A DNA stretch of 64,000 nt, taken from the NCBI RefSeq assembly GCF_025502585.1, contig NZ_CP106679.1, positions 2,139,501 to 2,203,500 of the forward strand. The letters are read 5' to 3'. Position 1 is the stretch's first letter; every line of letters begins with the position of its first letter. The DNA comes from Reichenbachiella agarivorans. GTDB lineage: Bacteria > Bacteroidota > Bacteroidia > Cytophagales > Cyclobacteriaceae. A model generated the notes under the pieces. That model had not been told where the DNA came from, ran no database searches, and saw nothing but the letters and a program-made list of their open reading frames with translations. Both the position numbers and the translations under genes were made by a program. Positions 1 through 64,000 of this stretch are shown here, one piece after another.

Positions 1-1670
1 GTTATACTTTTGTGACCTTCCCATACGGTCGTATTTCTAAGAAAAGCCCAGAGGTAACAGCTACAGAGATGGGTGAGTATCTTCAGACGCATCTTGATGC
101 TGTGAGTGGGTTCAATGTTGTGAAAGGCTTTCTGAATATAGAAATTGCAGAACAGACTTGGGTGACATATCTCAATGAATTGTTGCAGAATCCTGATTTT
201 GGTCTGGGAACCAAAAAGAACGAATCTGTGATGGTGGAGTACTCATCGCCCAACACCAACAAACCGCTCCATTTAGGACATCTCCGAAACAACTTTTTGG
301 GTTATTCGGTAGCCAAAATCTATGAAGCGCTGGGTTATGATGTGATCAAAGTGCAGATCATCAATGACCGAGGCATTCACATCTGCAAGTCCATGGTAGC
401 TTGGCAGAAATTTGGTCATGGTGAGACCCCAGAAACATCAGGATTGAAGGGGGACAAACTTGTGGGCAAATATTATGTAGAGTTTGATAAGGCCTACAAA
501 GCAGAAATGGTGACCCTCATGGAAGAGGGAAAAACCAAAGAAGAAGCAGAAAAGCAAGCTCCGATCATGCTCCAAGCGCAAAATATGCTGCGTCAGTGGG
601 AAGCCAAAGATCCAGAAGTCTATGCTCTATGGCAAACCATGAACGGCTGGGTGTACGATGGTTTTGAGAAGACTTACCAACAAATGGGAGTGGAGTTTGA
701 CAAGCTGTACTACGAGTCAGATACCTACCTGTTGGGCAAGGATGAAGTAGAGTTGGGATTGAAAAACGGTCACTTCTTCGAAAAGGAGGATAGTTCGGTT
801 TGGATAGACCTGACTGAGGAAGGTCTGGATCAAAAAATCGTGCGACGCAGTGATGGTACTGCGGTCTACATGACACAGGACATCGGTACTGCCATCCAAA
901 GATTCAAAGAGTTTCCTTCTCTCCAAAAATTGATTTACACAGTCGGTAATGAACAAGATTACCATTTCAAGGTCTTGTTTTTGATCCTAAAAAAATTGGG
1001 ATACGAGTGGGCGGACGGATGTTTCCATTTGTCATACGGGATGGTGGATTTGCCATCTGGCAAAATGAAGTCTCGCGAAGGGACGGTAGTGGATGCAGAT
1101 GACTTGATGGATGAGATGATACAGACTGCCGAGGATCACACCAGAGAACTAGGCAAGATCGATGGATTCACCGCTGAGGAAGCCCAAGCATTGTATCACA
1201 CCTTAGGCATGGGTGCTTTGAAGTATTTTCTGCTCAAAGTGGATCCAAAGAAACGTATGCTTTTCGATCCCAAAGAATCCATCGAGTTTCAAGGCAATAC
1301 TGGGCCATTCGTCCAATACACTCATGCGAGGATTTCGGCGATCCTACGCAGAGCTGAGGAATTGAAAATCCTAATGGGACAGGTCACTACAGGTGTCACT
1401 TTGACCTCCAATGAGACAGAATTGATTTATCTGCTGTCTGAGTATCAAGCCAAACTCCAACTAGCAGCTGAAGAATACAGTCCTGCTGTGGTCGCTCAGT
1501 ATGTCTATGATCTAGCCAAGGAATACAACAAGTTCTATGCAGACCAACCGATCTTCACGGAGGAAAGTGAAGCGTTGGTCGTGTTGCGTGTCAATCTCTC
1601 TAAGCAAGTCGCTCAGACAATCAAACTAGGAATGTCTCTACTAGGGATAGATGTTCCAGAGAGGATGTAA
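1..1670 (+). CDS. argS: Arginyl-tRNA synthetase, 5' end outside window
   Basis: Class I aminoacyl-tRNA synthetase that charges tRNA-Arg in the cytoplasm. The frame is open to the left edge (first full codon at 3), so the true start lies upstream; the GTG at 12 is internal. The visible protein starts inside the N-terminal additional domain (ISKKSP...GEYL). It then has the HIGH-type signature as HLGHL in the context PNTNKPLHLGHLRNN, the KMSKS-type loop as KMKSREGT near nt 1062, and an anticodon-binding domain ending in GIDVPERM, a normal ArgS C-terminus. About 555 residues are present, so only a short N-terminal piece is missing. The menA start codon follows four bases after the stop, suggesting co-transcription. 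Identification is secure. Confidence 0.96.
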   Translation, partial: YTFVTFPYGRISKKSPEVTATEMGEYLQTHLDAVSGFNVVKGFLNIEIAEQTWVTYLNELLQNPDFGLGTKKNESVMVEYSSPNTNKPLHLGHLRNNFLGYSVAKIYEALGYDVIKVQIINDRGIHICKSMVAWQKFGHGETPETSGLKGDKLVGKYYVEFDKAYKAEMVTLMEEGKTKEEAEKQAPIMLQAQNMLRQWEAKDPEVYALWQTMNGWVYDGFEKTYQQMGVEFDKLYYESDTYLLGKDEVELGLKNGHFFEKEDSSVWIDLTEEGLDQKIVRRSDGTAVYMTQDIGTAIQRFKEFPSLQKLIYTVGNEQDYHFKVLFLILKKLGYEWADGCFHLSYGMVDLPSGKMKSREGTVVDADDLMDEMIQTAEDHTRELGKIDGFTAEEAQALYHTLGMGALKYFLLKVDPKKRMLFDPKESIEFQGNTGPFVQYTHARISAILRRAEELKILMGQVTTGVTLTSNETELIYLLSEYQAKLQLAAEEYSPAVVAQYVYDLAKEYNKFYADQPIFTEESEALVVLRVNLSKQVAQTIKLGMSLLGIDVPERM

Positions 1671-1674
1671 GGTT

Positions 1675-2568
1675 ATGATAAAGGATTGGTTGGCAGCATT
1701 TAGGTTGAGGACTTTGCCTTTGGCACTGTCTAGCATCATTATGGGAGGATTTTTGGCCTATTGGCAACAGCACTTCTCATGGGGTATTTTTGGACTTTCA
1801 GTGCTGACGACAATCTTTCTGCAGGTACTATCCAATCTGGCCAATGACTATGGAGACTCTGTACATGGAGCAGACAGTGCAGAGCGTGAAGGCCCTCAGC
1901 GAGCCGTACAATCTGGAGCTATCTCAGCCGCTGCGATGAAAAAAGCAATGGTATTGTTTGCTGCGCTTTCTTTGTTGTCTGGATTGACCTTACTTTATGT
2001 GGCATTTCCAGATCATCTGCTGTATGTGTTGGTTTTTCTAGGGATCGGGCTCTTGTCTATCTATGCTGCGATCACCTATACATCAGGGAACAATCCATAT
2101 GGTTACTTGGGATTAGGTGACATATCAGTGTTTTTATTCTTTGGGTTGGTTGGTGTGTTGGGATCTTATTTTCTACATACACGGACTTTTGATTGGATCA
2201 ATGTATTACCAGCCGCTGCCTGTGGCCTTTTAGCCACAGGAGTACTCAATGTCAACAACATTCGTGATATAGAGTCCGATAAGAAAGCAGGTAAAAAATC
2301 TATTCCAGTCAGAATCGGTCGTGTCATGGCCGTGAAGTATCATTTGTCTTTATTGATGGTGGCTGTATTATTGTCTTTGATTTTCGTGTTCCTGACCTAC
2401 CAATCACCCAGTCAGTTCCTTTGGCTGCTGATGCTACCTTTGTTGGTAATCAATGTCAAAGCGGTATCTCAAAAAAAGGAGTCAGCCCAACTCGACCCCT
2501 ATCTGAAACAACTGGCAATGAGTACTTTGCTATATGTAGTTTTGTTTGGAGTAGGCCTGCTTTTCTGA
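1675..2568 (+). CDS. menA: 1,4-dihydroxy-2-naphthoate polyprenyltransferase
   Basis: Membrane prenyltransferase of menaquinone synthesis; it attaches the polyprenyl chain to 1,4-dihydroxy-2-naphthoate. UbiA-superfamily signatures are visible: the first Asp-rich motif NLANDYGD and the second NIRDIESDKKAGKKS. About eight or nine hydrophobic segments span the protein. I chose ATG 1675 (MIKDWLAAFRLRTLPL) over the in-frame ATG at 1651, because the latter lies inside argS and adds residues not typical of MenA. The result is 297 aa, the usual family size. It lies four bases behind argS. Menaquinone is the expected respiratory quinone in this phylum. Confidence 0.93.
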   Translation: MIKDWLAAFRLRTLPLALSSIIMGGFLAYWQQHFSWGIFGLSVLTTIFLQVLSNLANDYGDSVHGADSAEREGPQRAVQSGAISAAAMKKAMVLFAALSLLSGLTLLYVAFPDHLLYVLVFLGIGLLSIYAAITYTSGNNPYGYLGLGDISVFLFFGLVGVLGSYFLHTRTFDWINVLPAAACGLLATGVLNVNNIRDIESDKKAGKKSIPVRIGRVMAVKYHLSLLMVAVLLSLIFVFLTYQSPSQFLWLLMLPLLVINVKAVSQKKESAQLDPYLKQLAMSTLLYVVLFGVGLLF

Positions 2569-2767
2569 AAAAAGTATCTCCTTACGAAAAACCAATTTAA
2601 AAGGTTTGCTGTTCGCTAACGTTCATTTTGGGACAGTTTTCTGTTCGGTTTTGATTGAAGTTTGTTTTTGTTTGTTTTGTAACTGATTGATTTTCATATG
2701 GTTGATATTTTGGCACAGCTTTAGCCTACCTATTGGTCAGATGTCAAAAACATAAATACACAAAATC

Positions 2768-3166
2768 ATGAAAAATCTAATCAAGTCAACTACCCTAGTA
2801 TTAGCCGCTGTTCTAATGATCAGTACTAGCATTTTTGCCAATGGAGCCAAAGAAAAAGCTGTAGAAAAAGCAACCGAAACAGTGCAAAGCGCTGCACCAG
2901 ATGATTGGAAGACGTTGGCCGTCCAAGCTGATTATTTGATCAGAAAAAATGCTGGCCTTTCATCCGCCAAACAATGGTTAGACAAATCATTGAACATCAA
3001 AGAAGATAGCTACAATCTAGAAATCATGGGGGACTACTACGTGAAATGCAATTTGCCAAAGGAGGCAGTTGTTTATTACATCAAGAGCATGGAAGCCTTA
3101 AAAGCCAATGATGCCAGCGTAGACACATCTCATATTCAAGATAAAATTGTCTTGGCAATGAATTGA
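2768..3166 (+). CDS. Small secreted protein, TPR-like, unknown function
   Basis: I do not recognise a named family. The 132-aa product starts with a clear signal peptide (MKNLIKST, a hydrophobic run, then cleavage near SIFANGAKE), so it is exported to the periplasm or surface. The mature part is helical, and the stretch from about residue 70 (LNIKEDSYNLEIMGDYYV...AVVYYIKSMEAL) has the spacing of a single TPR-like helix pair. A 199-bp gap without a gene separates it from menA, and a rho-independent terminator follows at 3201. It is therefore probably monocistronic. A role as an envelope stress or scaffold protein would only be a guess. Confidence 0.75.
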   Translation: MKNLIKSTTLVLAAVLMISTSIFANGAKEKAVEKATETVQSAAPDDWKTLAVQADYLIRKNAGLSSAKQWLDKSLNIKEDSYNLEIMGDYYVKCNLPKEAVVYYIKSMEALKANDASVDTSHIQDKIVLAMN

Positions 3167-3200
3167 TAAAGAAAAGTAGAATCCTCATAGAGGAATAGAA

Positions 3201-3228
3201 GGGGCGACTTAGGTTGCCCTTTTTTTTT
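3201..3228 (+). terminator. Rho-independent terminator after the secreted TPR-like gene
   Basis: GGGCGAC and GTTGCCC pair across a 4-base loop (one G-T pair), followed by a run of nine T. It sits 35 bases after the stop at 3166. Confidence 0.8.
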
Positions 3229-3275
3229 GTGCAATTGTTGCGTACTTTTATCCCATATCATCAATCAAACAAGAA

Positions 3276-4148
3276 ATGAAAACCATATTAGTCCCTATTG
3301 ATTTTTCTAAAGTATCGGAATACGCATTTGACTTGGCACTGCAAATGTCAAAAAAGGCGCAAAGTGAAATTATTTTGCTTCACATCGTAGACCATCCATC
3401 CAGTACCACTATGAATACCATGGGTATCGTGGACTTAGATTTGGATCCGATGGAATCAATCTTTATGAAAAAGATGATCGAATTGGCAGAGGGAAAAATG
3501 GCAGCTAAAGTAAGCGAAGCAGAAAGTGCTGGCGCCAATGTAAAGTCAAAAATCAGGATTGGAAATCCATTCTTAGAAATCACACAGCAAATCACAGATA
3601 CAAAATGTGATATACTCGTGATGGGCACTGAGGGTACCGAAGGAATCGGTGAAGAACTCATTGGTTCTAATGCTGAGAGAGTGATCAGAAAAAGCAAAGT
3701 GCCAGTCATCACCCTCAAGGAAAAGTGTGATTTGGGACAACTCAATAAAATTGCAGTAGCTTCTACCTTCGAAGATGTTTCTGGTGAATTCATTAGACAC
3801 CTGATGGCTCTTCAGGAATTCTTGGGTGCTCATTTGTCTTTTGTTAAGGTCAATACACCAAGTGCTTTCCAAACAACAAAATCGTTGAAGAAGCAAATGG
3901 AGCAGTTTGTCAAGGACTACGGATTCAAAAATTGCAGTACAGAAATCTACAATGATACTTCAGAAGAAGATGGAATTGTTTCCTTTGCAGAAGACAATCA
4001 AGTAGACATGATCGCTATGGAGACTCATGGCAGAACGGGTATCATGCACTTGATTTTAGGATCTATTGCGGAAGATGTGGCCAACCACGCCAAAAGACCC
4101 GTATGGACCTTGAATGTAAGAAAAGAAAAAGGTGTCAAAGAAAGCTAA
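3276..4148 (+). CDS. Universal stress protein, two tandem UspA domains
   Basis: Cytoplasmic nucleotide-binding stress protein. Two UspA domains lie in tandem, about residues 1-147 and 155-283. Each ends with the ATP-binding loop pattern G-x2-G-x(n)-G-S: GTEGTEGIGEELIGSNAERV in the first and ETHGRTGIMHLILGSIAEDV in the second. The start (MKTILVPIDFS) is the classical UspA beginning. The tandem form of about 280 aa is common in Bacteroidota. The gene overlaps the next one by 17 bp, so the two are probably co-translated. The ligand and trigger cannot be told from sequence. Confidence 0.92.
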   Translation: MKTILVPIDFSKVSEYAFDLALQMSKKAQSEIILLHIVDHPSSTTMNTMGIVDLDLDPMESIFMKKMIELAEGKMAAKVSEAESAGANVKSKIRIGNPFLEITQQITDTKCDILVMGTEGTEGIGEELIGSNAERVIRKSKVPVITLKEKCDLGQLNKIAVASTFEDVSGEFIRHLMALQEFLGAHLSFVKVNTPSAFQTTKSLKKQMEQFVKDYGFKNCSTEIYNDTSEEDGIVSFAEDNQVDMIAMETHGRTGIMHLILGSIAEDVANHAKRPVWTLNVRKEKGVKES

Positions 4149-4476
4149 TTTTAAGAATAGAATAGGAGTCGTCTACTCGACAGACGACTCCTTTGATTAC
4201 TCAGAAGAAGGGACTCAAGAGGAAGAAACCTTGTTGCCAAACGAGCAAAACCTCAGAGTCAGTTTGGATAAAAAAAACCGTGGTGGCAAGCAAGTAACAC
4301 TCGTTACGCAGTTTGTAGGTACCCACGATGATCTCAAGGAACTCGCCAAAATGCTCAAGACCAAATGTGGAGTAGGAGGCAATGCCAAGGATGGAGAAAT
4401 CCTCATTCAGGGAGACTTTAGAGACAAGGTTTTGCAGGTGCTTTTGAATGAGGGCTACCGTGCAAAGAAGATGTAG
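4132..4476 (+). CDS. SUI1/eIF1-family translation factor (YciH-like)
   Basis: Small protein of the bacterial SUI1/eIF1 family, which binds the 30S subunit and is thought to affect start-codon fidelity. The C-terminal half carries the family core: KQVTLVTQFVG, LAKMLKTKCGVGGNAKDGE and LIQGDFRDKVLQVLLNEGY. The N-terminal 50 residues are acidic and probably disordered. The start is GTG at 4132, inside the last codons of the upstream stress-protein gene; no later in-frame ATG precedes the conserved core. At 114 aa it has the usual YciH length. The overlap with a universal stress protein suggests stress-linked expression, which is inference. Confidence 0.88.
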   Translation: MSKKANFKNRIGVVYSTDDSFDYSEEGTQEEETLLPNEQNLRVSLDKKNRGGKQVTLVTQFVGTHDDLKELAKMLKTKCGVGGNAKDGEILIQGDFRDKVLQVLLNEGYRAKKM

Positions 4477-4541
4477 AGAATATTAGTGTGATTAAATCTA
4501 GAGATTTTGTGGTAAGGCTATGTTTTTTCTAAAAAAGAATC

Positions 4542-4549
4542 TATATTTG
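4542..4549 (+). promoter_or_regulatory. Promoter -7 box of the rpmB operon
   Basis: TATATTTG matches the Bacteroidota -7 consensus TAnnTTTG exactly and lies 41 bases before the rpmB start. A T-rich stretch (4522-4529) sits where the -33 element is expected, without a perfect TTG. Confidence 0.7.
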
Positions 4550-4590
4550 CACTCCGATTTTTTTCTAGGATCGATTAAAGACGAGAAATA

Positions 4591-4830
4591 ATGTCAAGAG
4601 TTTGTCAAATAACAGGTAAGAGGCCAAGAGTAGGGAACAACGTATCCCACGCCAACAATAAAACGAAGAGAAAGTTCCTTCCAAATCTTTTCACTAAGAG
4701 ATTTTATCTTCCAGAAGAAGATAAGTGGATCACTTTGAAGGTATCTTCTACTGCATTGAAAACCATCAACAAGCATGGTCTAGCTGCAGTGTTGAAAAAG
4801 GCCAAAGCCAAAGGAAACACGGTACTATAA
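4591..4830 (+). CDS. rpmB: 50S ribosomal protein bL28
   Basis: Structural protein of the large ribosomal subunit. The start [12 protein letters not shown] and the following [14 protein letters not shown] are diagnostic for L28. At 79 aa it has the usual length. It is the first gene of a tight cluster: rpmG follows after 12 bases and a DUF4295 gene after that, the standard Bacteroidota arrangement. A consensus promoter box lies at 4542 and a terminator closes the cluster at 5205. Confidence 0.97.
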
Positions 4831-4842
4831 TATTAGAATAAG

Positions 4843-5025
4843 ATGGCTAAGAAAGGTAATAGAGTACAAGTAATACTAGAGTGTACTGAGCACAAGGCCA
4901 CAGGTCAGCCAGGTACATCTAGATACATCTCTACAAAAAACAGGAAGAATACTCCTGATAGATTGGAATTGAAAAAATTCAACCCAATCCTGAAGAAATA
5001 TACTGTTCACAAAGAAATTAAATAA
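4843..5025 (+). CDS. rpmG: 50S ribosomal protein bL33
   Basis: Large-subunit ribosomal protein: basic, 60 aa, with the typical L33 sequence ([36 protein letters not shown]-like [15 protein letters not shown] end). The zinc-binding cysteine pairs of C+ L33 forms are absent; only one Cys is present, so this is a C-minus version that should not need zinc. It lies between rpmB and the small DUF4295 gene, two bases before the latter. Confidence 0.97.
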
Positions 5026-5027
5026 CC

Positions 5028-5180
5028 ATGGCTAAGAAGGTAGTTGCAACCCTAAAGAAAAAGGATGGTGTAAAATACGCCAAAGTGATTAGAGCGGTGA
5101 AGACTAAGACTGGTGCTTATTCTTTTCGTGAAGAGATCGTTACTGAGGACAGAGTGAGCGAAGTACTCTCTGCGAAGTAA
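5028..5180 (+). CDS. DUF4295 small basic ribosomal protein (bL38)
   Basis: This 50-aa ORF starts with ATG 5028 (MAKKVVATLKKKDGVKYAKV) and ends with SEVLSAK. It matches DUF4295, a family restricted to Bacteroidota and nearly always found directly after rpmB-rpmG. From memory, this family was identified as an extra large-subunit protein (named bL38) in a Bacteroidota ribosome structure; I cannot check that here. It is strongly basic, as expected of an rRNA-binding protein. It starts two bases after the rpmG stop and is followed by a strong terminator, so it closes the ribosomal operon. Confidence 0.9.
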   Translation: MAKKVVATLKKKDGVKYAKVIRAVKTKTGAYSFREEIVTEDRVSEVLSAK

Positions 5181-5204
5181 TTCGATTGAAAGATTTTGTG
5201 TAGG

Positions 5205-5238
5205 AGTCTTCTGTTTGTTCAGAAGACTTTTTTTATTT
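5205..5238 (+). terminator. Strong terminator of rpmB-rpmG-DUF4295
   Basis: Perfect 9-bp stem AGTCTTCTG / CAGAAGACT (5205-5213 and 5220-5228), 6-base loop, then seven T, A and four T. Confidence 0.92.
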
Positions 5239-5303
5239 TAGGTCTCCTCTCATGGACTTGATCATGGGTAGTACATAGAAAAGAAAACTAACTCTCTGGA
5301 GAA

Positions 5304-5337
5304 TTGATCTTTATCTAGAACTTTCCGTTTACATTTG
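5304..5337 (+). promoter_or_regulatory. ftsY promoter
   Basis: TTG at 5304 and TACATTTG at 5330-5337 fit the Bacteroidota -33/-7 pattern (TTG, about 20 bp, TAnnTTTG), with a 23-bp spacer. The ftsY start lies 25 bases downstream. Confidence 0.6.
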
Positions 5338-5361
5338 ACCACACCTGTATTTTAATCTGTT

Positions 5362-6318
5362 ATGAGTTTATTCAATATATTTTCTAAGGAAAAGAAAGAA
5401 GGCCTAGACAAGGGCTTGGAAAAATCTAAAGAGAGCTTTTTTCATAAACTCGGGAAGGTAGTAGTAGGTAAATCCACTGTCGATGCAGATGTGCTCGACG
5501 AACTAGAAGAAGTGCTCATCACTTCGGATGTGGGTGTAGACACTACCGTCAAAATCATTGATAGAATCGAGGCTAGAGTTGCCAAAGACAAGTACCTCAA
5601 CACAGATCAACTGAATGTGATCCTAAGAGAAGAAATCGCGGCACTTTTGTCAGAAAACAACACAGAAGACGGGACGGGTTTCACGCTCCCTACAGATAAA
5701 AAGCCTTATGTCATGCTAGTCGTGGGCGTCAATGGTGTAGGGAAGACTACTACCATCGGCAAGCTGTCTGCACAGTTCAAGAAGGCTGGAAAGTCTGTAA
5801 TATTGGGTGCAGCGGATACATTCCGTGCTGCGGCTGTAGAGCAACTCATACTTTGGGGAGATCGTGTAGGGGTGCCAGTCGTGTCTCATGGCATGAATAC
5901 TGATCCTTCTGCCGTAGCATTCGATGCGGTAAAAAAGGCTGTGGAGGAGCAAGCAGACATCGTGATCATCGATACAGCAGGTAGATTGCATACCAAGGTC
6001 AACCTGATGAACGAGCTGACCAAGATCAAGAAAGTCATCCAAAAATTTATACCCGATGCACCCCACGAGATCATGCTCGTGCTAGATGGTAGCACAGGTC
6101 AAAATGCCTTCATCCAAGCGCAGGAGTTCACCAAAGCCACTGACGTCAGTGCATTGGCGATCACCAAACTCGATGGCACAGCCAAAGGTGGAGTAGTCAT
6201 CGGTATCTCAGATCAATTCAAAATCCCCGTCAAATACATCGGTGTAGGCGAAGGCATAGACGACCTCCAGCTTTTCAACAAAGTGGAGTTTGTAGATTCG
6301 TTTTTTAAGCGGGTTTGA
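5362..6318 (+). CDS. ftsY: Signal recognition particle receptor FtsY
   Basis: SRP receptor GTPase that docks ribosome-nascent-chain complexes with Ffh at the inner membrane and SecYEG. The helical N domain (residues ~30-100) is followed by the G domain. Visible motifs are G1 GVNGVGKTTT, the insertion-box segment DTFRAAAVEQL, G3 DTAGRLHTK and G4 TKLDGTAKGG, with the closing GVGEGIDDLQLF. At 318 aa this is a short FtsY lacking the long acidic N-terminal region of E. coli, as usual in Bacteroidota. It has its own promoter. In relatives rimO often follows; here the Wadjet operon does. Confidence 0.97.
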   Translation: MSLFNIFSKEKKEGLDKGLEKSKESFFHKLGKVVVGKSTVDADVLDELEEVLITSDVGVDTTVKIIDRIEARVAKDKYLNTDQLNVILREEIAALLSENNTEDGTGFTLPTDKKPYVMLVVGVNGVGKTTTIGKLSAQFKKAGKSVILGAADTFRAAAVEQLILWGDRVGVPVVSHGMNTDPSAVAFDAVKKAVEEQADIVIIDTAGRLHTKVNLMNELTKIKKVIQKFIPDAPHEIMLVLDGSTGQNAFIQAQEFTKATDVSALAITKLDGTAKGGVVIGISDQFKIPVKYIGVGEGIDDLQLFNKVEFVDSFFKRV

Positions 6319-6530
6319 TAAGATTGTTAGCACTTTTCTCCTAAGTTTTCTTGGTTTTATTTAAGACCATTATGGATAGTTTTATAGTAATTACTATTGA
6401 TTGTCTGTTTCTTTGTGTTAGGAATATTGCCTTGAATAATGGAAATCATCTATCACTACCCACTACCATGGGAGGCCATAAATAATCAATCCTTTAGATT
6501 ACCATGTTCAGGAGCAAGTTCAAACAGCCT

Positions 6531-7682
6531 TCACTCAAGCTTATCAAAAAAGCTTCGAACATATTCCAAAGGGATTTTTTCCTGCTCCAATCGCCAATTG
6601 TTTGTTTTTAACAAGTCATAGAGTTCTCTTTCTTGTTCGTTTAGAAAACTATCAGCTGTTACATATGAAACAGTCCCGGCATCATATTCAAAGAATTTGT
6701 CAAATGTTTCTCTATCCATCAAAATGCTTCGAGTTTGATTAAAATAACTTCTGAACTGAGAAAGAATTTCAAATCCCTGTGCGTCTATATCACCCCAATA
6801 GAGTAGTTCTATATCTGAGAGCCACTTCGCATTTTTAAGATTATTGATACTATATCCACTTCCAAAAATTGCGATGGTCTTTGTCATTTTTGGAAGAGTC
6901 AGGGTTGTGTAGAGCGTCGTTTTATTTTCAACAACCAGAACGCGCTTTATAGGTAAGTTTAGTGATTCGAACTGACCAACAGGAATCGCAATATCATTGA
7001 GTCCCTGAAAGTAACTCTTGCTTATTTCCTGATCAAGAATTTTGAACCTTACTTGAGGTTCACTGTACTTTAAATTGAACCTCTTTTCAAATTGCTTTTC
7101 TTCTTTGTTGACATTATCCGAGATGATTAGATCGAGGAGTTCTTTTAATATTCCTTGATTCTGCTCTATGAACTTGGTGTGGACTTTAATTGGTAATTCT
7201 CTCAGATAAAGTCTTGGGATCGGGTTCTTTAGGAAGTATTGGCAGACTTTTATCAAATCTTCCCACTTATCTTCATTAGCTATAATTTTTGAAGGATATT
7301 GTATAATCCATTCTTTTAACTCAGGAAGTTCATCGATTATTTTTCGAATGTTCTGTTCAAAAACTTTCACTTCCTTTTCCTTGTTTAAGTATTTCAAAAA
7401 GTCTATTTCAGTATCGAAATAAATGGCGGTTGGTAGGTCTTGGGTGCCTAAGTACTTTGTCTTTACCTTCTGAAAATCTAAGGAGTAACCATACCCGTTC
7501 TTATCCTTAGATTGACTTAAAATTGATCGAATTTCTCTTTCAAATTCTTGTAATGAAGATTTGGTGTAGCTTTTATCTCCAGTTATTACGATCCTGTCAA
7601 AAGTTTCATTTCTAACCAATGTCTGTAAAAAGGAAGTATACTTTCTCAGAGATTTGGCCCTAATCTGCTCGGGGGTAATCAT
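6531..7682 (-). CDS. jetD: Wadjet nuclease subunit JetD
   Basis: Nuclease subunit of Wadjet, the SMC-like system that detects and cuts closed circular plasmid DNA. The 383-aa protein has an N-terminal DUF3322-type region (QIRAKSLRKYTSFLQ...) and a C-terminal DUF2220 Toprim-like domain. Candidate metal-binding residues are visible: the glutamate in RVLVVENKTT and the acidic motif in LLYWGDIDAQGFEIL. The C-terminus LEYVRSFF is typical of the family. It is the last gene of the operon, and its ATG overlaps the jetC stop by four bases (ATGA, 7679-7682). No strong hairpin terminator is visible downstream. Confidence 0.93.
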   Translation of the reverse strand: MITPEQIRAKSLRKYTSFLQTLVRNETFDRIVITGDKSYTKSSLQEFEREIRSILSQSKDKNGYGYSLDFQKVKTKYLGTQDLPTAIYFDTEIDFLKYLNKEKEVKVFEQNIRKIIDELPELKEWIIQYPSKIIANEDKWEDLIKVCQYFLKNPIPRLYLRELPIKVHTKFIEQNQGILKELLDLIISDNVNKEEKQFEKRFNLKYSEPQVRFKILDQEISKSYFQGLNDIAIPVGQFESLNLPIKRVLVVENKTTLYTTLTLPKMTKTIAIFGSGYSINNLKNAKWLSDIELLYWGDIDAQGFEILSQFRSYFNQTRSILMDRETFDKFFEYDAGTVSYVTADSFLNEQERELYDLLKTNNWRLEQEKIPLEYVRSFFDKLE

Positions 7683-10600
7683 TGTAAAATAAATTTGGCT
7701 TTCTCTTCTTGGAATTGCTCTATTGGCATGTCATAGAGCCATGAATATTTCTCTTCCTTTCTTTCAACAAAGTGAACAAACGAAATGTCATTTTCTACGA
7801 TGTGGATATTGTCACTTGGGGTCACTACCAATAATTGAAGGTGAAGTTGCTTACAGAGTGTGATCAGATATCTAGCCTTATCTTCATCTTGAGCTTTGAA
7901 AGCTTCATCAATGGCTATAAATCGGAAAGAGTTGCTTTGAAGACCTTCTTTAGTTAGGCCGAATTGATAAGCTATTGCAGAGCCTAAAATCGTATAAGTG
8001 AGCTGTGCTTTTTCACCTCCTGATAATTGCCCCATGTTTTCATATGTCTTAAACTTTTGATCTGTTTCTTTATAGAATTCTTCAGCTTTATAGCTAAACC
8101 AGGATCGAACTTCCATTACTTTGGAACGCCATTCGGTATTGTCCAATTTCTTAATTAAAGGTTCGATGTTTTTATAAAAGTGGTTTTTACGACCATCAAT
8201 TGATGCATTAACCTCTCTTATGTTAGGTATTGCAGCGTTGAGTAAATCCCTGAATTCCTTTACCTCATCGTTGATCTTATTGGGAGCAACAATTTGAATG
8301 TAGGTTTTGAAATCTCTGTCCCTGAAATCAATCTCATGAAGAGATTCATTTAACAAACGAATGTTATCTTTTATGGAGTCTGACCAATTTTCGAAAAACA
8401 TCCTAAAATCACCCACTTTATTGGTTATCGTTTCCTGTAAATATTCATTGAATTTCTTTTCAAACTTCGGGAGATTGTCCTCTGTCAACCTTTTTAAGAA
8501 ATCTTGATATTCACTTATCAATTCCAGATGCATGGATTCTGGAAGACGGCTAACATCTGAGCGCCAGTCTTTAAACTTATTTGTTATTTCTTCATTAGGT
8601 TGCTTAAATGCATTGATTTTAAGTTTTACTTCATCTTCATTTTTTCTTCTGTCTGTCTCAAGGGTTGATACTTCCCTTGATATTTCCTGTTGGAAATTGC
8701 TCTCTGTCCTTTTGATACCTTGAAAATCTACCTCAGATAAATTGGGATATTTCAGTTCAAATGATTTAGTATCACGTTCTCCCAAAGGATCAATGAGAAA
8801 GCGACTTTTTTCAAGACCTTCTCTAATCAGCTTTATATTGGCTTCCTGATTGTATATTTCTCTATTCTTGCTGTCAATTTCAACGTTGGTCAGATTCGTC
8901 AATCGATCCTGCACTTCCGTCAATTGCTTCTGAAGCTCTTTTACTCTATTATTCGTCTTCTCCAAAGTGCTTTTTTGACTTTCCTTATCCTGAATTTCTA
9001 GAGCAAAGTTTTCCCAGTCAATGTCGTCATACTTCGTGTATACCTTAAAGAGTTCTGAAAATGCTTCTCTCTTGCTGTCTATATCCTTTATGTTTTGCTC
9101 AATCGAACGGACTTTCTTTGTGGCAGACTGTTCATCCTCTTGTAATTTTCGAGCCTCGTTTTTCAGTAAACTTATTTTCTCTTTATTGTCCCACCCTAAC
9201 ACATAGTTTTCTTTTCTGGTGACATGAGGACGATCGTCTTTCTCATGTTTTCCTTTGCCAAACTTTATCAATCCCTCCTTTGTGATTGCTTTCTCATTAT
9301 AGAGCACAAAGTCCTTCAAATCCTTCACACATGAGTAGTTATAGTTTTTGGTTAATACATCTTCTAACCACTCACTGTATATGTTCTTTGGTTTAAATTC
9401 AACCTTATTTAGTAGCGAGTTTTGAGGTGGAAGTTCACTTCTCATGCTTGCCAAAGAGGTGTATTTCTGATATCTCTGATAAATTATCCTACCTCGAAGG
9501 TTGGTCTGGTTCACGTACTCGTTCACCTTGGCATAATACCTTTCGGGAACAATTAAGCGCAAGGCGAAATTGTGAAGGATTTTCTCAATTGAGGATTCCC
9601 ATGAGGTTTCTTCATCTTTGACCTTGATCAATTCTCCGATAAAGGGAATCTCTTCTTTAGTTGCACCTACATGTTCTAAAATATCATCTCTGATTTCAGA
9701 AACCCTCGTTGGTATGTTATTCTTGTTTTTCTGAAGAGATTTAATTGTTTCAACCCTATTCTCTATTTCACTTTTAATACGATCAAGCTCGTTTTTTGTG
9801 AGTCGAAGGGCTTCATCCTTGTCCGATCTTGCTACTTCAAGATCAGCTCTCTTTTGTTTTGAGTACTCTCGATTGGTTTGAAAGGTTTCTTCTCCTGGGT
9901 TTATGCTCAACTCAAGGCTTTGAGCAAGTTTGTTATAATCATTAAGCTTCGATTTTCTTAAATCACGACTCTTTTCGAGTTGCTTAATTTCCTTTTCTAA
10001 TTCCTTAATTTTTCCTCCAACTTCATCTCTTTCAATAGAAAGAGATATAGACCTCTCTTCTTGTTTAAGAGAGTCTTCTTTGAATTTTAGCTCTTTGAGC
10101 TCTTCATTCAGCTCGGAGAGTTTTTCTTCACAAGTCTGTAATTCTTTTTCTGACAGTTCAATATTCTTCTTGGCAAACCAATAGACAGCAACTTCTTTGT
10201 CAAGGTTTAATCTTGTTAATTCAACTTGTATACGTTCCAATTCAATAGTGATCTGATTAATTGGGGTTAGTTGAGAAATTTGTTCTTTGGCCTTTTCAAT
10301 GTTTGTTTTAGCATCCATCAAAGTCAGGAAGCTCTCTTTGAGTTGAATGAATTCTGTTTCTGGATCTAGCTTTTCTAGCATGTTTGTCCTGATAAACTCA
10401 TCCAAGTCCTCTAAAACTTTCACTCCAACAATATGATTGAAGAGACTCAACGCATTGACTGATCGCATCCCAAACAGATTCCAGATTCTTTCAGCATATG
10501 ATGTTGGTCCATCTAAGAATTCAACTTTGCGTTTGCTGCTATTTGAATTGTAAGTTTTATCGAGTCGCTTTTTCCATACCCCTTTTGAATCGAACTGGTT

Positions 10601-11083
10601 AAAGTCGTTTTCAATTTCTAGTGCAATATGAGCGATTCCAAAATTTCTTTTTAGCTCTCCATTGGAAAACCACCTAACCTGAAATAAGGTGATTTTCTTT
10701 TGATCTGTGTTTGAAAAACTTGCTAAAATGACCGAATAAGTGCCTTTGTCTCTTAAAGATTGTGTGGATGTTGAATATTCGCCTTCTCTTTGGATGCTAC
10801 CATAGTTTCCTAGCACATAGGTTTCTTCAGTTCTGTCACCTTTTTTCTCAACTCCTGAAGACTGATTATAAAACCTGTCCTTTTTGGTAGGAACCATCAA
10901 GGTGAGAAGCGCATCTATAAAGGTGCTTTTTCCTGAGGCATTTGCACCTGTGAGCAGCGAATTATTTCCTTGGGGTTGGATTCTAAAAACACGATCATTG
11001 TAAAATGTTCCCCAGTTAAAAACCTCCATGTATTGAAGTCTATAACCAGCTTTGTCCGAACTGGTGCTAAACAGACTCCACAT
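7679..11083 (-). CDS. jetC: Wadjet SMC-like ATPase JetC
   Basis: MukB-like motor ATPase of Wadjet, which dimerises and extrudes DNA loops. At 1134 aa it has the SMC plan. An N-terminal ATPase half carries Walker A (GANASGKSTFIDALL, residues ~46-60). Two long coiled-coil arms (about residues 240-460 and 640-760) flank a hinge region. The C-terminal ATPase half carries the ABC signature QLSGGEKAQLTYT and Walker B FRFIAIDEAFKAQDEDKA. The start ATG 11083 lies 17 bp inside jetB, and the stop overlaps jetD. All catalytic motifs are intact. Together with JetA and JetB it should form a MukBEF-like complex. Confidence 0.95.
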   Translation of the reverse strand: MWSLFSTSSDKAGYRLQYMEVFNWGTFYNDRVFRIQPQGNNSLLTGANASGKSTFIDALLTLMVPTKKDRFYNQSSGVEKKGDRTEETYVLGNYGSIQREGEYSTSTQSLRDKGTYSVILASFSNTDQKKITLFQVRWFSNGELKRNFGIAHIALEIENDFNQFDSKGVWKKRLDKTYNSNSSKRKVEFLDGPTSYAERIWNLFGMRSVNALSLFNHIVGVKVLEDLDEFIRTNMLEKLDPETEFIQLKESFLTLMDAKTNIEKAKEQISQLTPINQITIELERIQVELTRLNLDKEVAVYWFAKKNIELSEKELQTCEEKLSELNEELKELKFKEDSLKQEERSISLSIERDEVGGKIKELEKEIKQLEKSRDLRKSKLNDYNKLAQSLELSINPGEETFQTNREYSKQKRADLEVARSDKDEALRLTKNELDRIKSEIENRVETIKSLQKNKNNIPTRVSEIRDDILEHVGATKEEIPFIGELIKVKDEETSWESSIEKILHNFALRLIVPERYYAKVNEYVNQTNLRGRIIYQRYQKYTSLASMRSELPPQNSLLNKVEFKPKNIYSEWLEDVLTKNYNYSCVKDLKDFVLYNEKAITKEGLIKFGKGKHEKDDRPHVTRKENYVLGWDNKEKISLLKNEARKLQEDEQSATKKVRSIEQNIKDIDSKREAFSELFKVYTKYDDIDWENFALEIQDKESQKSTLEKTNNRVKELQKQLTEVQDRLTNLTNVEIDSKNREIYNQEANIKLIREGLEKSRFLIDPLGERDTKSFELKYPNLSEVDFQGIKRTESNFQQEISREVSTLETDRRKNEDEVKLKINAFKQPNEEITNKFKDWRSDVSRLPESMHLELISEYQDFLKRLTEDNLPKFEKKFNEYLQETITNKVGDFRMFFENWSDSIKDNIRLLNESLHEIDFRDRDFKTYIQIVAPNKINDEVKEFRDLLNAAIPNIREVNASIDGRKNHFYKNIEPLIKKLDNTEWRSKVMEVRSWFSYKAEEFYKETDQKFKTYENMGQLSGGEKAQLTYTILGSAIAYQFGLTKEGLQSNSFRFIAIDEAFKAQDEDKARYLITLCKQLHLQLLVVTPSDNIHIVENDISFVHFVERKEEKYSWLYDMPIEQFQEEKAKFILQ

Positions 11084-11651
11084 AATCTTGTAATTTATTT
11101 TTGAAATCCTGAAGGATATCCAGTGTTACTTTCTCTTTGATTATTCGATGTATTTGATATCTAGTTTCATTTTCCTTTTTGCTCACTTCTTTCAGGTATC
11201 CGAGTTCAACAATTCTTTTAATATAGCCGTCTAACTCTTTGATGAACTTGACTCGATTAAAGGTTTCAGGCAAGAACATTTCAATTTCATCTTTAATCTC
11301 AGAATCAGCAATGAATTTTTCACCACCCTGAAATTGTGCTGGGTTGCTGTCAAATTCTTCCAAACTCTGTCTTAGGACAATTAAAACTAATGAGGTCTCA
11401 AAGCCTATCTGTCGTCTTACTATTAATCCCAAAGTATTGCCATCTTCATCCTCCAGTTGTCTGACAAACGCAAACCCCTCGTCCTTTTTCACGATTAGTT
11501 CCAAACCTATTTGAGCGAGGTAATCTTGAATTTCTTCTTGATAATTATTGGCGATGTTTTCCCATTCTGGTGAGTTTCTTTCTACTATGCCTTTAAGCAA
11601 CTTTACTATTGCCTTGGAATACGGTTTTGTTTGTTGTTCTAGTGTCCTCAT
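11067..11651 (-). CDS. jetB: Wadjet subunit JetB (DUF4194, MukE-like)
   Basis: Winged-helix (KITE-type) accessory subunit that bridges the kleisin JetA and the ATPase JetC. The 194-aa product matches the DUF4194 pattern: an N-terminal helical part (YSKAIVKLLKGIV), a central LGLIVRRQIGFETSLVLIVLR segment interrupted by ordinary residues, and a C-terminal part with FNRVKFIKELDGYIKRIVEL and YQIHRIIKEKV. It overlaps jetA by four bases (ATGA, 11648-11651) and jetC by 17 bp, which implies translational coupling. Assignment rests on both sequence pattern and position. Confidence 0.92.
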   Translation of the reverse strand: MRTLEQQTKPYSKAIVKLLKGIVERNSPEWENIANNYQEEIQDYLAQIGLELIVKKDEGFAFVRQLEDEDGNTLGLIVRRQIGFETSLVLIVLRQSLEEFDSNPAQFQGGEKFIADSEIKDEIEMFLPETFNRVKFIKELDGYIKRIVELGYLKEVSKKENETRYQIHRIIKEKVTLDILQDFKNKLQDYVESV

Positions 11652-13108
11652 TTGGTAATAATGATTTCAGGTATTTGGATCGATTTTTTGAGTTCACTAT
11701 TAAAGTTTATGCTCTGTACTCGATTTGAATTGATAGTGTACTTGAATTCTTTTGCAATACTGATGTATCCAAAAAGTTCGGGAAGCCCTTTTTCTATTCC
11801 TCCGGAATGATCTATCACTTCCTGAATTGTTGTTTGATTTTTAACTTTCAGTATTTCAAGTACTCGCTTCCGAAGTAACTCCTTGTCAATTGAGGATTGT
11901 AAAAAGAGTTTATTTAAATAACTGGATTGAGTTATGTCCTCAGACGCCAAGGTTGGCCTGCCATTATACACTTGTTCCTCCGTTTGCTCCAAGGTGATTT
12001 TTCTCTCGAAAGGGATATTGATGTCAAAATCAGTCTCAAGTTCAAATGAAATGTCAGGACGTTGTTTTGTTTTACTTATTTCAATTAAGGATTTCTTTAT
12101 TTCGAGAATTGTGTTCTTTGTAGCTTCTGATTTTGAAGCTTCACTTTCCCTTATTATTCTGCTTAGTTTTTCAGCCATTTTATCATTGGCTTTATAAACT
12201 TTTTGCCCCGAATTATGGAGATGCCTTTTCATTCCCTTCAGAAAAAGATCGTTGGTTTCAATTCCTTTTTCTTCTAATGTTACGAACAACTCTTTTGTTA
12301 GGATTTCCCATTGGTGCTGTAAATCAGGATTTAATAGGAAAGACCAGAAGGCATAAAAACTTTTTCCCTGTTGACTTTCTTTAAGCTCATCAAGTGCTTC
12401 GAAGGTAAATTCAAGAATATCACTCTTAGTAAGGCTTCCATCTGTGTGTTTTTGATAGATAACTTTGGTAATCTCTTTGAAATTATCTTCAACTTCCTTG
12501 AAGTCAGAAAGCAATTCCTTGGCAGATTGATTGAGTTGATTGAAGCGAGGCACGATTTCGAATTCCTCAAACACTTTGACATCATCTCCAATTTTGATTC
12601 TCTGAATTTGTTGCTCTATTTCTAGCTTTTTGTCTTCTAATAATTGAATTCGTTTTTCAGCATCATCACTAGAAAATTCTACAAGTTCTTGAAGCTGACT
12701 AAAGATATTTTTGAATTTAGATTCTGTTCCAACATATTCTTCCTTCTTTAGGCTGGTGAGCCAGTCAATGGTTTTACTGGAATGTGAAGAAAGTTCATAA
12801 AAGATATCTCCTCTTTCATCTTGATAATTTGTAAGAAACCCCTTGTTTGTCCAATGCTGTATAAACTTCTTTGCTTTAATTTCATAGGTATCAATAACCT
12901 CTACTTCATTTTCTTCATCGTTTTCAATTAGCCTGAATTCTAGGTAATCAGCGAGTTGAGCATGAATTACTTCAGAGGATATTGTGGTTTTCTGGTTTGA
13001 GAAGGTGTTAATCAAAAAAATAATAATCGCATCTCTATTTCGAAGCTTGAGAAGTTCAACACTCGGGGAGTTGTTTAATATGTCTGATATTTTGGAACTG
13101 TCAATCAT
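11648..13108 (-). CDS. jetA: Wadjet kleisin subunit JetA (DUF3375)
   Basis: MukF-like kleisin subunit of Wadjet. The 486-aa protein starts with a winged-helix-like region (LRNRDAIIIFLINTF...), has a helical, partly coiled-coil middle (residues ~150-330) with the DUF3375 hallmark GKSFYAFWSFLL, and ends in a second small domain. DUF3375 with DUF4194, an SbcC/MukB-like ATPase and DUF2220 defines type I Wadjet. The start ATG at 13108 overlaps the stop of the upstream HNH endonuclease gene by four bases, so expression is coupled to that gene rather than to a promoter of its own. Confidence 0.92.
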   Translation of the reverse strand: MIDSSKISDILNNSPSVELLKLRNRDAIIIFLINTFSNQKTTISSEVIHAQLADYLEFRLIENDEENEVEVIDTYEIKAKKFIQHWTNKGFLTNYQDERGDIFYELSSHSSKTIDWLTSLKKEEYVGTESKFKNIFSQLQELVEFSSDDAEKRIQLLEDKKLEIEQQIQRIKIGDDVKVFEEFEIVPRFNQLNQSAKELLSDFKEVEDNFKEITKVIYQKHTDGSLTKSDILEFTFEALDELKESQQGKSFYAFWSFLLNPDLQHQWEILTKELFVTLEEKGIETNDLFLKGMKRHLHNSGQKVYKANDKMAEKLSRIIRESEASKSEATKNTILEIKKSLIEISKTKQRPDISFELETDFDINIPFERKITLEQTEEQVYNGRPTLASEDITQSSYLNKLFLQSSIDKELLRKRVLEILKVKNQTTIQEVIDHSGGIEKGLPELFGYISIAKEFKYTINSNRVQSINFNSELKKSIQIPEIIITK

Positions 13109-14118
13109 TGTTTAAAAACATTTACTCCATGCCACTCCAAATTCTCCCTGCTCGGCCAGTAACTGGCTTGATTGGGTAATACAATCTTATGTCCACTGTA
13201 CTGTCGGATGGAATATGAATCTTCCTCTATAAAACCATCAGATACACAAACTACATAATCAGGATTGATGGAAATTAATCCCTTATCAAAAGCCCGGTGA
13301 AGGTTCGGACAAAGAGCAATGCCATTGGATACTGTATCGTCATAGCTTTCGCTGAAAGGGACGATATGGCAGGCATCAATCATGGAAATATTGTAAGCAG
13401 TATCGATCTTCATTCCTGAAATCCAGCACCGGTTCCCGTATATTCGGGGGATTTCGCGTTTGAACAAACTGCCGCGTAGAAAAATCTCTTCGTCCGCTTT
13501 TTGATCAATCAGTCGTCTAGTTGCCGTGCGATACTCACCAGGAGGCTCATTGACGATATTGTCCTTCGCATCTGTTAGCAGTTGATCTGCACCTGAAGTT
13601 CCTCCCGAAATTTTTCCTTTTGTGTCTGGAAAATACTCATCCAACAAAAAATGCAAGAGAATCTGGCTCGACTGATGATCTATGAGCAGGGCATAAAGAT
13701 CTGGTTCAATCTCGGCATATTCCACCGCTGAATTGAGAGAGGAAAAGCTCTTTACCAACGAGCCCATTTTTTTCAGATCACTAAACCCCGATCTGGGCAC
13801 AAGCCTCCAAAACCCCTCACTTTTCATGTAGAAAAACGGATAAGACATGCGACAATCATGGTTGGTGATGACGAGTTCGCTCCAATTGGATTTGAAAAGA
13901 GCGACAAGTTCAGGTGTGATATAAATACGGTTATCGGTGATCTGGCCCCCTTGATATGACTGAATGATCGAAATCAGTAGGATGGGCTTGTGCGGAGCAA
14001 TTCCATGAGAGCGGTCTACTCGAAGTTTTTTGAATTTTATAAGATACTTTGATAAAACCTCATCCATTGAAGTGAATCTCGTTATATGAGCTTTAGTGTC
14101 ATTATGAAAACCTCCCAT
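13105..14118 (-). CDS. HNH endonuclease, probable sulfur-binding (SBD)-HNH type IV enzyme
   Basis: The C-terminal ~130 residues form an HNH nuclease domain: NRCWISGMK, DACHIVPF (first His) and NGIALCPNLHRAFDKGLI. The N-terminal ~170 residues contain GIAPHKPILLISII, SYPFFYM and GFWRLV. This pattern resembles the DNA sulfur-binding domain of ScoMcrA/SprMcrA-type restriction enzymes, which cut phosphorothioate-modified DNA; the Tyr-Pro pair would fit the sulfur pocket. That reading is inferred from memory of the family. Start: ATG 14118, with ATG 14067 (MDEVLSKYL) as an alternative. The stop overlaps jetA by four bases, so it is the first gene of the Wadjet operon. Other reading: a methyl-dependent or generic HNH restriction protein (COG3440-like). 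Confidence 0.8.
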   Translation of the reverse strand: MGGFHNDTKAHITRFTSMDEVLSKYLIKFKKLRVDRSHGIAPHKPILLISIIQSYQGGQITDNRIYITPELVALFKSNWSELVITNHDCRMSYPFFYMKSEGFWRLVPRSGFSDLKKMGSLVKSFSSLNSAVEYAEIEPDLYALLIDHQSSQILLHFLLDEYFPDTKGKISGGTSGADQLLTDAKDNIVNEPPGEYRTATRRLIDQKADEEIFLRGSLFKREIPRIYGNRCWISGMKIDTAYNISMIDACHIVPFSESYDDTVSNGIALCPNLHRAFDKGLISINPDYVVCVSDGFIEEDSYSIRQYSGHKIVLPNQASYWPSRENLEWHGVNVFKQ

Positions 14119-14412
14119 TCTCTTTATTTTTGGAAGGTCAGTAATATTTATTAATTCTCAATAAAGCTGCTTCTCTAAGATATATAATAAGCATTTAAAG
14201 AGGGAAACTTTGAATCCTTATTTAAGTAAGTTTAAATGGAGCTTAATTATTAGATGTTTGTTTATCGTGATTGATGACTTCTGATCAAAAGAAGAAAAGA
14301 TAATTCCTAAGAAACTTCAAATCAAGCTTGTCAAATCATATCTTGTATAGGCAAAGACCAAAGGCATTTCTTTTGGTCTGAATGAAGAAATTAACAGGAA
14401 GATCTACCTCTC
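14119..14412. other. Divergent intergenic region between the defence operon and glgB
   Basis: These 294 bases are AT-rich and hold no ORF. They must carry the promoters of the minus-strand HNH-Wadjet operon and of plus-strand glgB. I see no exact TAnnTTTG box or convincing hairpin. Confidence 0.6.
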
Positions 14413-16437
14413 ATGAACAAGAAAATTGGATTAGTCGCAGACGATGGATGGTTGGAGCCATATGAGTCGGATATACTACAGCGGTACAACTATTTTCAGG
14501 ATCGACTTCAAGCTATTGTGGATCAGTATGGTTCATTGCGAGATTTTGCTTCGGGCGATTTGTATTTTGGATTGAACTATGACAAAAAACAAAAGGGGTG
14601 GTGGTATAGAGAGTGGGCGCCTGCTGCGGATGGACTTTCGCTGGTTGGAGATTTCAACCATTGGGATCCTTTGCATCATCCTTTGACCCAAGATGAAACA
14701 GGTATTTGGGGTATTTTCATCCCAGACAAATCTGAGTTCCCTCTACATCATGGTGAGCTCCTCAAAGTGAAGGTTCAGAATGCATTCAATGAGCGCGACA
14801 GAATTCCCGCTTATATCAAAAGAGCCGTCCAAGATACGGAAACCTATGATTTCAAAGGGCAAATCTGGAACCCGAAAAAGGTTTTCAAATGGACGGACAA
14901 GAATTTCGATCCTGTTACGATTACAGACCCTCTCATCTATGAATGTCATGTCGGAATGGCGCAGGAGAAGGAAGGAGTAGGAACGTACGTCGAATTTGCA
15001 GACGAAGTGTTACCGCGGATTGCTGCCTTGGGATATAACTGCCTGCAAATGATGGCAGTGCAAGAGCATCCTTACTATGGATCGTTTGGCTACCATGTAT
15101 CCAATTTCTTTGCGCCGACCTCTCGTTTTGGGACTCCCGAAGATTTAAAATATCTGATAGACAAGGCACATGGCATGGGTATAGCTGTGATCATGGATGC
15201 GGTGTACTCTCATGCGGTGAAAAATATCGCCGAAGGTCTCAATGATTTTGATGGATCCGAAAATCAGTATTTTCACAAAGGAGGTCGTGGCTATCATACA
15301 GGTTGGGATTCCAAGTTGTTTGACTACAATCGTACCGAAGTACTACAGTTTTTGCTGTCCAATGTTCGCTATTGGATGGAGGAGTTTCACTTTGATGGAT
15401 TCCGTTTCGATGGGGTGACGTCCATGCTTTACCATCATCACGGTGAGGGTGTGGCATTTGATCACTATGACAAGTACTTTAAGGACATGGTGGATTGGGA
15501 TGCGATTTGCTTCCTGCAATTGGCCAATACCTTGATTCATGAGATCAAACCAGGAGCGATTTCGATCGCTGAAGACATGAGTGGCATGCCTGGCATGTGC
15601 CGAAAAGTAGAAGAGGGAGGGATCGGTTTTGATTACCGATTGGGAATGGGCATTCCTGACTATTGGATCAAAACGCTGAAACACAAAGCGGACGAGGAAT
15701 GGGACATCCATGAAATGTGGAATGTATTGATTAATCGTCGTTACAAAGAAAAAACCATCGCCTATGCTGAGTCGCATGACCAAGCCTTGGTGGGAGACAA
15801 GACCTTGGCCTTTTGGTTGATGGACAAGGAGATGTACTGGCACATGTCCAAGGATGACACCAATCCGATTATAGATCGGGGAATGGCACTGCACAAAATG
15901 TTGCGTTTGTTTACGGCAGCTCTGGGAGGTGAAGGTTATTTGACCTTCATCGGCAATGAATTTGGTCATCCCGAGTGGATTGACTTTCCTCGTGAGGGCA
16001 ATGGGTGGAGTTATCAGTATGCCAGACGCCAGTGGTCGCTGGTGGACAATCCGGACCTGAAATACAAGGCCTTGAATGATTTTGACTCTGCGATGATACA
16101 CTTGCTCAAGGAGTATCAGTTGCTCTCCTCACTGCCCGCACAGCAGCTCAACATGGATGCGGCCAATCGAATCATCATCTTCGAACGAAACAACCTAATA
16201 TTTGTATTCAATTTTAGTACGGATCAGTCTATTGCGGATTACAAGTTTTTTGCACACCGAGAGGGTAGCTTTGAGCTAGTGTTGGACAGTGATGCGGAGC
16301 AGTTTGGGGGGCATGGACGCTGTGATGCAGAGGTGATTCATCACACGCTAGAGGTAGAGGATAGGCCACAGCTCAGTATCTATACACCATGCCGCACGGT
16401 ACAGGTGTTGTCATGGATACCTGCGAAACGGGTGTAG
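14413..16437 (+). CDS. glgB: 1,4-alpha-glucan branching enzyme, eukaryote-like GH13_8
   Basis: Forms alpha-1,6 branches in glycogen. The protein has an N-terminal CBM48-like module (WAPAADGLSLVGDFNHWDP), a GH13 barrel and a C-terminal beta domain. The four GH13 regions are visible: MDAVYSHAV, GFRFDGVTSM (nucleophile Asp near residue 332), SIAEDMSG (acid/base Glu near 387) and AESHDQA (Asp near 455). DGVTSMLYHHHG and AESHDQALVGDKT are characteristic of the eukaryotic/plant-type subfamily GH13_8 rather than the usual bacterial GlgB. Length (674 aa) agrees. It stands alone without other glycogen genes nearby, so its substrate polymer is inferred. Confidence 0.92.
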   Translation: MNKKIGLVADDGWLEPYESDILQRYNYFQDRLQAIVDQYGSLRDFASGDLYFGLNYDKKQKGWWYREWAPAADGLSLVGDFNHWDPLHHPLTQDETGIWGIFIPDKSEFPLHHGELLKVKVQNAFNERDRIPAYIKRAVQDTETYDFKGQIWNPKKVFKWTDKNFDPVTITDPLIYECHVGMAQEKEGVGTYVEFADEVLPRIAALGYNCLQMMAVQEHPYYGSFGYHVSNFFAPTSRFGTPEDLKYLIDKAHGMGIAVIMDAVYSHAVKNIAEGLNDFDGSENQYFHKGGRGYHTGWDSKLFDYNRTEVLQFLLSNVRYWMEEFHFDGFRFDGVTSMLYHHHGEGVAFDHYDKYFKDMVDWDAICFLQLANTLIHEIKPGAISIAEDMSGMPGMCRKVEEGGIGFDYRLGMGIPDYWIKTLKHKADEEWDIHEMWNVLINRRYKEKTIAYAESHDQALVGDKTLAFWLMDKEMYWHMSKDDTNPIIDRGMALHKMLRLFTAALGGEGYLTFIGNEFGHPEWIDFPREGNGWSYQYARRQWSLVDNPDLKYKALNDFDSAMIHLLKEYQLLSSLPAQQLNMDAANRIIIFERNNLIFVFNFSTDQSIADYKFFAHREGSFELVLDSDAEQFGGHGRCDAEVIHHTLEVEDRPQLSIYTPCRTVQVLSWIPAKRV

Positions 16438-16653
16438 CTGTGTGCAGTATGCAAAGATGAAAAGTATGGTCTTCGACTTTTTTGTCTTGTGACTAATGAC
16501 CTGAGGTTAAATAAATGGATTCGAATAGATTCAAAGGAGGTGGTTTTTGAAAAGGGAATGGAAGTTTTGATTCTAGAAAGTCAGCTATCTGACTGAAACG
16601 ACAGCCGAAACACATGAAAAGACCCTGAATACACGATTTTGTGGCTTTTTTAT

Positions 16654-16837
16654 GAAGCATAGATGTTTCGACCCTTCCGACACGCCAGAAACACTGAAAC
16701 ATGGATGTTTTGACCCTTCCGACCTTCTGGAAATGCTGAATCACGCATGTTTCGACCTTTTCGACCTTCTGGAAACGCTGAAACACGCATGTTTCGATGT
16801 TTCCCACTACCGGGAAAGGCTGAAACATGGATGTTTG
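16654..16837. repeat. 42-bp tandem repeat, 4.4 copies
   Basis: Units start at 16654, 16696, 16738 and 16780, plus a partial unit at 16822. Each begins with the palindromic core GAAACATGGATGTTTC or a variant (7-bp arms around GG), followed by a CCTTCC...TTCTGGAAA..GCT segment. Copies differ at several positions, so the array is not recent. It resembles the 41-bp array at 53759. Confidence 0.9.
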
Positions 16838-16947
16838 GGGCTTGGGTTGGATTGGGGGCATTGTAAACGAACGCGAGTGGGCAATTTCTGTAAATCCGCA
16901 TTTGCGCCATAGCTATCCCTTAGGGACAAAATGCTACTTTCTACATT

Positions 16948-16972
16948 TAGGTGTAGTTGCAAACTACACCTA
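16948..16972. repeat. REP-like hairpin
   Basis: Perfect 11-bp inverted repeat TAGGTGTAGTT / AACTACACCTA around GCA. No T-run follows on either strand, so it is unlikely to be a terminator. It looks like a REP-type palindrome of the sort mobilised by RAYT/IS200-like transposases; none is encoded in this window. Confidence 0.6.
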
Positions 16973-17360
16973 GTGGGGGGATCAAAGTGGCACTGCGTCC
17001 CGAAGGTCTAAAAATCCTGCACACCAAAGATAGTAGAAAGCACTGCTACTTCTCAGCGGCAGATATCACAGTCGAGTTTCACTGAAACCAGCCAGAACCC
17101 ACGTTGACATATGCCCGATCAGCGTCTATTATATGCCTTTATTCGCTGAAGAACATTTTCCTGAAACCCAACAACTTTTCAGCCTTTATGACGATTCCGA
17201 GGTTGTTTGGCACTAAAGTTTCTACAAAAGTTCTCTGAGTTTGTGGGATTTCAACAACCTTAATTTTTCCGTTGGCTTGATGTTTGAACCCTGCATAAAG
17301 AATACCTACCAGATATATATAGTTGTCTAAAGTTGGCAGGTGATGGTTTGACGGACGAAA

Positions 17361-18014
17361 TTATACTTCATCTTTCAATCGGCTATCCAGATATGACTGA
17401 ATGACTTTTAGTGCATTTTCGAATGTTGAGCCATTGTTGGGAACGACGATGTCTGCGCTGTACTTGTAGGGGGAGATGTACTGGTGGTAGGCTGGCATCA
17501 CGTGGTATTCAAATCGATACATGACGTCTTCCATGTCGTAGTTGCGCTCGATGGCATCTCTGATGATACGTCGCTTCATCATCAGGTGATCGTGCGTATC
17601 TACAAATATTTTTAGATCTATTTGCTGGCTGATTTCCTTTTCGCTGAACACAAAAATCCCCTCTACTACTATGATAGGAGCTGGCTTGGTGACTATTATC
17701 TTGGGTGTGATATTCGGATTGTTGAAGGTATATTCTTCCCTTGAGATGGTTTCACCTTGCTTGAGCTTTATCACATCTTTGGCGAATGCCAACAGATCAA
17801 TCGATCCCGGTATGTCAAAATTCACCACTCCATTTTCGTCGATGAACTGTTCCTCATAGGGTCGATAGTAGTTGTCAAGCAGCAGGACACTGATTTGCTC
17901 TGAGGAGAACAAAGCTTGTAGATCGGTTAGGAGTTTGGTCTTGCCCGAACCACTGCCGCCACATATACCGATTATGTAGGGATTGTAATTTGAATTTTTC
18001 AATTTGGGACTCAT
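17361..18014 (-). CDS. udk: Uridine kinase family protein
   Basis: Phosphorylates uridine (and usually cytidine) in pyrimidine salvage. The P-loop GICGGSGSGKTKLL stands at residues ~17-30. The nucleoside-binding segment DNYYRPYEEQ, the PIIVVEGIFVF strand and the RRIIRDAIERNYDMEDV region match the uridine kinase/PRK fold. At 217 aa it has the family length. The start is ATG 18014. The gene stands alone, facing the coiled-coil gene divergently. Some Bacteroidota uridine-kinase-like proteins have untested substrates, so the exact nucleoside is not proven. Confidence 0.9.
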   Translation of the reverse strand: MSPKLKNSNYNPYIIGICGGSGSGKTKLLTDLQALFSSEQISVLLLDNYYRPYEEQFIDENGVVNFDIPGSIDLLAFAKDVIKLKQGETISREEYTFNNPNITPKIIVTKPAPIIVVEGIFVFSEKEISQQIDLKIFVDTHDHLMMKRRIIRDAIERNYDMEDVMYRFEYHVMPAYHQYISPYKYSADIVVPNNGSTFENALKVIQSYLDSRLKDEV

Positions 18015-18069
18015 TTAATGTGTTAAGCCTGCAAAAGTAGTATTCTAAGACAAGAATACTGAATCATCG

Positions 18070-18101
18070 TTGTATTAACTGTGCGTTACTTTCTATCTTT
18101 A
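18070..18101 (+). promoter_or_regulatory. Putative promoter of the coiled-coil gene
   Basis: TTG at 18070-18072 and TATCTTTA at 18094-18101, spacer 21 bp. One mismatch to TAnnTTTG. The start codon lies 24 bases downstream. Confidence 0.5.
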
Positions 18102-18125
18102 GTCAAACTATAAACATTTACATGT

Positions 18126-18407
18126 ATGAGTGTTGAACATCAAGGTCAAGTTGAAAAAATCCTGAAAGAACTGGGAAAGAAAATAGACGAGCTAATCAAA
18201 GAGGCCAAAGGTGCCAAAGATGAAATTCGTGATGAAGTAGAAGCCAAGATTAAGGTTTTGAAAAAGAAGCGAGACAACCTGGAAGAGGAGTATGCTGATT
18301 TTAAGGTGAAGAATGAAAGCAAATGGGTGGAAATCAAGAATCACCTGTCATCTGCAGCTGAGGAGATCAAATTGGCTGCCGAGGCTGCTTTCAAAAAGAA
18401 AGAGTAA
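18126..18407 (+). CDS. Small coiled-coil protein, unknown function
   Basis: A 93-aa, highly charged, almost wholly helical protein (KILKELGKKIDELIKEAKGAK, then a long K/E-rich heptad region to KKKE). There is no signal peptide or membrane segment, so it is cytoplasmic. It resembles small stress-response coiled-coil proteins that are common in Bacteroidota and cyanobacteria, but I cannot name a family. It has its own likely promoter at 18070 and stands between divergent udk and the ABC-F gene without tight coupling to either. Confidence 0.75.
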   Translation: MSVEHQGQVEKILKELGKKIDELIKEAKGAKDEIRDEVEAKIKVLKKKRDNLEEEYADFKVKNESKWVEIKNHLSSAAEEIKLAAEAAFKKKE

Positions 18408-18550
18408 TCTACGCCATGGCTGCTTCTGACTGAAACTATTCAAGTTTAATTCAGAGCTATAGCTGATGCTGATCATAACTTGCCATAGATTTGCCATTGA
18501 ATTCTTGTCACCATCGGGATGATGAGAATCGTATGATAAAATAGAAATTT

Positions 18551-20428
18551 ATGCCTCCAATAGCAGTATCAGTAGAAAAATTATCCAAAAGTTACAACGA
18601 CAAAGAGCTTTTTGAAAAGGTCACATTTGGGATCGACCAAGGTCAAAAAGTAGCGCTTGTCGGTGTGAATGGCTGTGGCAAATCCACTTTGCTCAACATC
18701 ATCTCTGGCAAAGACAAGCAAGATGAAGGGTTGGTTTCTTTTCAAAAAGGTCTGAAAGTATCTTACTTGGCTCAATCACCTGATTTGGATGCTTTTGATA
18801 CCGTCTTGGATTCTATTTTTGATCCCAATCACCCTGAGTCTAAACTGCTGGGAGAGTATTGGGAGTTGGTCGAAAAGGAAGAACCTACCATGGCTGATCA
18901 GTCACGAGTTGAGTACCTGATCTCTGAAATCGATGGTAGAAATGCCTGGGATTACGAATACAAACTCAAAGAAATTTTGGACAAACTGGGCATCACGGAT
19001 CTGAATCAGAAGATCAGTAGCATGTCAGGAGGGCAGAAGAAGCGTATAGCGCTTGCCAAAGCGCTTTTGGATGATCCAGAATTTTTGATCCTCGATGAAC
19101 CCACCAACCACCTGGATCTCAATATCATCGAGTGGTTGGAGGATTACTTGAGTTCGCAGAATTTGTCGATTCTGATGGTAACTCACGATAGGTATTTTCT
19201 CGACAAGGTGTGTAACGAGATCATTGAGATTGACCGTGGACAAATCTTCAAATACAAAGGCAATTATTCTTATTATTTAGAGAAGAAGGCCGAACAGGAA
19301 AGTATCAATTTGGCAGAAAAGGACAAAGCCAAAAACTTGCTTTCCAAGGAATTGGACTGGATGAGGCGCCAGCCTAAAGCACGAGGGACTAAGTCCAAAT
19401 CAAGGATAGAGGCTTTTTACGAGACAGAGAAGAAGGCCAATGTGGACTTGAGCAGACAGAATATGGAGATCAAGCTGTCAGGAAGACGACAGGGGAAGAA
19501 GATTCTGGAGCTTAAAAAAATATCCAAAGCATGGGGAGACAAATCTGTTTTCAAGAATTTTTCCCACGTTTTTGCCAGAGGAGAGAAGATAGGCGTAGTG
19601 GGGCAAAACGGGACAGGAAAATCTACCTTCCTCAACGTCCTCACGGGAGAGATCAAACCTGATGAGGGAACGATCGAGCAGGGATTGAATACTGTTTTCG
19701 GGTACTATCATCAGCATACAATCGAGGAAGATCCAGGAAAGAAAGTGATAGATGTCATCTCAGAGATTGCGGATTCTATCGAGCTAGAGGATGGCAATGC
19801 CATCACAGCTTCTCAGCTATTGAATCAATTTTTGTTCCCGCCCAAAACGCAGTATTCGCATGTGTCTAAATTGAGTGGAGGAGAAAAGAGGAGGTTGCAA
19901 CTGCTCAAGGTATTGATCACCAATCCTAACTTTTTGATTCTCGATGAGCCAACCAACGACTTGGATATTGTGACGCTCAATGTATTGGAGGATTATTTGG
20001 ACAACTTCCCAGGTTGTCTGTTGGTTGTGTCGCATGATCGTTATTTCATGGATCGATTGGTGGATCATTTGTTTGTTTTAGATGAGACTGATGAGATTCA
20101 GGACTTTCCTGGCAATTACACCGACTTTAGATTCCAACTAGAGGAAAAGAAGAAGGAGAAGGTTGACGAAAAATCAGATCGGGGTGTTGAAAAGGTAAAA
20201 TCAGAAGAAAAACGCAAATTGAGTTATGCGGAAAAGCTGGAGTTCGAAACCTTGGAATCAGATATTGAAAAATTGAATAAGAGGAAGGCAGAGTTTGAAG
20301 AAAAGATGAATTCTGGAGAAACCGATCATGCAGTATTGACGGAGTGGTCCAACGAATTGTTGGTGATCAATGATGAGATTGATTCCAAGGAGTTGAGATG
20401 GCTAGAACTGTCCGAAATCTCACAGTAG
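18551..20428 (+). CDS. uup: ABC-F family ATPase (Uup-like)
   Basis: Soluble ABC-F protein with two ABC cassettes in one chain and no membrane domain; such proteins act on ribosomes or, for Uup, on DNA/ribosome processes. Cassette 1: Walker A GVNGCGKSTLLN, signature MSGGQKKRIALAKAL, Walker B EFLILDEPTNHLD. Cassette 2: GQNGTGKSTFLNVL, LSGGEKRRLQLLKVL, NFLILDEPTNDLD. The linker between them contains RRQPKARGTKSKSRIEAF, typical of Uup. The C-terminal ~90 residues are a charged coiled coil (EKRKLSYAEKLEFETL...), the Uup DNA-binding-type domain. At 625 aa it is full-length. Confidence 0.93.
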   Translation: MPPIAVSVEKLSKSYNDKELFEKVTFGIDQGQKVALVGVNGCGKSTLLNIISGKDKQDEGLVSFQKGLKVSYLAQSPDLDAFDTVLDSIFDPNHPESKLLGEYWELVEKEEPTMADQSRVEYLISEIDGRNAWDYEYKLKEILDKLGITDLNQKISSMSGGQKKRIALAKALLDDPEFLILDEPTNHLDLNIIEWLEDYLSSQNLSILMVTHDRYFLDKVCNEIIEIDRGQIFKYKGNYSYYLEKKAEQESINLAEKDKAKNLLSKELDWMRRQPKARGTKSKSRIEAFYETEKKANVDLSRQNMEIKLSGRRQGKKILELKKISKAWGDKSVFKNFSHVFARGEKIGVVGQNGTGKSTFLNVLTGEIKPDEGTIEQGLNTVFGYYHQHTIEEDPGKKVIDVISEIADSIELEDGNAITASQLLNQFLFPPKTQYSHVSKLSGGEKRRLQLLKVLITNPNFLILDEPTNDLDIVTLNVLEDYLDNFPGCLLVVSHDRYFMDRLVDHLFVLDETDEIQDFPGNYTDFRFQLEEKKKEKVDEKSDRGVEKVKSEEKRKLSYAEKLEFETLESDIEKLNKRKAEFEEKMNSGETDHAVLTEWSNELLVINDEIDSKELRWLELSEISQ

Positions 20429-20594
20429 AAAAGCGGACACATACAGGTTGCTGGGTGTCCGATATCGTAACAGGTTGTTTTTTAGTATTTTGAATACTTT
20501 ATATAAGTATTTGATAAATAGTTGTTTATGTTTTTTGGCACAGGCTTTGACGAATGAGAGTAGGTCATAACTCAAAATAAATAAACCTGATCCC

Positions 20595-20807
20595 ATGAAA
20601 CGATGGAAGTTATCTGACAAGCGCGTGTTGTTGATTCTCTTAGGAGTATTGACAGCCGTTATCATTGGTTTTGACTCCAATGTCAGTGATATGAAAATCG
20701 AAATGTTGACAGTACAAGAAAATACTGTCAATGTCCGATTGACTCGTCCGATTGCCAACATCTCGTTAAAATATGGGACGCTTAAACAATTTTTTTTAAA
20801 TTACTAA
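20595..20807 (+). CDS. Small membrane-anchored protein, unknown function
   Basis: Possible 70-aa protein: a basic N-terminus (MKRWKLSDKR), one hydrophobic segment (VLLILLGVLTAVIIGF) and a short, probably periplasmic tail. I recognise no family. It ends 10 bases before the PspC gene in the same direction, which supports it being translated. Its codon use looks ordinary, but it is short and unsupported by homology that I can recall. Confidence 0.5.
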   Translation: MKRWKLSDKRVLLILLGVLTAVIIGFDSNVSDMKIEMLTVQENTVNVRLTRPIANISLKYGTLKQFFLNY

Positions 20808-20817
20808 AGTAGAAATC

Positions 20818-21000
20818 ATGACAAGAATATTGAAAAAATCAAGTGACAGAGTATTAGGAGGAGTATTAGGAGGGATAGCTGATTACTTTGGGTGGGATTA
20901 CACCTTGGTGAGATTGGCCTATGTGATTCTCAGCTTCATGTCTATTGGATTCCCAGGCATTATCGTTTACCTCGTGCTTTGGTTCATCATGCCTGATTGA
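20818..21000 (+). CDS. PspC-domain protein
   Basis: A 60-aa PspC-domain protein of the inner membrane. The family start (LKKSSDRVLGGVLGGIADYFGWD) is diagnostic apart from its length, followed by one long hydrophobic stretch ending in YLVLWFIMPD, the usual PspC end. Stand-alone PspC proteins of this size are common in Bacteroidota; a role in envelope stress is inferred from PspC of enterobacteria. Its last 14 bases overlap the stop region of the convergent phosphopantetheinyl transferase gene. It probably forms a pair with the small membrane protein upstream. Confidence 0.88.
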   Translation: MTRILKKSSDRVLGGVLGGIADYFGWDYTLVRLAYVILSFMSIGFPGIIVYLVLWFIMPD

Positions 21001-21658
21001 TTTCAGGCCGATGACCTTCATGCTCGATCATCGAGTAACAAATGACTTCATTTTTCCAGCGCTGGAAATCCATTTTATAGTGAGAACCATTGCTCATTGT
21101 TTTGGGCATTTGAATCAAAGGTTTGATGTAATACTCGTTTCCTGATAAGATGACTTCACAATCATGAAAATCTATAAATGACTTGGTGAGTTGGTATTGC
21201 ATTTTGTAGAATGTCTCTTTCATAGAAAAAAACAAAGTGCTGAGAAACTCGCTTTCAGCATTATTGGCCGATGAGAGTAGTTTGATTTCATCGGAGGTAA
21301 AAAACAAATCCCATAGATCGGGTTGTACTCTACCGATGGTTTCGATATCAAGACCTATGGTTTGGTATATTTGGTGTGAAGCAAGTATTGCTCCAGCCAA
21401 GTGCTGCGAATGGCTGATGGATCCTGTCATCCCGATGGGCCATTTGGGCGCACCAGAAGTTTCTTTCAATATAGGAGAGGTCATCCCAACCTGTTTTAAG
21501 CATTGATGTGCACAGTATCTGCCTCGACAAAAGTCTAATAATCTTTTTGATTCATAGTGAATAGCTACCTTTTGTTCTTCAGTGTGTAGAATTTCTGTAC
21601 CTACATCTTCATTGGTAAAAAATGAAATGACATGGTGAGAAGCTGGTATCTCAATCAT
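20987..21658 (-). CDS. 4'-phosphopantetheinyl transferase (Sfp type)
   Basis: Transfers phosphopantetheine from CoA to the active serine of carrier proteins, here most likely the ACP of the adjacent synthase. The Sfp signatures are visible: GLDIETIGR (Mg-binding acidic residues) and FSMKETFYKMQ (the WxxKEAxxK-type motif). I chose ATG 21658 (MIEIPASHHV, 223 aa). The longer frame starts at a TTG inside the synthase gene and would run through the terminator hairpin at 21672-21711. The gene ends with a 14-bp tail-to-tail overlap with pspC. Despite its position behind the synthase it is separated from it by that terminator, so it may be expressed partly by read-through or from an unseen promoter. 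Confidence 0.9.
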   Translation of the reverse strand: MIEIPASHHVISFFTNEDVGTEILHTEEQKVAIHYESKRLLDFCRGRYCAHQCLKQVGMTSPILKETSGAPKWPIGMTGSISHSQHLAGAILASHQIYQTIGLDIETIGRVQPDLWDLFFTSDEIKLLSSANNAESEFLSTLFFSMKETFYKMQYQLTKSFIDFHDCEVILSGNEYYIKPLIQMPKTMSNGSHYKMDFQRWKNEVICYSMIEHEGHRPEINQA

Positions 21659-21671
21659 AAAAGGGGTAATG

Positions 21672-21711
21672 AAAAAACTCCCTTCAATAGAGCATGCTCT
21701 ACCGAAGGGAG
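21672..21711 (-). terminator. Terminator of the polyketide synthase gene
   Basis: On the minus strand CTCCCTTC pairs with GAAGGGAG (8 bp), enclosing a second palindrome GAGCATGCTC, followed by six T. It starts nine bases after the synthase stop. Confidence 0.85.
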
Positions 21712-21719
21712 AATGTTTA

Positions 21720-24700
21720 TTAATTTTCGACAAGTACCAATTTTAGATCAGCACTGATCCTTTGGCGTATGAAGTCCTTGTTCCTACTCACAAACCAGTG
21801 ATCACCGTGCACCAACTCCTGCTTAAATTCTGCAGTCGTATGTTCTTGCCATGGAGTCATTTCTTCTGGCAAAGTAACCTCATCCTCAATCGCTGAGAAT
21901 ACGGTGATAGGGCAATTGAACTTGTCTGCCTCGACAAAGTCATAGTTGATCAAAAGAGCCATGTCTAATCTCATGATAGGGAGGATTTTTTTGACATACT
22001 CTATGTCATCTATGTAGGTCATCAAGCCCAGAAGCTTCTGCTCAGAATTGGAAGAGATGGTAGTTTGTGCCATTACATCCAGATTCTTCCAAGTATGAGT
22101 CATCTGTGGAGCCATCGTTGCAGAACTAAAGAAGCGTATGGGCTCCTTGCCATGCTTTGCACGTAAAATTCGGGTGAGTTCGAAGGCGACTATGCCACCA
22201 AAACTATGACCAAAAAAGGCAAATGGACCATCCAGAAGTGGTAGAATGGATTGTTCTAAATCCTCTAGGAGGTCTTCTATATGAGAGAAGAACCCTTCTT
22301 TTTTCCTGTTTTCTCTACCAGGCATCTGTACTGCATATACATCAGTTCCTAACGGCGCATCGTACATAAAGTCATTGAACATAGAAGCTCCTGCTCCCAT
22401 CGAGTGAAACATGAATAGTTTTATGTTATTACTTGGATAACCCTCTTCATTTTTCTTATGTACAAACCACTTGTTGATTACTTCTATATCTTCTTCTGTA
22501 GAGATACCCGATTCATCGTTGGCGACACCTGTCTCTGTACCCGTGCTGCGTAGGCTGTCGATGATGTGATTGGACATTTCGACGATACTAGGTCCTTTGG
22601 ATATTTTCATCAGTGGGTAATTGAATTCCAATTTTTGGAGCATCCAATTTCTCAATTGATTCATCATCAGGGAATCAAGACCAATGGCTGAAATAGATTT
22701 GTTTTCATCCAGTTTGTCAGGAACAGTACCTAAAATTCTGGCTAATGCTTCTTTCAAATTGATTGTCAATATACCGAGAGCTTCACCATTGGAAGTAATG
22801 ATTTGATCTCTCAAACTATCACTACTACTTTTTGCTGAGCTGACCTTTAGGTTTTCATCAGAAAGCAGATGGTTGAGCTTAGCATCGTTTTTGAGATGAT
22901 AGAAGAATTCTCTGAATTTCAGCCAGTCAATATTGGCGGTCATTCTGACTGCTGCTCCTTCGAGTAGCATGGTTTCTACTTTGCTCGTCACCTGATGCAG
23001 GGTCAGAGGATTCCAACCTTGGTTTTCGAGTACATTTAGTAGGTTGCCTGCATCTTTTGACATACCCGCAAAATTCCCTAGTACACCTAGATTTACGCTT
23101 TGTGCATTCAAACCTTTTGACCTCCTATAGATGGCTAGCTTGTCCAAAAAGTTGTTGGCAGAGGAATAATTTGACTGACCTGGGAATCCAACTACTGCAG
23201 AAATGGACGATAGTGTCAGGAAAAAATCTAGATCAAGTGATTCGGTCGCTAGGTGTAGATTCCAAGCACCAATGGCTTTGGGAATAAACACTTTCTTGAA
23301 CAAATCTTTGTCCATTCCTTGTATGGTAGAATCGTCTATGATTCCAGCACTATGAACCAGTCCACCGATTGGCAAAGTGCTATTTACACGGCTGATCATT
23401 TCTTGTACTTGATCACGGTGTGATAGGTCAAGCTTTTCGATTGAGATATTCACACCCTCCTCTTGTAGCTTGCTAATCCAGTTTTTGTCATAATCAGTTT
23501 TTGCACCACTACGGCTCACCATGACGAGATTTTTTGCACCTCGATTGGCTAGGAATTTGGCCATTTCAAGTCCAAATCCACTTGCTCCTCCAGTGACCAC
23601 ATAGGAGAGATCAGGAGACAGCGAGAGTCTTGTCATGGGCAACGCATGCACAGTCGTATCCTCCATTGACAATACCACTTTGCCCACATGAGTACTTTCA
23701 GTTTTTAGTTCGATGGCTTCTTTGATTTTACCGATCTTAAAGGTCTGAAATGAACCGACAGACAAAGACTGGATAGCAAATAGCTGTGTGACTTTCTGAA
23801 ACAATCGTGCAGCCTTTTGAGGCTTTTGTTTCATTAGCTTTTCGATATTGATAGTGGTATAGCTCAGGTTTTTGCCAGATCTTTTGATGCTTAGACTGGT
23901 TTCATCAGAGACATCCGTACTGCCGATATCGATAAAGCGACCAAAATCTCGAAGACATTTGATACTCTGTACGATAGATTTGCCATTCAGCGAGTTCAGA
24001 ACCAAATCGACCCCCCCTCCGTCGGAATCTTGCATGACCGTATCATAAAAGGAAGTTGACAGGCTGTCATATACGTTTTTAACACCCATTGTTTGTAACG
24101 TAGCCCTCTTTTGGTCTGAATCAGCAGTTGTATAAATTTCTAGTCCTTTCATTTGAGCCAGTGCAATAGCTGCCAAGCCTACGTCATCAGTAGCTGAATG
24201 AATGAGGACTCGTTCGCCTGCTTCGAGTTGACCTATGGTAAACATACTGTAGTATGCAGTTAGATAATCATAGGAAATGCAAGAGGCTTCTTCAAAGGAC
24301 AAGTGATCAGGCTTGTGAGTTACACAGTGTTGCGGAGCAGTTGCTTTCCCTGCAAATGCCTGGGAAGTAAAACAAATCACTGCGTCACCTACTGAGAATT
24401 TGGTGACATTGTGACCCACACGGGTGATGACTCCACTACATTCGGAACCTAATTGATTTTCTATAGATTCTTGGTCTTGCATGCCTCCATTGATGAGGAA
24501 AATATCTCTTGAGTTGATACCCGCTGCCTTTACATCAATTTCAATCTCTTCTTCTCCCAGTTGTGAAGGTCCTGTTTTTATGAATTTTATAGAATCCAAA
24601 ACACCTTTTTCCTGAAGAATGGTATGGTAATATGAGCCAGAAGCAGCGATGCTTTCTGAAGCAGATTCTTGCGCTTTTTCTTTTTCGACTGAAAGCAAAC

Positions 24701-27700
24701 GTTTGACAAATATCTTTTCACCACGAAATGCAAAATCAGTTTCTTCACCACCATTGGAAGTGGAAGAGATGAACTTCGCTAGATTTGATGCCTCTTTCTC
24801 ATTGTTGAGATCAGCTAGGTCAGCAATTTTGATGGTAGCTAAAGGGTATTCGTTGAACATCACTCTACCTAATCCGAATGAGACAGATTGGAGGATATTG
24901 ATGCTTTGATCCGAATCCACTACCCTATCAGCTTGCTCGTTGATCAACCAAACGGACAGTTGCATTTCTTCTTCTATAATGGCATTGAATATATTGAGGA
25001 CTTTCCAGCTGAGGTCTACCGCTGTGATTTCTATTTCCTGCCGTTTTTCAGAAACTGGTAGGGTGATCACGATTCGGTTGAGAGTAGGGTGGTTGTTTTT
25101 AATCTCCACGATGGCCTCCCGAACCGTATCCCTGTCAGAAAAATCATTGATAGAAGGACGTATGATGGTAGTTCCATTTTCTACTAGTTCCTTCTCTAGT
25201 TTTTCTGCTGAGAAATCGTTTTCTGCAATCATTAACACCTTGTTTTTTGCTGGCTTGAAAGCAAAATCAGGTGCATCTATCCAGTTGTATTCGTAGCAGC
25301 CGCTGTACGCCACATCTTGACTTTGTGTCCTAGACCCTTCGATGTACTTGCAATGTAGCCCTTGGATTTCGGCAATCAATGTTCCGTCTTCGTCTAGAAT
25401 ACAAAAATCACCTTTTAAATACTGCGCACTAGCTTCGGATACCATGACGTAGCTGTACACATCAGACGATTTGGGTTTCGTATGAAATTTGTAGCGGTCT
25501 ATATGAGTAGGTAGATAGATGCCTCGCTCTTCTACATCACTATCTAAATTGGCAGCAAAGATCGTGTGTAGACATGCATCCAAAATACAAGGGTGTAAGT
25601 TGTAATCCTCAATGCCATACTCTAAAGATTCGTGTAGATTCACTTTGGAGAGAATTTCATTGTCAACAACCCAGAGATTCTTGATCGCTTTGAAAGTAGC
25701 ACCGTAGTACAGCCCACTTTTTTTCAGTTCAAGATACATGGGTTGAACAGGCAATCTATCATATATTCTTTCCTTGAGTTGTTCAAGATCAACGGTAGTA
25801 GAATTGAATTTGTCACCAAGGGTGTTCATCTTTCCGTTGGAATGCTTGACCCATTTGGCATTGGGCGTGTTTTTATCTCTACTCAGAACCCAATATTTCT
25901 TTTCCTCAGAATAGACTTCAATTTTCACTTCTGAGAATTCACCTTCCTCTGGCAAGAAAAGAGCACTTTCAAAATTTATATCTTCTAAGAATCCAAAGTC
26001 TTCTCCAAATGCCTGTTGAGCTGCCGCAATAGCCATTTCCAAATGACCAGTAGCAGGGAAGATGATCACATCATCGACTTTGTGATCGTCTATATATGGA
26101 TCTATATGTCTATCCAACAGGAAGTTGAATGTGTAGCCATCTTCATTGGTTCCAGAACTGCTGTAATCCTTTACCAAAGGATGTATTCTTTTGGAAGTTC
26201 TTTGAGATTGGTGTTTAGAACTTTCATACCAGAATGATTTTAGATCCCATTTGTATTTGGGAAGGTCTAAAACATTATTCGCATGAGGGTAAATACTATC
26301 CCAATCCAAGTTGATGCCTTTGGTGTACAAAGAACCTAAAGTCTGCAAAAATCGAATTTTCTCATTTTCCATTCTTTTGATGGATGGAAAGATGGAAGCA
26401 TTGGAATCTTTGTTTGAAAAAACCTCTTCGGCACCTGGCGATAGGGCAGGGTGTGGTCCTATTTCTATGAAAATGTCATAGCCGTCGTTGACCATTTCGC
26501 TTAGAGCATTTGAGAAATAGACAGGTTCACGTACATTGTCGTACCAATACTCACTCACCAAATGTAGTCCATTTTCCATTTTTCCAGTGACCGTCGAATA
26601 GAGGTCAATTTTGGCTTTGCTGGGCTGGAGTTGGGACAGCGAACTTATCAATTCATCCTTCAGTGGCTCCATGTGATGAGAATGGAATGGTACTGTCACT
26701 CTCAAGAACTTATTGAAGATGTCCTTTTTCTCCAACTGTTCTGCTATTTCGATGAGCGGTTCTTCGTCACCAGATAGCACAGCCATTTTTGGGCCATTGA
26801 GTGCCCCGATGGAGACTCTGTCGGTGACATCTTTGATTAATTCTTCTGCTTCTATTTGAGACAGGCTGACTGCCAACATCTTTCCTTTGCCGGTAGCAGC
26901 ATGCTGTCCGCGACTTCTATGAAAAATCACTTGTACTGCCTGTTCCAAGGTTAAGGCACCAGAGGTATATGCAGCGGCTACTTCGCCGATAGAATGACCC
27001 ACAACACCTTGAGGAGTCACGCCATGCTTTTTCCATAGCTCTACAAGGGCAATTTGTATGGACATGATGGCAGGCTGTGCGATTCTGGTATCGTTTACTC
27101 TTGAGTTTTCTTCATCCTTGTTCATTTCTTCCAACAACGACCAACCTGCTATCTCTTTGAAATAGCCTTCTATTTTTTGGATGGTAGATTTGAAAAGGGG
27201 CTCGCTCGCTATCAATTCCTGTCCCATAGCAAACCACTGCGGGCCTTGTCCTGTAAATACAAACCCGACTTTTTTTGCAGGAGTATCCACTTCGTTGATC
27301 ACGACTCCAGATAGGATGTTGCCTTCTAAATAGGCTTCAATTTTGGTAACGATGTCTTGGGCATCAATACCAGCTATGGCAATGCGATGTCTCAGATCTG
27401 ATCTGTGTTTTCCAATGTTATAGCATATGTCTTTCAGCGAATGTGCTGAGGACAGTAGGTAAGCAGCGTACTCTCTTAATAGGTTTTGGAGAGAGGATAT
27501 TGTCTCTGCACTGGTGTGAAAGAGGTACATATTTTGATCATCAATGTCAACTTTCTTAGCTTGTGTGGGCATGATGTATTCTTGTACCACGACATGAGCG
27601 TTTGTTCCGCCGGCACCAAAGGAATTGACACCCCCTATTCTTGGACTGCCGTCTTTTTGTGCTGGCCAATCTGTGTTTTCACTGACAACTTTTAATTTCC

Positions 27701-28874
27701 AATTCTCCAGATCAATTTTTGGATTGATTTTGTTGAAATGAAGATTGCCTGGGATTTTCTTGTTTTTGATAGACAAGACCAATTTGATAAGTCCAGCTAC
27801 ACCTGCAGTCCCTTCCAAGTGCCCAATGTTTGATTTGACTGAGCCAATCATCAAAGGAGTGTCGGCACTTCTTTGACCAAATACGTTTGCAAATGACTTG
27901 GTCTCGATGGGATCGCCCACAGCGGTTCCAGTGCCATGAGCCTCTATGTATTGCAGTTTGTCTACATCAATGTTTGCTAAGGCATAGGCAGTTTTCAGCA
28001 TTTTGGTTTGTGCAGACTCGCTAGGTACTGTAAATCCGTCACTGGTATAGCCGTCAGAGTTGCATGAGGTGGCTTTGATGATACCATAGATTTTGTTGTT
28101 GTCCCTTTCAGCATCCTTCAATTTTTTGAGATAAACAACACCCACACCTTCACTTCGTACATAGCCATTGGCTTTTTCATCAAAGGACTTGCAGTAGCCA
28201 TCAGGACTCAGGAAGTTGCCTTTGGACAGCATGAGGGTTGATTCAGGGTTGATGATAATATTGACACCTCCAGCTACGGCAGAATCAGCGGTTTGATCCC
28301 AGATGCTCTGACAAGCAAGGTGCACAGACACTAGAGAGCCAGAGCAAGCAGTGTCTATCGATATACTTGGTCCTTTGAGATTGAAAAAGTAAGAGATTCG
28401 ATTGGCAATGGCAGTCAATGCTGACCCCATGGTGACATGAGGTGAAATTTTGTATCTATTGTCTTGTTCGACTTGGTTGTCCCAATAGTCGTTGGTAAAT
28501 AGACTCATAAAAACAGCAGTATTGGAGCCGTTGAACTTGTCAAGCTTTTCTCCAGCATCTTCAATGGCTTCAAATGTGGTTTGAAGAAGGAGTCTTTGTT
28601 GTGGATCGATTCGTTCTGCTTCTTTTGGAAATATTTTGAAAAACTCATTGTCAAAGAGATCTATTCCCTCAATGAAGCCTCCTTTGTTGGTTTTGATTTT
28701 GCCTGCTTTGTTTGGATCGGGATCATAATACTCTTTGTGATCCCATCTTTCTTTTGGTATCTCGGTAATACCGTTTACCCCCTTCATCAATTTTTCCCAG
28801 AATTGCTCTGGTCCATGAATCTGGCCTGGTGTATGACACCCAATACCAACTATGGCAATGTCTTCTTTTTGCAT
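21720..28874 (-). CDS. Single-module reducing type I PKS/FAS (KS-AT-DH-ER-KR-ACP-TE)
   Basis: Multidomain synthase of about 2384 aa. Domains: ketosynthase 2-430 (DTACSGS Cys near 175, EAHGTGTAVGDP, KSNIGHLEG); acyltransferase 540-830 (GQGPQWFAMG, GHSIGE near 628, FHSHHM, suggesting malonyl); dehydratase 900-1190 (DHKVDDVIIFP, DACLH near 1100); pseudo-KR linker; enoylreductase 1440-1740 (SATDDVGLAA); ketoreductase 1755-1930 (VTGGASGFG, TLSSISAV, NYSSANN); ACP near 2066 (GLDSLM); thioesterase 2150-2384 (GHSFGG near 2223, HGDHW). The order equals that of animal fatty acid synthase. Start ATG 28874 (MQKEDIAIVGIG) is preferred; the open frame upstream adds 50 unrelated residues. It has a terminator behind it and a PPTase next door. 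The product is probably a fully reduced acyl chain made iteratively and released by the TE; chain length is unknown. Confidence 0.93.
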   Translation of the reverse strand: MQKEDIAIVGIGCHTPGQIHGPEQFWEKLMKGVNGITEIPKERWDHKEYYDPDPNKAGKIKTNKGGFIEGIDLFDNEFFKIFPKEAERIDPQQRLLLQTTFEAIEDAGEKLDKFNGSNTAVFMSLFTNDYWDNQVEQDNRYKISPHVTMGSALTAIANRISYFFNLKGPSISIDTACSGSLVSVHLACQSIWDQTADSAVAGGVNIIINPESTLMLSKGNFLSPDGYCKSFDEKANGYVRSEGVGVVYLKKLKDAERDNNKIYGIIKATSCNSDGYTSDGFTVPSESAQTKMLKTAYALANIDVDKLQYIEAHGTGTAVGDPIETKSFANVFGQRSADTPLMIGSVKSNIGHLEGTAGVAGLIKLVLSIKNKKIPGNLHFNKINPKIDLENWKLKVVSENTDWPAQKDGSPRIGGVNSFGAGGTNAHVVVQEYIMPTQAKKVDIDDQNMYLFHTSAETISSLQNLLREYAAYLLSSAHSLKDICYNIGKHRSDLRHRIAIAGIDAQDIVTKIEAYLEGNILSGVVINEVDTPAKKVGFVFTGQGPQWFAMGQELIASEPLFKSTIQKIEGYFKEIAGWSLLEEMNKDEENSRVNDTRIAQPAIMSIQIALVELWKKHGVTPQGVVGHSIGEVAAAYTSGALTLEQAVQVIFHRSRGQHAATGKGKMLAVSLSQIEAEELIKDVTDRVSIGALNGPKMAVLSGDEEPLIEIAEQLEKKDIFNKFLRVTVPFHSHHMEPLKDELISSLSQLQPSKAKIDLYSTVTGKMENGLHLVSEYWYDNVREPVYFSNALSEMVNDGYDIFIEIGPHPALSPGAEEVFSNKDSNASIFPSIKRMENEKIRFLQTLGSLYTKGINLDWDSIYPHANNVLDLPKYKWDLKSFWYESSKHQSQRTSKRIHPLVKDYSSSGTNEDGYTFNFLLDRHIDPYIDDHKVDDVIIFPATGHLEMAIAAAQQAFGEDFGFLEDINFESALFLPEEGEFSEVKIEVYSEEKKYWVLSRDKNTPNAKWVKHSNGKMNTLGDKFNSTTVDLEQLKERIYDRLPVQPMYLELKKSGLYYGATFKAIKNLWVVDNEILSKVNLHESLEYGIEDYNLHPCILDACLHTIFAANLDSDVEERGIYLPTHIDRYKFHTKPKSSDVYSYVMVSEASAQYLKGDFCILDEDGTLIAEIQGLHCKYIEGSRTQSQDVAYSGCYEYNWIDAPDFAFKPAKNKVLMIAENDFSAEKLEKELVENGTTIIRPSINDFSDRDTVREAIVEIKNNHPTLNRIVITLPVSEKRQEIEITAVDLSWKVLNIFNAIIEEEMQLSVWLINEQADRVVDSDQSINILQSVSFGLGRVMFNEYPLATIKIADLADLNNEKEASNLAKFISSTSNGGEETDFAFRGEKIFVKRLLSVEKEKAQESASESIAASGSYYHTILQEKGVLDSIKFIKTGPSQLGEEEIEIDVKAAGINSRDIFLINGGMQDQESIENQLGSECSGVITRVGHNVTKFSVGDAVICFTSQAFAGKATAPQHCVTHKPDHLSFEEASCISYDYLTAYYSMFTIGQLEAGERVLIHSATDDVGLAAIALAQMKGLEIYTTADSDQKRATLQTMGVKNVYDSLSTSFYDTVMQDSDGGGVDLVLNSLNGKSIVQSIKCLRDFGRFIDIGSTDVSDETSLSIKRSGKNLSYTTINIEKLMKQKPQKAARLFQKVTQLFAIQSLSVGSFQTFKIGKIKEAIELKTESTHVGKVVLSMEDTTVHALPMTRLSLSPDLSYVVTGGASGFGLEMAKFLANRGAKNLVMVSRSGAKTDYDKNWISKLQEEGVNISIEKLDLSHRDQVQEMISRVNSTLPIGGLVHSAGIIDDSTIQGMDKDLFKKVFIPKAIGAWNLHLATESLDLDFFLTLSSISAVVGFPGQSNYSSANNFLDKLAIYRRSKGLNAQSVNLGVLGNFAGMSKDAGNLLNVLENQGWNPLTLHQVTSKVETMLLEGAAVRMTANIDWLKFREFFYHLKNDAKLNHLLSDENLKVSSAKSSSDSLRDQIITSNGEALGILTINLKEALARILGTVPDKLDENKSISAIGLDSLMMNQLRNWMLQKLEFNYPLMKISKGPSIVEMSNHIIDSLRSTGTETGVANDESGISTEEDIEVINKWFVHKKNEEGYPSNNIKLFMFHSMGAGASMFNDFMYDAPLGTDVYAVQMPGRENRKKEGFFSHIEDLLEDLEQSILPLLDGPFAFFGHSFGGIVAFELTRILRAKHGKEPIRFFSSATMAPQMTHTWKNLDVMAQTTISSNSEQKLLGLMTYIDDIEYVKKILPIMRLDMALLINYDFVEADKFNCPITVFSAIEDEVTLPEEMTPWQEHTTAEFKQELVHGDHWFVSRNKDFIRQRISADLKLVLVEN

Positions 28875-29643
28875 GATAATAATGTTTAAGATGTTAGAAT
28901 TTGTATGAGCACAGCTTTGAGCAACTTCATAGTCGTTGTACATTATTGTATTAACAAAAGTGAATGTGTTTGAAATTTTCCTAGAGCATTTGTTTACTAC
29001 CAGGAATTGTAATCTCCACATCAAGTAATTTGTTATCTAAGCAATACCGTATAACGGTTTAAATGTCAAAGCAGTGCTATATAGTATTAGGGGCTTTCGT
29101 AATCATGTCTTCGGTCGAGAAATGATTTTAATGGATCACATAGCTTAAAGTTTTTTAAATATTCAAATTGAGTTACTATTTATTGTGTTAATGGATCCAG
29201 TTCTTATTAGAGAAATGGAGTGCTCTTACAACATCAGGTTAATTTCATTGTATATAACGGTATTAAATATTAAAAAATCAAGTATTTGGGTATTTATTTT
29301 TTTGATAAAGATCGCTCAAATGATAGATGAATGTAATACCAAGATTTAGGTATATTTGAGGTGAATAGCTAAAAACTCCCATTCTTAGTAGCTATTTTCC
29401 ATTTAAAAGCATCATTTTACATGTAGTGCTACTGTATCTAAGCCTGTATTAATTTGTGAGAAGTTTAGTTTTAATAGCAAACTAGATGCTCAAGTCTATC
29501 AAGAAGTATTTGGGTAGAAATAGTTTTTTATTATCAGAATATTTAATTCTATACGTGATTTAGTAAATTGTCGGAATCACTATATAGCTCCTAACGGTTA
29601 AACTTGTACGTATGCAATTTTTTCAATTTTACTCATAATAAAT
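28875..29643. other. Long AT-rich divergent region between the PKS and the chemoreceptor
   Basis: This 769-bp gap has no credible gene. It holds three AACGGT elements: a full palindrome ACCGTATAACGGT at 29046-29058, and single copies at 29256-29261 and 29593-29598. The last lies 46 bases before the chemoreceptor start. Nothing else stands out apart from very high AT content. Confidence 0.5.
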
Positions 29644-31445
29644 ATGATGACTCAATTTTTATACTTCTGGTTAGCAATGACTCTTTTTGGTCTTCCACCA
29701 ACGCTTTTTTTCAATTGGTTGATTTTCAAAAGGTCATTTGTGTTTCGTCCGTTGTGTTGGATATCGGTTTCTATGTACGTTTTAGTGTTGGTCGCCTACT
29801 ATACAGGACTCTTTGGATTGATTTCATTGTGGTACACAATACCTATTGGTTTGATTTCTATACTATTCACTTTTATAAACCTGAAAAAGAGTATTCAGGA
29901 ACCAATGCAAAGAATCAATACCACGTTTGATAAGTTGAGAGAAGGTCAGATTGGTCTGACCATTGATTCCAAAGATTTGAATAAAAAGGATGAATTGGGA
30001 GATTTTTTTCAATTCTCTTCATCTCTTTTTACAAAAGCTCAATGAATCTGCCCGATTTGCTTCTGCTATGGGGGATGGAGACTTGTCTAAGGAATATGTA
30101 GCACTAAGTGATAAAGATATTTTGGGTCAATCACTGCTGACACTTAGAAAGAAATTGAATGATTTTATAGGGGAGACCAATGAAGTCGTTGCAAAGGCGG
30201 GAGAGGAAGGTGATTTGATCGCTCGGATTAAAGAGGATGGCAAAAGCGGTGTGTGGAAACAAATGAGTTCATCGATCAATCATCTTTTGGATTCTGTTGT
30301 CACTCCCATTTTGGAAATAAACAAGATTGTTAATGCCATGGCAAATGGTAATCTCAATAATAGGTATTCATTGGAAGCAAAGGGACAAATAGCCGAATTG
30401 ACTTTGGGATTAAATACGGCACTTGATAACATGAATGCACTTCTGTGGAAAATCAACCAGAGCGTTATGGCTATCAAAGACTCATCATCAGAGATGCTCA
30501 GCACGGGAGAGGAGATGAGTTCTAGTACCAATGAAATTGCAGGAGCGATTGGACAAATGAGCAATGGAGCACAAACACAGGTCTCTAGGGTTGACGCATC
30601 ATCTACACTTGTAGAAGAAATGCTTAGAAAATTTAATGAGATGCGTTTCAAATCTGATTCGATTAATTCAGCAGCCAAAAAAGGTTTCGAAGATAGTGAA
30701 CGGGGTTCAGCCATTGCCAAAGGTGTAGTACAGAATATAACTCAAATTGCTGATTTTTCTAAGAAGACCACAGAGTCAATGAGTGTGCTCACTGATCGAT
30801 CCAATCAAATATCTAAAGTACTAGGAGTCATCACTGATATTGCTTCTCAAACTAACTTGCTGGCCCTGAATGCAGCTATTGAGGCTGCTCAAGCTGGTGA
30901 AGCAGGTAGAGGATTTGCAGTGGTAGCAGAAGAAATACGCAAGCTGGCAGAAGGGTCTCGTCAATCTGCAAGAGAAATTGAGCAACTTGTCAACGATGTG
31001 CAACATGATACTTTGGAGGCATCTAAAGTGATTGATACTATGAATAGCAGTGTCAAATTTAGCTTAGATGCTTCTATACAAGCCTCTGAAGTGTTTGACC
31101 AAATCGCAAATGCTTCTGCTGAGACTTTGCAGCTTTCTGAGCAGATATCTGAATCAACCAATGCCCAGTCAGAAAGCATCAACAAAGTTGTTTCCATTAC
31201 AGAGGAGGTCGTAGTAATAGCAGAGGAGACGGCAGCCGGTACGGAGCAAATTTTCAAGCTCTGCTACGGAATTGTCATCTGGTATGAATAACTATATCCA
31301 GAAATCTATTTGGTTGAGCAATGTTTCAGGTGAATTGGAAAAGGATGTCGCAAAATTCGAGTTGTCAGATAGCTATAAAAGTATTGGAGATAGATCCAGT
31401 GTGGACCAGAAAAATATTGATTCAGGATTGGAAGATCAGTCTTGA
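29644..31445 (+). pseudogene. Methyl-accepting chemotaxis protein, two frameshifts
   Basis: The gene is read in three frames: 29644 to about 30008, then to about 31254, then to the stop at 31443-31445. Removing one T from the T7 run near 30003-30009 joins DELGDFF to [15 protein letters not shown]. Removing one T from the T4 run at 31251-31254 joins GTEQI to [14 protein letters not shown]. The restored protein is about 600 aa: two to four N-terminal membrane segments with little periplasmic loop, two or three HAMP-like segments ([18 protein letters not shown]), and the MCP hairpin core ([20 protein letters not shown], then [16 protein letters not shown]). It would relay signals to CheA/CheW and perhaps bias gliding. 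It may be a decayed gene, a sequence error, or phase-variable at T7. Confidence 0.85.
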
Positions 31446-31494
31446 CCAAAATTGCACTAATCATTGATTGCGTAGATTACCTAATCAATCAACT

Positions 31495-31531
31495 ACACAG
31501 AAGGGTTCATAACCAATGTGGCCTTCTGTGT
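31495..31531 (+). terminator. Possible terminator after the chemoreceptor gene
   Basis: 10-bp inverted repeat ACACAGAAGG / CCTTCTGTGT with a 17-base loop, followed only by GGTTTATTG. The weak T-tract makes it a moderate candidate. Confidence 0.5.
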
Positions 31532-31709
31532 GGTTTATTGCTATATTTTTATATTAAATAGGATATAAATAATGAGATGCTTTTGAAAACCCTATTTGTA
31601 CCTTTCAATTGACGGGGCTGCAACAGAATTCTTTTGCTTATTATCTTTTTTCTTGTCTTCTACTCGCGCTGTATTCATACCCATTTCATCATCTTTCGTG
31701 TGGGTGTTT

Positions 31710-31789
31710 TTACCCAGGTAGGGGTAATCCGTAAAGTTTTAATTAAGAAGTAACCTGATTTCTGGGTAATCATTCGTCTTATACCTTTG
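31710..31789 (+). promoter_or_regulatory. Promoter and operator-like sites of the 184-aa gene
   Basis: TACCTTTG at 31782-31789 is an exact TAnnTTTG box, 33 bases before the start codon. Upstream are a perfect palindrome TTACCC-AGGTAG-GGGTAA (31710-31727) and a second GGGTAATC (31764-31771), 42 bp from the first. These look like regulator binding sites. The rest of the 377-bp gap 31446-31822 shows only the hairpin at 31495. Confidence 0.5.
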
Positions 31790-31822
31790 GTAAAAGTTGA
31801 GAATTGCTAATAGCAGAATAAG

Positions 31823-32377
31823 ATGAACCAAAGAACAGAACCATATCAGGAAGAGGAATTAGGAGGGATTGCCTGTAGAATAGCAATGGAGTTTATTGAG
31901 CAAGTACTAGAAAGAAGGAGTATAAAACCTGAATTGATACACAAGGCTCAAATTGAGCTAGCCATATTTTTTGACAGAGTGATCATAGAGAGAATGAGTG
32001 GTCACTTTTGTGTATCCACTATTCAAAGGGTGTCCAAGCAATATTTGAAACAGCTCAGTCATGAGATGGTCGACAAGAGCATCACCTACCATGATGTCAT
32101 TAGATTATGCTCGATACGACATGGATTTTATTGCCAAGGTCTCAATGAATCACCCGAAGAAGACTTTTTAAGAACAGTCTCTATGCAGTGGTTTCAATTT
32201 CCGATGCAACAGACGGATGGATCAATCAGACCCTTGGAATTTGACTTCACGTATTACTTTTCAGACATTCCGTTGACCTCCGAGGTTTTGTTTGACCTAG
32301 GGCCAAAATATGCTGATCGAATAGTTCAAGAATTGAAAGTTATGAAGCCCTCAATGGTGTCTAATGGGCCGTTTTAG
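31823..32377 (+). CDS. Conserved-looking protein of unknown function
   Basis: I do not recognise this 184-aa protein. It has no signal peptide or membrane segment. The N-terminal half is helical (ELGGIACRIAMEFIEQVLER, KAQIELAIFFDRVIIERM); the C-terminal half has more aromatic residues (SMQWFQFPMQQ, LEFDFTYYFSD). The start ATG follows a consensus promoter box and a palindromic site, so it is probably a regulated, monocistronic gene. It overlaps the end of the convergent arginase-family gene by four bases. No function can be assigned. Confidence 0.75.
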   Translation: MNQRTEPYQEEELGGIACRIAMEFIEQVLERRSIKPELIHKAQIELAIFFDRVIIERMSGHFCVSTIQRVSKQYLKQLSHEMVDKSITYHDVIRLCSIRHGFYCQGLNESPEEDFLRTVSMQWFQFPMQQTDGSIRPLEFDFTYYFSDIPLTSEVLFDLGPKYADRIVQELKVMKPSMVSNGPF

Positions 32378-33528
32378 ATCAATTTAGTAAAAGTCTGAAT
32401 CCAACGCTCAGGGACATCTCCTTTGGTTGCTTGCTGATAGTCTGCGTGATCACATGGGACAATGTAGCTCCTGTCGTAGACTCCCTTGTGGTTGATATTG
32501 GGCACTTCCATCCACCATTTATCGGATAGCCTACTTTTGTAAAATACGATGGTCTCTGGATTGACATCCATGGCTACTACATACTTGACATAGTCATTGG
32601 TCTGAAACCCTTTTTCACCTTTTCTGTTTTTGAAACCTTCGATAAAGTACCAAATCATAGTAGCTACTACCATTGCGGTCTGATGGTCATAGCTGTCTTT
32701 CTCAGGATTGTACTCATAGATACCAACAGAACTCAGCTTGTCATTCATACCAGCGTACCACATGATTTGACAAGCTTCTTCTCCCGTTAGTCCAAATACT
32801 TCAGAGCGATCTCCCCCAGGACAGTATATTTTTTGAATGGCAGACAGGTCGAAAGTGAGCATGTCTGCTTCCCTGATCAGAGGTTCCACTCGTTTGAAAT
32901 CATCTCTCATCGCACCTAGCCTCAAGCTATGAAAACCCAGCTGTGCCAATACTTTTTCTGCGGTAGGATTGACTAAGTACGACTGATGACCTAATTGAGT
33001 ATAGTTGAATAGGTAATTGGGTTCGTGGGTGAATATTTGATGGAAATGGTTGAGGTTAGCATCATTGTTCTCCTTTTTGGAGATATCAAATCGAGAATCT
33101 ACATTGAGGACACTGACCATTTTTTCCTCTTCTTCATAGGAGAGGAATTGCCCAATATCTAGGTCATGTGAACCTCCTATGAGTAGAGGTAGGATTCCTT
33201 TAGAGATCAATTTTTGACATACTACTTGAATTCTTTTGTACGTTTCATCCAGTTCTGTTCCATTTCTGAGATTACCTAGATCTATGATGTTGCAGAGCCC
33301 TTCCCCTTTTTTTAGTCCGTAGAGTTTTTTGCGGATGAATCTCAATCCTGGATCATTGATCTGCGAACTCCCGCCTGTTTCGTTGATCCCAATGATCGCA
33401 ATGTCGATCGCATCCAAACTTGGCATTTTGGTTTCGTTGATATATATGGATTGTATGAGGGAGTCACTATCGAAGCTCTCTGGTTTGAGACTCTCGTCGA
33501 TGGGATTGAAAAACAGTTTTAAATCCAT
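32374..33528 (-). CDS. Arginase/formimidoylglutamase-superfamily protein, divergent
   Basis: The fold is that of the ureohydrolase superfamily (arginase, agmatinase, formimidoylglutamase). GGSHDLD is clear (canonical GG[DS]H). But the second metal motif, normally DAHxD, reads NVDSRFD, and the third, normally SxDxDxxDP, reads TFDLSAIQ. Several Mn ligands are therefore changed, and arginase activity is doubtful. At 384 aa it is longer than usual (300-320), with an extra C-terminal region (WYFIEGFKNRKGEKGF). Similar divergent members are common in Bacteroidota and are often annotated formimidoylglutamase. It ends convergently against the 184-aa gene. A terminator of the upstream nqrF separates it from that gene. 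Confidence 0.8.
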   Translation of the reverse strand: MDLKLFFNPIDESLKPESFDSDSLIQSIYINETKMPSLDAIDIAIIGINETGGSSQINDPGLRFIRKKLYGLKKGEGLCNIIDLGNLRNGTELDETYKRIQVVCQKLISKGILPLLIGGSHDLDIGQFLSYEEEEKMVSVLNVDSRFDISKKENNDANLNHFHQIFTHEPNYLFNYTQLGHQSYLVNPTAEKVLAQLGFHSLRLGAMRDDFKRVEPLIREADMLTFDLSAIQKIYCPGGDRSEVFGLTGEEACQIMWYAGMNDKLSSVGIYEYNPEKDSYDHQTAMVVATMIWYFIEGFKNRKGEKGFQTNDYVKYVVAMDVNPETIVFYKSRLSDKWWMEVPNINHKGVYDRSYIVPCDHADYQQATKGDVPERWIQTFTKLI

Positions 33529-33564
33529 TCAATATCAGGTTAAAAATGATCAGATCAAATCTAC

Positions 33565-33599
33565 AAAAAAAAAGCCCAGACGAGGGTCGTCTGGGCTTT
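33565..33599 (-). terminator. nqrF terminator
   Basis: Perfect 13-bp stem AAAGCCCAGACGA / TCGTCTGGGCTTT with a 3-base loop. On the minus strand it is followed by a run of T, directly behind the nqrF stop. Confidence 0.92.
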
Positions 33600-33621
33600 G
33601 AAAATATTGTCTGATTTTGGA

Positions 33622-34929
33622 TTATCCTCCGAAATCATCAAATGATACGTTTTCGTCAGGAACACCCCAATCGTCACACATCTTTAATACCGCCTGATTC
33701 ATCATAGGAGGACCGCAGAAGTAAAACTCGATGTCTTCAGGAGATTCGTGTTTCTTCAATTGCTGCTCAATCACCGCATTATGAACGAATCCTAAGAAAC
33801 CATCTCCTTCTTTGTCATCCATGTCTTTTTTCTCAATCCAGTTGTCTTCTGGCAATGGATCAGAGAGTACAATTTCGAATTGGAAATTAGGGAATTCTCT
33901 CTCTATTTTTCTGAAATCTTCTTCGTAGAATAACTCTCTTTTTGATCTTCCACCGTACCAGTAAGTTACTTTTCTTCCTGTTTTCAAAGTGTGGAATAAG
34001 TGGAACAAGTGAGATCTCATGGGAGCCATACCAGCACCACCACCGACATAGATCATCTCAGCTTGTGTTTCCTTGATGAAGAATTCACCATACGGTCCTG
34101 AGATAGTTACTTTATCACCTGGTTTTCTAGAGAATACATAAGAAGAACAAATACCAGGATTCACATCCATCCATGCATTTTTTGCTCTGTCCCACGGTGG
34201 AGTTGCAATTCTAATTGTCAACATGACGATGTTGCCTTCAGCTGGGTGGTTGGCCATTGAATATGCTCTGAAGATTTCTTCATCATTCTTCATCTTCAAA
34301 TCCCAAATCCCAAATTTGTCCCAATCTTCTTTGAATTTTTCTGGACCAGCAGGATCGCTTGGATCTGGACTGATATCAATGTCCTTACTGAAATCTACTT
34401 CGCATTTTGGAACGTCTACTTGGATATAGCCTCCAGCTTCGAAGTGCAAGGTTTCTCCTGGGGGGAGCCTTACGATGAATGCCTTGATAAAAGTAGCCAC
34501 GTTGTAGTTGGACACAACTTCACATTCCCATTTTTTGATTCCAAAGATTTCTTCAGGAATTTCGATGGTCATGTCGTTCTTTACTTTCACTTGACAAGCC
34601 AATCTTACATGCTCTTTTTGCTCAGTACGGCTCAGGTGACCTACCTCTGTTGGGAGTACGTCTCCACCGCCTTCGATCACTTTGCACTTGCACATGGCGC
34701 AAGTACCACCACCGCCGCAGGCAGATGGCAAGAATATTTTTTGACCAGAAAGAGTTGACAAAAGTGTAGAACCCGCTGAGGTAACTACTGGGTTAGACGT
34801 GTCACCATTGATGGTGATGTTTACATCGCCCGATTGCACGAGTTTGGACTGTGCAAAAAGTAGAACGAAAACCAATAGTAAAATCACTAATGTGAAGGCT
34901 ACTATCGAAGTAAATATGATAAAGGACAT
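33622..34929 (-). CDS. nqrF: Na+-translocating NADH:quinone reductase subunit F
   Basis: NADH-oxidising subunit of the sodium-pumping respiratory complex Na+-NQR. Order: one N-terminal membrane helix (residues ~3-27); a plant-type 2Fe-2S domain with C71, C77, C80 and C112; an FAD domain ([10 protein letters not shown]); and an NADH domain ([14 protein letters not shown], then [13 protein letters not shown], ending DDFGG). At 435 aa it is slightly longer than the ~407 aa of Vibrio NqrF. No nqrA-E genes are present here: upstream lies 312 bp of intergenic DNA and then an unrelated dehydrogenase. Its own promoter box and a strong terminator make it a single-gene unit. Confidence 0.95.
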
Positions 34930-35241
34930 TTTGTATTAATTAAATTTTCTGTCTCAATTTTTATTGCACAAATATAAATGAATTAATGACGAATAATTGT
35001 CAGTTAAAACCTAAAAGTCAGTAGTGAGAAGAGATTATTGGAGGAATATTTTTTGATTGAAACACAAATCATTATGTGTAGATTGTAAAATGTTGAATAG
35101 TACTGTTTTTTTGTCACAAAAAGTGATTTCTCCAGTTGTCCGACAGAACCTTGCATCTGGCGACTTACTCGATGAGGTCAAAGCATTTGATGGTAGCTAT
35201 TAGTCGTGACTGGACTGAAGTAAAAGGATCTCAAATCTACT
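34930..35241. other. Intergenic region upstream of nqrF
   Basis: No gene in 312 bases. On the minus strand an exact TAnnTTTG box, TATATTTG (34969-34976), lies 40 bases before the nqrF start and is its likely promoter. I see no terminator hairpin for the unit ending at 35242; nothing else is recognisable. Confidence 0.6.
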
Positions 35242-36309
35242 TTATAATGTCACTCCAAATTTCTCTCCCAATTCCTTCAAATCAGCAATGACTGGTGCTA
35301 ATAAGGGTATGCCGTTGATTCTGCGATCTGCTTCCATTTCGCGCTCATAGTCACCAGGAATCTGTACCGGGTTATCAGTATCTATAGGTGCCGTTTTTCG
35401 GAACCGCTCTACCCAAGTATCCATGTTGCGGAGGAAGTCCTCCTTGGGTCTGAAGGCATCCACTCTCATCGCCCCAAAGAAATGCCCGAGTCCTTCACCA
35501 ACAGGATCAGCTACTGGATCCATAAAACTCACAAACGGAGGTGCCCAAGGGCCGTAATTCGCTCCTGACAGCACTGCTGAAAATATATCTACGATTGAGC
35601 CGAGTATGTAGCCCTTGTGCGAGGCATGCTCTCTGTCTCCGCCTAGTGGGAGCAAAGCACCACCTTCTTTTACACCGTGAGCATTGGTGGTCGGATTTCC
35701 GTCTGCATCCTGTACCCAACCTAGTGGTGTGTCCAGATTCTTGCGCTGGAGAATTTCCAGTTTGCCATTGGCAGCTGTAGTAGTTGCCATATCTGCCACG
35801 AAGGGCGTTTGATGCAGGGTAGGGATGGCTACTGAGATCGGGTTGGTTCCCAACATTCTTTCCTTCCCAAAAGTCGGTGCGACCAGCGGACTGGCGTTGG
35901 TCATGGAGATGCCGATCATGTCTTCTTCCAGAGCCATCATCGAGTGATAGCCCGCTATTCCGTAGTGGTTGGAGTTTTTGACGCTGACCCAGCCGCTGCC
36001 TACTTGCTTGGCCTTGTCGATCGCGATCTTCATCGCAATGGGTGCTGAGATCAGACCCAAGGCAGCATCCGCATCTACTGTCGCGGTGGACGGTGTCTCA
36101 TGCACGATCCGGATGTTGGGCTTGGCGTTGATTCGGTTGACTTCCCACAAGCGTACGTACCCTTTGAGTCTGGCGATTCCGTGAGAATCGACCCCTCTCA
36201 GGTCTGCGCTGATAAGTACGTCTGAGGCTTTTTTTGCCAAGTCTTCCTCATGTCCGATGGCGATAAATATCTGAGTAGCGAACTGGTGTAATTGCTCGTA
36301 AGTGTACAT
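35242..36309 (-). CDS. Malate/L-lactate dehydrogenase family oxidoreductase
   Basis: NAD(P)-dependent dehydrogenase of the Ldh_2 family (MDH2/YbiC/ureidoglycolate dehydrogenase type), which is unrelated in fold to classical malate dehydrogenase. Family features are GVDSHGIARLKGYV near residue 39, VKNSNHYGIAGYHS near 110, GTNPISVAIPT, and the C-terminal PGDYEREMEADR. At 355 aa it is full-length. The natural 2-hydroxyacid cannot be told from sequence. The upstream Ppx/GppA gene ends one base before this start codon, which suggests a two-gene operon. Confidence 0.9.
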   Translation of the reverse strand: MYTYEQLHQFATQIFIAIGHEEDLAKKASDVLISADLRGVDSHGIARLKGYVRLWEVNRINAKPNIRIVHETPSTATVDADAALGLISAPIAMKIAIDKAKQVGSGWVSVKNSNHYGIAGYHSMMALEEDMIGISMTNASPLVAPTFGKERMLGTNPISVAIPTLHQTPFVADMATTTAANGKLEILQRKNLDTPLGWVQDADGNPTTNAHGVKEGGALLPLGGDREHASHKGYILGSIVDIFSAVLSGANYGPWAPPFVSFMDPVADPVGEGLGHFFGAMRVDAFRPKEDFLRNMDTWVERFRKTAPIDTDNPVQIPGDYEREMEADRRINGIPLLAPVIADLKELGEKFGVTL

Positions 36310-36310
36310 G

Positions 36311-37228
36311 TTATGCTTTGTTTTTGTCTGGCAGACCGTGGTACAATACGCCTTCTTTCAAGGCAAAAGGAGAGATTTTTACTTCGTCGAAGTGGCAACT
36401 GTTCATGACGTATTGGGTGACAATCGATGCACCTACGATCATGTCCACTCGCATACTAATCATACCTGGGATAGCCAATCTTTCATCTCTTGTTTTGGAG
36501 ACCAGTGCTTTATTGATGGTCTGTAATTCTGATTTTAGCAGGATAGGGTCATCCATGATGTTTTCAGGATGAATGGCTGTGTGCATATCCCAAAAGGTAT
36601 CAAACGAACCCGAAGAACCAATCAGGTATTTGGCACCATACTCTTTCGTTTTGGCGACCATCTCTACCAGAGTTTCATCCAAAAAGGATTGCAAAGCCGT
36701 GATTTCTGAATTTTGAATTGGGTCTGATTGATGAAACTGGTCGATGATGCGTTGTCCTCCGATCTCATAGCTCTGGAGCCATTTGATTTCGTCGGCATCC
36801 GCCAAAATAAATTCAATGCTGCCACCACCTATGTCCATGATCAGGGCAGTTTCTTGGATGTCAATGAATTCCTTCACTCCCTGATAGATGAGAAAGGCCT
36901 CTTCTTCTCCTGTCAATACGTTGACATTGATTCCCGTTGTTTCTTTGATTGCCTCGATGAATTCTTGTTTGTTTTCTGCATTTCGTACTGCAGAGGTGGC
37001 AGTGGCGATGGTTTCATCTACTTGATACTGGATCAATTTTGACCTGAAATTACTGAGTGTTTCGATGGCTCTATCAATCGCATCATCTGATATGTAGCCT
37101 TTGCTGATTCCGTTTTTACCTATCCTGACCGCTACCTTTTCCTTGTGGAGGATTTGATTTTCATCGTTTCGATCCACAATCAATAAATGGAACGTATTCG
37201 TCCCGATATCAATGATCCCTACTCTCAT
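36311..37228 (-). CDS. Exopolyphosphatase / pppGpp phosphatase family
   Basis: Ppx/GppA phosphatase that hydrolyses inorganic polyphosphate and/or pppGpp. The ASKHA-fold ATP-binding signatures are visible: MRVGIIDIGTNTFHLLIVD at the start, ALIMDIGGGSIEFILAD near residue 130, and YLIGSSGSFDTFWDM. At ~305 aa it is the short Ppx1/GppA form without the HD-like C-terminal domain of E. coli Ppx. I prefer ATG 37228 (MRVGIIDIG) over the ATG at 37237 (MKN upstream). It precedes the Ldh_2-family gene by one base. Polyphosphate kinase is not in the window. Confidence 0.9.
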   Translation of the reverse strand: MRVGIIDIGTNTFHLLIVDRNDENQILHKEKVAVRIGKNGISKGYISDDAIDRAIETLSNFRSKLIQYQVDETIATATSAVRNAENKQEFIEAIKETTGINVNVLTGEEEAFLIYQGVKEFIDIQETALIMDIGGGSIEFILADADEIKWLQSYEIGGQRIIDQFHQSDPIQNSEITALQSFLDETLVEMVAKTKEYGAKYLIGSSGSFDTFWDMHTAIHPENIMDDPILLKSELQTINKALVSKTRDERLAIPGMISMRVDMIVGASIVTQYVMNSCHFDEVKISPFALKEGVLYHGLPDKNKA

Positions 37229-37333
37229 ATTCTTCAAAATTGCGGCTAATTTATATAGGCTATGCTGAAAAATTCTTGTAGCAGAAAGAAATATACGTTC
37301 TGCCTTATATTTTAGCCCGTGGCGTCTGGCTTT

Positions 37334-37367
37334 AAACCTATAAGGTTTTTAAAGCCTTATAGGTTTT
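37334..37367. repeat. 12-bp-stem AAACCTATAAGG hairpin (REP-like)
   Basis: AAACCTATAAGG and CCTTATAGGTTT form a perfect 12-bp stem with a 9-base loop, followed by one further T. It lies between two divergent genes (Ppx/GppA and the carboxylase), so a terminator role makes little sense. It looks like a dispersed Bacteroidota palindrome. Confidence 0.65.
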
Positions 37368-37413
37368 CGGATACTCTACTGCTTATATTTGATTACGCAT
37401 CAATGCCGATTAC

Positions 37414-38970
37414 ATGAGATTAAAGACTGAAAAAGAAAAAATAGCCCTGCTAAAAAAATTCAATCAAGAGGCAGAACAAGGAGGTGGGGAGAGAAGAATT
37501 GCCTCACAGCACGACAAAGGAAAACTAACCGCCCGAGAGCGAGTCGAATTGTTATTGGACGAAGGGACCTTTCAGGAAATCGGCAAATTGGTGGTGCATC
37601 GTGCGACCAATTTTGGTTTGGACAAGCAGCAGTTTTTGGGTGATGGTGTGGTGACGGGCTATGGCAATGTCAATGGTCGCTTGGTCTATGTGTATAGTCA
37701 GGATTTTACCGTCTTTGGTGGATCACTGTCTGAGACACATGCCGAGAAAATCGTCAAAATCATGGATCTGGCGCTGCAAAACGGTGCGCCCATCATCGGG
37801 CTCAATGATTCTGGTGGGGCTAGAATCCAGGAAGGAGTCGTGTCACTCGGAGGCTATGCAGATATCTTTTATCGCAATACCCTGGCATCTGGTGTGATCC
37901 CTCAGATCTCTGCGATCATGGGACCTTGTGCGGGTGGTGCGGTCTATTCTCCCGCTATTACAGACTTTGTCTTCATGGTAGAGAACACCTCCTACATGTT
38001 CGTGACGGGACCCAATGTAGTGAAAACGGTGACGCAGGAACAGGTGACAGCCGAGGAATTGGGTGGTGCATCAGCGCACAGCGTCAAAAGTGGCGTGACA
38101 CATTTTGCCAGTAGGAATGAGGTCGAATGTATCCGAGACATCAAGAAGATCCTCAGCTACATGCCTCAGAATTGCGAAGACGCACCTGCAGAGGTTAACT
38201 ATACACCGTCCAACGAGCTGCGTCCCAAACTAGACGAGATCATTCCCGAAAATCCCAACCATCCCTATGACATCAAAGAGGTGATCCGAGAAGTGGTAGA
38301 TCAAAATGACTTCTTTGAGGTGCATGAGAACTATGCGGACAATATCGTGGTAGGCTTTGCCAGAGTCGCAGGGCGCAGCATCGGGATAGTCGCCAACCAA
38401 CCTCAGAGTATGGCGGGAGTATTGGACATAGATGCGAGCAAGAAGGCTGCACGTTTTGTCCGTTTTTGCGATTGCTTCAACATTCCTTTGGTGGTGTTTG
38501 AGGATGTGCCAGGGTTCTTGCCGGGTACAGATCAAGAGTGGAATGGCATCATCAGCAACGGCGCAAAGCTGCTTTTTGCATTTTGTGAAGCGACTGTGCC
38601 ACGGATCACGGTGATTACGCGCAAGGCTTATGGTGGTGCCTATGATGTCATGAACTCCAAGCATATCGGCGCAGATTTGAACTTTGCTTGGCCGACTGCT
38701 GAGATCGCGGTGATGGGAGCCAAAGGTGCTGCCGAGATTATTTTCAAAGCGGAGATACAAGCGGCAGATGATCCAGAAGCCAAACTCGCGGAGAAAGTAG
38801 ATGAGTACACAGAGATGTTTGCTCACCCTTATGCTGCTGCTAATCGTGGCTTTATCGATGAGGTGATTTTGCCTAGGAATACACGATTAAAATTGATTGC
38901 GGGTCTGCGTATGTTAGAAAATAAAGTGGCTAATTTGCCTAAGAAAAAACACGGAAATATTCCTTTATAA
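37414..38970 (+). CDS. Acyl-CoA carboxylase carboxyltransferase subunit (PccB-like)
   Basis: Carboxyltransferase of a biotin-dependent acyl-CoA carboxylase, most likely propionyl-CoA carboxylase beta subunit. The N-terminal half has [14 protein letters not shown] and the GG-containing acyl-CoA loop [13 protein letters not shown] and [13 protein letters not shown]. The C-terminal half has the carboxybiotin region [16 protein letters not shown] and [12 protein letters not shown]. It ends in the family tail KKHGNIPL. At 518 aa it is full-length. The biotin carboxylase/carrier subunit is not next to it. An M42 peptidase gene follows after three bases. Confidence 0.93.
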
Positions 38971-38973
38971 AGT

Positions 38974-40044
38974 ATGAATAAGAGTAGTAAAGAGTTTTTA
39001 TATAAGTATTTGGACAACCCATCACCTACAGGATTTGAATCCTCTGGACAAAAGATTTGGCTGGATTATGTCAAGGCATACACGGATGAATACATCACGG
39101 ATACCTATGGTTCTGTGGCTGCCATTATCAATCCAAAGGCTGACTACAAAGTGGTCATCGAGGCACACGCAGATGAGATTTCTTGGTTTGTCAACTATAT
39201 CACGGACGATGGTTACATCTATGTGATTAGAAATGGTGGCTCGGATCACCAAATCGCTCCATCCATGCGTGTCAACATCTTTACCGACAAGGGAATCGTC
39301 AAGGGCGTATTTGGCTGGCCTGCAATCCATGTGCGCAAAGACAAGAATGAAAAGAATCCTGCTTTGGACAACATTTTCATAGATGTGGGCTGTAGTACCA
39401 AGGACGAAGTGTTGGAGTTGGGCATCAAAGTGGGTAACGTGATTACCTTCCAAGACGAACTCATGGAGCTGAACGGTAAGTACCTATGTGGGAGAGCCCT
39501 AGACAACAGGATAGGCGGATTCATGATTGCTGAGGTGGCTCGCAAACTGCATGAAAACAAAGTTGAGCTGCCTTTTGGACTATATATAGTCAATGCAGTG
39601 CAAGAAGAAATCGGATTGAGAGGAGCAGAAATGATGGCTGCAAGGATACAACCCAATGTAGCAGTGATCACCGATGTATGTCACGATACCAACTCACCCA
39701 TGTATGAGAAGAAACTGGACGGAGATCAAAAAGCAGGAAAAGGCCCTGTGTTGACCTTCGGTCCAGCGGTACAAAACAACCTGCTCAAGATGATCATGGA
39801 AGTAGCAGATGGGAAGAAGATTCCCTATCAACGTGCCGCTAGCTCTAGATCGACTGGGACAGATACAGATGCCTTTGCCTACAGTGGTGTCGGCATTGCT
39901 TCTGCGCTTATTTCTTTACCGATCAAATACATGCATACGACCGTCGAAACTGCACATTTGGATGATGTCGCCAATGTCATAGAACTGATGTATGAATTTA
40001 TCATACAACTCAAAGAGGGACATGATTTCAGTTATTTGAAGTAG
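38974..40044 (+). CDS. M42 family aminopeptidase
   Basis: Metal-dependent aminopeptidase (M42, FrvX/glutamyl aminopeptidase/tetrahedral TET type), a cytoplasmic peptidase that trims small peptides. Ligand motifs: EAHADEISW (first His-x-Asp), CGRALDNRIGG (bridging Asp), NAVQEEIGLRGAEM (catalytic Glu pair) and ITDVCHDTNSP, with the final His in YMHTTVETAHLDD. At 356 aa it has the family length. It starts three bases after the carboxylase gene and ends before a strong terminator at 40074, so the two form an operon. Confidence 0.92.
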   Translation: MNKSSKEFLYKYLDNPSPTGFESSGQKIWLDYVKAYTDEYITDTYGSVAAIINPKADYKVVIEAHADEISWFVNYITDDGYIYVIRNGGSDHQIAPSMRVNIFTDKGIVKGVFGWPAIHVRKDKNEKNPALDNIFIDVGCSTKDEVLELGIKVGNVITFQDELMELNGKYLCGRALDNRIGGFMIAEVARKLHENKVELPFGLYIVNAVQEEIGLRGAEMMAARIQPNVAVITDVCHDTNSPMYEKKLDGDQKAGKGPVLTFGPAVQNNLLKMIMEVADGKKIPYQRAASSRSTGTDTDAFAYSGVGIASALISLPIKYMHTTVETAHLDDVANVIELMYEFIIQLKEGHDFSYLK

Positions 40045-40073
40045 TATCTTACTATCTGGATGGAAAAAAATGG

Positions 40074-40100
40074 AAAAAGCCCCGAGTTTCGGGGCTTTTT
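40074..40100 (+). terminator. Terminator after the M42 peptidase gene
   Basis: Perfect 12-bp stem AAAAAGCCCCGA / TCGGGGCTTTTT, loop GTT, 29 bases after the stop. Confidence 0.92.
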
Positions 40101-40388
40101 CTGAATAAGTAGAATCCTCATACTGCGACTCAAACAATTGCTGTTTTGTAACAGTGGGGGCAAACTAATAGATTTTCTAATTATTACTGCTAATCCAAGA
40201 AGAATATTTGGATTATCGCAATGATTATTAGTGATTTTTTAATTCTATTCAATATTGTCTGTGTGTACTGATAATGAATGTTGGGTTTTGTTAGAGGATA
40301 TTCAACGTTCGAGGTAGATTCTTAAAAAAGTCATGGTTTATTAATTTTTTGCCTTTCTTTGTCTGAAATAAAACCAAGGAAACTGAGT
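40101..40388. other. Gene-free AT-rich region
   Basis: About 290 bases without a credible gene before the C2-like protein. I see no hairpin and no exact promoter box. Confidence 0.5.
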
Positions 40389-40727
40389 ATGCCAACGATC
40401 AAAATAACCAAAGTTCAGTGTAGTGTCCCCGATGAGATAGACAAGGACGAAATGTATCTCAAACACAGAGGAAAGAAGGTTTGGCCTGTTGGGAATCGCT
40501 ATTTTAGAATGGATACAGGAGATAAAGTACTGGTAGATCTCTTGCTGGACGTTGAATCAGGATGGGTAGAGGTTGAGCTATGGGATTTTGATTACTTGAG
40601 TTTCAATGACCACTTAGGCACTTTCAGATTTAATGTCGATGCTCCCAAAGGAGAATATTCTACGACTATGGATTTGCTAGAGAAGGGTAGTACAGCCAGC
40701 TATATCATGCATTGGGAGGTGGTTTGA
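40389..40727 (+). CDS. Small C2-like beta-sandwich protein, unknown role
   Basis: A 112-aa protein without signal peptide. The end region VEVELWDFDYLSFNDHLGTF has the look of a C2-type calcium/lipid-binding loop (Asp-x-Asp, then a later Asp before LG), and the rest is predicted to be beta-rich. The start ATG 40389 (MPTIKITKVQCSVPDEID) is preferred over an upstream TTG at 40359. It stands alone. C2-like proteins of this kind occur in Bacteroidota, but I know of no tested function. The identification is from the sequence pattern only. Confidence 0.65.
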   Translation: MPTIKITKVQCSVPDEIDKDEMYLKHRGKKVWPVGNRYFRMDTGDKVLVDLLLDVESGWVEVELWDFDYLSFNDHLGTFRFNVDAPKGEYSTTMDLLEKGSTASYIMHWEVV

Positions 40728-40831
40728 TCTGAGAGTTGAAAAATTGAAAGTTTTAAAGTGATAAAGTTGCGTTTGTAACGTGACAGAAGTAATTGCGAAA
40801 ACTGGTTAGCGTTGGTGTGTTTATCAACAAA

Positions 40832-40864
40832 AAAGCCGATCCACATACTGTGCGAATCGGCTTT
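40832..40864 (-). terminator. lpd terminator
   Basis: AAAGCCGAT / ATCGGCTTT (9 bp) with a 15-base loop. On the minus strand six T follow, 20 bases behind the lpd stop. It may act in both directions. Confidence 0.85.
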
Positions 40865-40885
40865 CTGATTTCTAAGTGCTAGTGA

Positions 40886-42277
40886 TTACAAGTGAATTGC
40901 TTCACCGTAAGCGTCTTCTACTGCATCTTTGATGGCTTCTGACATAGTAGGGTGAGGGTGAATTGCTTTCATGATTTCATGCCCCGTTGTTTCCAGTTTT
41001 CTAGCGACGACTGCTTCTGCAATCATATCCGTCACACCAGCACCGATCAAGTGACAGCCCAACCATTCGCCATATTTGGCGTCAAAGATCACTTTGACAA
41101 ACCCTTCTGAGTTTCCTCCTGCTTGTGCTTTTCCTGATGCAGAGAATGGGAATTTACCTACTTTGATTTCGTATCCTGCTTCTTTGGCAGCTTTTTCGGT
41201 CATACCGACAGATGCGATCTCTGGTGTACAGTAGGTACACCCAGGGATGTTGCCATAGTCAAGAGGTTCTGGGCTTTCGCCACACATTTTTTCCACACAG
41301 ATGATCGCTTCGGCCGACGATACGTGAGCCAATGCAGGTCCATGTACAATGTCACCGATGGCATAGATGCCAGGGATGTTAGTTTTGTAGTAATCATCTA
41401 CGACGATTTTGCCTCTGTCGGTCATTACTCCTACATCTTCCAGCCCGATGCCTTCGATGTTGGTAGATACACCAACTGCTGACAATACAATATCACATTC
41501 GATTTGCTCTTCGCCTTTTTTTGTTTTGACAGTTACTTTGCAGCCAGTTCCTTTGGTGTCCACCGAGGTGACTTCTGCTTCTGTCATGATATTCATGCCT
41601 TGTTTTTTAAACGATCTCAACAGTTGCTTAGAGATGTCTTCGTCCTCTACAGGTACGATGTTTGGCATGTATTCTACGATTGTTACTTCTGTACCGATTG
41701 AGTTGTAGAAATAAGCAAACTCCACGCCAATGGCGCCAGAACCTACGATGACCATTTTCTTAGGCTGCTTTGGTAGAGACATAGCTTCTCTGTAACCAAT
41801 GATTTTTTTGCCATCGATAGGCAGGTTAGGAAGTTCTCTAGATCGACCTCCCGTCGCTATGATGATATTGTCAGCTGCATAACTTTCAGTTTTCCCATCA
41901 GCAGTGACTGTGACGGTTTTGTTGGCTGCAACCTTGCCAAAACCGAGCAATTGATCGATTTTGTTCTTTTTGAGTAGGAACTGAACTCCTTTGCTCATAG
42001 TGTCAGCCACTCCACGGCTTCTTTTGATCATTCCACCAAAATCTGCTTTGGAGTCTTTTACAGTGATTCCGTAGTTTTCAGCATGCGAGATGTATTCGAA
42101 TACGCTTGCGCTTTTCAACAGAGCCTTGGTTGGGATACAACCCCAGTTGAGACAAATGCCTCCGATTTCTGCTTTTTCTACAACTGCTACTTTTTTCCCC
42201 AATTGGGAAGCTCTGATAGCCGCAACGTATCCACCAGGACCGCTACCTATCACTATTAAATCATATTTATTTGCCAT
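40886..42277 (-). CDS. lpdA: Dihydrolipoyl dehydrogenase
   Basis: E3 flavoprotein of pyruvate and 2-oxoglutarate dehydrogenase complexes; it reoxidises dihydrolipoamide with NAD+. FAD-binding GSGPGGYVAA stands at residues 11-20. The redox disulfide is C42/C47 in CLNWGCIPTK. The NAD-binding GSGAIGVEFAYFY lies near 178, and the C-terminal active-site His-Glu pair in HPHPTMSEA. At 463 aa it is full-length. It is a single-gene unit with its own terminator; E1 and E2 genes are elsewhere. Confidence 0.95.
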   Translation of the reverse strand: MANKYDLIVIGSGPGGYVAAIRASQLGKKVAVVEKAEIGGICLNWGCIPTKALLKSASVFEYISHAENYGITVKDSKADFGGMIKRSRGVADTMSKGVQFLLKKNKIDQLLGFGKVAANKTVTVTADGKTESYAADNIIIATGGRSRELPNLPIDGKKIIGYREAMSLPKQPKKMVIVGSGAIGVEFAYFYNSIGTEVTIVEYMPNIVPVEDEDISKQLLRSFKKQGMNIMTEAEVTSVDTKGTGCKVTVKTKKGEEQIECDIVLSAVGVSTNIEGIGLEDVGVMTDRGKIVVDDYYKTNIPGIYAIGDIVHGPALAHVSSAEAIICVEKMCGESPEPLDYGNIPGCTYCTPEIASVGMTEKAAKEAGYEIKVGKFPFSASGKAQAGGNSEGFVKVIFDAKYGEWLGCHLIGAGVTDMIAEAVVARKLETTGHEIMKAIHPHPTMSEAIKDAVEDAYGEAIHL

Positions 42278-42725
42278 AATACTTTGTACTGAATAAAGAG
42301 TGACCCTGTTTCGTTCAGGCTCTAAAGAGCTGCAAATTTAATCCCTTTGATTGGAGAAAAAAACATTATTGCCATCCATAAAACCTAATGTCTGAGCATT
42401 ATTACACATCCTTTAATCAAACTGGTATTTTTTAGGTAAAAATCTAATGGATATAGTTAAAGGGTGTATTTTTGAGACAAAATTAGCAACGGAAAACTGT
42501 TGCTTAAACAATCAATACAATACACATGGATTTGTGATTGGACTCGATGAGAGATAAAATCATAGAGAGGTATGTGAATTGCGAACAAAAAATACTTGTA
42601 TATACATGACATGTCCGTCATGACCACTATTCGGATTCACGCATGAATCAAATCATGAACCCGAGTCTGGAATGGATGAAACTTTAGGACATTCCATGTG
42701 ACCCTTTAAAATTAGTTATACACAC
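42278..42725. other. 448-bp region with a promoter box and hairpin-rich fabG leader
   Basis: An exact TAnnTTTG box (TATTTTTG, 42467-42474) lies about 250 bases before fabG. The stretch in between has several short inverted repeats: GCAAC/GTTGC, CATGAC/GTCATG, GATTCA/TGAATC and GGAATG/CATTCC. A structured leader is possible but matches no riboswitch I know. A small frame within it (MSVMTTIRIHA) is probably chance. Confidence 0.45.
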
Positions 42726-43472
42726 ATGAAATTATTGGAAGGAAAGACTGCATTAGTGACAGGTGCTTCAAAAGGAATCGGTAGAGCCATCGCGTTGAAA
42801 TACGCCGAGCAAGGTGCCAACGTAGCATTTACTTATCTATCAAGTGTAGAAAGAGGTGAAGCACTGGTCAAAGAATTGGAAGCATTTGGTGTCAAAGCCA
42901 AAGGATACAGATCAGATGCATCTCAGTTTGCAGCGGCAGACGAATTGGTATCTGCTGTCGTAGCAGACTTTGGTCAGTTGGACGTGTTGATCAACAATGC
43001 TGGAATAACCAAGGACAACTTGCTGATGAGAATGACCGAGGAAGCTTGGGATGAGGTCATCAATGTCAATTTGAAGTCATGCTTCAACACAGTGAAAGCT
43101 GCAACACGAACCTTTATGAAACAAAAGTCAGGTTCAATCATCAATGTTTCATCGGTAGTGGGAGTGAAAGGAAATGCAGGTCAAGCTAATTATTCTGCAT
43201 CTAAGGCTGGTATCATCGGGTTTACCAAGTCTATAGCACTCGAATTGGGATCAAGAAATATCCGTAGCAACGCCATCGCCCCAGGATTCATCGAAACGGA
43301 AATGACCGAAGTGTTAGACGAAAAGGTTGTCCAAGGATGGAGAGACGGTATCCCAATGAAACGTGGCGGACAAGCCTCCGAAGTAGCTGATGCCTGTGTG
43401 TTTTTAGGATCTGATATGTCAACTTACATCTCTGGACAGGTATTGAATGTCTGCGGAGCGATGTTGACCTAA
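42726..43472 (+). CDS. fabG: 3-oxoacyl-[acyl-carrier-protein] reductase
   Basis: NADPH-dependent short-chain dehydrogenase of type II fatty acid synthesis. The cofactor motif is TGASKGIG (residues 12-19) and the NNAG motif follows in VLINNAGITKDNLLMRM, the stretch diagnostic for FabG. The catalytic triad is S143, Y156 and K160 (NVSSVVG, NYSASKAG). At 248 aa it has the normal length. It is separate from other fab genes, with a possible long leader upstream and a terminator at 43486. Confidence 0.94.
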   Translation: MKLLEGKTALVTGASKGIGRAIALKYAEQGANVAFTYLSSVERGEALVKELEAFGVKAKGYRSDASQFAAADELVSAVVADFGQLDVLINNAGITKDNLLMRMTEEAWDEVINVNLKSCFNTVKAATRTFMKQKSGSIINVSSVVGVKGNAGQANYSASKAGIIGFTKSIALELGSRNIRSNAIAPGFIETEMTEVLDEKVVQGWRDGIPMKRGGQASEVADACVFLGSDMSTYISGQVLNVCGAMLT

Positions 43473-43485
43473 TATACAATCTGTC

Positions 43486-43530
43486 AAAGTCTGTCTTGAA
43501 CTAAAACTATAAGTTGGAGACAGACTTTTT
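43486..43530 (+). terminator. fabG terminator
   Basis: 11-bp stem AAAGTCTGTCT / AGACAGACTTT with a 21-base loop, then further T. Confidence 0.75.
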
Positions 43531-43575
43531 GTCTAACTTCCGATCTCTTCCTACATTGACGAAACCCAAATAACA

Positions 43576-45648
43576 TTGCCCATTATTCAATTCGAATATT
43601 CGCTTTGGCTCTTGCCACTTTATTTTTTGGTCTCCTGCGCCATCAGTTATTTGTTGTACTCCAAAAAGGCCCCTTGGAGTCCTATCATCAATAGATCTCT
43701 TTTAGTTTCTAGAGTCATCGTACTCACACTAATGTTTGTATTGCTGCTCAATCCCCTGATCAATCAGTATGTGGAACAAGTAGAGAAACCCAAGGTGATC
43801 CTTGCGCTCGATAATTCTACTTCGATCTTGAATAATTTAGATTCTACAGAGGTGGATGCAATAGGCCAATCTATCCTTGATCTGGAATCAATTTTGGATA
43901 AAAGAGGATACGAAGTAGTCAAAATTGATTTGCAAAAGGAATGGGGATCATGGGATGAAGTGAATTTTGATCAGGTAACTACTGATTTAAATGGTATGTT
44001 AAGAGAAGTAGACTCAGATTATGAAAATACAAATCTGGCTGCAGTCTATCTGGTGAGTGATGGGAAATTTAACTTAGGAAGTTCACCACTCTACCAGCCC
44101 CATGCATACGTGGTTAATACAATAGGTGTGGGTGATACGATTCAGAAACAGGATCTAGAGATTCGCAATGCTCTTCACAACAAGATAGCTTATCAAGGCA
44201 ATCGTTTTCCAGTGGTTGTGGAGGTATTCAATTATGGTTTTGCAGGTAAGACCGCCACCGTGCGAATCAAGAAAAACACAAAGACTTTAGTTTCGCATAC
44301 AGTAGAGTTCAAAGCTAATGAATCGCTCAGTAAAGTGGAGTTCGAATTGGAGGCTACAGAGAATGGTCTGCAAAAGTTTGATATACAGATTGATGCTTTT
44401 GAGCAGGAGGTCATTACCGAAAACAACTATCAAAGTATCTATATTGATGTGATTGATGGCAGGCAAAACATCTTGCTACTCGCAGCTGCTCCGCACCCTG
44501 ATCTCAAAGCGCTGAAATCAGTCATCGAAAGGAATCAGAATTTTGAAGTCAAGGTATTTGTGCCTGGTGTGGCGGAATACCCAGATGAAAAATACGATTT
44601 GGTGATTGTTCACAATGCGTATGATCGTTTCAATCTAGTCCAGAAATATGTAGATCAACTCGTGTCGAAGAAGGTGCCAATGTTTTATATTTTGGGTGCT
44701 CAGACCAATTTGAGGAACCTAGCACAAAGGACACAACAGGTTTCAATTTCGCAGCTGCGAAATCAAAGAGATCAAGTGGGAGGTCAATTCAATATGGATG
44801 CTGAATTGTTTACCATCAATTCAGATTTGAATGAGCGATGGAAAGAATTTTCACCTTTGTCTGTACCCTATGGTGAAGTGACTATTCCACAAAGTGCACG
44901 AGTATTGCTCTATCAGCGGGTAGGCTCAGTCATGACTAATAAACCCTTGCTGTTCACGGATGAGGCTGGAGACATGCGAACCGCATATTTACTAGCCGAC
45001 GGGATTTGGCAATGGAGGCTGCAAGAATATGGGCTGTATGAGAATACCGAGAGTTTTGATGAGTTTTTTTTGAAGCTAGTTCAATACCTCAGTACCAAGA
45101 TCGACAAAAGGAAATTTAAGTTTTACCCGCTAAGTAATGAGTTTGGGACTAACGAAATAGCACAGTTCCAAGCAGAGCTGTATGACGAAATTTATGATCG
45201 GGTCTATGGGGAAGAAATCTCTGTCAAGATCATCGCAGAGGACAAATCTATCAAGCAATATTCATTCACTCCATCCTCACAGTATTCAAGGTTAGAAATC
45301 GCCAATCTCACTGCAGGGAAGTACTTCTATGAAGCACAAGTGACTTTGGATAGCAAAACCCTGAAAGCTTCGGGTTCATTTGTGGTCAAGGAGCAACAAT
45401 TGGAGCAACTCGATCAGGTAGCTGACTTTACCTTGCTGCGTCAACTGGCAGCCAACAACCAAGGTGCATTTTTTACTTTTGACAAGGATGATGAGATTAC
45501 TCAAAATGTATCAGCATCCTCCTACAAAAGCCTCGTGCATTTCGAGGAAAACATCTATCCCGCCATCAATCTGCTATGGATAATGTTACTTGTCCTGCTG
45601 TTGGCTTCTTTGGAATGGGGAATTAGAAAGTATTCAGGAGGGTACTAA
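43576..45648 (+). CDS. VWA-like membrane protein, unknown function
   Basis: A 690-aa inner-membrane protein with two N-terminal hydrophobic segments (residues ~8-27 and ~43-62), a large periplasmic or cytoplasmic part, and one C-terminal segment (LLWIMLLVLLLASLEWGIRKY). The first soluble region resembles a von Willebrand A domain: VILALDNSTSI stands where the DxSxS metal site is expected, and AAVYLVSDGKFNLGS follows. The middle part looks like a BatA/CARDB-type beta region. Such proteins are common in Bacteroidota, often in membrane or surface integrity systems, but this one has no MoxR partner here. The start is TTG 43576, since no ATG precedes the first membrane segment. A bidirectional terminator overlaps its stop. 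Confidence 0.8.
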   Translation: MPIIQFEYSLWLLPLYFLVSCAISYLLYSKKAPWSPIINRSLLVSRVIVLTLMFVLLLNPLINQYVEQVEKPKVILALDNSTSILNNLDSTEVDAIGQSILDLESILDKRGYEVVKIDLQKEWGSWDEVNFDQVTTDLNGMLREVDSDYENTNLAAVYLVSDGKFNLGSSPLYQPHAYVVNTIGVGDTIQKQDLEIRNALHNKIAYQGNRFPVVVEVFNYGFAGKTATVRIKKNTKTLVSHTVEFKANESLSKVEFELEATENGLQKFDIQIDAFEQEVITENNYQSIYIDVIDGRQNILLLAAAPHPDLKALKSVIERNQNFEVKVFVPGVAEYPDEKYDLVIVHNAYDRFNLVQKYVDQLVSKKVPMFYILGAQTNLRNLAQRTQQVSISQLRNQRDQVGGQFNMDAELFTINSDLNERWKEFSPLSVPYGEVTIPQSARVLLYQRVGSVMTNKPLLFTDEAGDMRTAYLLADGIWQWRLQEYGLYENTESFDEFFLKLVQYLSTKIDKRKFKFYPLSNEFGTNEIAQFQAELYDEIYDRVYGEEISVKIIAEDKSIKQYSFTPSSQYSRLEIANLTAGKYFYEAQVTLDSKTLKASGSFVVKEQQLEQLDQVADFTLLRQLAANNQGAFFTFDKDDEITQNVSASSYKSLVHFEENIYPAINLLWIMLLVLLLASLEWGIRKYSGGY

Positions 45649-45679
45649 AAAAAAGAGTAGGCTTAGCCTACTCTTTTTT
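45649..45679. terminator. Bidirectional terminator between the VWA-like gene and clpC
   Basis: Perfect 14-bp stem AAAAAAGAGTAGGC / GCCTACTCTTTTTT with loop TTA. It serves the two convergent genes; the stem starts at the first base after the VWA-like stop and extends into the end of clpC. Confidence 0.92.
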
Positions 45680-48211
45680 CTCTTTCTTAATGTTCTTCTT
45701 TTTTTTGACCGATATACTCAGCTGTTCTTCTTTTTCGATATGATCTGCTAGCAAGGTGTCACCTTCTTGCACATCACCAGTGAGAATAAACTCAGCGATT
45801 TGATCTTCCAGATATTTCTGGATGGCTCGATTGAGAGGCCTAGCTCCATACGCAGGGTCATAACCTTTGTCTGCAAGGAAATCCTTGGCAGCATCAGTCA
45901 ATTCTACATTGTAACCTAGATCAATTACTCTGGTGAGTAATTTGTCCAAGGAAATATCTATGATCTTGTGTACATCTTTTCTCTCCAGTGAGTTGAATAC
46001 GATGACATCATCCAATCTATTCAAGAATTCTGGGGAAAATGCCTTCTTTAATGCACTCTGGATAGTGGTCTTCATGATGTCATCCAAGTTGTCTTGCTTG
46101 TTTTTGTTCATGAATCCGATACCCGCACCAAAATCTTTGAGGTCTCTAGCTCCGATGTTAGAAGTCATGATGATGACCGTGTTTCTAAAATCAACTTTAC
46201 GACCCAGTCCGTCTGTTAAGATACCATCGTCTAGTACCTGAAGGAGAATGTTGAACACATCTGGGTGTGCTTTTTCGATCTCATCCAGCAATACTACGCT
46301 GTATGGTTTTCTTCTAACCTTTTCGGTGAGTTGTCCACCTTCTTCGTATCCTACATATCCTGGAGGTGCTCCTACCAATCGTGATACAGAGAATTTCTCC
46401 ATGTATTCACTCATGTCTATTCTGATCAAGGCATCGTCCTTGTCGAATAGGTATTTAGAAAGCACTTTAGCCAATTCCGTTTTACCAACTCCAGTAGGTC
46501 CAAGGAATACAAACGAACCGATAGGTTTGTTTGGGTCTTTGAGTCCTACTCTCGTTCTTTGAATTGCTTTGGTCAACTTGGCAATTACTTCGTCTTGACC
46601 AATGACCTGCTCTTGCAAATCACTCTTCATGGTGAGTAATTTTTTGCTTTCCTTCTGAGCAATTCGCTTGACAGGCACTCCTGTCATCATGGCAATTACT
46701 TCAGCTACGCTGTCTTCATTGACTGTATAGCGCTGAGATTTTGTTTCCTCATCCCATTTCGCTTTGGCCAATTCAAGTTGCTCGATCAGTTTCTTTTCTT
46801 TGTCTCTGAGTTGAGCAGCTTCTTCATATTTTTGACTCTTGACAACTTGGTTTTTTTCAACCTTGATTGCCTCTATAGACTCTTCCAAACTGACGATTTC
46901 ATCTGGTACATATATGTTATTGATATGTACTCTTGAGCCAGCTTCGTCCATCACATCGATGGCTTTGTCTGGTAGGAATCGGTCACTGATGTATCTATCA
47001 GATAGATTTACACATGCCTGAATCGCTTCTTCGGTATAGTTCACATTGTGGTGATCCTCGTACTTGTCTTTGATGTTGTTCAAAATTTGTACAGTCTCAC
47101 TTTTTGTAGTGGCATCTACCATCACCATTTGGAATCTTCTCGCCAATGCACCGTCTTTTTCGATGTACTGTCTGTATTCGTCCAAGGTGGTTGCCCCGAT
47201 GCATTGAATTTCTCCTCTGGCAAGGGCTGGTTTGAACATGTTGGACGCATCTAGCGAACCAGAAGCTCCTCCTGCACCTACGATGGTGTGCAACTCGTCA
47301 ATGAACAGAATCACTTCTGGAGATTTTTCAATCTCGTTCATGACTGCTTTCATTCGTTCTTCGAACTGACCTCTGTATTTTGTACCCGCCACTAGAGAAG
47401 CAAGATCCAAGGTTACTACTCGTTTGCCGAACAGCACTCTTGATACTTTCTTCTGAATGATTCTAAGCGCAAGTCCTTCAGCGATCGCTGTTTTACCTAC
47501 ACCCGGCTCACCGATGAGTATTGGGTTGTTTTTCTTTCTTCTACTCAGAATCTGCGCGACTCTTTCGATTTCTTTGTCTCTACCGACGATAGGGTCTAGT
47601 TTGTCATTCTCAGCCATTTTGGTCAAATCTCTTCCGAAATTGTCCAAAACAGGAGTTCGTGATTTTTCTCCCCCTTTTCCTGATGGATCTTTGCTAGATG
47701 AACCGCTTCCTCCAGCACCAAACAATCTAAAGTCATCCTCTGGTTCGTCCGTATCGGATGATGCCATGGGGTGCTCTGTTTGGTATTCGAGCAATTCTTT
47801 GACTACATCATAGGCTACATCGAACTTGTCGAGTATCTGCGTACCTATGTTGTCTTCATCTCTCAAGATGGAGAGCAAAAGATGCTCCGTGCCGATGAGT
47901 TGGCTTTTGAATATTTTTGCCTCTAAATAGGTGATTTTTAGTACCTTTTCTGACTGTCTTGTCAGGGGAATATTGGCTAGGTTTTTCACGTTGTTGGTAG
48001 CCGACCCTTTAGTAGCTTTTTCAATTGAAGCTCTTAGTTCGTCCAGAGACACCCCTAATTTTTTCAATAAGCTAATCGCAACCCCTTCTCCTTCTCGTAT
48101 CATACCGAGTATGAGGTGCTCTGTCCCGATGTAATCGTGACCTAATCTGAGGGCTTCTTCCCGACTCGATGAAATTACCTCTTTTACCCGATTCGAAAAT
48201 TTTGCTTCCAT
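45668..48211 (-). CDS. clpC: ATP-dependent Clp protease ATPase ClpC
   Basis: AAA+ unfoldase that feeds proteins to ClpP and takes part in stress tolerance. Order: double Clp-N repeat (residues 1-145, with [14 protein letters not shown] and [12 protein letters not shown]); first ATPase ([25 protein letters not shown]); UVR-type middle domain with [15 protein letters not shown]; second ATPase ([25 protein letters not shown]). The C-terminus is Lys-rich. At 847 aa it is full-length. It is a single-gene unit ended by a bidirectional terminator. Confidence 0.96.
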
Positions 48212-48312
48212 GTGCTACTTCGTTGTAGTAAAAATAATTTTTAATCTAATAAAAACTAAACATTAAGATAAAAACGACTAAATAATTTAATCGTTATAAT
48301 CAGTCTTTGTTT

Positions 48313-48918
48313 TTACAAATAATTGTCGGATTCAGGCCCAGTATTGCTGAGCAAATCCAGTACGCTTAAGTTAGCTGCAAATTCTTGACCAAACAGCTGC
48401 TGGTACGGGACGGGTTCGTGGATCTGTGACCAAAGATAGTCCTTTTTGGGGTGAATAAGCGATCTCATGTCCTCAAATTGACTTTTTGATGTGCTTTCGT
48501 AAGTTTCTGTCAAATTTATTTTCGTGTCAATATGGAGTGCTTTGAGACAGAATGACAGAATTTCCATGTTTAGGTCGAGGAGTCTTGTCTGCTTTTTGAA
48601 CAGGATGTCGTGTATGTAACCCTCATAATATTCGAAGAAGGGAGATTTGTTATAGGCCGAGGTGAAAGCACGCCAATGGTCATTGAGCCAGCGATGTGTA
48701 TATTCAATTTGAATATCGGCCATCTTTATCTTTTTGTTACCTCCTTTTACCGGGACAGCCAAAGGCAGTGTGCGGTTCGCATCTAGGATATAGCATCTGT
48801 TGCGATAAGTTTGCTTTTCGAAGTATTCTTGGGTTTCTATCCAGATTTCGTCTTTGGACTTGAGCAAAGAAAAGTAAGCGATACAAGGAAAGTATTGACT
48901 GTCTACTATAGTCCTCAT
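48313..48918 (-). CDS. WbqC family protein
   Basis: The WbqC-like family is found in O-antigen and capsule loci and elsewhere; its biochemical role is not established, though a sugar or amino-acid modification step is often suggested. Family features: DSQYFPCIAYF near the start, NRTLPLAVPVKGG, WLNDHWRAFTSAYNKSPFFEYY. I chose ATG 48918 (MRTIVDSQYFP, 201 aa), whose ATGA overlaps the stop of the upstream TsaC-like gene. The longer frame adds 20 residues that lie inside that gene. The two are translationally coupled, though they have no obvious functional link. Confidence 0.85.
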   Translation of the reverse strand: MRTIVDSQYFPCIAYFSLLKSKDEIWIETQEYFEKQTYRNRCYILDANRTLPLAVPVKGGNKKIKMADIQIEYTHRWLNDHWRAFTSAYNKSPFFEYYEGYIHDILFKKQTRLLDLNMEILSFCLKALHIDTKINLTETYESTSKSQFEDMRSLIHPKKDYLWSQIHEPVPYQQLFGQEFAANLSVLDLLSNTGPESDNYL

Positions 48919-49544
48919 AGAAAATCCGATAGGTCTCCTAGTCCTTCTCTGATGACATGCGCCTCTCCTTCGGTACAATCCACCACTGTACTGGCGACAT
49001 TGTTGCCATATCCACCATCGATGACAATGTCTACTTTGTCTCTGTATTTTTCATAGATGAGTTCTGGATCTGTAGAGTATTCCAAAACCTCATCTTCGTC
49101 ATGAATAGAGGTGGTGATGATAGGATTTTCTAGTACGCGCACGATTTCCCTTGGGATGTTGTTGTCAGGTACACGGATACCGATGGTCTTTTTAGAGGTG
49201 TGCAGCATCTTGGGGACTTTGCTGCTGGCATTGAGTATGAAAGTGAAGGGGCCTGGCAATGCCTTCTTCATCAGTTTGAAAGTAGCAGTGTCTAGTGACT
49301 TGGTGTATTCCGAGATATGACTCAGGTCATAGCAGATAAATGAGAAGTCCACCGTCTTGGTTTTGATATCTTTGAGTCGCTTGATATTGTCGATGGCTCT
49401 GGGGTTGAAAATATCACAACCCATCCCGTAGATCGTATCGGTTGGGTAGATGATAATTCCGCCTCGTCTCAGTACATCGGCGATGTGTTCAATTTTCCTA
49501 GGATCAGGATTTTCTTCATATAGCTTGATCAATTCGGTTTTCAT
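48915..49544 (-). CDS. Threonylcarbamoyl-AMP synthase family (TsaC/Sua5/YciO)
   Basis: YrdC-fold protein. TsaC/Sua5 members make threonylcarbamoyl-AMP from threonine, bicarbonate and ATP for the t6A modification of tRNA. The nucleotide/RNA-binding core IIIYPTDTIYGMGCD, LPGPFTFILNAS, and IGIRVPDN are visible. At 209 aa it is the short, single-domain form; it could be YciO rather than true TsaC. Start ATG 49544 (MKTELIKLYEE) is preferred over an upstream TTG at 49553. It lies divergently to mltG and overlaps wbqC by four bases. Confidence 0.9.
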   Translation of the reverse strand: MKTELIKLYEENPDPRKIEHIADVLRRGGIIIYPTDTIYGMGCDIFNPRAIDNIKRLKDIKTKTVDFSFICYDLSHISEYTKSLDTATFKLMKKALPGPFTFILNASSKVPKMLHTSKKTIGIRVPDNNIPREIVRVLENPIITTSIHDEDEVLEYSTDPELIYEKYRDKVDIVIDGGYGNNVASTVVDCTEGEAHVIREGLGDLSDFL

Positions 49545-49628
49545 AGTGGGCAAAATTAATCAATTGTCTGGTTTTTGAGTGGCTAGATTAATTAATGCCA
49601 GATACAGAGCATAAAATGAGTAAATAAC

Positions 49629-49636
49629 TATTTTTG
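49629..49636 (+). promoter_or_regulatory. mltG promoter -7 box
   Basis: TATTTTTG matches TAnnTTTG exactly, eight bases before the mltG ATG at 49644. Such a short leader is common in this phylum. Confidence 0.6.
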
Positions 49637-49643
49637 CGACCTT

Positions 49644-50681
49644 ATGAACAAGAAGAAAATTATTTTGGGTGCAGTGATTGTTTCATTTTCAGTCATGCTC
49701 TCTTCTTTTGGATTTTATTTCCATCAAGTGGTCTATGCGCCCAATTTCTTGTATGAGAAAAATCCCAAACCCTTGATCATTCCGACGGGTTCTGATTTCA
49801 AATATGTACAAACTGAGCTAGCTAAAGGTGGATTCCTAGAAGATGTGATCAGCTTTAGTTTCCTAGCCAAAATATTGGATTACGATGTGAATGTGAAACC
49901 GGGTCTCTACCTGATAGAGCCAGACATGAGTAACCTGCAAGTGATCAGAATGCTAAGGTCAGGTAGTCAAACAGCAGTCAATGTGACATTCAACAATGTA
50001 CGCTTGATTCCTGATTTGGTAGAAAAGATCACCAAGAATCTAGAGATGTCAGAGTTGGATTTTGAAGCGGTATTGAGGAATGATTCATTGATAGGGGCTT
50101 ATGGATTTGATAGTTTGACCATTATTTCGATGTTTATTCCTAATACTTATCAGGCCTATTGGAATGTAAAGCCCGAAGCTTTATTTCTCAAAATGAATAA
50201 AGAATACGAGAAGTTCTGGACAGAGGAAAGAAAGGCCAAAGCCAAAGAAATGGGATTAAACCAAATTCAAGTTTCGGTCTTGGCATCTATCGTGCAATCA
50301 GAAACGATTATGTCTGATGAACGTCCAATTGTAGCGGGACTCTATCTGAACAGGTTGGAAAGAGGAATTCCCTTGCAAGCTGATCCAACATTGGTGTTTG
50401 CGGCGCAGGATTTTGAGATCAAAAGAGTGTTGACCAAGCACACGCAGATCGATTCGCCATTCAATACCTACAAATATCAGGGCTTGCCTCCAGGGCCGAT
50501 CAACATGCCAAGCATCAGTTCGCTAGATGCTGTGCTCAATTATCAAGAGCATAATTTTATTTACATGTGTGCCAAAGAGGACTTTTCAGGCTACCACAAT
50601 TTTGCCACGAACCTGATCGATCACAACCGCAATGCGGTGCGGTATCAGCAGGCATTGAATCTAGCCGGACTCTACAAGTGA
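49644..50681 (+). CDS. mltG: Endolytic peptidoglycan transglycosylase MltG
   Basis: Membrane-anchored lytic transglycosylase that cuts nascent glycan strands. An N-terminal membrane anchor (IILGAVIVSFSVMLSSFGFYF) precedes the periplasmic YceG domain. The catalytic-region motif reads ASIVQSETIMSDERPIVAG, followed by YLNRLERGIPLQADPTLVFA, SPFNTYKYQGLPPGPINMP and the end FSGYHNFATN. At 345 aa it has the family length. The next gene starts within its stop codon (GTGA). Confidence 0.94.
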   Translation: MNKKKIILGAVIVSFSVMLSSFGFYFHQVVYAPNFLYEKNPKPLIIPTGSDFKYVQTELAKGGFLEDVISFSFLAKILDYDVNVKPGLYLIEPDMSNLQVIRMLRSGSQTAVNVTFNNVRLIPDLVEKITKNLEMSELDFEAVLRNDSLIGAYGFDSLTIISMFIPNTYQAYWNVKPEALFLKMNKEYEKFWTEERKAKAKEMGLNQIQVSVLASIVQSETIMSDERPIVAGLYLNRLERGIPLQADPTLVFAAQDFEIKRVLTKHTQIDSPFNTYKYQGLPPGPINMPSISSLDAVLNYQEHNFIYMCAKEDFSGYHNFATNLIDHNRNAVRYQQALNLAGLYK

Positions 50682-51013
50682 CCAAGAAATATAGCTTTTT
50701 CGAGGATGTGTATGCGGTAGTCAAGTTGATACCGACTGGTAGAGCGACGAGCTATGGGCTGATCGCCAACTATCTCGGGACAAAGATGAGCGCACGGATG
50801 GTGGGTTGGGCTATGAATGCAGCGCATGGTTTGCCAGATGTGCCTGCTCACCGTGTGGTGAATAGAAATGGTCTCCTTACTGGCAAGGCTCACTTTGCCA
50901 CACCGATGCTGATGCAAGAATTGCTAGAAGCGGAGGGCTTGAAAATCGTGGATGATAAGATTCAAGATTTTGCAAATGTCGTTTGGGATCCCATCAAGGA
51001 ACTGGATGTTTAG
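50678..51013 (+). CDS. Alkyltransferase-like protein (ATL), no active-site Cys
   Basis: Small MGMT-fold protein that binds O6-alkylguanine lesions without repairing them and hands them to nucleotide excision repair. LIPTGRATSYGLIANYLG and VGWAMNAAHG match the MGMT DNA-binding domain. The PCHRV motif reads PAHRV, so the acceptor cysteine is missing, which defines ATL proteins. I chose GTG 50678 (111 aa), overlapping the mltG stop by four bases (GTGA). The longer frame from 50567 is a shadow of mltG. The coupling to mltG is probably only organisational. Confidence 0.88.
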   Translation: MTKKYSFFEDVYAVVKLIPTGRATSYGLIANYLGTKMSARMVGWAMNAAHGLPDVPAHRVVNRNGLLTGKAHFATPMLMQELLEAEGLKIVDDKIQDFANVVWDPIKELDV

Positions 51014-51080
51014 ATGACCGCTATCCGCTGCACGACAAACGCGAAAAAGCAGTCAGCGTATGGCGGAAAGCGAAAAACGG

Positions 51081-52511
51081 TCAACGCTCCCTGATCAGCC
51101 AGAGGCCAATGAAACTAATCAACCCATTGATCAATAATAGTTCAAATCCAAATTGATAGCCTCCGAGCCACTCCACAGAATTGGCATTGACTAGATAAGT
51201 AAGAATTGGTGCCGCGACGCAAACGATGGGAGCGAAACCGTCTTTGATTTTTAGTTTCGTAAACAATCCAAAAGAATACAAACCTAAAAGTGGACCATAG
51301 GTGTATCCTGCTACTTTGAATACTTGGTTGATGACGCTATCGTCATTGATGGCTTTGAAAATCAGGATGACCAAAAAGATCAACAAGGAGAAGCCTACGT
51401 GAATCCATCTCCGTTGTTTGTCACTAGAATCATTGGGGCTCTTACCCAAAAAGTCAATGTAGAATGAAGTGGTCAGCGCAGTAAGCGCTGAGTCTGCACT
51501 GGAATAAGCCGCGGCAGTCACTCCTAGCAAGAAGATGATTCCTCCTAAAACACCTAGGTGATTGATGGCTATGTAGGGGAATAATCCATCGGTGGTCTGG
51601 GTCAGATCAATGTTTTTCATCTCTACATAGTGATAGAGTATGGTGCCTAAACCGAGGAAGAACAGATTCACAAAGACCAGAATGATCGTAAACCAAAACA
51701 TGTTTTTTTGTGCGTCTTGGAGGGAGCGACAGGTGAGGTTTTTTTGCATCATGTCTTGATCCAATCCTGTCATGACGATGGCAATGAACGCTCCTGCAAA
51801 AAACTGCTTGAAGAAGTTGCGAGGTGACAGCCAATCCCATACAAAGATCTTTGAATTAGGACTAGTCACTATTACATCCATGAGTTGCCCAGGGCTGTAG
51901 ATCAGTTCGTCGCTGATGATCCAGATGCTGATGCCTACTGCGAGGAGCATAAACAAGGTTTGCAGTGTATCGGTCCATACGATGGTCTTGATGCCGCCCT
52001 TGAAAGTGTAAAGCCAGATCAGCGCAATGGTCACAAACACAGATACAGAAAACGGAATGTGGAAGGTGTCAAAAAACGCGACCTGGAGTACGGTTGCGAC
52101 GAGAAATAATCGGAATGATGCCCCGATGACTCGAGAAAGAAGGAAAAAGAATGCACCAGTCTTATAAGAACTTTTACCAAAGCGAGTATCCAGATACTGG
52201 TAAATCGATACCAAATTCATTTTGTAGTATAGAGGCAGTAGCACAGTACCGATCACCAAGTAGCCCACGGTATAGCCCAACACAATTTGAAAATAGGACC
52301 ATTGACTGCTGCCAACTTCTCCAGGGACGGAAATGAAGGTCACACCTGAGAGGGAAGCCCCAATCATTCCAAAGGCAACTAGATACCATGGCGACTGTCT
52401 GTTGCCAGTGAAAAAAGAGGCCGAGTCATTGTCTCGGCTAGTCATTTTAGCAATTAACATCAGCGCAGAAAAATATCCTGAGATAACAAGAAAGACCAGT
52501 ATGGGACTCAT
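51081..52511 (-). CDS. Sodium:solute symporter (SSS family)
   Basis: Na+-coupled transporter with about 13 membrane segments. The SSS signature regions are visible: WYLVAFGMIGASLSGVTFIS near residue 43, TLQTLFMLLAVG, and AAYSSADSALTALTTSFYID, which holds the Na2-site serines typical of the family. The substrate cannot be told; related Bacteroidota proteins are annotated as proline, sialic acid or sugar transporters. I prefer ATG 52511 (MSPILVFLVIS, 476 aa) because it starts just before the first membrane helix; the longer frame from 52586 adds a polar leader. Confidence 0.9.
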   Translation of the reverse strand: MSPILVFLVISGYFSALMLIAKMTSRDNDSASFFTGNRQSPWYLVAFGMIGASLSGVTFISVPGEVGSSQWSYFQIVLGYTVGYLVIGTVLLPLYYKMNLVSIYQYLDTRFGKSSYKTGAFFFLLSRVIGASFRLFLVATVLQVAFFDTFHIPFSVSVFVTIALIWLYTFKGGIKTIVWTDTLQTLFMLLAVGISIWIISDELIYSPGQLMDVIVTSPNSKIFVWDWLSPRNFFKQFFAGAFIAIVMTGLDQDMMQKNLTCRSLQDAQKNMFWFTIILVFVNLFFLGLGTILYHYVEMKNIDLTQTTDGLFPYIAINHLGVLGGIIFLLGVTAAAYSSADSALTALTTSFYIDFLGKSPNDSSDKQRRWIHVGFSLLIFLVILIFKAINDDSVINQVFKVAGYTYGPLLGLYSFGLFTKLKIKDGFAPIVCVAAPILTYLVNANSVEWLGGYQFGFELLLINGLISFIGLWLIRER

Positions 52512-52618
52512 AAAAGTGTGTTTTGGACTGTGAGCAAACATATAGTATTTGGCTGATCTGTGGAGGATCGGTAACGAAGAATTCATTTTGCTACCTAGTA
52601 TCTCAAGGTTTTAAAAAC

Positions 52619-52626
52619 TATTTTTG
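52619..52626 (+). promoter_or_regulatory. Desaturase promoter -7 box
   Basis: TATTTTTG, an exact TAnnTTTG match, six bases before the desaturase ATG at 52632. Confidence 0.55.
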
Positions 52627-52631
52627 CGGAT

Positions 52632-53753
52632 ATGCAAGAAACGCCAAGCGCGGAGAAGATCATTTTTGACTACAATGATGCTGACTCTAAGAGGTTTGTA
52701 CAGACCTTGAATAAAAAAGTAAATGAATACTTTCAATCCAAGGGGATTTCCAAGCACGGAAATGCAGGCCTGTATTTCAAGACAGTATTTATGCTGGCGA
52801 TGTTTTTTGCTCCTTACTTTTATATCGTTCTGGCAGAGCCGCAGGGTCTATTGGCTATTTTGGTGCTGATGATCATGGGGGCTGGCATGGCGGGGATCGG
52901 TCTATCTATCATGCACGATGCAGTGCATGGCGCGTATTCTTCTAACCGTACGGTCAACAAGATTTTGGGCTACACTCTCAATGCAGTAGGAGGGAACGCC
53001 ATCAACTGGCGGATTCAGCACAATATCAAGCATCATACTTATACAAACATCGAAGATCACGATGAGGACATTGATCCCAAGGCTATTCTACGGTTTTCTC
53101 CAGGCACACCATTGAAGCCCATTCACAAGTACCAATACCTATATGCATGGTTTTTTTATGGTCTGGGCACGTTCTTTTGGGTGACGTTCAAGGATTTTGC
53201 AAAAATCACGAGATACAACAAAGAGGGCATTCTTGCCAAAACCACCAAGAGTGTGGCAGGTGAGTATGTGATCTTGATCGTAACCAAGATCGTCTATTAT
53301 GCCTATGCTATAGGCGTTCCGATTTATTTCACTTCCTATACTGGCTGGCAGATCTTCGGAGGATTTATGCTGATGCACTTCGTGGCTGGGATGGGTTTGG
53401 CAGTGATTTTCCAACCAGCACACTTGATGAACGAAGTAGTATTCCCCGCACCAGACGAAAATGGTAAGATGGAGTACTCATGGATCGTACATCAACTGTA
53501 TACCACTGTGAACTTCGGGAACAATAATCCATTTTTGGGATGGTATGCTGGGGGATTGAACTTTCAAATTGAGCATCATTTGTTCCCTCACATTTGCCAT
53601 ATCCACTACAAGGGATTGTCCAAAATCGTGAAAGAGACAGCTGCGGAGTTTAATTATCCATACTATACAGAGCCGACTTTTAGATCTGCGCTCATCGCTC
53701 ATGGTCGCAAACTCAAAGAGCTAGGCAGACCACCAGTTGCCTCTGTAGCCTAA
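52632..53753 (+). CDS. Membrane fatty acid desaturase
   Basis: Di-iron desaturase of the linoleoyl-CoA/delta-5/delta-6 (front-end-like) type, acting at the inner membrane on acyl chains. The three His boxes are intact: HDAVHGAY, QHNIKHHTYTN and QIEHHLFPHICH; the Gln in the third box marks the front-end group. Four or more membrane segments are visible. There is no fused cytochrome b5 domain, so an external electron donor is needed. At 373 aa it has the usual length for Bacteroidota members. Its promoter box lies six bases upstream, and the tandem array starts five bases after the stop. Confidence 0.92.
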   Translation: MQETPSAEKIIFDYNDADSKRFVQTLNKKVNEYFQSKGISKHGNAGLYFKTVFMLAMFFAPYFYIVLAEPQGLLAILVLMIMGAGMAGIGLSIMHDAVHGAYSSNRTVNKILGYTLNAVGGNAINWRIQHNIKHHTYTNIEDHDEDIDPKAILRFSPGTPLKPIHKYQYLYAWFFYGLGTFFWVTFKDFAKITRYNKEGILAKTTKSVAGEYVILIVTKIVYYAYAIGVPIYFTSYTGWQIFGGFMLMHFVAGMGLAVIFQPAHLMNEVVFPAPDENGKMEYSWIVHQLYTTVNFGNNNPFLGWYAGGLNFQIEHHLFPHICHIHYKGLSKIVKETAAEFNYPYYTEPTFRSALIAHGRKLKELGRPPVASVA

Positions 53754-53758
53754 TGATA

Positions 53759-53945
53759 GCATGAAAAAACATTTTTTCGCCTTTCCTAGGATTCAGGAAG
53801 CGTGAAAAAACTTTTTTCCACCATTCCTAGCGTTCGTGAAGCATGAAAAAACATTTTTTCGCCTTTCCTAGCGTTCGTGAAGCATGAAAAAACATTTTTC
53901 CACCATTCCTAGTGTTCAGGAAGCGTGAAAAAACTTTTTTTCAGC
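53759..53945. repeat. 41-bp tandem repeat, 4.5 copies
   Basis: Units start at 53759, 53800, 53841 and 53882, plus a partial unit at 53923. Each holds the palindromic core GAAAAAACATTTTTTC or a one-base variant, then CCTTTCCTAG or CCATTCCTAG and TTCGTGAAGC or TTCAGGAAGC. Two unit subtypes differ in the middle (CGCCTTT or CCACCATT). The plan matches the 42-bp array at 16654. Confidence 0.92.
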
Positions 53946-54367
53946 CTTTTTGTGGTGTATTGGGTACTTGTGCGGATGTATTGCGATTTCGATCTTTAGA
54001 GATGCTAGGCATTTCAAATGCCCAATCAATGCGAACGCATCACAGCTGCGCCAGAGCGGGTGTGATTCTGCTTTACTTATTTGACACAGTATAATTTTAA
54101 TTTTTCACAGTGCTATTGCAATAGGGGTGAGTGAGTTGATCATTTCCAAAATTTGATTTCTACTTTTTGGTGGCCAATATGGGCATAAACTTCGTTGCTG
54201 TGCCCTTTGGGTTTCGCAAACAGTTTTCTGCCAAAAATGGAAAGTTTACTTGTCCCTCTATCAAAGCTAACATCTCAACTTCGTATTTGATCAATAGTAT
54301 ATGGCATTATTGGCCTGATCTTATAAATATAACAAGATCTAGGTAGATGATTTTCTAGGTGAAAAAC
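53946..54367. other. Gene-free region after the tandem repeat
   Basis: No credible gene in 422 bases. An element with imperfect symmetry, CGAACGCATCACAGCTGCGCC (with AGCGGGTG after it), at about 54031-54063 resembles a dispersed repeat. No terminator for the metZ unit is clear. Confidence 0.45.
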
Positions 54368-55552
54368 TTATTTCTTAGCCTTTGCCATCGCTTGATCGAT
54401 GTCTTCGATGATGTCCTCGATGTGCTCTAGCCCTACAGATACCCTGATCAGATTGGCAGTGATGCCAGTGGCTTCTCGTTCGTCATCGGTGAGTTTGGCG
54501 TGGGTGGTAGAGGCAGGATGCGTGACGATGGTTCTGGTGTCTCCTAGGTTCGCACTGAGTGAGCACATTTCTACTCCCTCCAAGAATGTCTTCCCAGCCT
54601 CCAAGCCTCCTTTGATCCCAAAGGAAACCATACCGCCACCAGAGCTCATTTGCTTTTTGGCAATCTCGTGCTGTGGATGTGAAGGGAGGAACGGATAGCG
54701 TACCCATTCTACCTGAGGATGTGCTTCTAGATACTTGGCGAGTGCCAAGGCATTGTCACAGTGACGATCCATACGGACAGCCAATGTCTCCAAGCTTTTG
54801 GACAGTATCCAAGCATTGAATGGTGACAAAGAAGGGCCCGTACTTCTGGAGAAAGTGAAAATCTCTGCGATGAGATCTTTTCGTCCAAGTACCAAACCAC
54901 CCATGACACGACCTTGTCCGTCGATGTATTTGGTCGCTGAGTGGATCACCAAATCAGCACCAAACTCTATCGGGCGCTGGATATATGGAGTGGCAAAGCA
55001 ATTGTCCACCACCAAAATCAAATTGTGCTTTTTGCAAAATGCATTGGCAAAATCTAGGTCAATCAACTCAATTCCAGGATTGGTTGGGGTCTCTAGGTAG
55101 AGCAATTTGGAGTTGGATTTGACAGCATTGTCCCAGCTCGCCGTGTCATTCAAATCCACATAATCACTGCCTATGTTGTACTTGGGCAAGAATTTGCTGA
55201 TGATGGTATGGGTAGAGCCAAAAATAGATCGCACCGACAACATGTGGTCGCCTGCAGATAGCAAAGTCATGAAGGTAGTGAAGATCGCAGACATCCCTGT
55301 GGCTGTCGCAAAACCCGCTTCAGCCTTCTCCAAAGCGCACATCTTGTCTATGAGTTCGCTGGTGTTGGGATTGGTGAATCTGCTGTAGGTATTTCTATCT
55401 ATTTCACTCGCAAAAGTCGCGCGCATTTCTTCCACGTCATCAAACACAAAGCTGGAGGTCAAGTACATAGGATTGGAGTGTTCCTTTTCCTGTGTGGTCT
55501 CTATCTGTATGCGGATGGCATCTGTTTCGAAATGTCTGCTTTTCTTACTCAT
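54368..55552 (-). CDS. metZ: O-succinyl/O-acetylhomoserine sulfhydrylase
   Basis: PLP enzyme of the Cys/Met metabolism family that makes homocysteine from an acylhomoserine and sulfide. The PLP lysine lies in VIHSATKYIDGQGRVMGG; the GQGRV sequence after the lysine is typical of MetZ rather than cystathionine gamma-synthase. Other features: YSRFTNPNTSELIDKMCALE, and the C-terminal SVGLEHIEDIIEDI. Start ATG 55552 (MSKKSRHFETDAIR) gives 394 aa. It is divergent from metX, so the two consecutive steps of direct sulfhydrylation share a 131-bp intergenic region. No SAM riboswitch is visible there. Confidence 0.92.
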   Translation of the reverse strand: MSKKSRHFETDAIRIQIETTQEKEHSNPMYLTSSFVFDDVEEMRATFASEIDRNTYSRFTNPNTSELIDKMCALEKAEAGFATATGMSAIFTTFMTLLSAGDHMLSVRSIFGSTHTIISKFLPKYNIGSDYVDLNDTASWDNAVKSNSKLLYLETPTNPGIELIDLDFANAFCKKHNLILVVDNCFATPYIQRPIEFGADLVIHSATKYIDGQGRVMGGLVLGRKDLIAEIFTFSRSTGPSLSPFNAWILSKSLETLAVRMDRHCDNALALAKYLEAHPQVEWVRYPFLPSHPQHEIAKKQMSSGGGMVSFGIKGGLEAGKTFLEGVEMCSLSANLGDTRTIVTHPASTTHAKLTDDEREATGITANLIRVSVGLEHIEDIIEDIDQAMAKAKK

Positions 55553-55683
55553 GTTACTTCTCAATTCGCGATTCTGGGGCTCTGTGCAGAGCAGGTTGCA
55601 AATATGGCTTTTTCTTCCTTGAATTTGAAGTAAGAGGACTGACTATTATCGTACATTTGTTAGGTTTGCGGTCGCGTAAATTT

Positions 55684-56703
55684 ATGAGTGAAAACCCTGA
55701 AATACTGAAGATTGAAAAAGCCTTCCCATTGGAGATGGGGGGTGAGTTGCCCGAATTGGAAATTGCTTACCATACGTGGGGACAACTCAATGAGAAGAAG
55801 GACAACGTAGTCTGGGTATTTCATGCATTGACAGCCAACTCCAATCTGGCGGACTGGTGGGGTGACATCCTATGTGATGAATCTGCACTGAGTCCCAACA
55901 AGTATTTCATCGTTTGTGCCAATATCTTGGGGTCGCCGTATGGCACCAGTAGCCCTTTGACGATCAACCCTAAGACAGGAGAAAGATATTATTCGGATTT
56001 CCCGATGTACACGATCAGAGACATGGTTGCGGCTCATAAGATATTGAGAGATCATTTGGGGATTGAAAAAATTGCCATAGGTCTCGGAGGATCCATGGGA
56101 GGATTTCAAGCCTATGAATGGGTGGCTCAAGAGCCTGCTTTGTTCGAAAAGCTCATTTTGGTCGTAACTGGCCCGAGAGAATTGCCTTGGCGATTGGCAG
56201 TGCACGCTTCACAACGGATCGCTATCGAGGCGGATCCTACTTGGCGAGATCGTGATATGAGAGCAGGAGAACATGGAGTGGCAGCAGCCAGAGCCATTGG
56301 GATGTTGTCTTACAGGAATCACACGATCTTCAACCAAACGCAGGCTGATTCAGAATCTAAAACCGAGGGTTTCAGAGCTGATTCTTACATGCGCTATCAA
56401 GGTAAGAAATTGATTGATCGCAAATTTCAGGGCTACCTGCTGTGGTTGATGACCAAAGGAATGGATACGCATGATATCGGTAGAAATCGTGGTGGAGTAG
56501 AGGCTGTTTTGAAGACTATTCAAGCAGAAGTGCTACAAATCTCCATCGACTCTGATCTACTCTTCCCCGCTGACGAACAGCAGTGGATTTCTACTCACAT
56601 ACCCAATGTGACCTATCGCGAAATCAACTCTCTCTACGGACATGATGGATTCTTGACCGAGTTTGGCAAGATCAACAAGCTCATGTTGGAGTTTTTAAGA
56701 TAG
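55684..56703 (+). CDS. metX: Homoserine O-acetyltransferase
   Basis: Alpha/beta-hydrolase-fold acyltransferase that activates homoserine for methionine synthesis. The nucleophile elbow reads GGSMGGFQAYEWV. Other landmarks are HALTANSNLADWWG, the Asp in SDLLFPADEQ and the His in YGHDGFLTE, which complete the catalytic triad. I start at ATG 55684 (MSENPEILKIEK, 339 aa). The open frame further upstream encodes unrelated residues and overlaps metZ. It is divergent to metZ, which uses its product. Acetyl rather than succinyl specificity is assumed from the family name and not visible. Confidence 0.92.
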   Translation: MSENPEILKIEKAFPLEMGGELPELEIAYHTWGQLNEKKDNVVWVFHALTANSNLADWWGDILCDESALSPNKYFIVCANILGSPYGTSSPLTINPKTGERYYSDFPMYTIRDMVAAHKILRDHLGIEKIAIGLGGSMGGFQAYEWVAQEPALFEKLILVVTGPRELPWRLAVHASQRIAIEADPTWRDRDMRAGEHGVAAARAIGMLSYRNHTIFNQTQADSESKTEGFRADSYMRYQGKKLIDRKFQGYLLWLMTKGMDTHDIGRNRGGVEAVLKTIQAEVLQISIDSDLLFPADEQQWISTHIPNVTYREINSLYGHDGFLTEFGKINKLMLEFLR

Positions 56704-56707
56704 AATT

Positions 56708-57811
56708 CTACCTCTTGATAAATCTTAGGGTTTGACTATTTCTAGAAGATGTCAATTGAATGATGTAAATAGATGGTAGTAGCCTGTCCAATTGATTATC
56801 AATCTGTTTTTTTATGTCATCTAATTTGGCAGGTACATTGGTAGAGATGTAGGAATGTCCAGAGATATCCACCAGTTTCATGGTAAATTCTTCTTGATCA
56901 GGGCCAACAAAATTTAAAGTATTGTCAACATAGGTTGGGTAAATACTTACTTCTGGAGAAAGGTATGACTGAACCAATATGATGTGGCTGTATTCAACAG
57001 TTCCATCATAATCATACTGCTTCAATCTGTACATTGCTGGTGATGCCAGTTCATAATCAATGAATGAGTAATCTTGTTTGTGATTGATAGTTCCTCCTCC
57101 ACTGACATAGCCAATTGTTTCAAATGTTTTCCCATTTGTACTTTTTTCTATCTCAAAGCCATCATTATTGGTCTCAGTAAGTGTAGTCCACTTGAGGAGT
57201 ATGTTATCTCCCATGATAGTGCCTGTAAACGAAGATAGTTCTACAGGCAAGGTGCTACATGGCCCACCATCGCAATTGACCGAACCAGTGAACCCAGTGT
57301 CATCTGTACCATTGTTCGTCGCTGTGTTTGTTATATTAAGACTGCCATTGCCTGTCAATACTCCGTAGGGTCCAGCTGTCATTGTATTACCTATGTTAAC
57401 AGTGCCATTGATATTCAAGGTTGAAGTTGCGCCAACAGTTCCTAAAAAAAGATTTTCTTCGATTGACAATAGAGCGCCTGCTTCAACTGTGACAGTAGCA
57501 CCAAAATTAATTGAAAAACTACCTGAGTTGATAATTAACTCTCCATCAGGAGCAGTCCCGTCCCCTTGAATAATAATAGAAGAACCAAATTGGGTAAATG
57601 ACACACCCGTTACATTGATGGTCAGAGACCCAGATTCAGTAATGACAATGGAGGAACTAGATATAGGATCAGCAGCAGTGATGACACAGTCATCTGTAAT
57701 AGTGAAACTCCCACCTGCTAAGTTAGACCCATTACTATCTGGGCACTGAGCATAAGAAAGAAAGGGAAAAACAACCAATATAAGAAGAAAACTGATCTTC
57801 AAATCATTCAT
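56708..57811 (-). CDS. Secreted protein with T9SS sorting domain
   Basis: A 367-aa exported protein. It has a signal peptide (LKISFLLILVVFPFLSYAQ), a low-complexity beta-helix-like repeat region rich in Gly, Thr and Asn (residues ~20-185), a segment with the pattern LPVELSSFTG and KWTTLTETNNDGFEIEKS, and a C-terminal type IX sorting domain (EVSIYPTYVDNTLNFVG..., ending TLRFIKR). The LPVELSSF segment is a common hallmark just before T9SS type A domains. It would be secreted through the T9SS and anchored or released at the cell surface. The binding partner is unknown. Confidence 0.88.
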   Translation of the reverse strand: MNDLKISFLLILVVFPFLSYAQCPDSNGSNLAGGSFTITDDCVITAADPISSSSIVITESGSLTINVTGVSFTQFGSSIIIQGDGTAPDGELIINSGSFSINFGATVTVEAGALLSIEENLFLGTVGATSTLNINGTVNIGNTMTAGPYGVLTGNGSLNITNTATNNGTDDTGFTGSVNCDGGPCSTLPVELSSFTGTIMGDNILLKWTTLTETNNDGFEIEKSTNGKTFETIGYVSGGGTINHKQDYSFIDYELASPAMYRLKQYDYDGTVEYSHIILVQSYLSPEVSIYPTYVDNTLNFVGPDQEEFTMKLVDISGHSYISTNVPAKLDDIKKQIDNQLDRLLPSIYIIQLTSSRNSQTLRFIKR

Positions 57812-58010
57812 AAGTTAGGGTGTAAAAGTGGGTGGAACTGGCTGTACAATACAAATCTAACGAGCTCTCTTGACAATTAGTGTAAATATTTTAGAGACAT
57901 TATGTAGAGAGCAATTATTCATAAAATAGCTATAATCCTTCTCTCTTTTATGCAATTTGGATGGGCTATTCTAGTAAAAGGGTATGTTTTTTTGCTTTTT
58001 GTACGGGGCT

Positions 58011-58054
58011 GTAACTTATGTTACAATCCAAAAAAGACGCAACGCGTACATTTG
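58011..58054 (+). promoter_or_regulatory. Promoter and CRP/FNR-like operator of the persulfide operon
   Basis: Palindrome GTAAC-TTAT-GTTAC (58011-58024), 22 bp, then the box TACATTTG (58047-58054); the start codon is at 58080. No clear -33 TTG is present at the usual spacing, as expected for an activated promoter. The operator centre is about 42 bases before the expected start of transcription. The same arrangement recurs at 59929. Confidence 0.65.
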
Positions 58055-58079
58055 TAATAAGATTTAAAGTTATTGACCC

Positions 58080-59489
58080 ATGAAGATAGAACAGATATAC
58101 ACAGGTTGCTTGGCACAAGGAGCCTATTGCATAGAGAGTGAAGGCGAAGCAGCCATCATTGATCCGCTGAGAGAAGTACAGTCTTATATCAACAAGGCTG
58201 AAAGCGATCATGCCAAAATCAAATTCGTATTTGAGACGCATTTTCATGCTGATTTTGTGTCTGGACATGTGGATTTGGCGGAGAAGACAGGAGCCAAGAT
58301 CGTATTCGGTCCTCATGCGGACACTACGTTTGAGAGTTATTCAGGCAAGGATGGGGAAATTTTTGAGATTGGAAAAGTGAAGATCAAACTCCTACACACG
58401 CCTGGACACACGATGGAGAGTAGCACTTATCTATTGTACGATGAGGACGGAAAGGAGCATGCCATATTTTCAGGAGATACCTTGTTCATTGGAGACGTAG
58501 GGAGACCTGATTTGGCCATTAAGAGCGATTTGACTAAAGAGGACTTGGCAGGGTATCTATTCGACAGTTTGAGAAGTAAGATCATGACGTTACCAGATGA
58601 CGTGATCGTCTATCCTGCTCATGGAGCAGGTTCTGCTTGTGGCAAGAACATGTCGAAAGAAACTTGGGATACTTTGGGACACCAAAAGGAGGTGAATTAT
58701 GCACTGAGAGCAGATATGACTCGTGAGGAATTCATCAAAGAGGTTACTTCAGGAATCTTGCCAGCTCCTCAATACTTTGCTCAAAATGCCATAATGAACA
58801 AATCCGGTTATGATAGCATCGACGAGGTGATGGCCAAAGGGAATGTTGCTTTGGATGTGGAGACTTTTGAAGCGATGGCCAATCATGAAGGCGCGTTGGT
58901 TTTGGACACGCGAAGCAAGACTGATTTTGTGGAATCACACATTCCTAATTCTATTTTCATTGGGATCGATGGCAGCTTCGCACCATGGGTTGGGGCATTG
59001 ATTACGGATTTGAAACAAGCCATAGTCTTTGTTGCTGATGAGGGCCGCGAGGAGGAAGTACTCACAAGGCTATCTCGTGTGGGATATGACAACACGCTTG
59101 GCTATCTCCAAGGAGGGATCGAGGCATGGAAGCAAGCTGGAAAAGAAACTGATAGCATCGAATCCATCACTGCAGAGGAACTGGAGCAGCGAATGGTGAC
59201 AGAGTCTATGACAGTCATGGATGCACGCAAACCTGGTGAGTATGCTTCTGAGCATGTGGATGGAGCTCTGTCTTTTCCATTGGATTTTATCAACGAACAC
59301 ATGGATGAGCTCAACAAGGATGAAAAGTATTACGTTCACTGTGCGAGCGGGTATCGATCTGTCATTGCTTCGTCGATTTTGAAATCCCGTGGATTTCACA
59401 ACATTGCAGATGTGGCGGGTGGATTTAAGGCGATTCAGGAGACAGGAATCAAAAAGTCAGATTATGTTTGCCCCACAACCTTAAAGTAG
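58080..59489 (+). CDS. Metallo-beta-lactamase-rhodanese fusion (persulfide dioxygenase-like)
   Basis: Probable sulfur-detoxification enzyme: an N-terminal MBL domain (residues ~1-230) of the ETHE1/persulfide dioxygenase type, then two rhodanese domains. MBL ligands lie in THFHADFVSGH, LLHTPGHTMESS and SGDTLFIGDVGRPD; the usual DH after HxHx reads DF. The first rhodanese domain (VLDTRSKTDFVESHIPN) has no catalytic Cys (FVADEGREEE in its place). The second has CASGYRS (near residue 420). It would oxidise glutathione or other persulfides and move the sulfane sulfur. It leads an operon with a small rhodanese gene, 21 bases downstream. Confidence 0.9.
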   Translation: MKIEQIYTGCLAQGAYCIESEGEAAIIDPLREVQSYINKAESDHAKIKFVFETHFHADFVSGHVDLAEKTGAKIVFGPHADTTFESYSGKDGEIFEIGKVKIKLLHTPGHTMESSTYLLYDEDGKEHAIFSGDTLFIGDVGRPDLAIKSDLTKEDLAGYLFDSLRSKIMTLPDDVIVYPAHGAGSACGKNMSKETWDTLGHQKEVNYALRADMTREEFIKEVTSGILPAPQYFAQNAIMNKSGYDSIDEVMAKGNVALDVETFEAMANHEGALVLDTRSKTDFVESHIPNSIFIGIDGSFAPWVGALITDLKQAIVFVADEGREEEVLTRLSRVGYDNTLGYLQGGIEAWKQAGKETDSIESITAEELEQRMVTESMTVMDARKPGEYASEHVDGALSFPLDFINEHMDELNKDEKYYVHCASGYRSVIASSILKSRGFHNIADVAGGFKAIQETGIKKSDYVCPTTLK

Positions 59490-59510
59490 GATCAATTAAA
59501 TATCACTTAT

Positions 59511-59825
59511 ATGTATCAGAATATTGACGAAATAGACTTTGCAGAAAAATTTGCCGCAGATGACAATGCTGTTTTGTTGGATGTAAGGACGCAACAAGAA
59601 TGGGATGCGGGCTATATCGAAGGGGCTATTATGTTGGACTTTTTCAATCCAGAATTCCCTAAAGAAGTGGAAAAATTGGACAAAACTAAAAACTACTACA
59701 TCTACTGTCGCAGTGGCAACCGTAGCGGTCAGGCCTGTGGTTTGATGGAAGGCATGGGATTTACAGGTGAGCTGTACAATCTCGAAGGAGGTATCCTAGG
59801 CTGGACTGGTGATTTGGAGCACTAG
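59511..59825 (+). CDS. Single-domain rhodanese
   Basis: A 104-aa rhodanese/PspE-like sulfurtransferase. Motifs: VLLDVRTQQEWDAGYIEGA and the active loop YCRSGNRSGQA with a catalytic Cys. No signal peptide is present, so it is cytoplasmic. It follows the MBL-rhodanese gene by 21 bases and shares its operator. It would transfer sulfane sulfur produced or used by that enzyme. A probable terminator follows. Confidence 0.92.
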   Translation: MYQNIDEIDFAEKFAADDNAVLLDVRTQQEWDAGYIEGAIMLDFFNPEFPKEVEKLDKTKNYYIYCRSGNRSGQACGLMEGMGFTGELYNLEGGILGWTGDLEH

Positions 59826-59847
59826 GATTCAAGATTTAGAGTTTAAG

Positions 59848-59892
59848 ACCCAAGACTTTAGTTATACCTAATTTCTTGGGTTTATTGTTTTT
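59848..59892 (+). terminator. Probable terminator after the single-domain rhodanese
   Basis: ACCCAAGA / TCTTGGGT (8 bp) with an 18-base loop, then TTATTGTTTTT. Confidence 0.6.
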
Positions 59893-59928
59893 AGACCTTT
59901 GTACTTTTAGGAAGAATAACATGCTAGG

Positions 59929-59972
59929 GTAACAATTGTTACAATATCCTCTATCGAGAGTACTTACTTTTG
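59929..59972 (+). promoter_or_regulatory. Second CRP/FNR-like operator and promoter of the sulfur cluster
   Basis: GTAAC-AATT-GTTAC (59929-59942), 22 bp, then TACTTTTG (59965-59972), an exact TAnnTTTG box. The start codon is at 59997. Operator type and spacing equal those at 58011. Confidence 0.65.
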
Positions 59973-59996
59973 TCTTGTATTAAACACAAATCGAAA

Positions 59997-60317
59997 ATGG
60001 GATTGTTAGAACTGTTTGGTTTTGGAAAAAAGAGAAAGGCACAAATGATAGAAGCAATTAAAAAGGGTGCTGTGATCGTCGATGTACGTTCACCAGCAGA
60101 ATACATGGGAGGTCATGTCGATGGGGCTAAAAATTACCCGTTGGATAGCATAGACAAAAGATTCGCAGAATTGAAAGCAACAGGTAAGCCAGTGGTGTTT
60201 TGCTGTGCCAGTGGTATGAGAAGCGGAATGGCAACCAACCAAGCCAAATCTGCAGGCATAGAAGCATACAATGGAGGTGGCTGGATGTCACTCAATGGCG
60301 TGATGCAACAGATATAA
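59997..60317 (+). CDS. Rhodanese-like protein with basic N-terminal extension
   Basis: A 106-aa rhodanese. MGLLELFGFGKKRKAQM is a short amphipathic and basic leader, followed by the fold: VIVDVRSPAEYMGGHVDGA and the catalytic loop CCASGMRSGMA, where the second Cys is the active residue. The start is ATG 59997; the TTG at 59970 would add nine residues inside the promoter. A 17-bp-stem hairpin with T-run follows, before two YeeE/YedE genes. It likely donates sulfur to or accepts it from those transporters. Confidence 0.9.
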   Translation: MGLLELFGFGKKRKAQMIEAIKKGAVIVDVRSPAEYMGGHVDGAKNYPLDSIDKRFAELKATGKPVVFCCASGMRSGMATNQAKSAGIEAYNGGGWMSLNGVMQQI

Positions 60318-60335
60318 TGGGAGAAAATGAAGTGA

Positions 60336-60373
60336 CAAAAAATCCATTTGAAACTATTCAAATGGATTTTTTG
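60336..60373 (+). terminator. Strong hairpin between the rhodanese and YeeE genes
   Basis: A 17-bp perfect stem CAAAAAATCCATTTGAA / TTCAAATGGATTTTTTG with loop ACTA (60336-60352 and 60357-60373). The T-run makes it a good terminator, so the YeeE genes may depend on read-through or another promoter. Confidence 0.85.
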
Positions 60374-60412
60374 TCTAATTACAGAATTGTGAATTAGAGA
60401 AAAATTAAGCTT

Positions 60413-60979
60413 ATGATAGAGTGGATGAGTCAACCATGGCCTTGGTATGTAGGGGGGCCTTTGATTGCAGTGGTGATGATTACCCTGCTGTTTTTTGGAA
60501 AGCGTTTTGGGATTTCCAGTAACCTGGAAACGATGTGTTCCATGGTTGGTGCAGGTAGATGGGTGGATTACTTTAATGTCAATTGGAAGGATAAGATTTG
60601 GAATCTGGTGTTCGTATTGGGGACGCTGATTGGTGGATACATTGCCCATACTTTTTTGAACAATGGTGACGCAGTTGCGATTTCTCAATCGACGATAGAG
60701 AATTTGCAATCCTTTTCTATTCAGAATCCCGGTGCGCAGTATTTACCAGCAGAGTTATTTTCCTTGTCAGCACTGTTGACAATCAAGGGATGGATTATGC
60801 TGGTCGGAGGAGGTCTCTTGGTAGGTTTTGGGACGCGCTATGCTGGAGGCTGTACTTCTGGTCATGCGATCACTGGACTCAGTAATCTGGAATTGCCTTC
60901 ATTGATAGCCGTCGTTGGTTTCTTCATTGGTGGATTGATCATGACGCATTTGATCTTACCGTATTTACTTACCCTTTAA
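60413..60979 (+). CDS. YeeE/YedE-family sulfur transporter, first half
   Basis: Membrane protein of 188 aa with about four or five hydrophobic segments. The family motif GGCTSGHAITGLS is seen near residue 145; its Cys probably carries or passes thiosulfate or a persulfide sulfur. Paired half-size YeeE/YedE genes (this one and the next, 12 bases on) are typical of the PmpA/PmpB type. It is linked to the rhodanese genes, which fits uptake or export of reduced sulfur. Confidence 0.9.
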   Translation: MIEWMSQPWPWYVGGPLIAVVMITLLFFGKRFGISSNLETMCSMVGAGRWVDYFNVNWKDKIWNLVFVLGTLIGGYIAHTFLNNGDAVAISQSTIENLQSFSIQNPGAQYLPAELFSLSALLTIKGWIMLVGGGLLVGFGTRYAGGCTSGHAITGLSNLELPSLIAVVGFFIGGLIMTHLILPYLLTL

Positions 60980-60991
60980 TCTTAGCATCAG

Positions 60992-61405
60992 ATGAAATTT
61001 ATAAAATATCTATTGACGGGAATTGTATTTGGAATCATCTTGAGTAAGGCGGAGGTCATCTCATGGTACAGAATTTACGAGATGTTTCGATTTGAATCCT
61101 TCCACATGTTTGGGGTCATCGGATCGGCAGTTGTTGTTGGTGCTATTTTGCTCCTAATGATCAAAAAGGTAGGCGCAAAAGACATCGATGGACAGTTGAT
61201 GCAACTGAAACCCAAAGAGAATGGCTTCAAGGCCTTGTTGTTTGGGGGTGTTATATTCGGTCTTGGTTGGGCAATGACGGGCGCTTGCCCAGGTCCTATG
61301 TTCATTATAGTAGGCTATGGTACACCAGTATTCTTGGTGGTGATTTTGAGTGCTACATTAGGAGCCTTTCTTTACGGTGCTTTGAGGAAGTACTTGCCGC
61401 ATTGA
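60992..61405 (+). CDS. YeeE/YedE-family sulfur transporter, second half
   Basis: Membrane protein of 137 aa with four hydrophobic segments and the family motif GWAMTGACPGPMF, which resembles the Cys motif of the first half. It starts 12 bases after that gene and is likely its partner subunit (DUF6691-like). Only small hairpins are seen behind it. Sulfur transport is inferred from the family and the neighbours. Confidence 0.9.
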   Translation: MKFIKYLLTGIVFGIILSKAEVISWYRIYEMFRFESFHMFGVIGSAVVVGAILLLMIKKVGAKDIDGQLMQLKPKENGFKALLFGGVIFGLGWAMTGACPGPMFIIVGYGTPVFLVVILSATLGAFLYGALRKYLPH

Positions 61406-61499
61406 TGTAAGCGTGCATGTTCTCCTGTTTTCGGAGAATCTAGTACAAATTGGGTAGCTGCTCTACTCGGACAGCTTTTCAAATTTTATAGTACTACTT

Positions 61500-62870
61500 T
61501 TACTCAGTTTGGAACATGATCTGCACACATCTATTGTCTTCGTCCTCTTCTGACAAAGGCTCCGTTTCTCCTTTTCCAACAGTCGAGATACGATTTGTAT
61601 TGATACCTGTTTTGATGAGTTCATTTGCCACTGCACTGGCTCTTGCTTCGGAGATTTGCTGGTTAAATTCTTCTATACCAGGAGCGCTGGCATGTCCCAC
61701 TATCGTGACGTTGAGTTTCTTGTGGGCTTTCAGAATCTCAGATACCTTGGTAATGACCTTGTATTGATTTCCCGAAATGACCGAGTCTTCAGATGCTTGT
61801 GCAAACCGGATGATGAGGTCTTTTTGTGTGAAAACAGCATTGAGTGAATCGGGTAGTGTCTCTATTATTTCTTGTTCGTACGATTCTGTGACGAGTTCTT
61901 TTGGTGTCTGCATAGGCTCGGTCGGAGTAGACCAGACAACAGGTGCTGGTTGCACGTTGGGTACGTATGACTGATTGTCTGCAGGTCTGTTTTTGCTACG
62001 ACATAGTTTGATCCCGAGCATGATGCCGTGTGAGCCTCCCAGAGATTGGGTTTTGGTAGATACCTCGTAGTTGTATGCGACGATGAATCGATCATTGATT
62101 TGTAGATCAGCCATTGCAGCGATTCCATACCTGGTTTTGTAGATAGCGCCCAGTCCTAGGATGTCATGCAATACAACTCTGCCACCAATATCTAGCTGGT
62201 CAGTTTGCGCATCATAATTTCGATAGAGGAGAAACCCTTCGAGCTGCCAATTAGGTCCGCTTACGAGATCATAGGCCGCATAGGCATTGAATTGTTCACT
62301 TTGTGCAAAGTTTAGCTCTGATTTCCTAGAAAACGTCTGAGGTATCGCTACTCCCAGTGTGAGTCTTCGGGAGGTAAACATCAATCCTAGACCGTTGGAC
62401 AGACTTGATTGGGGTTGATTTTGTCCGATCAATAATTCGTCGGTGTAGTCACTGGCTATGACTTCATCCATGTTGAACCGCTGTTGGTCGATACCTAAGG
62501 AAAAGGCTGCATGCAGAGTGCTCTCCTTTGAGATTTTCAAGTGATAGGCATAGCTGATGTTTCCTGAAAATTGTGAAACTATGCCCAAATCCGAGTAGCG
62601 TATGGCAGTACCCAAGCCATGAGAAGGCGTCAGGCTTCCATAGAGACTCAGTTGCTGCGTGCTAGGAGAGTCATCCACTCCGGTAGCCTGTACTCTGCGA
62701 TTCACGAACCCGTAGAGGCAGTTGTTCAACCCTGCTGCGGCAGGATTGATGAGGAAGGGGTTCTGATTGTATAGACTGAATGGTGATATCTGCTGAGCCG
62801 AAGTAAATTGGCTGCAGAGAGTCATACTGGCTATAAGAATGATTCGGAGGTAGTTTGTTTTGGTGTTCAT
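61500..62870 (-). CDS. PorP/SprF outer membrane protein fused to OmpA domain
   Basis: Outer membrane protein of the PorP/SprF family with a C-terminal OmpA domain; such proteins attach or help to secrete T9SS adhesins. Signal peptide (ASMTLCSQFTSAQ); PorP/SprF start QISPFSLYNQNPFLINPAAAG; beta-barrel region to ~300; Pro-rich linker; OmpA-like domain (residues ~355-455) with TIVGHASAPGIEEFNQQISE, ARASAVANELI and GKGETEP, where the usual peptidoglycan-binding positions are present. At 456 aa it is longer than SprF alone. The adhesin gene ends four bases before it, so the two form a SprB/SprF-like pair. Confidence 0.92.
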   Translation of the reverse strand: MNTKTNYLRIILIASMTLCSQFTSAQQISPFSLYNQNPFLINPAAAGLNNCLYGFVNRRVQATGVDDSPSTQQLSLYGSLTPSHGLGTAIRYSDLGIVSQFSGNISYAYHLKISKESTLHAAFSLGIDQQRFNMDEVIASDYTDELLIGQNQPQSSLSNGLGLMFTSRRLTLGVAIPQTFSRKSELNFAQSEQFNAYAAYDLVSGPNWQLEGFLLYRNYDAQTDQLDIGGRVVLHDILGLGAIYKTRYGIAAMADLQINDRFIVAYNYEVSTKTQSLGGSHGIMLGIKLCRSKNRPADNQSYVPNVQPAPVVWSTPTEPMQTPKELVTESYEQEIIETLPDSLNAVFTQKDLIIRFAQASEDSVISGNQYKVITKVSEILKAHKKLNVTIVGHASAPGIEEFNQQISEARASAVANELIKTGINTNRISTVGKGETEPLSEEDEDNRCVQIMFQTE

Positions 62871-62874
62871 TCTA

Positions 62875-64000
62875 TTATTTCATCAGGGTGATTTTTCCTT
62901 TTTTTGTATTTTGGTCGGGGCAAGATAGGGTGTAGTAATACACGCCTTGCGGTAGGGATCTGCCATGATCGGTTCCATTCCAGTCGTTGTTGTAGCCAGT
63001 GGATTGATAGATTACATTTCCCTTGCTGTTGTAGATCTTGATTGTACAAACCTCTAGTAGCCAATTCCCTTTGATCTCCCAGAAGTCATTTTTGCCATCT
63101 CCATTGGGGCTGATGAAATTGTTGATTTCTATTTGGTCATTGACAGTGATGGTGATCTCATCACTTGCCGAGCATCCTGTCTCACTGGTGGCTAACAGCA
63201 TATAAGTAGTCGTTTGGGTAGGTCGAGCAACGGTGGTCATACTGGATGGATCGTCGAGTCCATCGGAAGGAGACCATTCGAAGCTATTCGCTTCGCTGGC
63301 AGTGGGACTGAGGGTATATGAGAAGCCTGCATCGATGGTGGCGTCTGCTCCAGCATCTACCTCGACGACCGGATGTCTTGTGATGGTGAAAGCGCAAGTG
63401 GCCGTGTTTCCGCTATCGTCGGTGACGAGGTATTCATTGGTGGTCACACCTACTGGAAATGATGATCCACTGGCTAGACCTGCTGTTTGAGTCACCGTCA
63501 GTGTTGTACAATTGTCAGTAGCAGTGGGCTCTTCAAAGGAGATGATTTCCTCGCAGCTTTCTACATTATGAGGGCAAGTGATGGTTGGTTTGATTTTGTC
63601 CTCAAGGATGACGCTGAAAGAGCAGACCTCCGTATTACCACTCGCATCTGTGGCAGTGAGTGTGATCAGTTGTGTAGCAGTGATCAATGTGCCCATTGAT
63701 GGAGACTGGGAGACAATAGCCGTTCCGCAATTGTCATTCGCAGTAGCCAATGAGGTGTAATCCAATAGCGTGTACTCACAATTGGTGTTAATACTGACCG
63801 TTTGATTCGCAGGACACATGATCGTAGGTTTCGTGTTGTCCTCTGGGATAAGGTTGAAGGTGCAAGTCTCAGTGTTGCCATTGCCATCTGTTGCTGTGAG
63901 TGTGATCTCTTGGATAGCATTAATCATTGTACCAATCGCTGGGGATTGTGTGACTGTGGTCGTACCACAGTTGTCACTGGCTGTTGCTAGTGATGTAAAG
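62875..64000 (-). CDS. HYR-domain adhesin with gliding-motility C-terminal domain, 5' end outside window
   Basis: The C-terminal 374 residues of a large cell-surface protein; the frame is open to the right edge. Repeated HYR-type modules of about 84 residues are seen (CPANQTVSINTNCEYTLLD, TATDASGNTEVCSF, then CPHNVESCEEIISFEEPTAT), followed by a PKD-like segment (GADATIDAGFSYTLSP) and the type B (CHU_C) T9SS domain: NNFISPNGDGKNDFW to GKITLMK. It should be secreted through the T9SS and anchored by the PorP/SprF-OmpA protein encoded four bases downstream. It is likely an adhesin in gliding or attachment. Confidence 0.92.
   Translation of the reverse strand, partial: FTSLATASDNCGTTTVTQSPAIGTMINAIQEITLTATDGNGNTETCTFNLIPEDNTKPTIMCPANQTVSINTNCEYTLLDYTSLATANDNCGTAIVSQSPSMGTLITATQLITLTATDASGNTEVCSFSVILEDKIKPTITCPHNVESCEEIISFEEPTATDNCTTLTVTQTAGLASGSSFPVGVTTNEYLVTDDSGNTATCAFTITRHPVVEVDAGADATIDAGFSYTLSPTASEANSFEWSPSDGLDDPSSMTTVARPTQTTTYMLLATSETGCSASDEITITVNDQIEINNFISPNGDGKNDFWEIKGNWLLEVCTIKIYNSKGNVIYQSTGYNNDWNGTDHGRSLPQGVYYYTLSCPDQNTKKGKITLMK

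Follow-up and report, generated by a model that had tools for sequence, protein, structure and literature searches.

A predicted phosphorothioate-dependent nuclease gene leads a type I Wadjet operon in Reichenbachiella agarivorans and pairs with Wadjet in two other genomes

In a 64,000-nucleotide stretch of the Reichenbachiella agarivorans genome (hereafter the window), a gene for a protein with an N-terminal sulfur-binding domain (SBD) and a C-terminal HNH domain overlaps the start of a complete type I Wadjet system, jetABCD. The same pairing occurs in two other genomes. As a whole explanation, we favor with moderate confidence a phosphorothioate (PT)-dependent nuclease that is expressed together with Wadjet and acts as an additional, chemical barrier. 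The basis for this is the domains and motifs of the five genes, the recurrence of the pair, the joint absence of the genes at the corresponding site of relatives, and the absence from the host genome of any match to DndC, DndD or SspD. The features are as follows.

13105-14118, minus strand: SBD-HNH gene, 337 aa as listed; likely start at codon 18, position 14067 (320 aa)
13621-14052, minus strand: sulfur-binding domain, N-terminal, approximately codons 23-166, from the SBDHga1 match and the ScoMcrA alignment
13264-13428, minus strand: HNH domain, C-terminal, HNH_2 (Pfam PF13391) at codons 231-285
13105-13108, minus strand: ATGA junction, a 4 bp overlap of the SBD-HNH stop and the jetA start
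11648-13108, minus strand: jetA (kleisin), 486 aa; PF11855 1e-85, PADLOC JetA1 677 bits
11067-11651, minus strand: jetB (KITE), 194 aa; PF13835 4e-33, PADLOC JetB1 211 bits
7679-11083, minus strand: jetC (SMC ATPase), 1134 aa; PADLOC JetC1 1121 bits, motifs GANASGKST, LSGGE and IDEAF
6531-7682, minus strand: jetD (nuclease subunit), 383 aa; PF09983 JetD_C 5e-47, PF11795 8e-37, PADLOC JetD1 503 bits
6310-14333, no strand assigned: ftsY-glgB segment of about 8 kb missing from three same-genus genomes; edges approximate

The sequence-only reading of this DNA had described five minus-strand genes overlapping by 4 bp (HNH/jetA), 4 bp (jetA/jetB), 17 bp (jetB/jetC) and 4 bp (jetC/jetD), and on recomputation the coordinates, strand and overlaps all hold. 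Its claim of a complete type I Wadjet system is confirmed by PADLOC, whose type I models match all four subunits in the order JetA-B-C-D, and by Pfam, which finds DUF3375 in JetA, DUF4194 in JetB, SbcC_Walker_B and AAA_29 in JetC, and JetD_C and DUF3322 in JetD. We take the three motifs in the JetC translation to be those of an SMC ATPase, and we predict from these matches that jetABCD would restrict small circular DNA as a type I Wadjet. Most homologues in a 16-protein alignment start near the equivalent of codon 18 of the first gene, whose start may lie at 14067 instead of 14118, with no effect on the junctions; codon numbers are counted from 14118. The window also holds a minus-strand ORF of 2434 aa at 21720-29024.

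A genome scan with 16 SBD-HNH proteins returned 379 relatives, and the best 80 of these 379 were used for context counts. Two of the 80 lead jetABCD, one in Aquiflexum lacus (L103, the same locus as G001/L035) and one in the Bacteroidia MAG MS011 (L118), giving three genomes with the window. An HNH gene overlapping jetA in a second genome had been set beforehand as a check, and L118 provides it: the overlaps are again 4, 4, 17 and 4 bp, jetA starts with GTG, and the SBD-HNH/jetA junction reads GTGA where the window has ATGA. In A. lacus a gap of 6 bp separates SBD-HNH from jetA. Identity to the window is 48% (HNH), 71% (JetA), 73% (JetB), 63% (JetC) and 65% (JetD) for L118, and 54%, 35%, 40%, 41% and 43%, respectively, for L035. 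Recurrence in two other genomes rules out chance adjacency of SBD-HNH and jetABCD. In L118, SBD-HNH is itself preceded at 83 bp, on its own strand, by a PLD-SF2-DUF3427 helicase gene (709-3855), and that operon may be six genes long.

The pairing is nevertheless rare. JetA was detected in 18/395 genomes of a class sample, 57/395 of a phylum sample (with the window JetA as query) and 21/390 of a family sample. We fetched 55 JetA loci from non-carriers (17 class, 20 phylum, 18 family); four of them (L054, L062, L063 and L192) have less than 400 bp upstream, and the remaining 51, with at least 1.1 kb upstream, were testable. For the phylum sample, 26 of the 56 JetA matches other than the window were inspected (20 fetched, 6 from the class sample). 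By profile, SBD-HNH was found at 0/55 of the fetched loci and 0/51 of the testable ones, ruling it out as a common part of Wadjet. Within the family sample it occurs at two of 20 testable JetA genomes, the window being one, and it is missing from loci L151 and L152 even though their JetA is 72% identical to that of the window. SBD-HNH is therefore an uncommon addition to Wadjet. Other genes lead jetA elsewhere: a type III restriction-modification pair with a gap of 41 bp (L066, 9281-14143), a 1431 aa WD40/Mrr_cat protein gene 8 bp before jetA (L164, 5889-10184), and a gene for a 1353 aa protein that overlaps jetA from upstream (L193). Different kinds of gene may be able to take the leading position before Wadjet.

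Between ftsY and glgB, the five genes appear to have been inserted together. In three genomes of the same genus (G068, G124 and G175) ftsY adjoins glgB, with no jetA, jetC, jetD or HNH match between them; in a fourth, G154, glgB is on the other side of ftsY. JetA is absent from all seven other same-genus genomes of the family sample. When the window is compared with G068, similarity ends near 6306 and returns near 14334. Loss of all five genes in the relatives is the less likely account of this pattern. The GC content of the HNH gene is 42.4% in the window, against 34.1-36.3% for the jet genes; the values are 29.5% and 35.8-42.6% in L103, whereas in L118 the HNH and jet genes have similar GC (29.1% against 29.7-32.4%). 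We count the unlike composition in the window and L103 toward a mosaic origin of the operon. The sequence-only reading had held that the HNH gene is more than a neighbor of Wadjet, a view strengthened by the recurrence in L103 and L118 and by the joint absence of the five genes in three same-genus genomes.

Quick trees of SBD-HNH (82 rows) and JetA (40 rows, with long-branch and composition warnings) bear on whether the pair formed once. The SBD-HNH tree puts the window, L103 and L118 in three separate places, with L118 inside a 99-supported set of six that includes neither of the other two. In the JetA tree, the window and L118 both fall in a set of seven that has full support, but not as sister branches, and L103 is placed outside it. 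By AU tests, a sister relationship of the window and L118 is rejected with both the HNH data (p 2.7e-47) and the JetA data (p 4e-6), and the HNH data also reject a grouping of all three (p 1.7e-4). The scatter of the three carrier labels is no greater than for shuffled labels. Joint inheritance of a single SBD-HNH/Wadjet pair is disfavored by the AU tests and by the conflict between the trees. Because both trees part the window from L118 and also disagree with each other, they favor separate joinings of SBD-HNH and jetABCD in the three genomes; formally, they leave room for one gain followed by losses and gene swaps.

In a different account, SBD-HNH would be a type IV enzyme that works on its own and came to lie before Wadjet in a defense setting, the two sharing expression only and leaving each other's targets unaffected. 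Consistent with this, close relatives of the window JetA lack SBD-HNH. In addition, among the best 80 of the 379 relatives, 76 loci have a downstream ORF and just 20 of the 76 are tightly coupled to it, where tight means a same-strand distance of -60 to +12 bp, a limit chosen once the gaps had been looked at, with ORFs called mechanically. However, SBD-HNH stands directly before jetA in three genomes, twice with the same 4 bp overlap, the gene lineages concerned are not sister groups, and all five genes are missing together in relatives. We regard this account as possible but on balance unlikely.

The sequence-only reading had seen in SBD-HNH an N-terminus resembling the ScoMcrA-type SBD and a C-terminal HNH domain, and both observations stand. 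Pfam HNH_2 (PF13391) scores 48.4 bits against a cut-off of 21, and H251, N265 and H274, presumably the HNH residues, are invariant in 16/16 aligned proteins. The best solved relative is SBDHga1 (phmmer 4e-12, profile 4e-22). An AlphaFold2 model built from 34 aligned sequences has a mean pLDDT of 90.6, and its top PDB match by Foldseek is the Hga SBD with PT-DNA (8h0l; TM 0.87 by target length, rmsd 2.0, 142 columns), with 24-25% identity between the SBD and the solved SBDHga. Weaker matches to VcaM4I, TagI, SprMcrA and ScoMcrA follow; superposed as whole chains, VcaM4I and ScoMcrA fit the model poorly (rmsd about 18 and 23). NCBIfam NF045808 (PT-DNA_restrict, 'phosphorothioated DNA-binding restriction endonuclease') matches at 5e-29 and 101.3 bits; this is under its 180-bit cut-off, which places the protein outside that named family, with the architecture common to both.

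According to the accessible text of PMC6224610, the sulfur pocket of ScoMcrA is formed by H116, R117, Y164, P165 and A168, position 117 is Lys in most homologues, and A168 is tolerant. By profile alignment, these positions map to H43, K44, Y93, P94 and Y97 of SBD-HNH, so that four of five are retained or conservatively replaced and the fifth (A168) is Y97; the ScoMcrA alignment is weak alone (domain E 0.51), and the mapping leans on the KPxLL and YPF anchors. Across the 16-protein alignment K44 and P94 never vary, H43 is almost invariant, and Tyr occurs at position 93 in 4/16. The KPxxLL, PF and W pattern agrees with the motif that the accessible part of PMC7461809 gives for active PT-dependent enzymes. 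As the SBD fold and the pocket residues are kept, we predict that the protein reads PT, and judging from sequence and model it is probably PT-dependent.

Alternatively, the target of SBD-HNH could be a different mark, for example a modified base, or foreign DNA that carries no modification. The available portion of PMC10853773 treats the SBD of Dnd-linked enzymes as a wHTH domain and holds that these proteins may also sense marks besides PT. The neighbors of one relative in genome G088 also point this way: at L031 (5525-9221), a protein 67% identical to the window protein is followed by a thymidylate-synthase-like gene, a gene for a 275 aa protein and aGPT-PPlase/ADDT genes. These neighbors resemble thymine hypermodification, and some SBD-HNH members may read another mark. 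Against this reading, the top match among solved structures is an SBD in complex with PT-DNA, the pocket positions are kept, and incomplete dnd genes often lie beside relatives. For the window protein, we find a non-PT target doubtful.

The distribution of PT-modification genes was surveyed with DndC, DndD and SspD. The window genome has no match to DndC (E 1e-5), DndD (E 1e-10) or SspD (E 1e-3), the last being an unspecific model that also matches in 7/14 control genomes, and the L118 genome, a possibly incomplete MAG, has no match to any of the three. A. lacus has DndC and no DndD match, and its weak SspD match is the same DndC gene. In 13 of the best 80 of 379 loci, SBD-HNH comes directly after a DndC gene or part of one, and a C-terminal piece of DndD follows SBD-HNH at L120 (8644-11560), L121 (8644-11560) and L139 (9030-11671). 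In these three loci and in L110, L111 and L113, SBD-HNH appears to sit within wrecked dnd operons, behind a full or shortened dndC. In G048, where both DndC and DndD score above their cut-offs, the SBD-HNH gene is interrupted and near a contig end. There are counter-cases: at L119 an open SBD-HNH gene has long ORFs for DndC and DndD beside it on the opposite strand, and a DndD-like ORF of 673 aa is present at L141. The available text of PMC7461809 argues that SBD-HNH nucleases and working PT modification coexist badly, and on the whole the dnd-gene pattern fits a nuclease that tolerates working PT modification badly. Relatives of SBD-HNH also occur on plasmids (12 records, 30-36% identity).

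With these results, we hypothesize that the first gene product would be a PT-dependent type IV restriction endonuclease in which pocket residues H43, K44, Y93 and P94 seat the phosphorothioate sulfur and the HNH domain cuts nearby. It would be made with JetABCD from one operon, presumably as a single transcript with translational coupling. Incoming DNA would then face a chemical check, for PT marks brought from a dnd+ donor, and a topological check, in which loop extrusion detects small circles and JetD cuts them. The host would be spared because it makes no PT, and the two barriers would divide the labor as complements. We found nothing pointing specifically to SBD-HNH degrading linearized products. 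Counted against this explanation were the low SBD identity, the NF045808 score, the poor ScoMcrA alignment, the Tyr at the A168 position, the limited sharing of Tyr 93 among homologues, the rarity of the pair, the gene neighbors at L031, the alike GC in L118 and the formal possibility of a single gain on the trees. The readings that we weigh are not mutually exclusive, and their likelihoods need not sum to one.

SBD-HNH also leads modules other than Wadjet. Thirteen of the 20 tightly coupled ORFs belong to recognizable DNA-motor modules: eight DEAD-UvrD, two JetABCD, one HamAB, one PLD-SF2-DUF3427 and one DndE-AAA. Of the other seven, five encode 77-140 aa, and the remaining two (154 and 360 aa) match nothing in Pfam. 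At L072, L073, L077, L078, L085, L086, L094 and L096, the gene directly after SBD-HNH encodes a DEAD-UvrD double helicase of roughly 1600 aa; the overlap is listed as 4 bp in 6/8, and L078 and L085 run off contig ends. It was typed by Pfam once (L032, the same gene as in L072) and in the other loci by similarity to that gene; we read it as RecQ-like with an exonuclease domain. SBD-HNH and this helicase are possibly an undescribed two-gene defense system. In one of the 80 loci (L089, 8838-13300), SBD-HNH is followed after 6 bp by Hachiman hamA (PF08878 6e-52) and then a helicase.

The A. lacus locus (L035) and its counterpart in G126 (L033) share dndC and SBD-HNH at 85% DNA identity, and the alignment stops at the SBD-HNH stop codon. 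Behind it are jetABCD in L035 and a two-gene PADLOC PDC-M23AB module with a HamB-like helicase in L033. Outer flanks are common and in the same order (77.8% and 74%); the stretches before dndC are unlike, with helicase ORFs (two pieces) in L035 only. The shared head and flanks with different modules suggest that one locus swapped the module behind a constant head. We see SBD-HNH as an interchangeable gene at the head of the operon, not as a subunit that Wadjet had ancestrally.

We also considered SBD-HNH as a general, exchangeable PT-sensing head that steers unrelated motor modules (Wadjet SMC, Hachiman, DEAD-UvrD, PLD-SF2) to sulfur-marked DNA, which we think quite unlikely. If it were true, PT made by one bacterium would act in another as an alarm that loads a motor. 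Also very unlikely in our view is an adaptor role, in which SBD-HNH would attach to the Wadjet complex and bring it to PT-marked DNA or set it going there, PT being the loading signal of the motor: the frequency of motor modules behind tightly coupled SBD-HNH, to which L033 adds its HamB-like pair, and the common head that ends where the modules begin would suit it, but these modules have no common subunit, so a single docking surface is hard to picture, and sharing an operon does not require contact.

The operon is a new combination of known parts. Its first protein shares the two-domain plan, the SBD motif pattern and the HNH domain with the PT-dependent SBD-HNH enzymes EcoWI and Bsp305I, which are rarely near dnd clusters according to the accessible text of PMC7461809; unlike them, it leads a Wadjet operon and scores below the NCBIfam cut-off. 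Its fold and its pocket (H, K or R, Y, P) are like those of the SBDs of Hga (8h0l) and ScoMcrA (5zmm), whereas the SRA-like middle domain of ScoMcrA (described in the available part of PMC6224610) has no match in the window protein. The jet genes agree with type I Wadjet as given in the accessible text of PMC10586767 in number, order, domains and ATPase motifs, and differ in having an extra leading gene. The Hachiman locus L089 has the same kind of leading gene and a different motor module. Among the matches listed in our literature search, which covered a minority of subscription papers, we found no description of an SBD-HNH and Wadjet operon.

Wadjet is a shape-sensing nuclease that cuts circular DNA independent of sequence, as set out in the available portion of PMC10586767. 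A recurring operon with a modification-reading nuclease would mean that chemical and topological checks are stacked in one unit, and it raises the question of whether PT on a plasmid alters the fate of that plasmid under Wadjet. The Aquiflexum and G126 loci offer a natural comparison, with one dndC-SBD-HNH head and two motors, Wadjet and a helicase pair. Since the same pairing occurs in two other genomes, our results suggest that bacteria sometimes add a chemical DNA check to a shape-based one.
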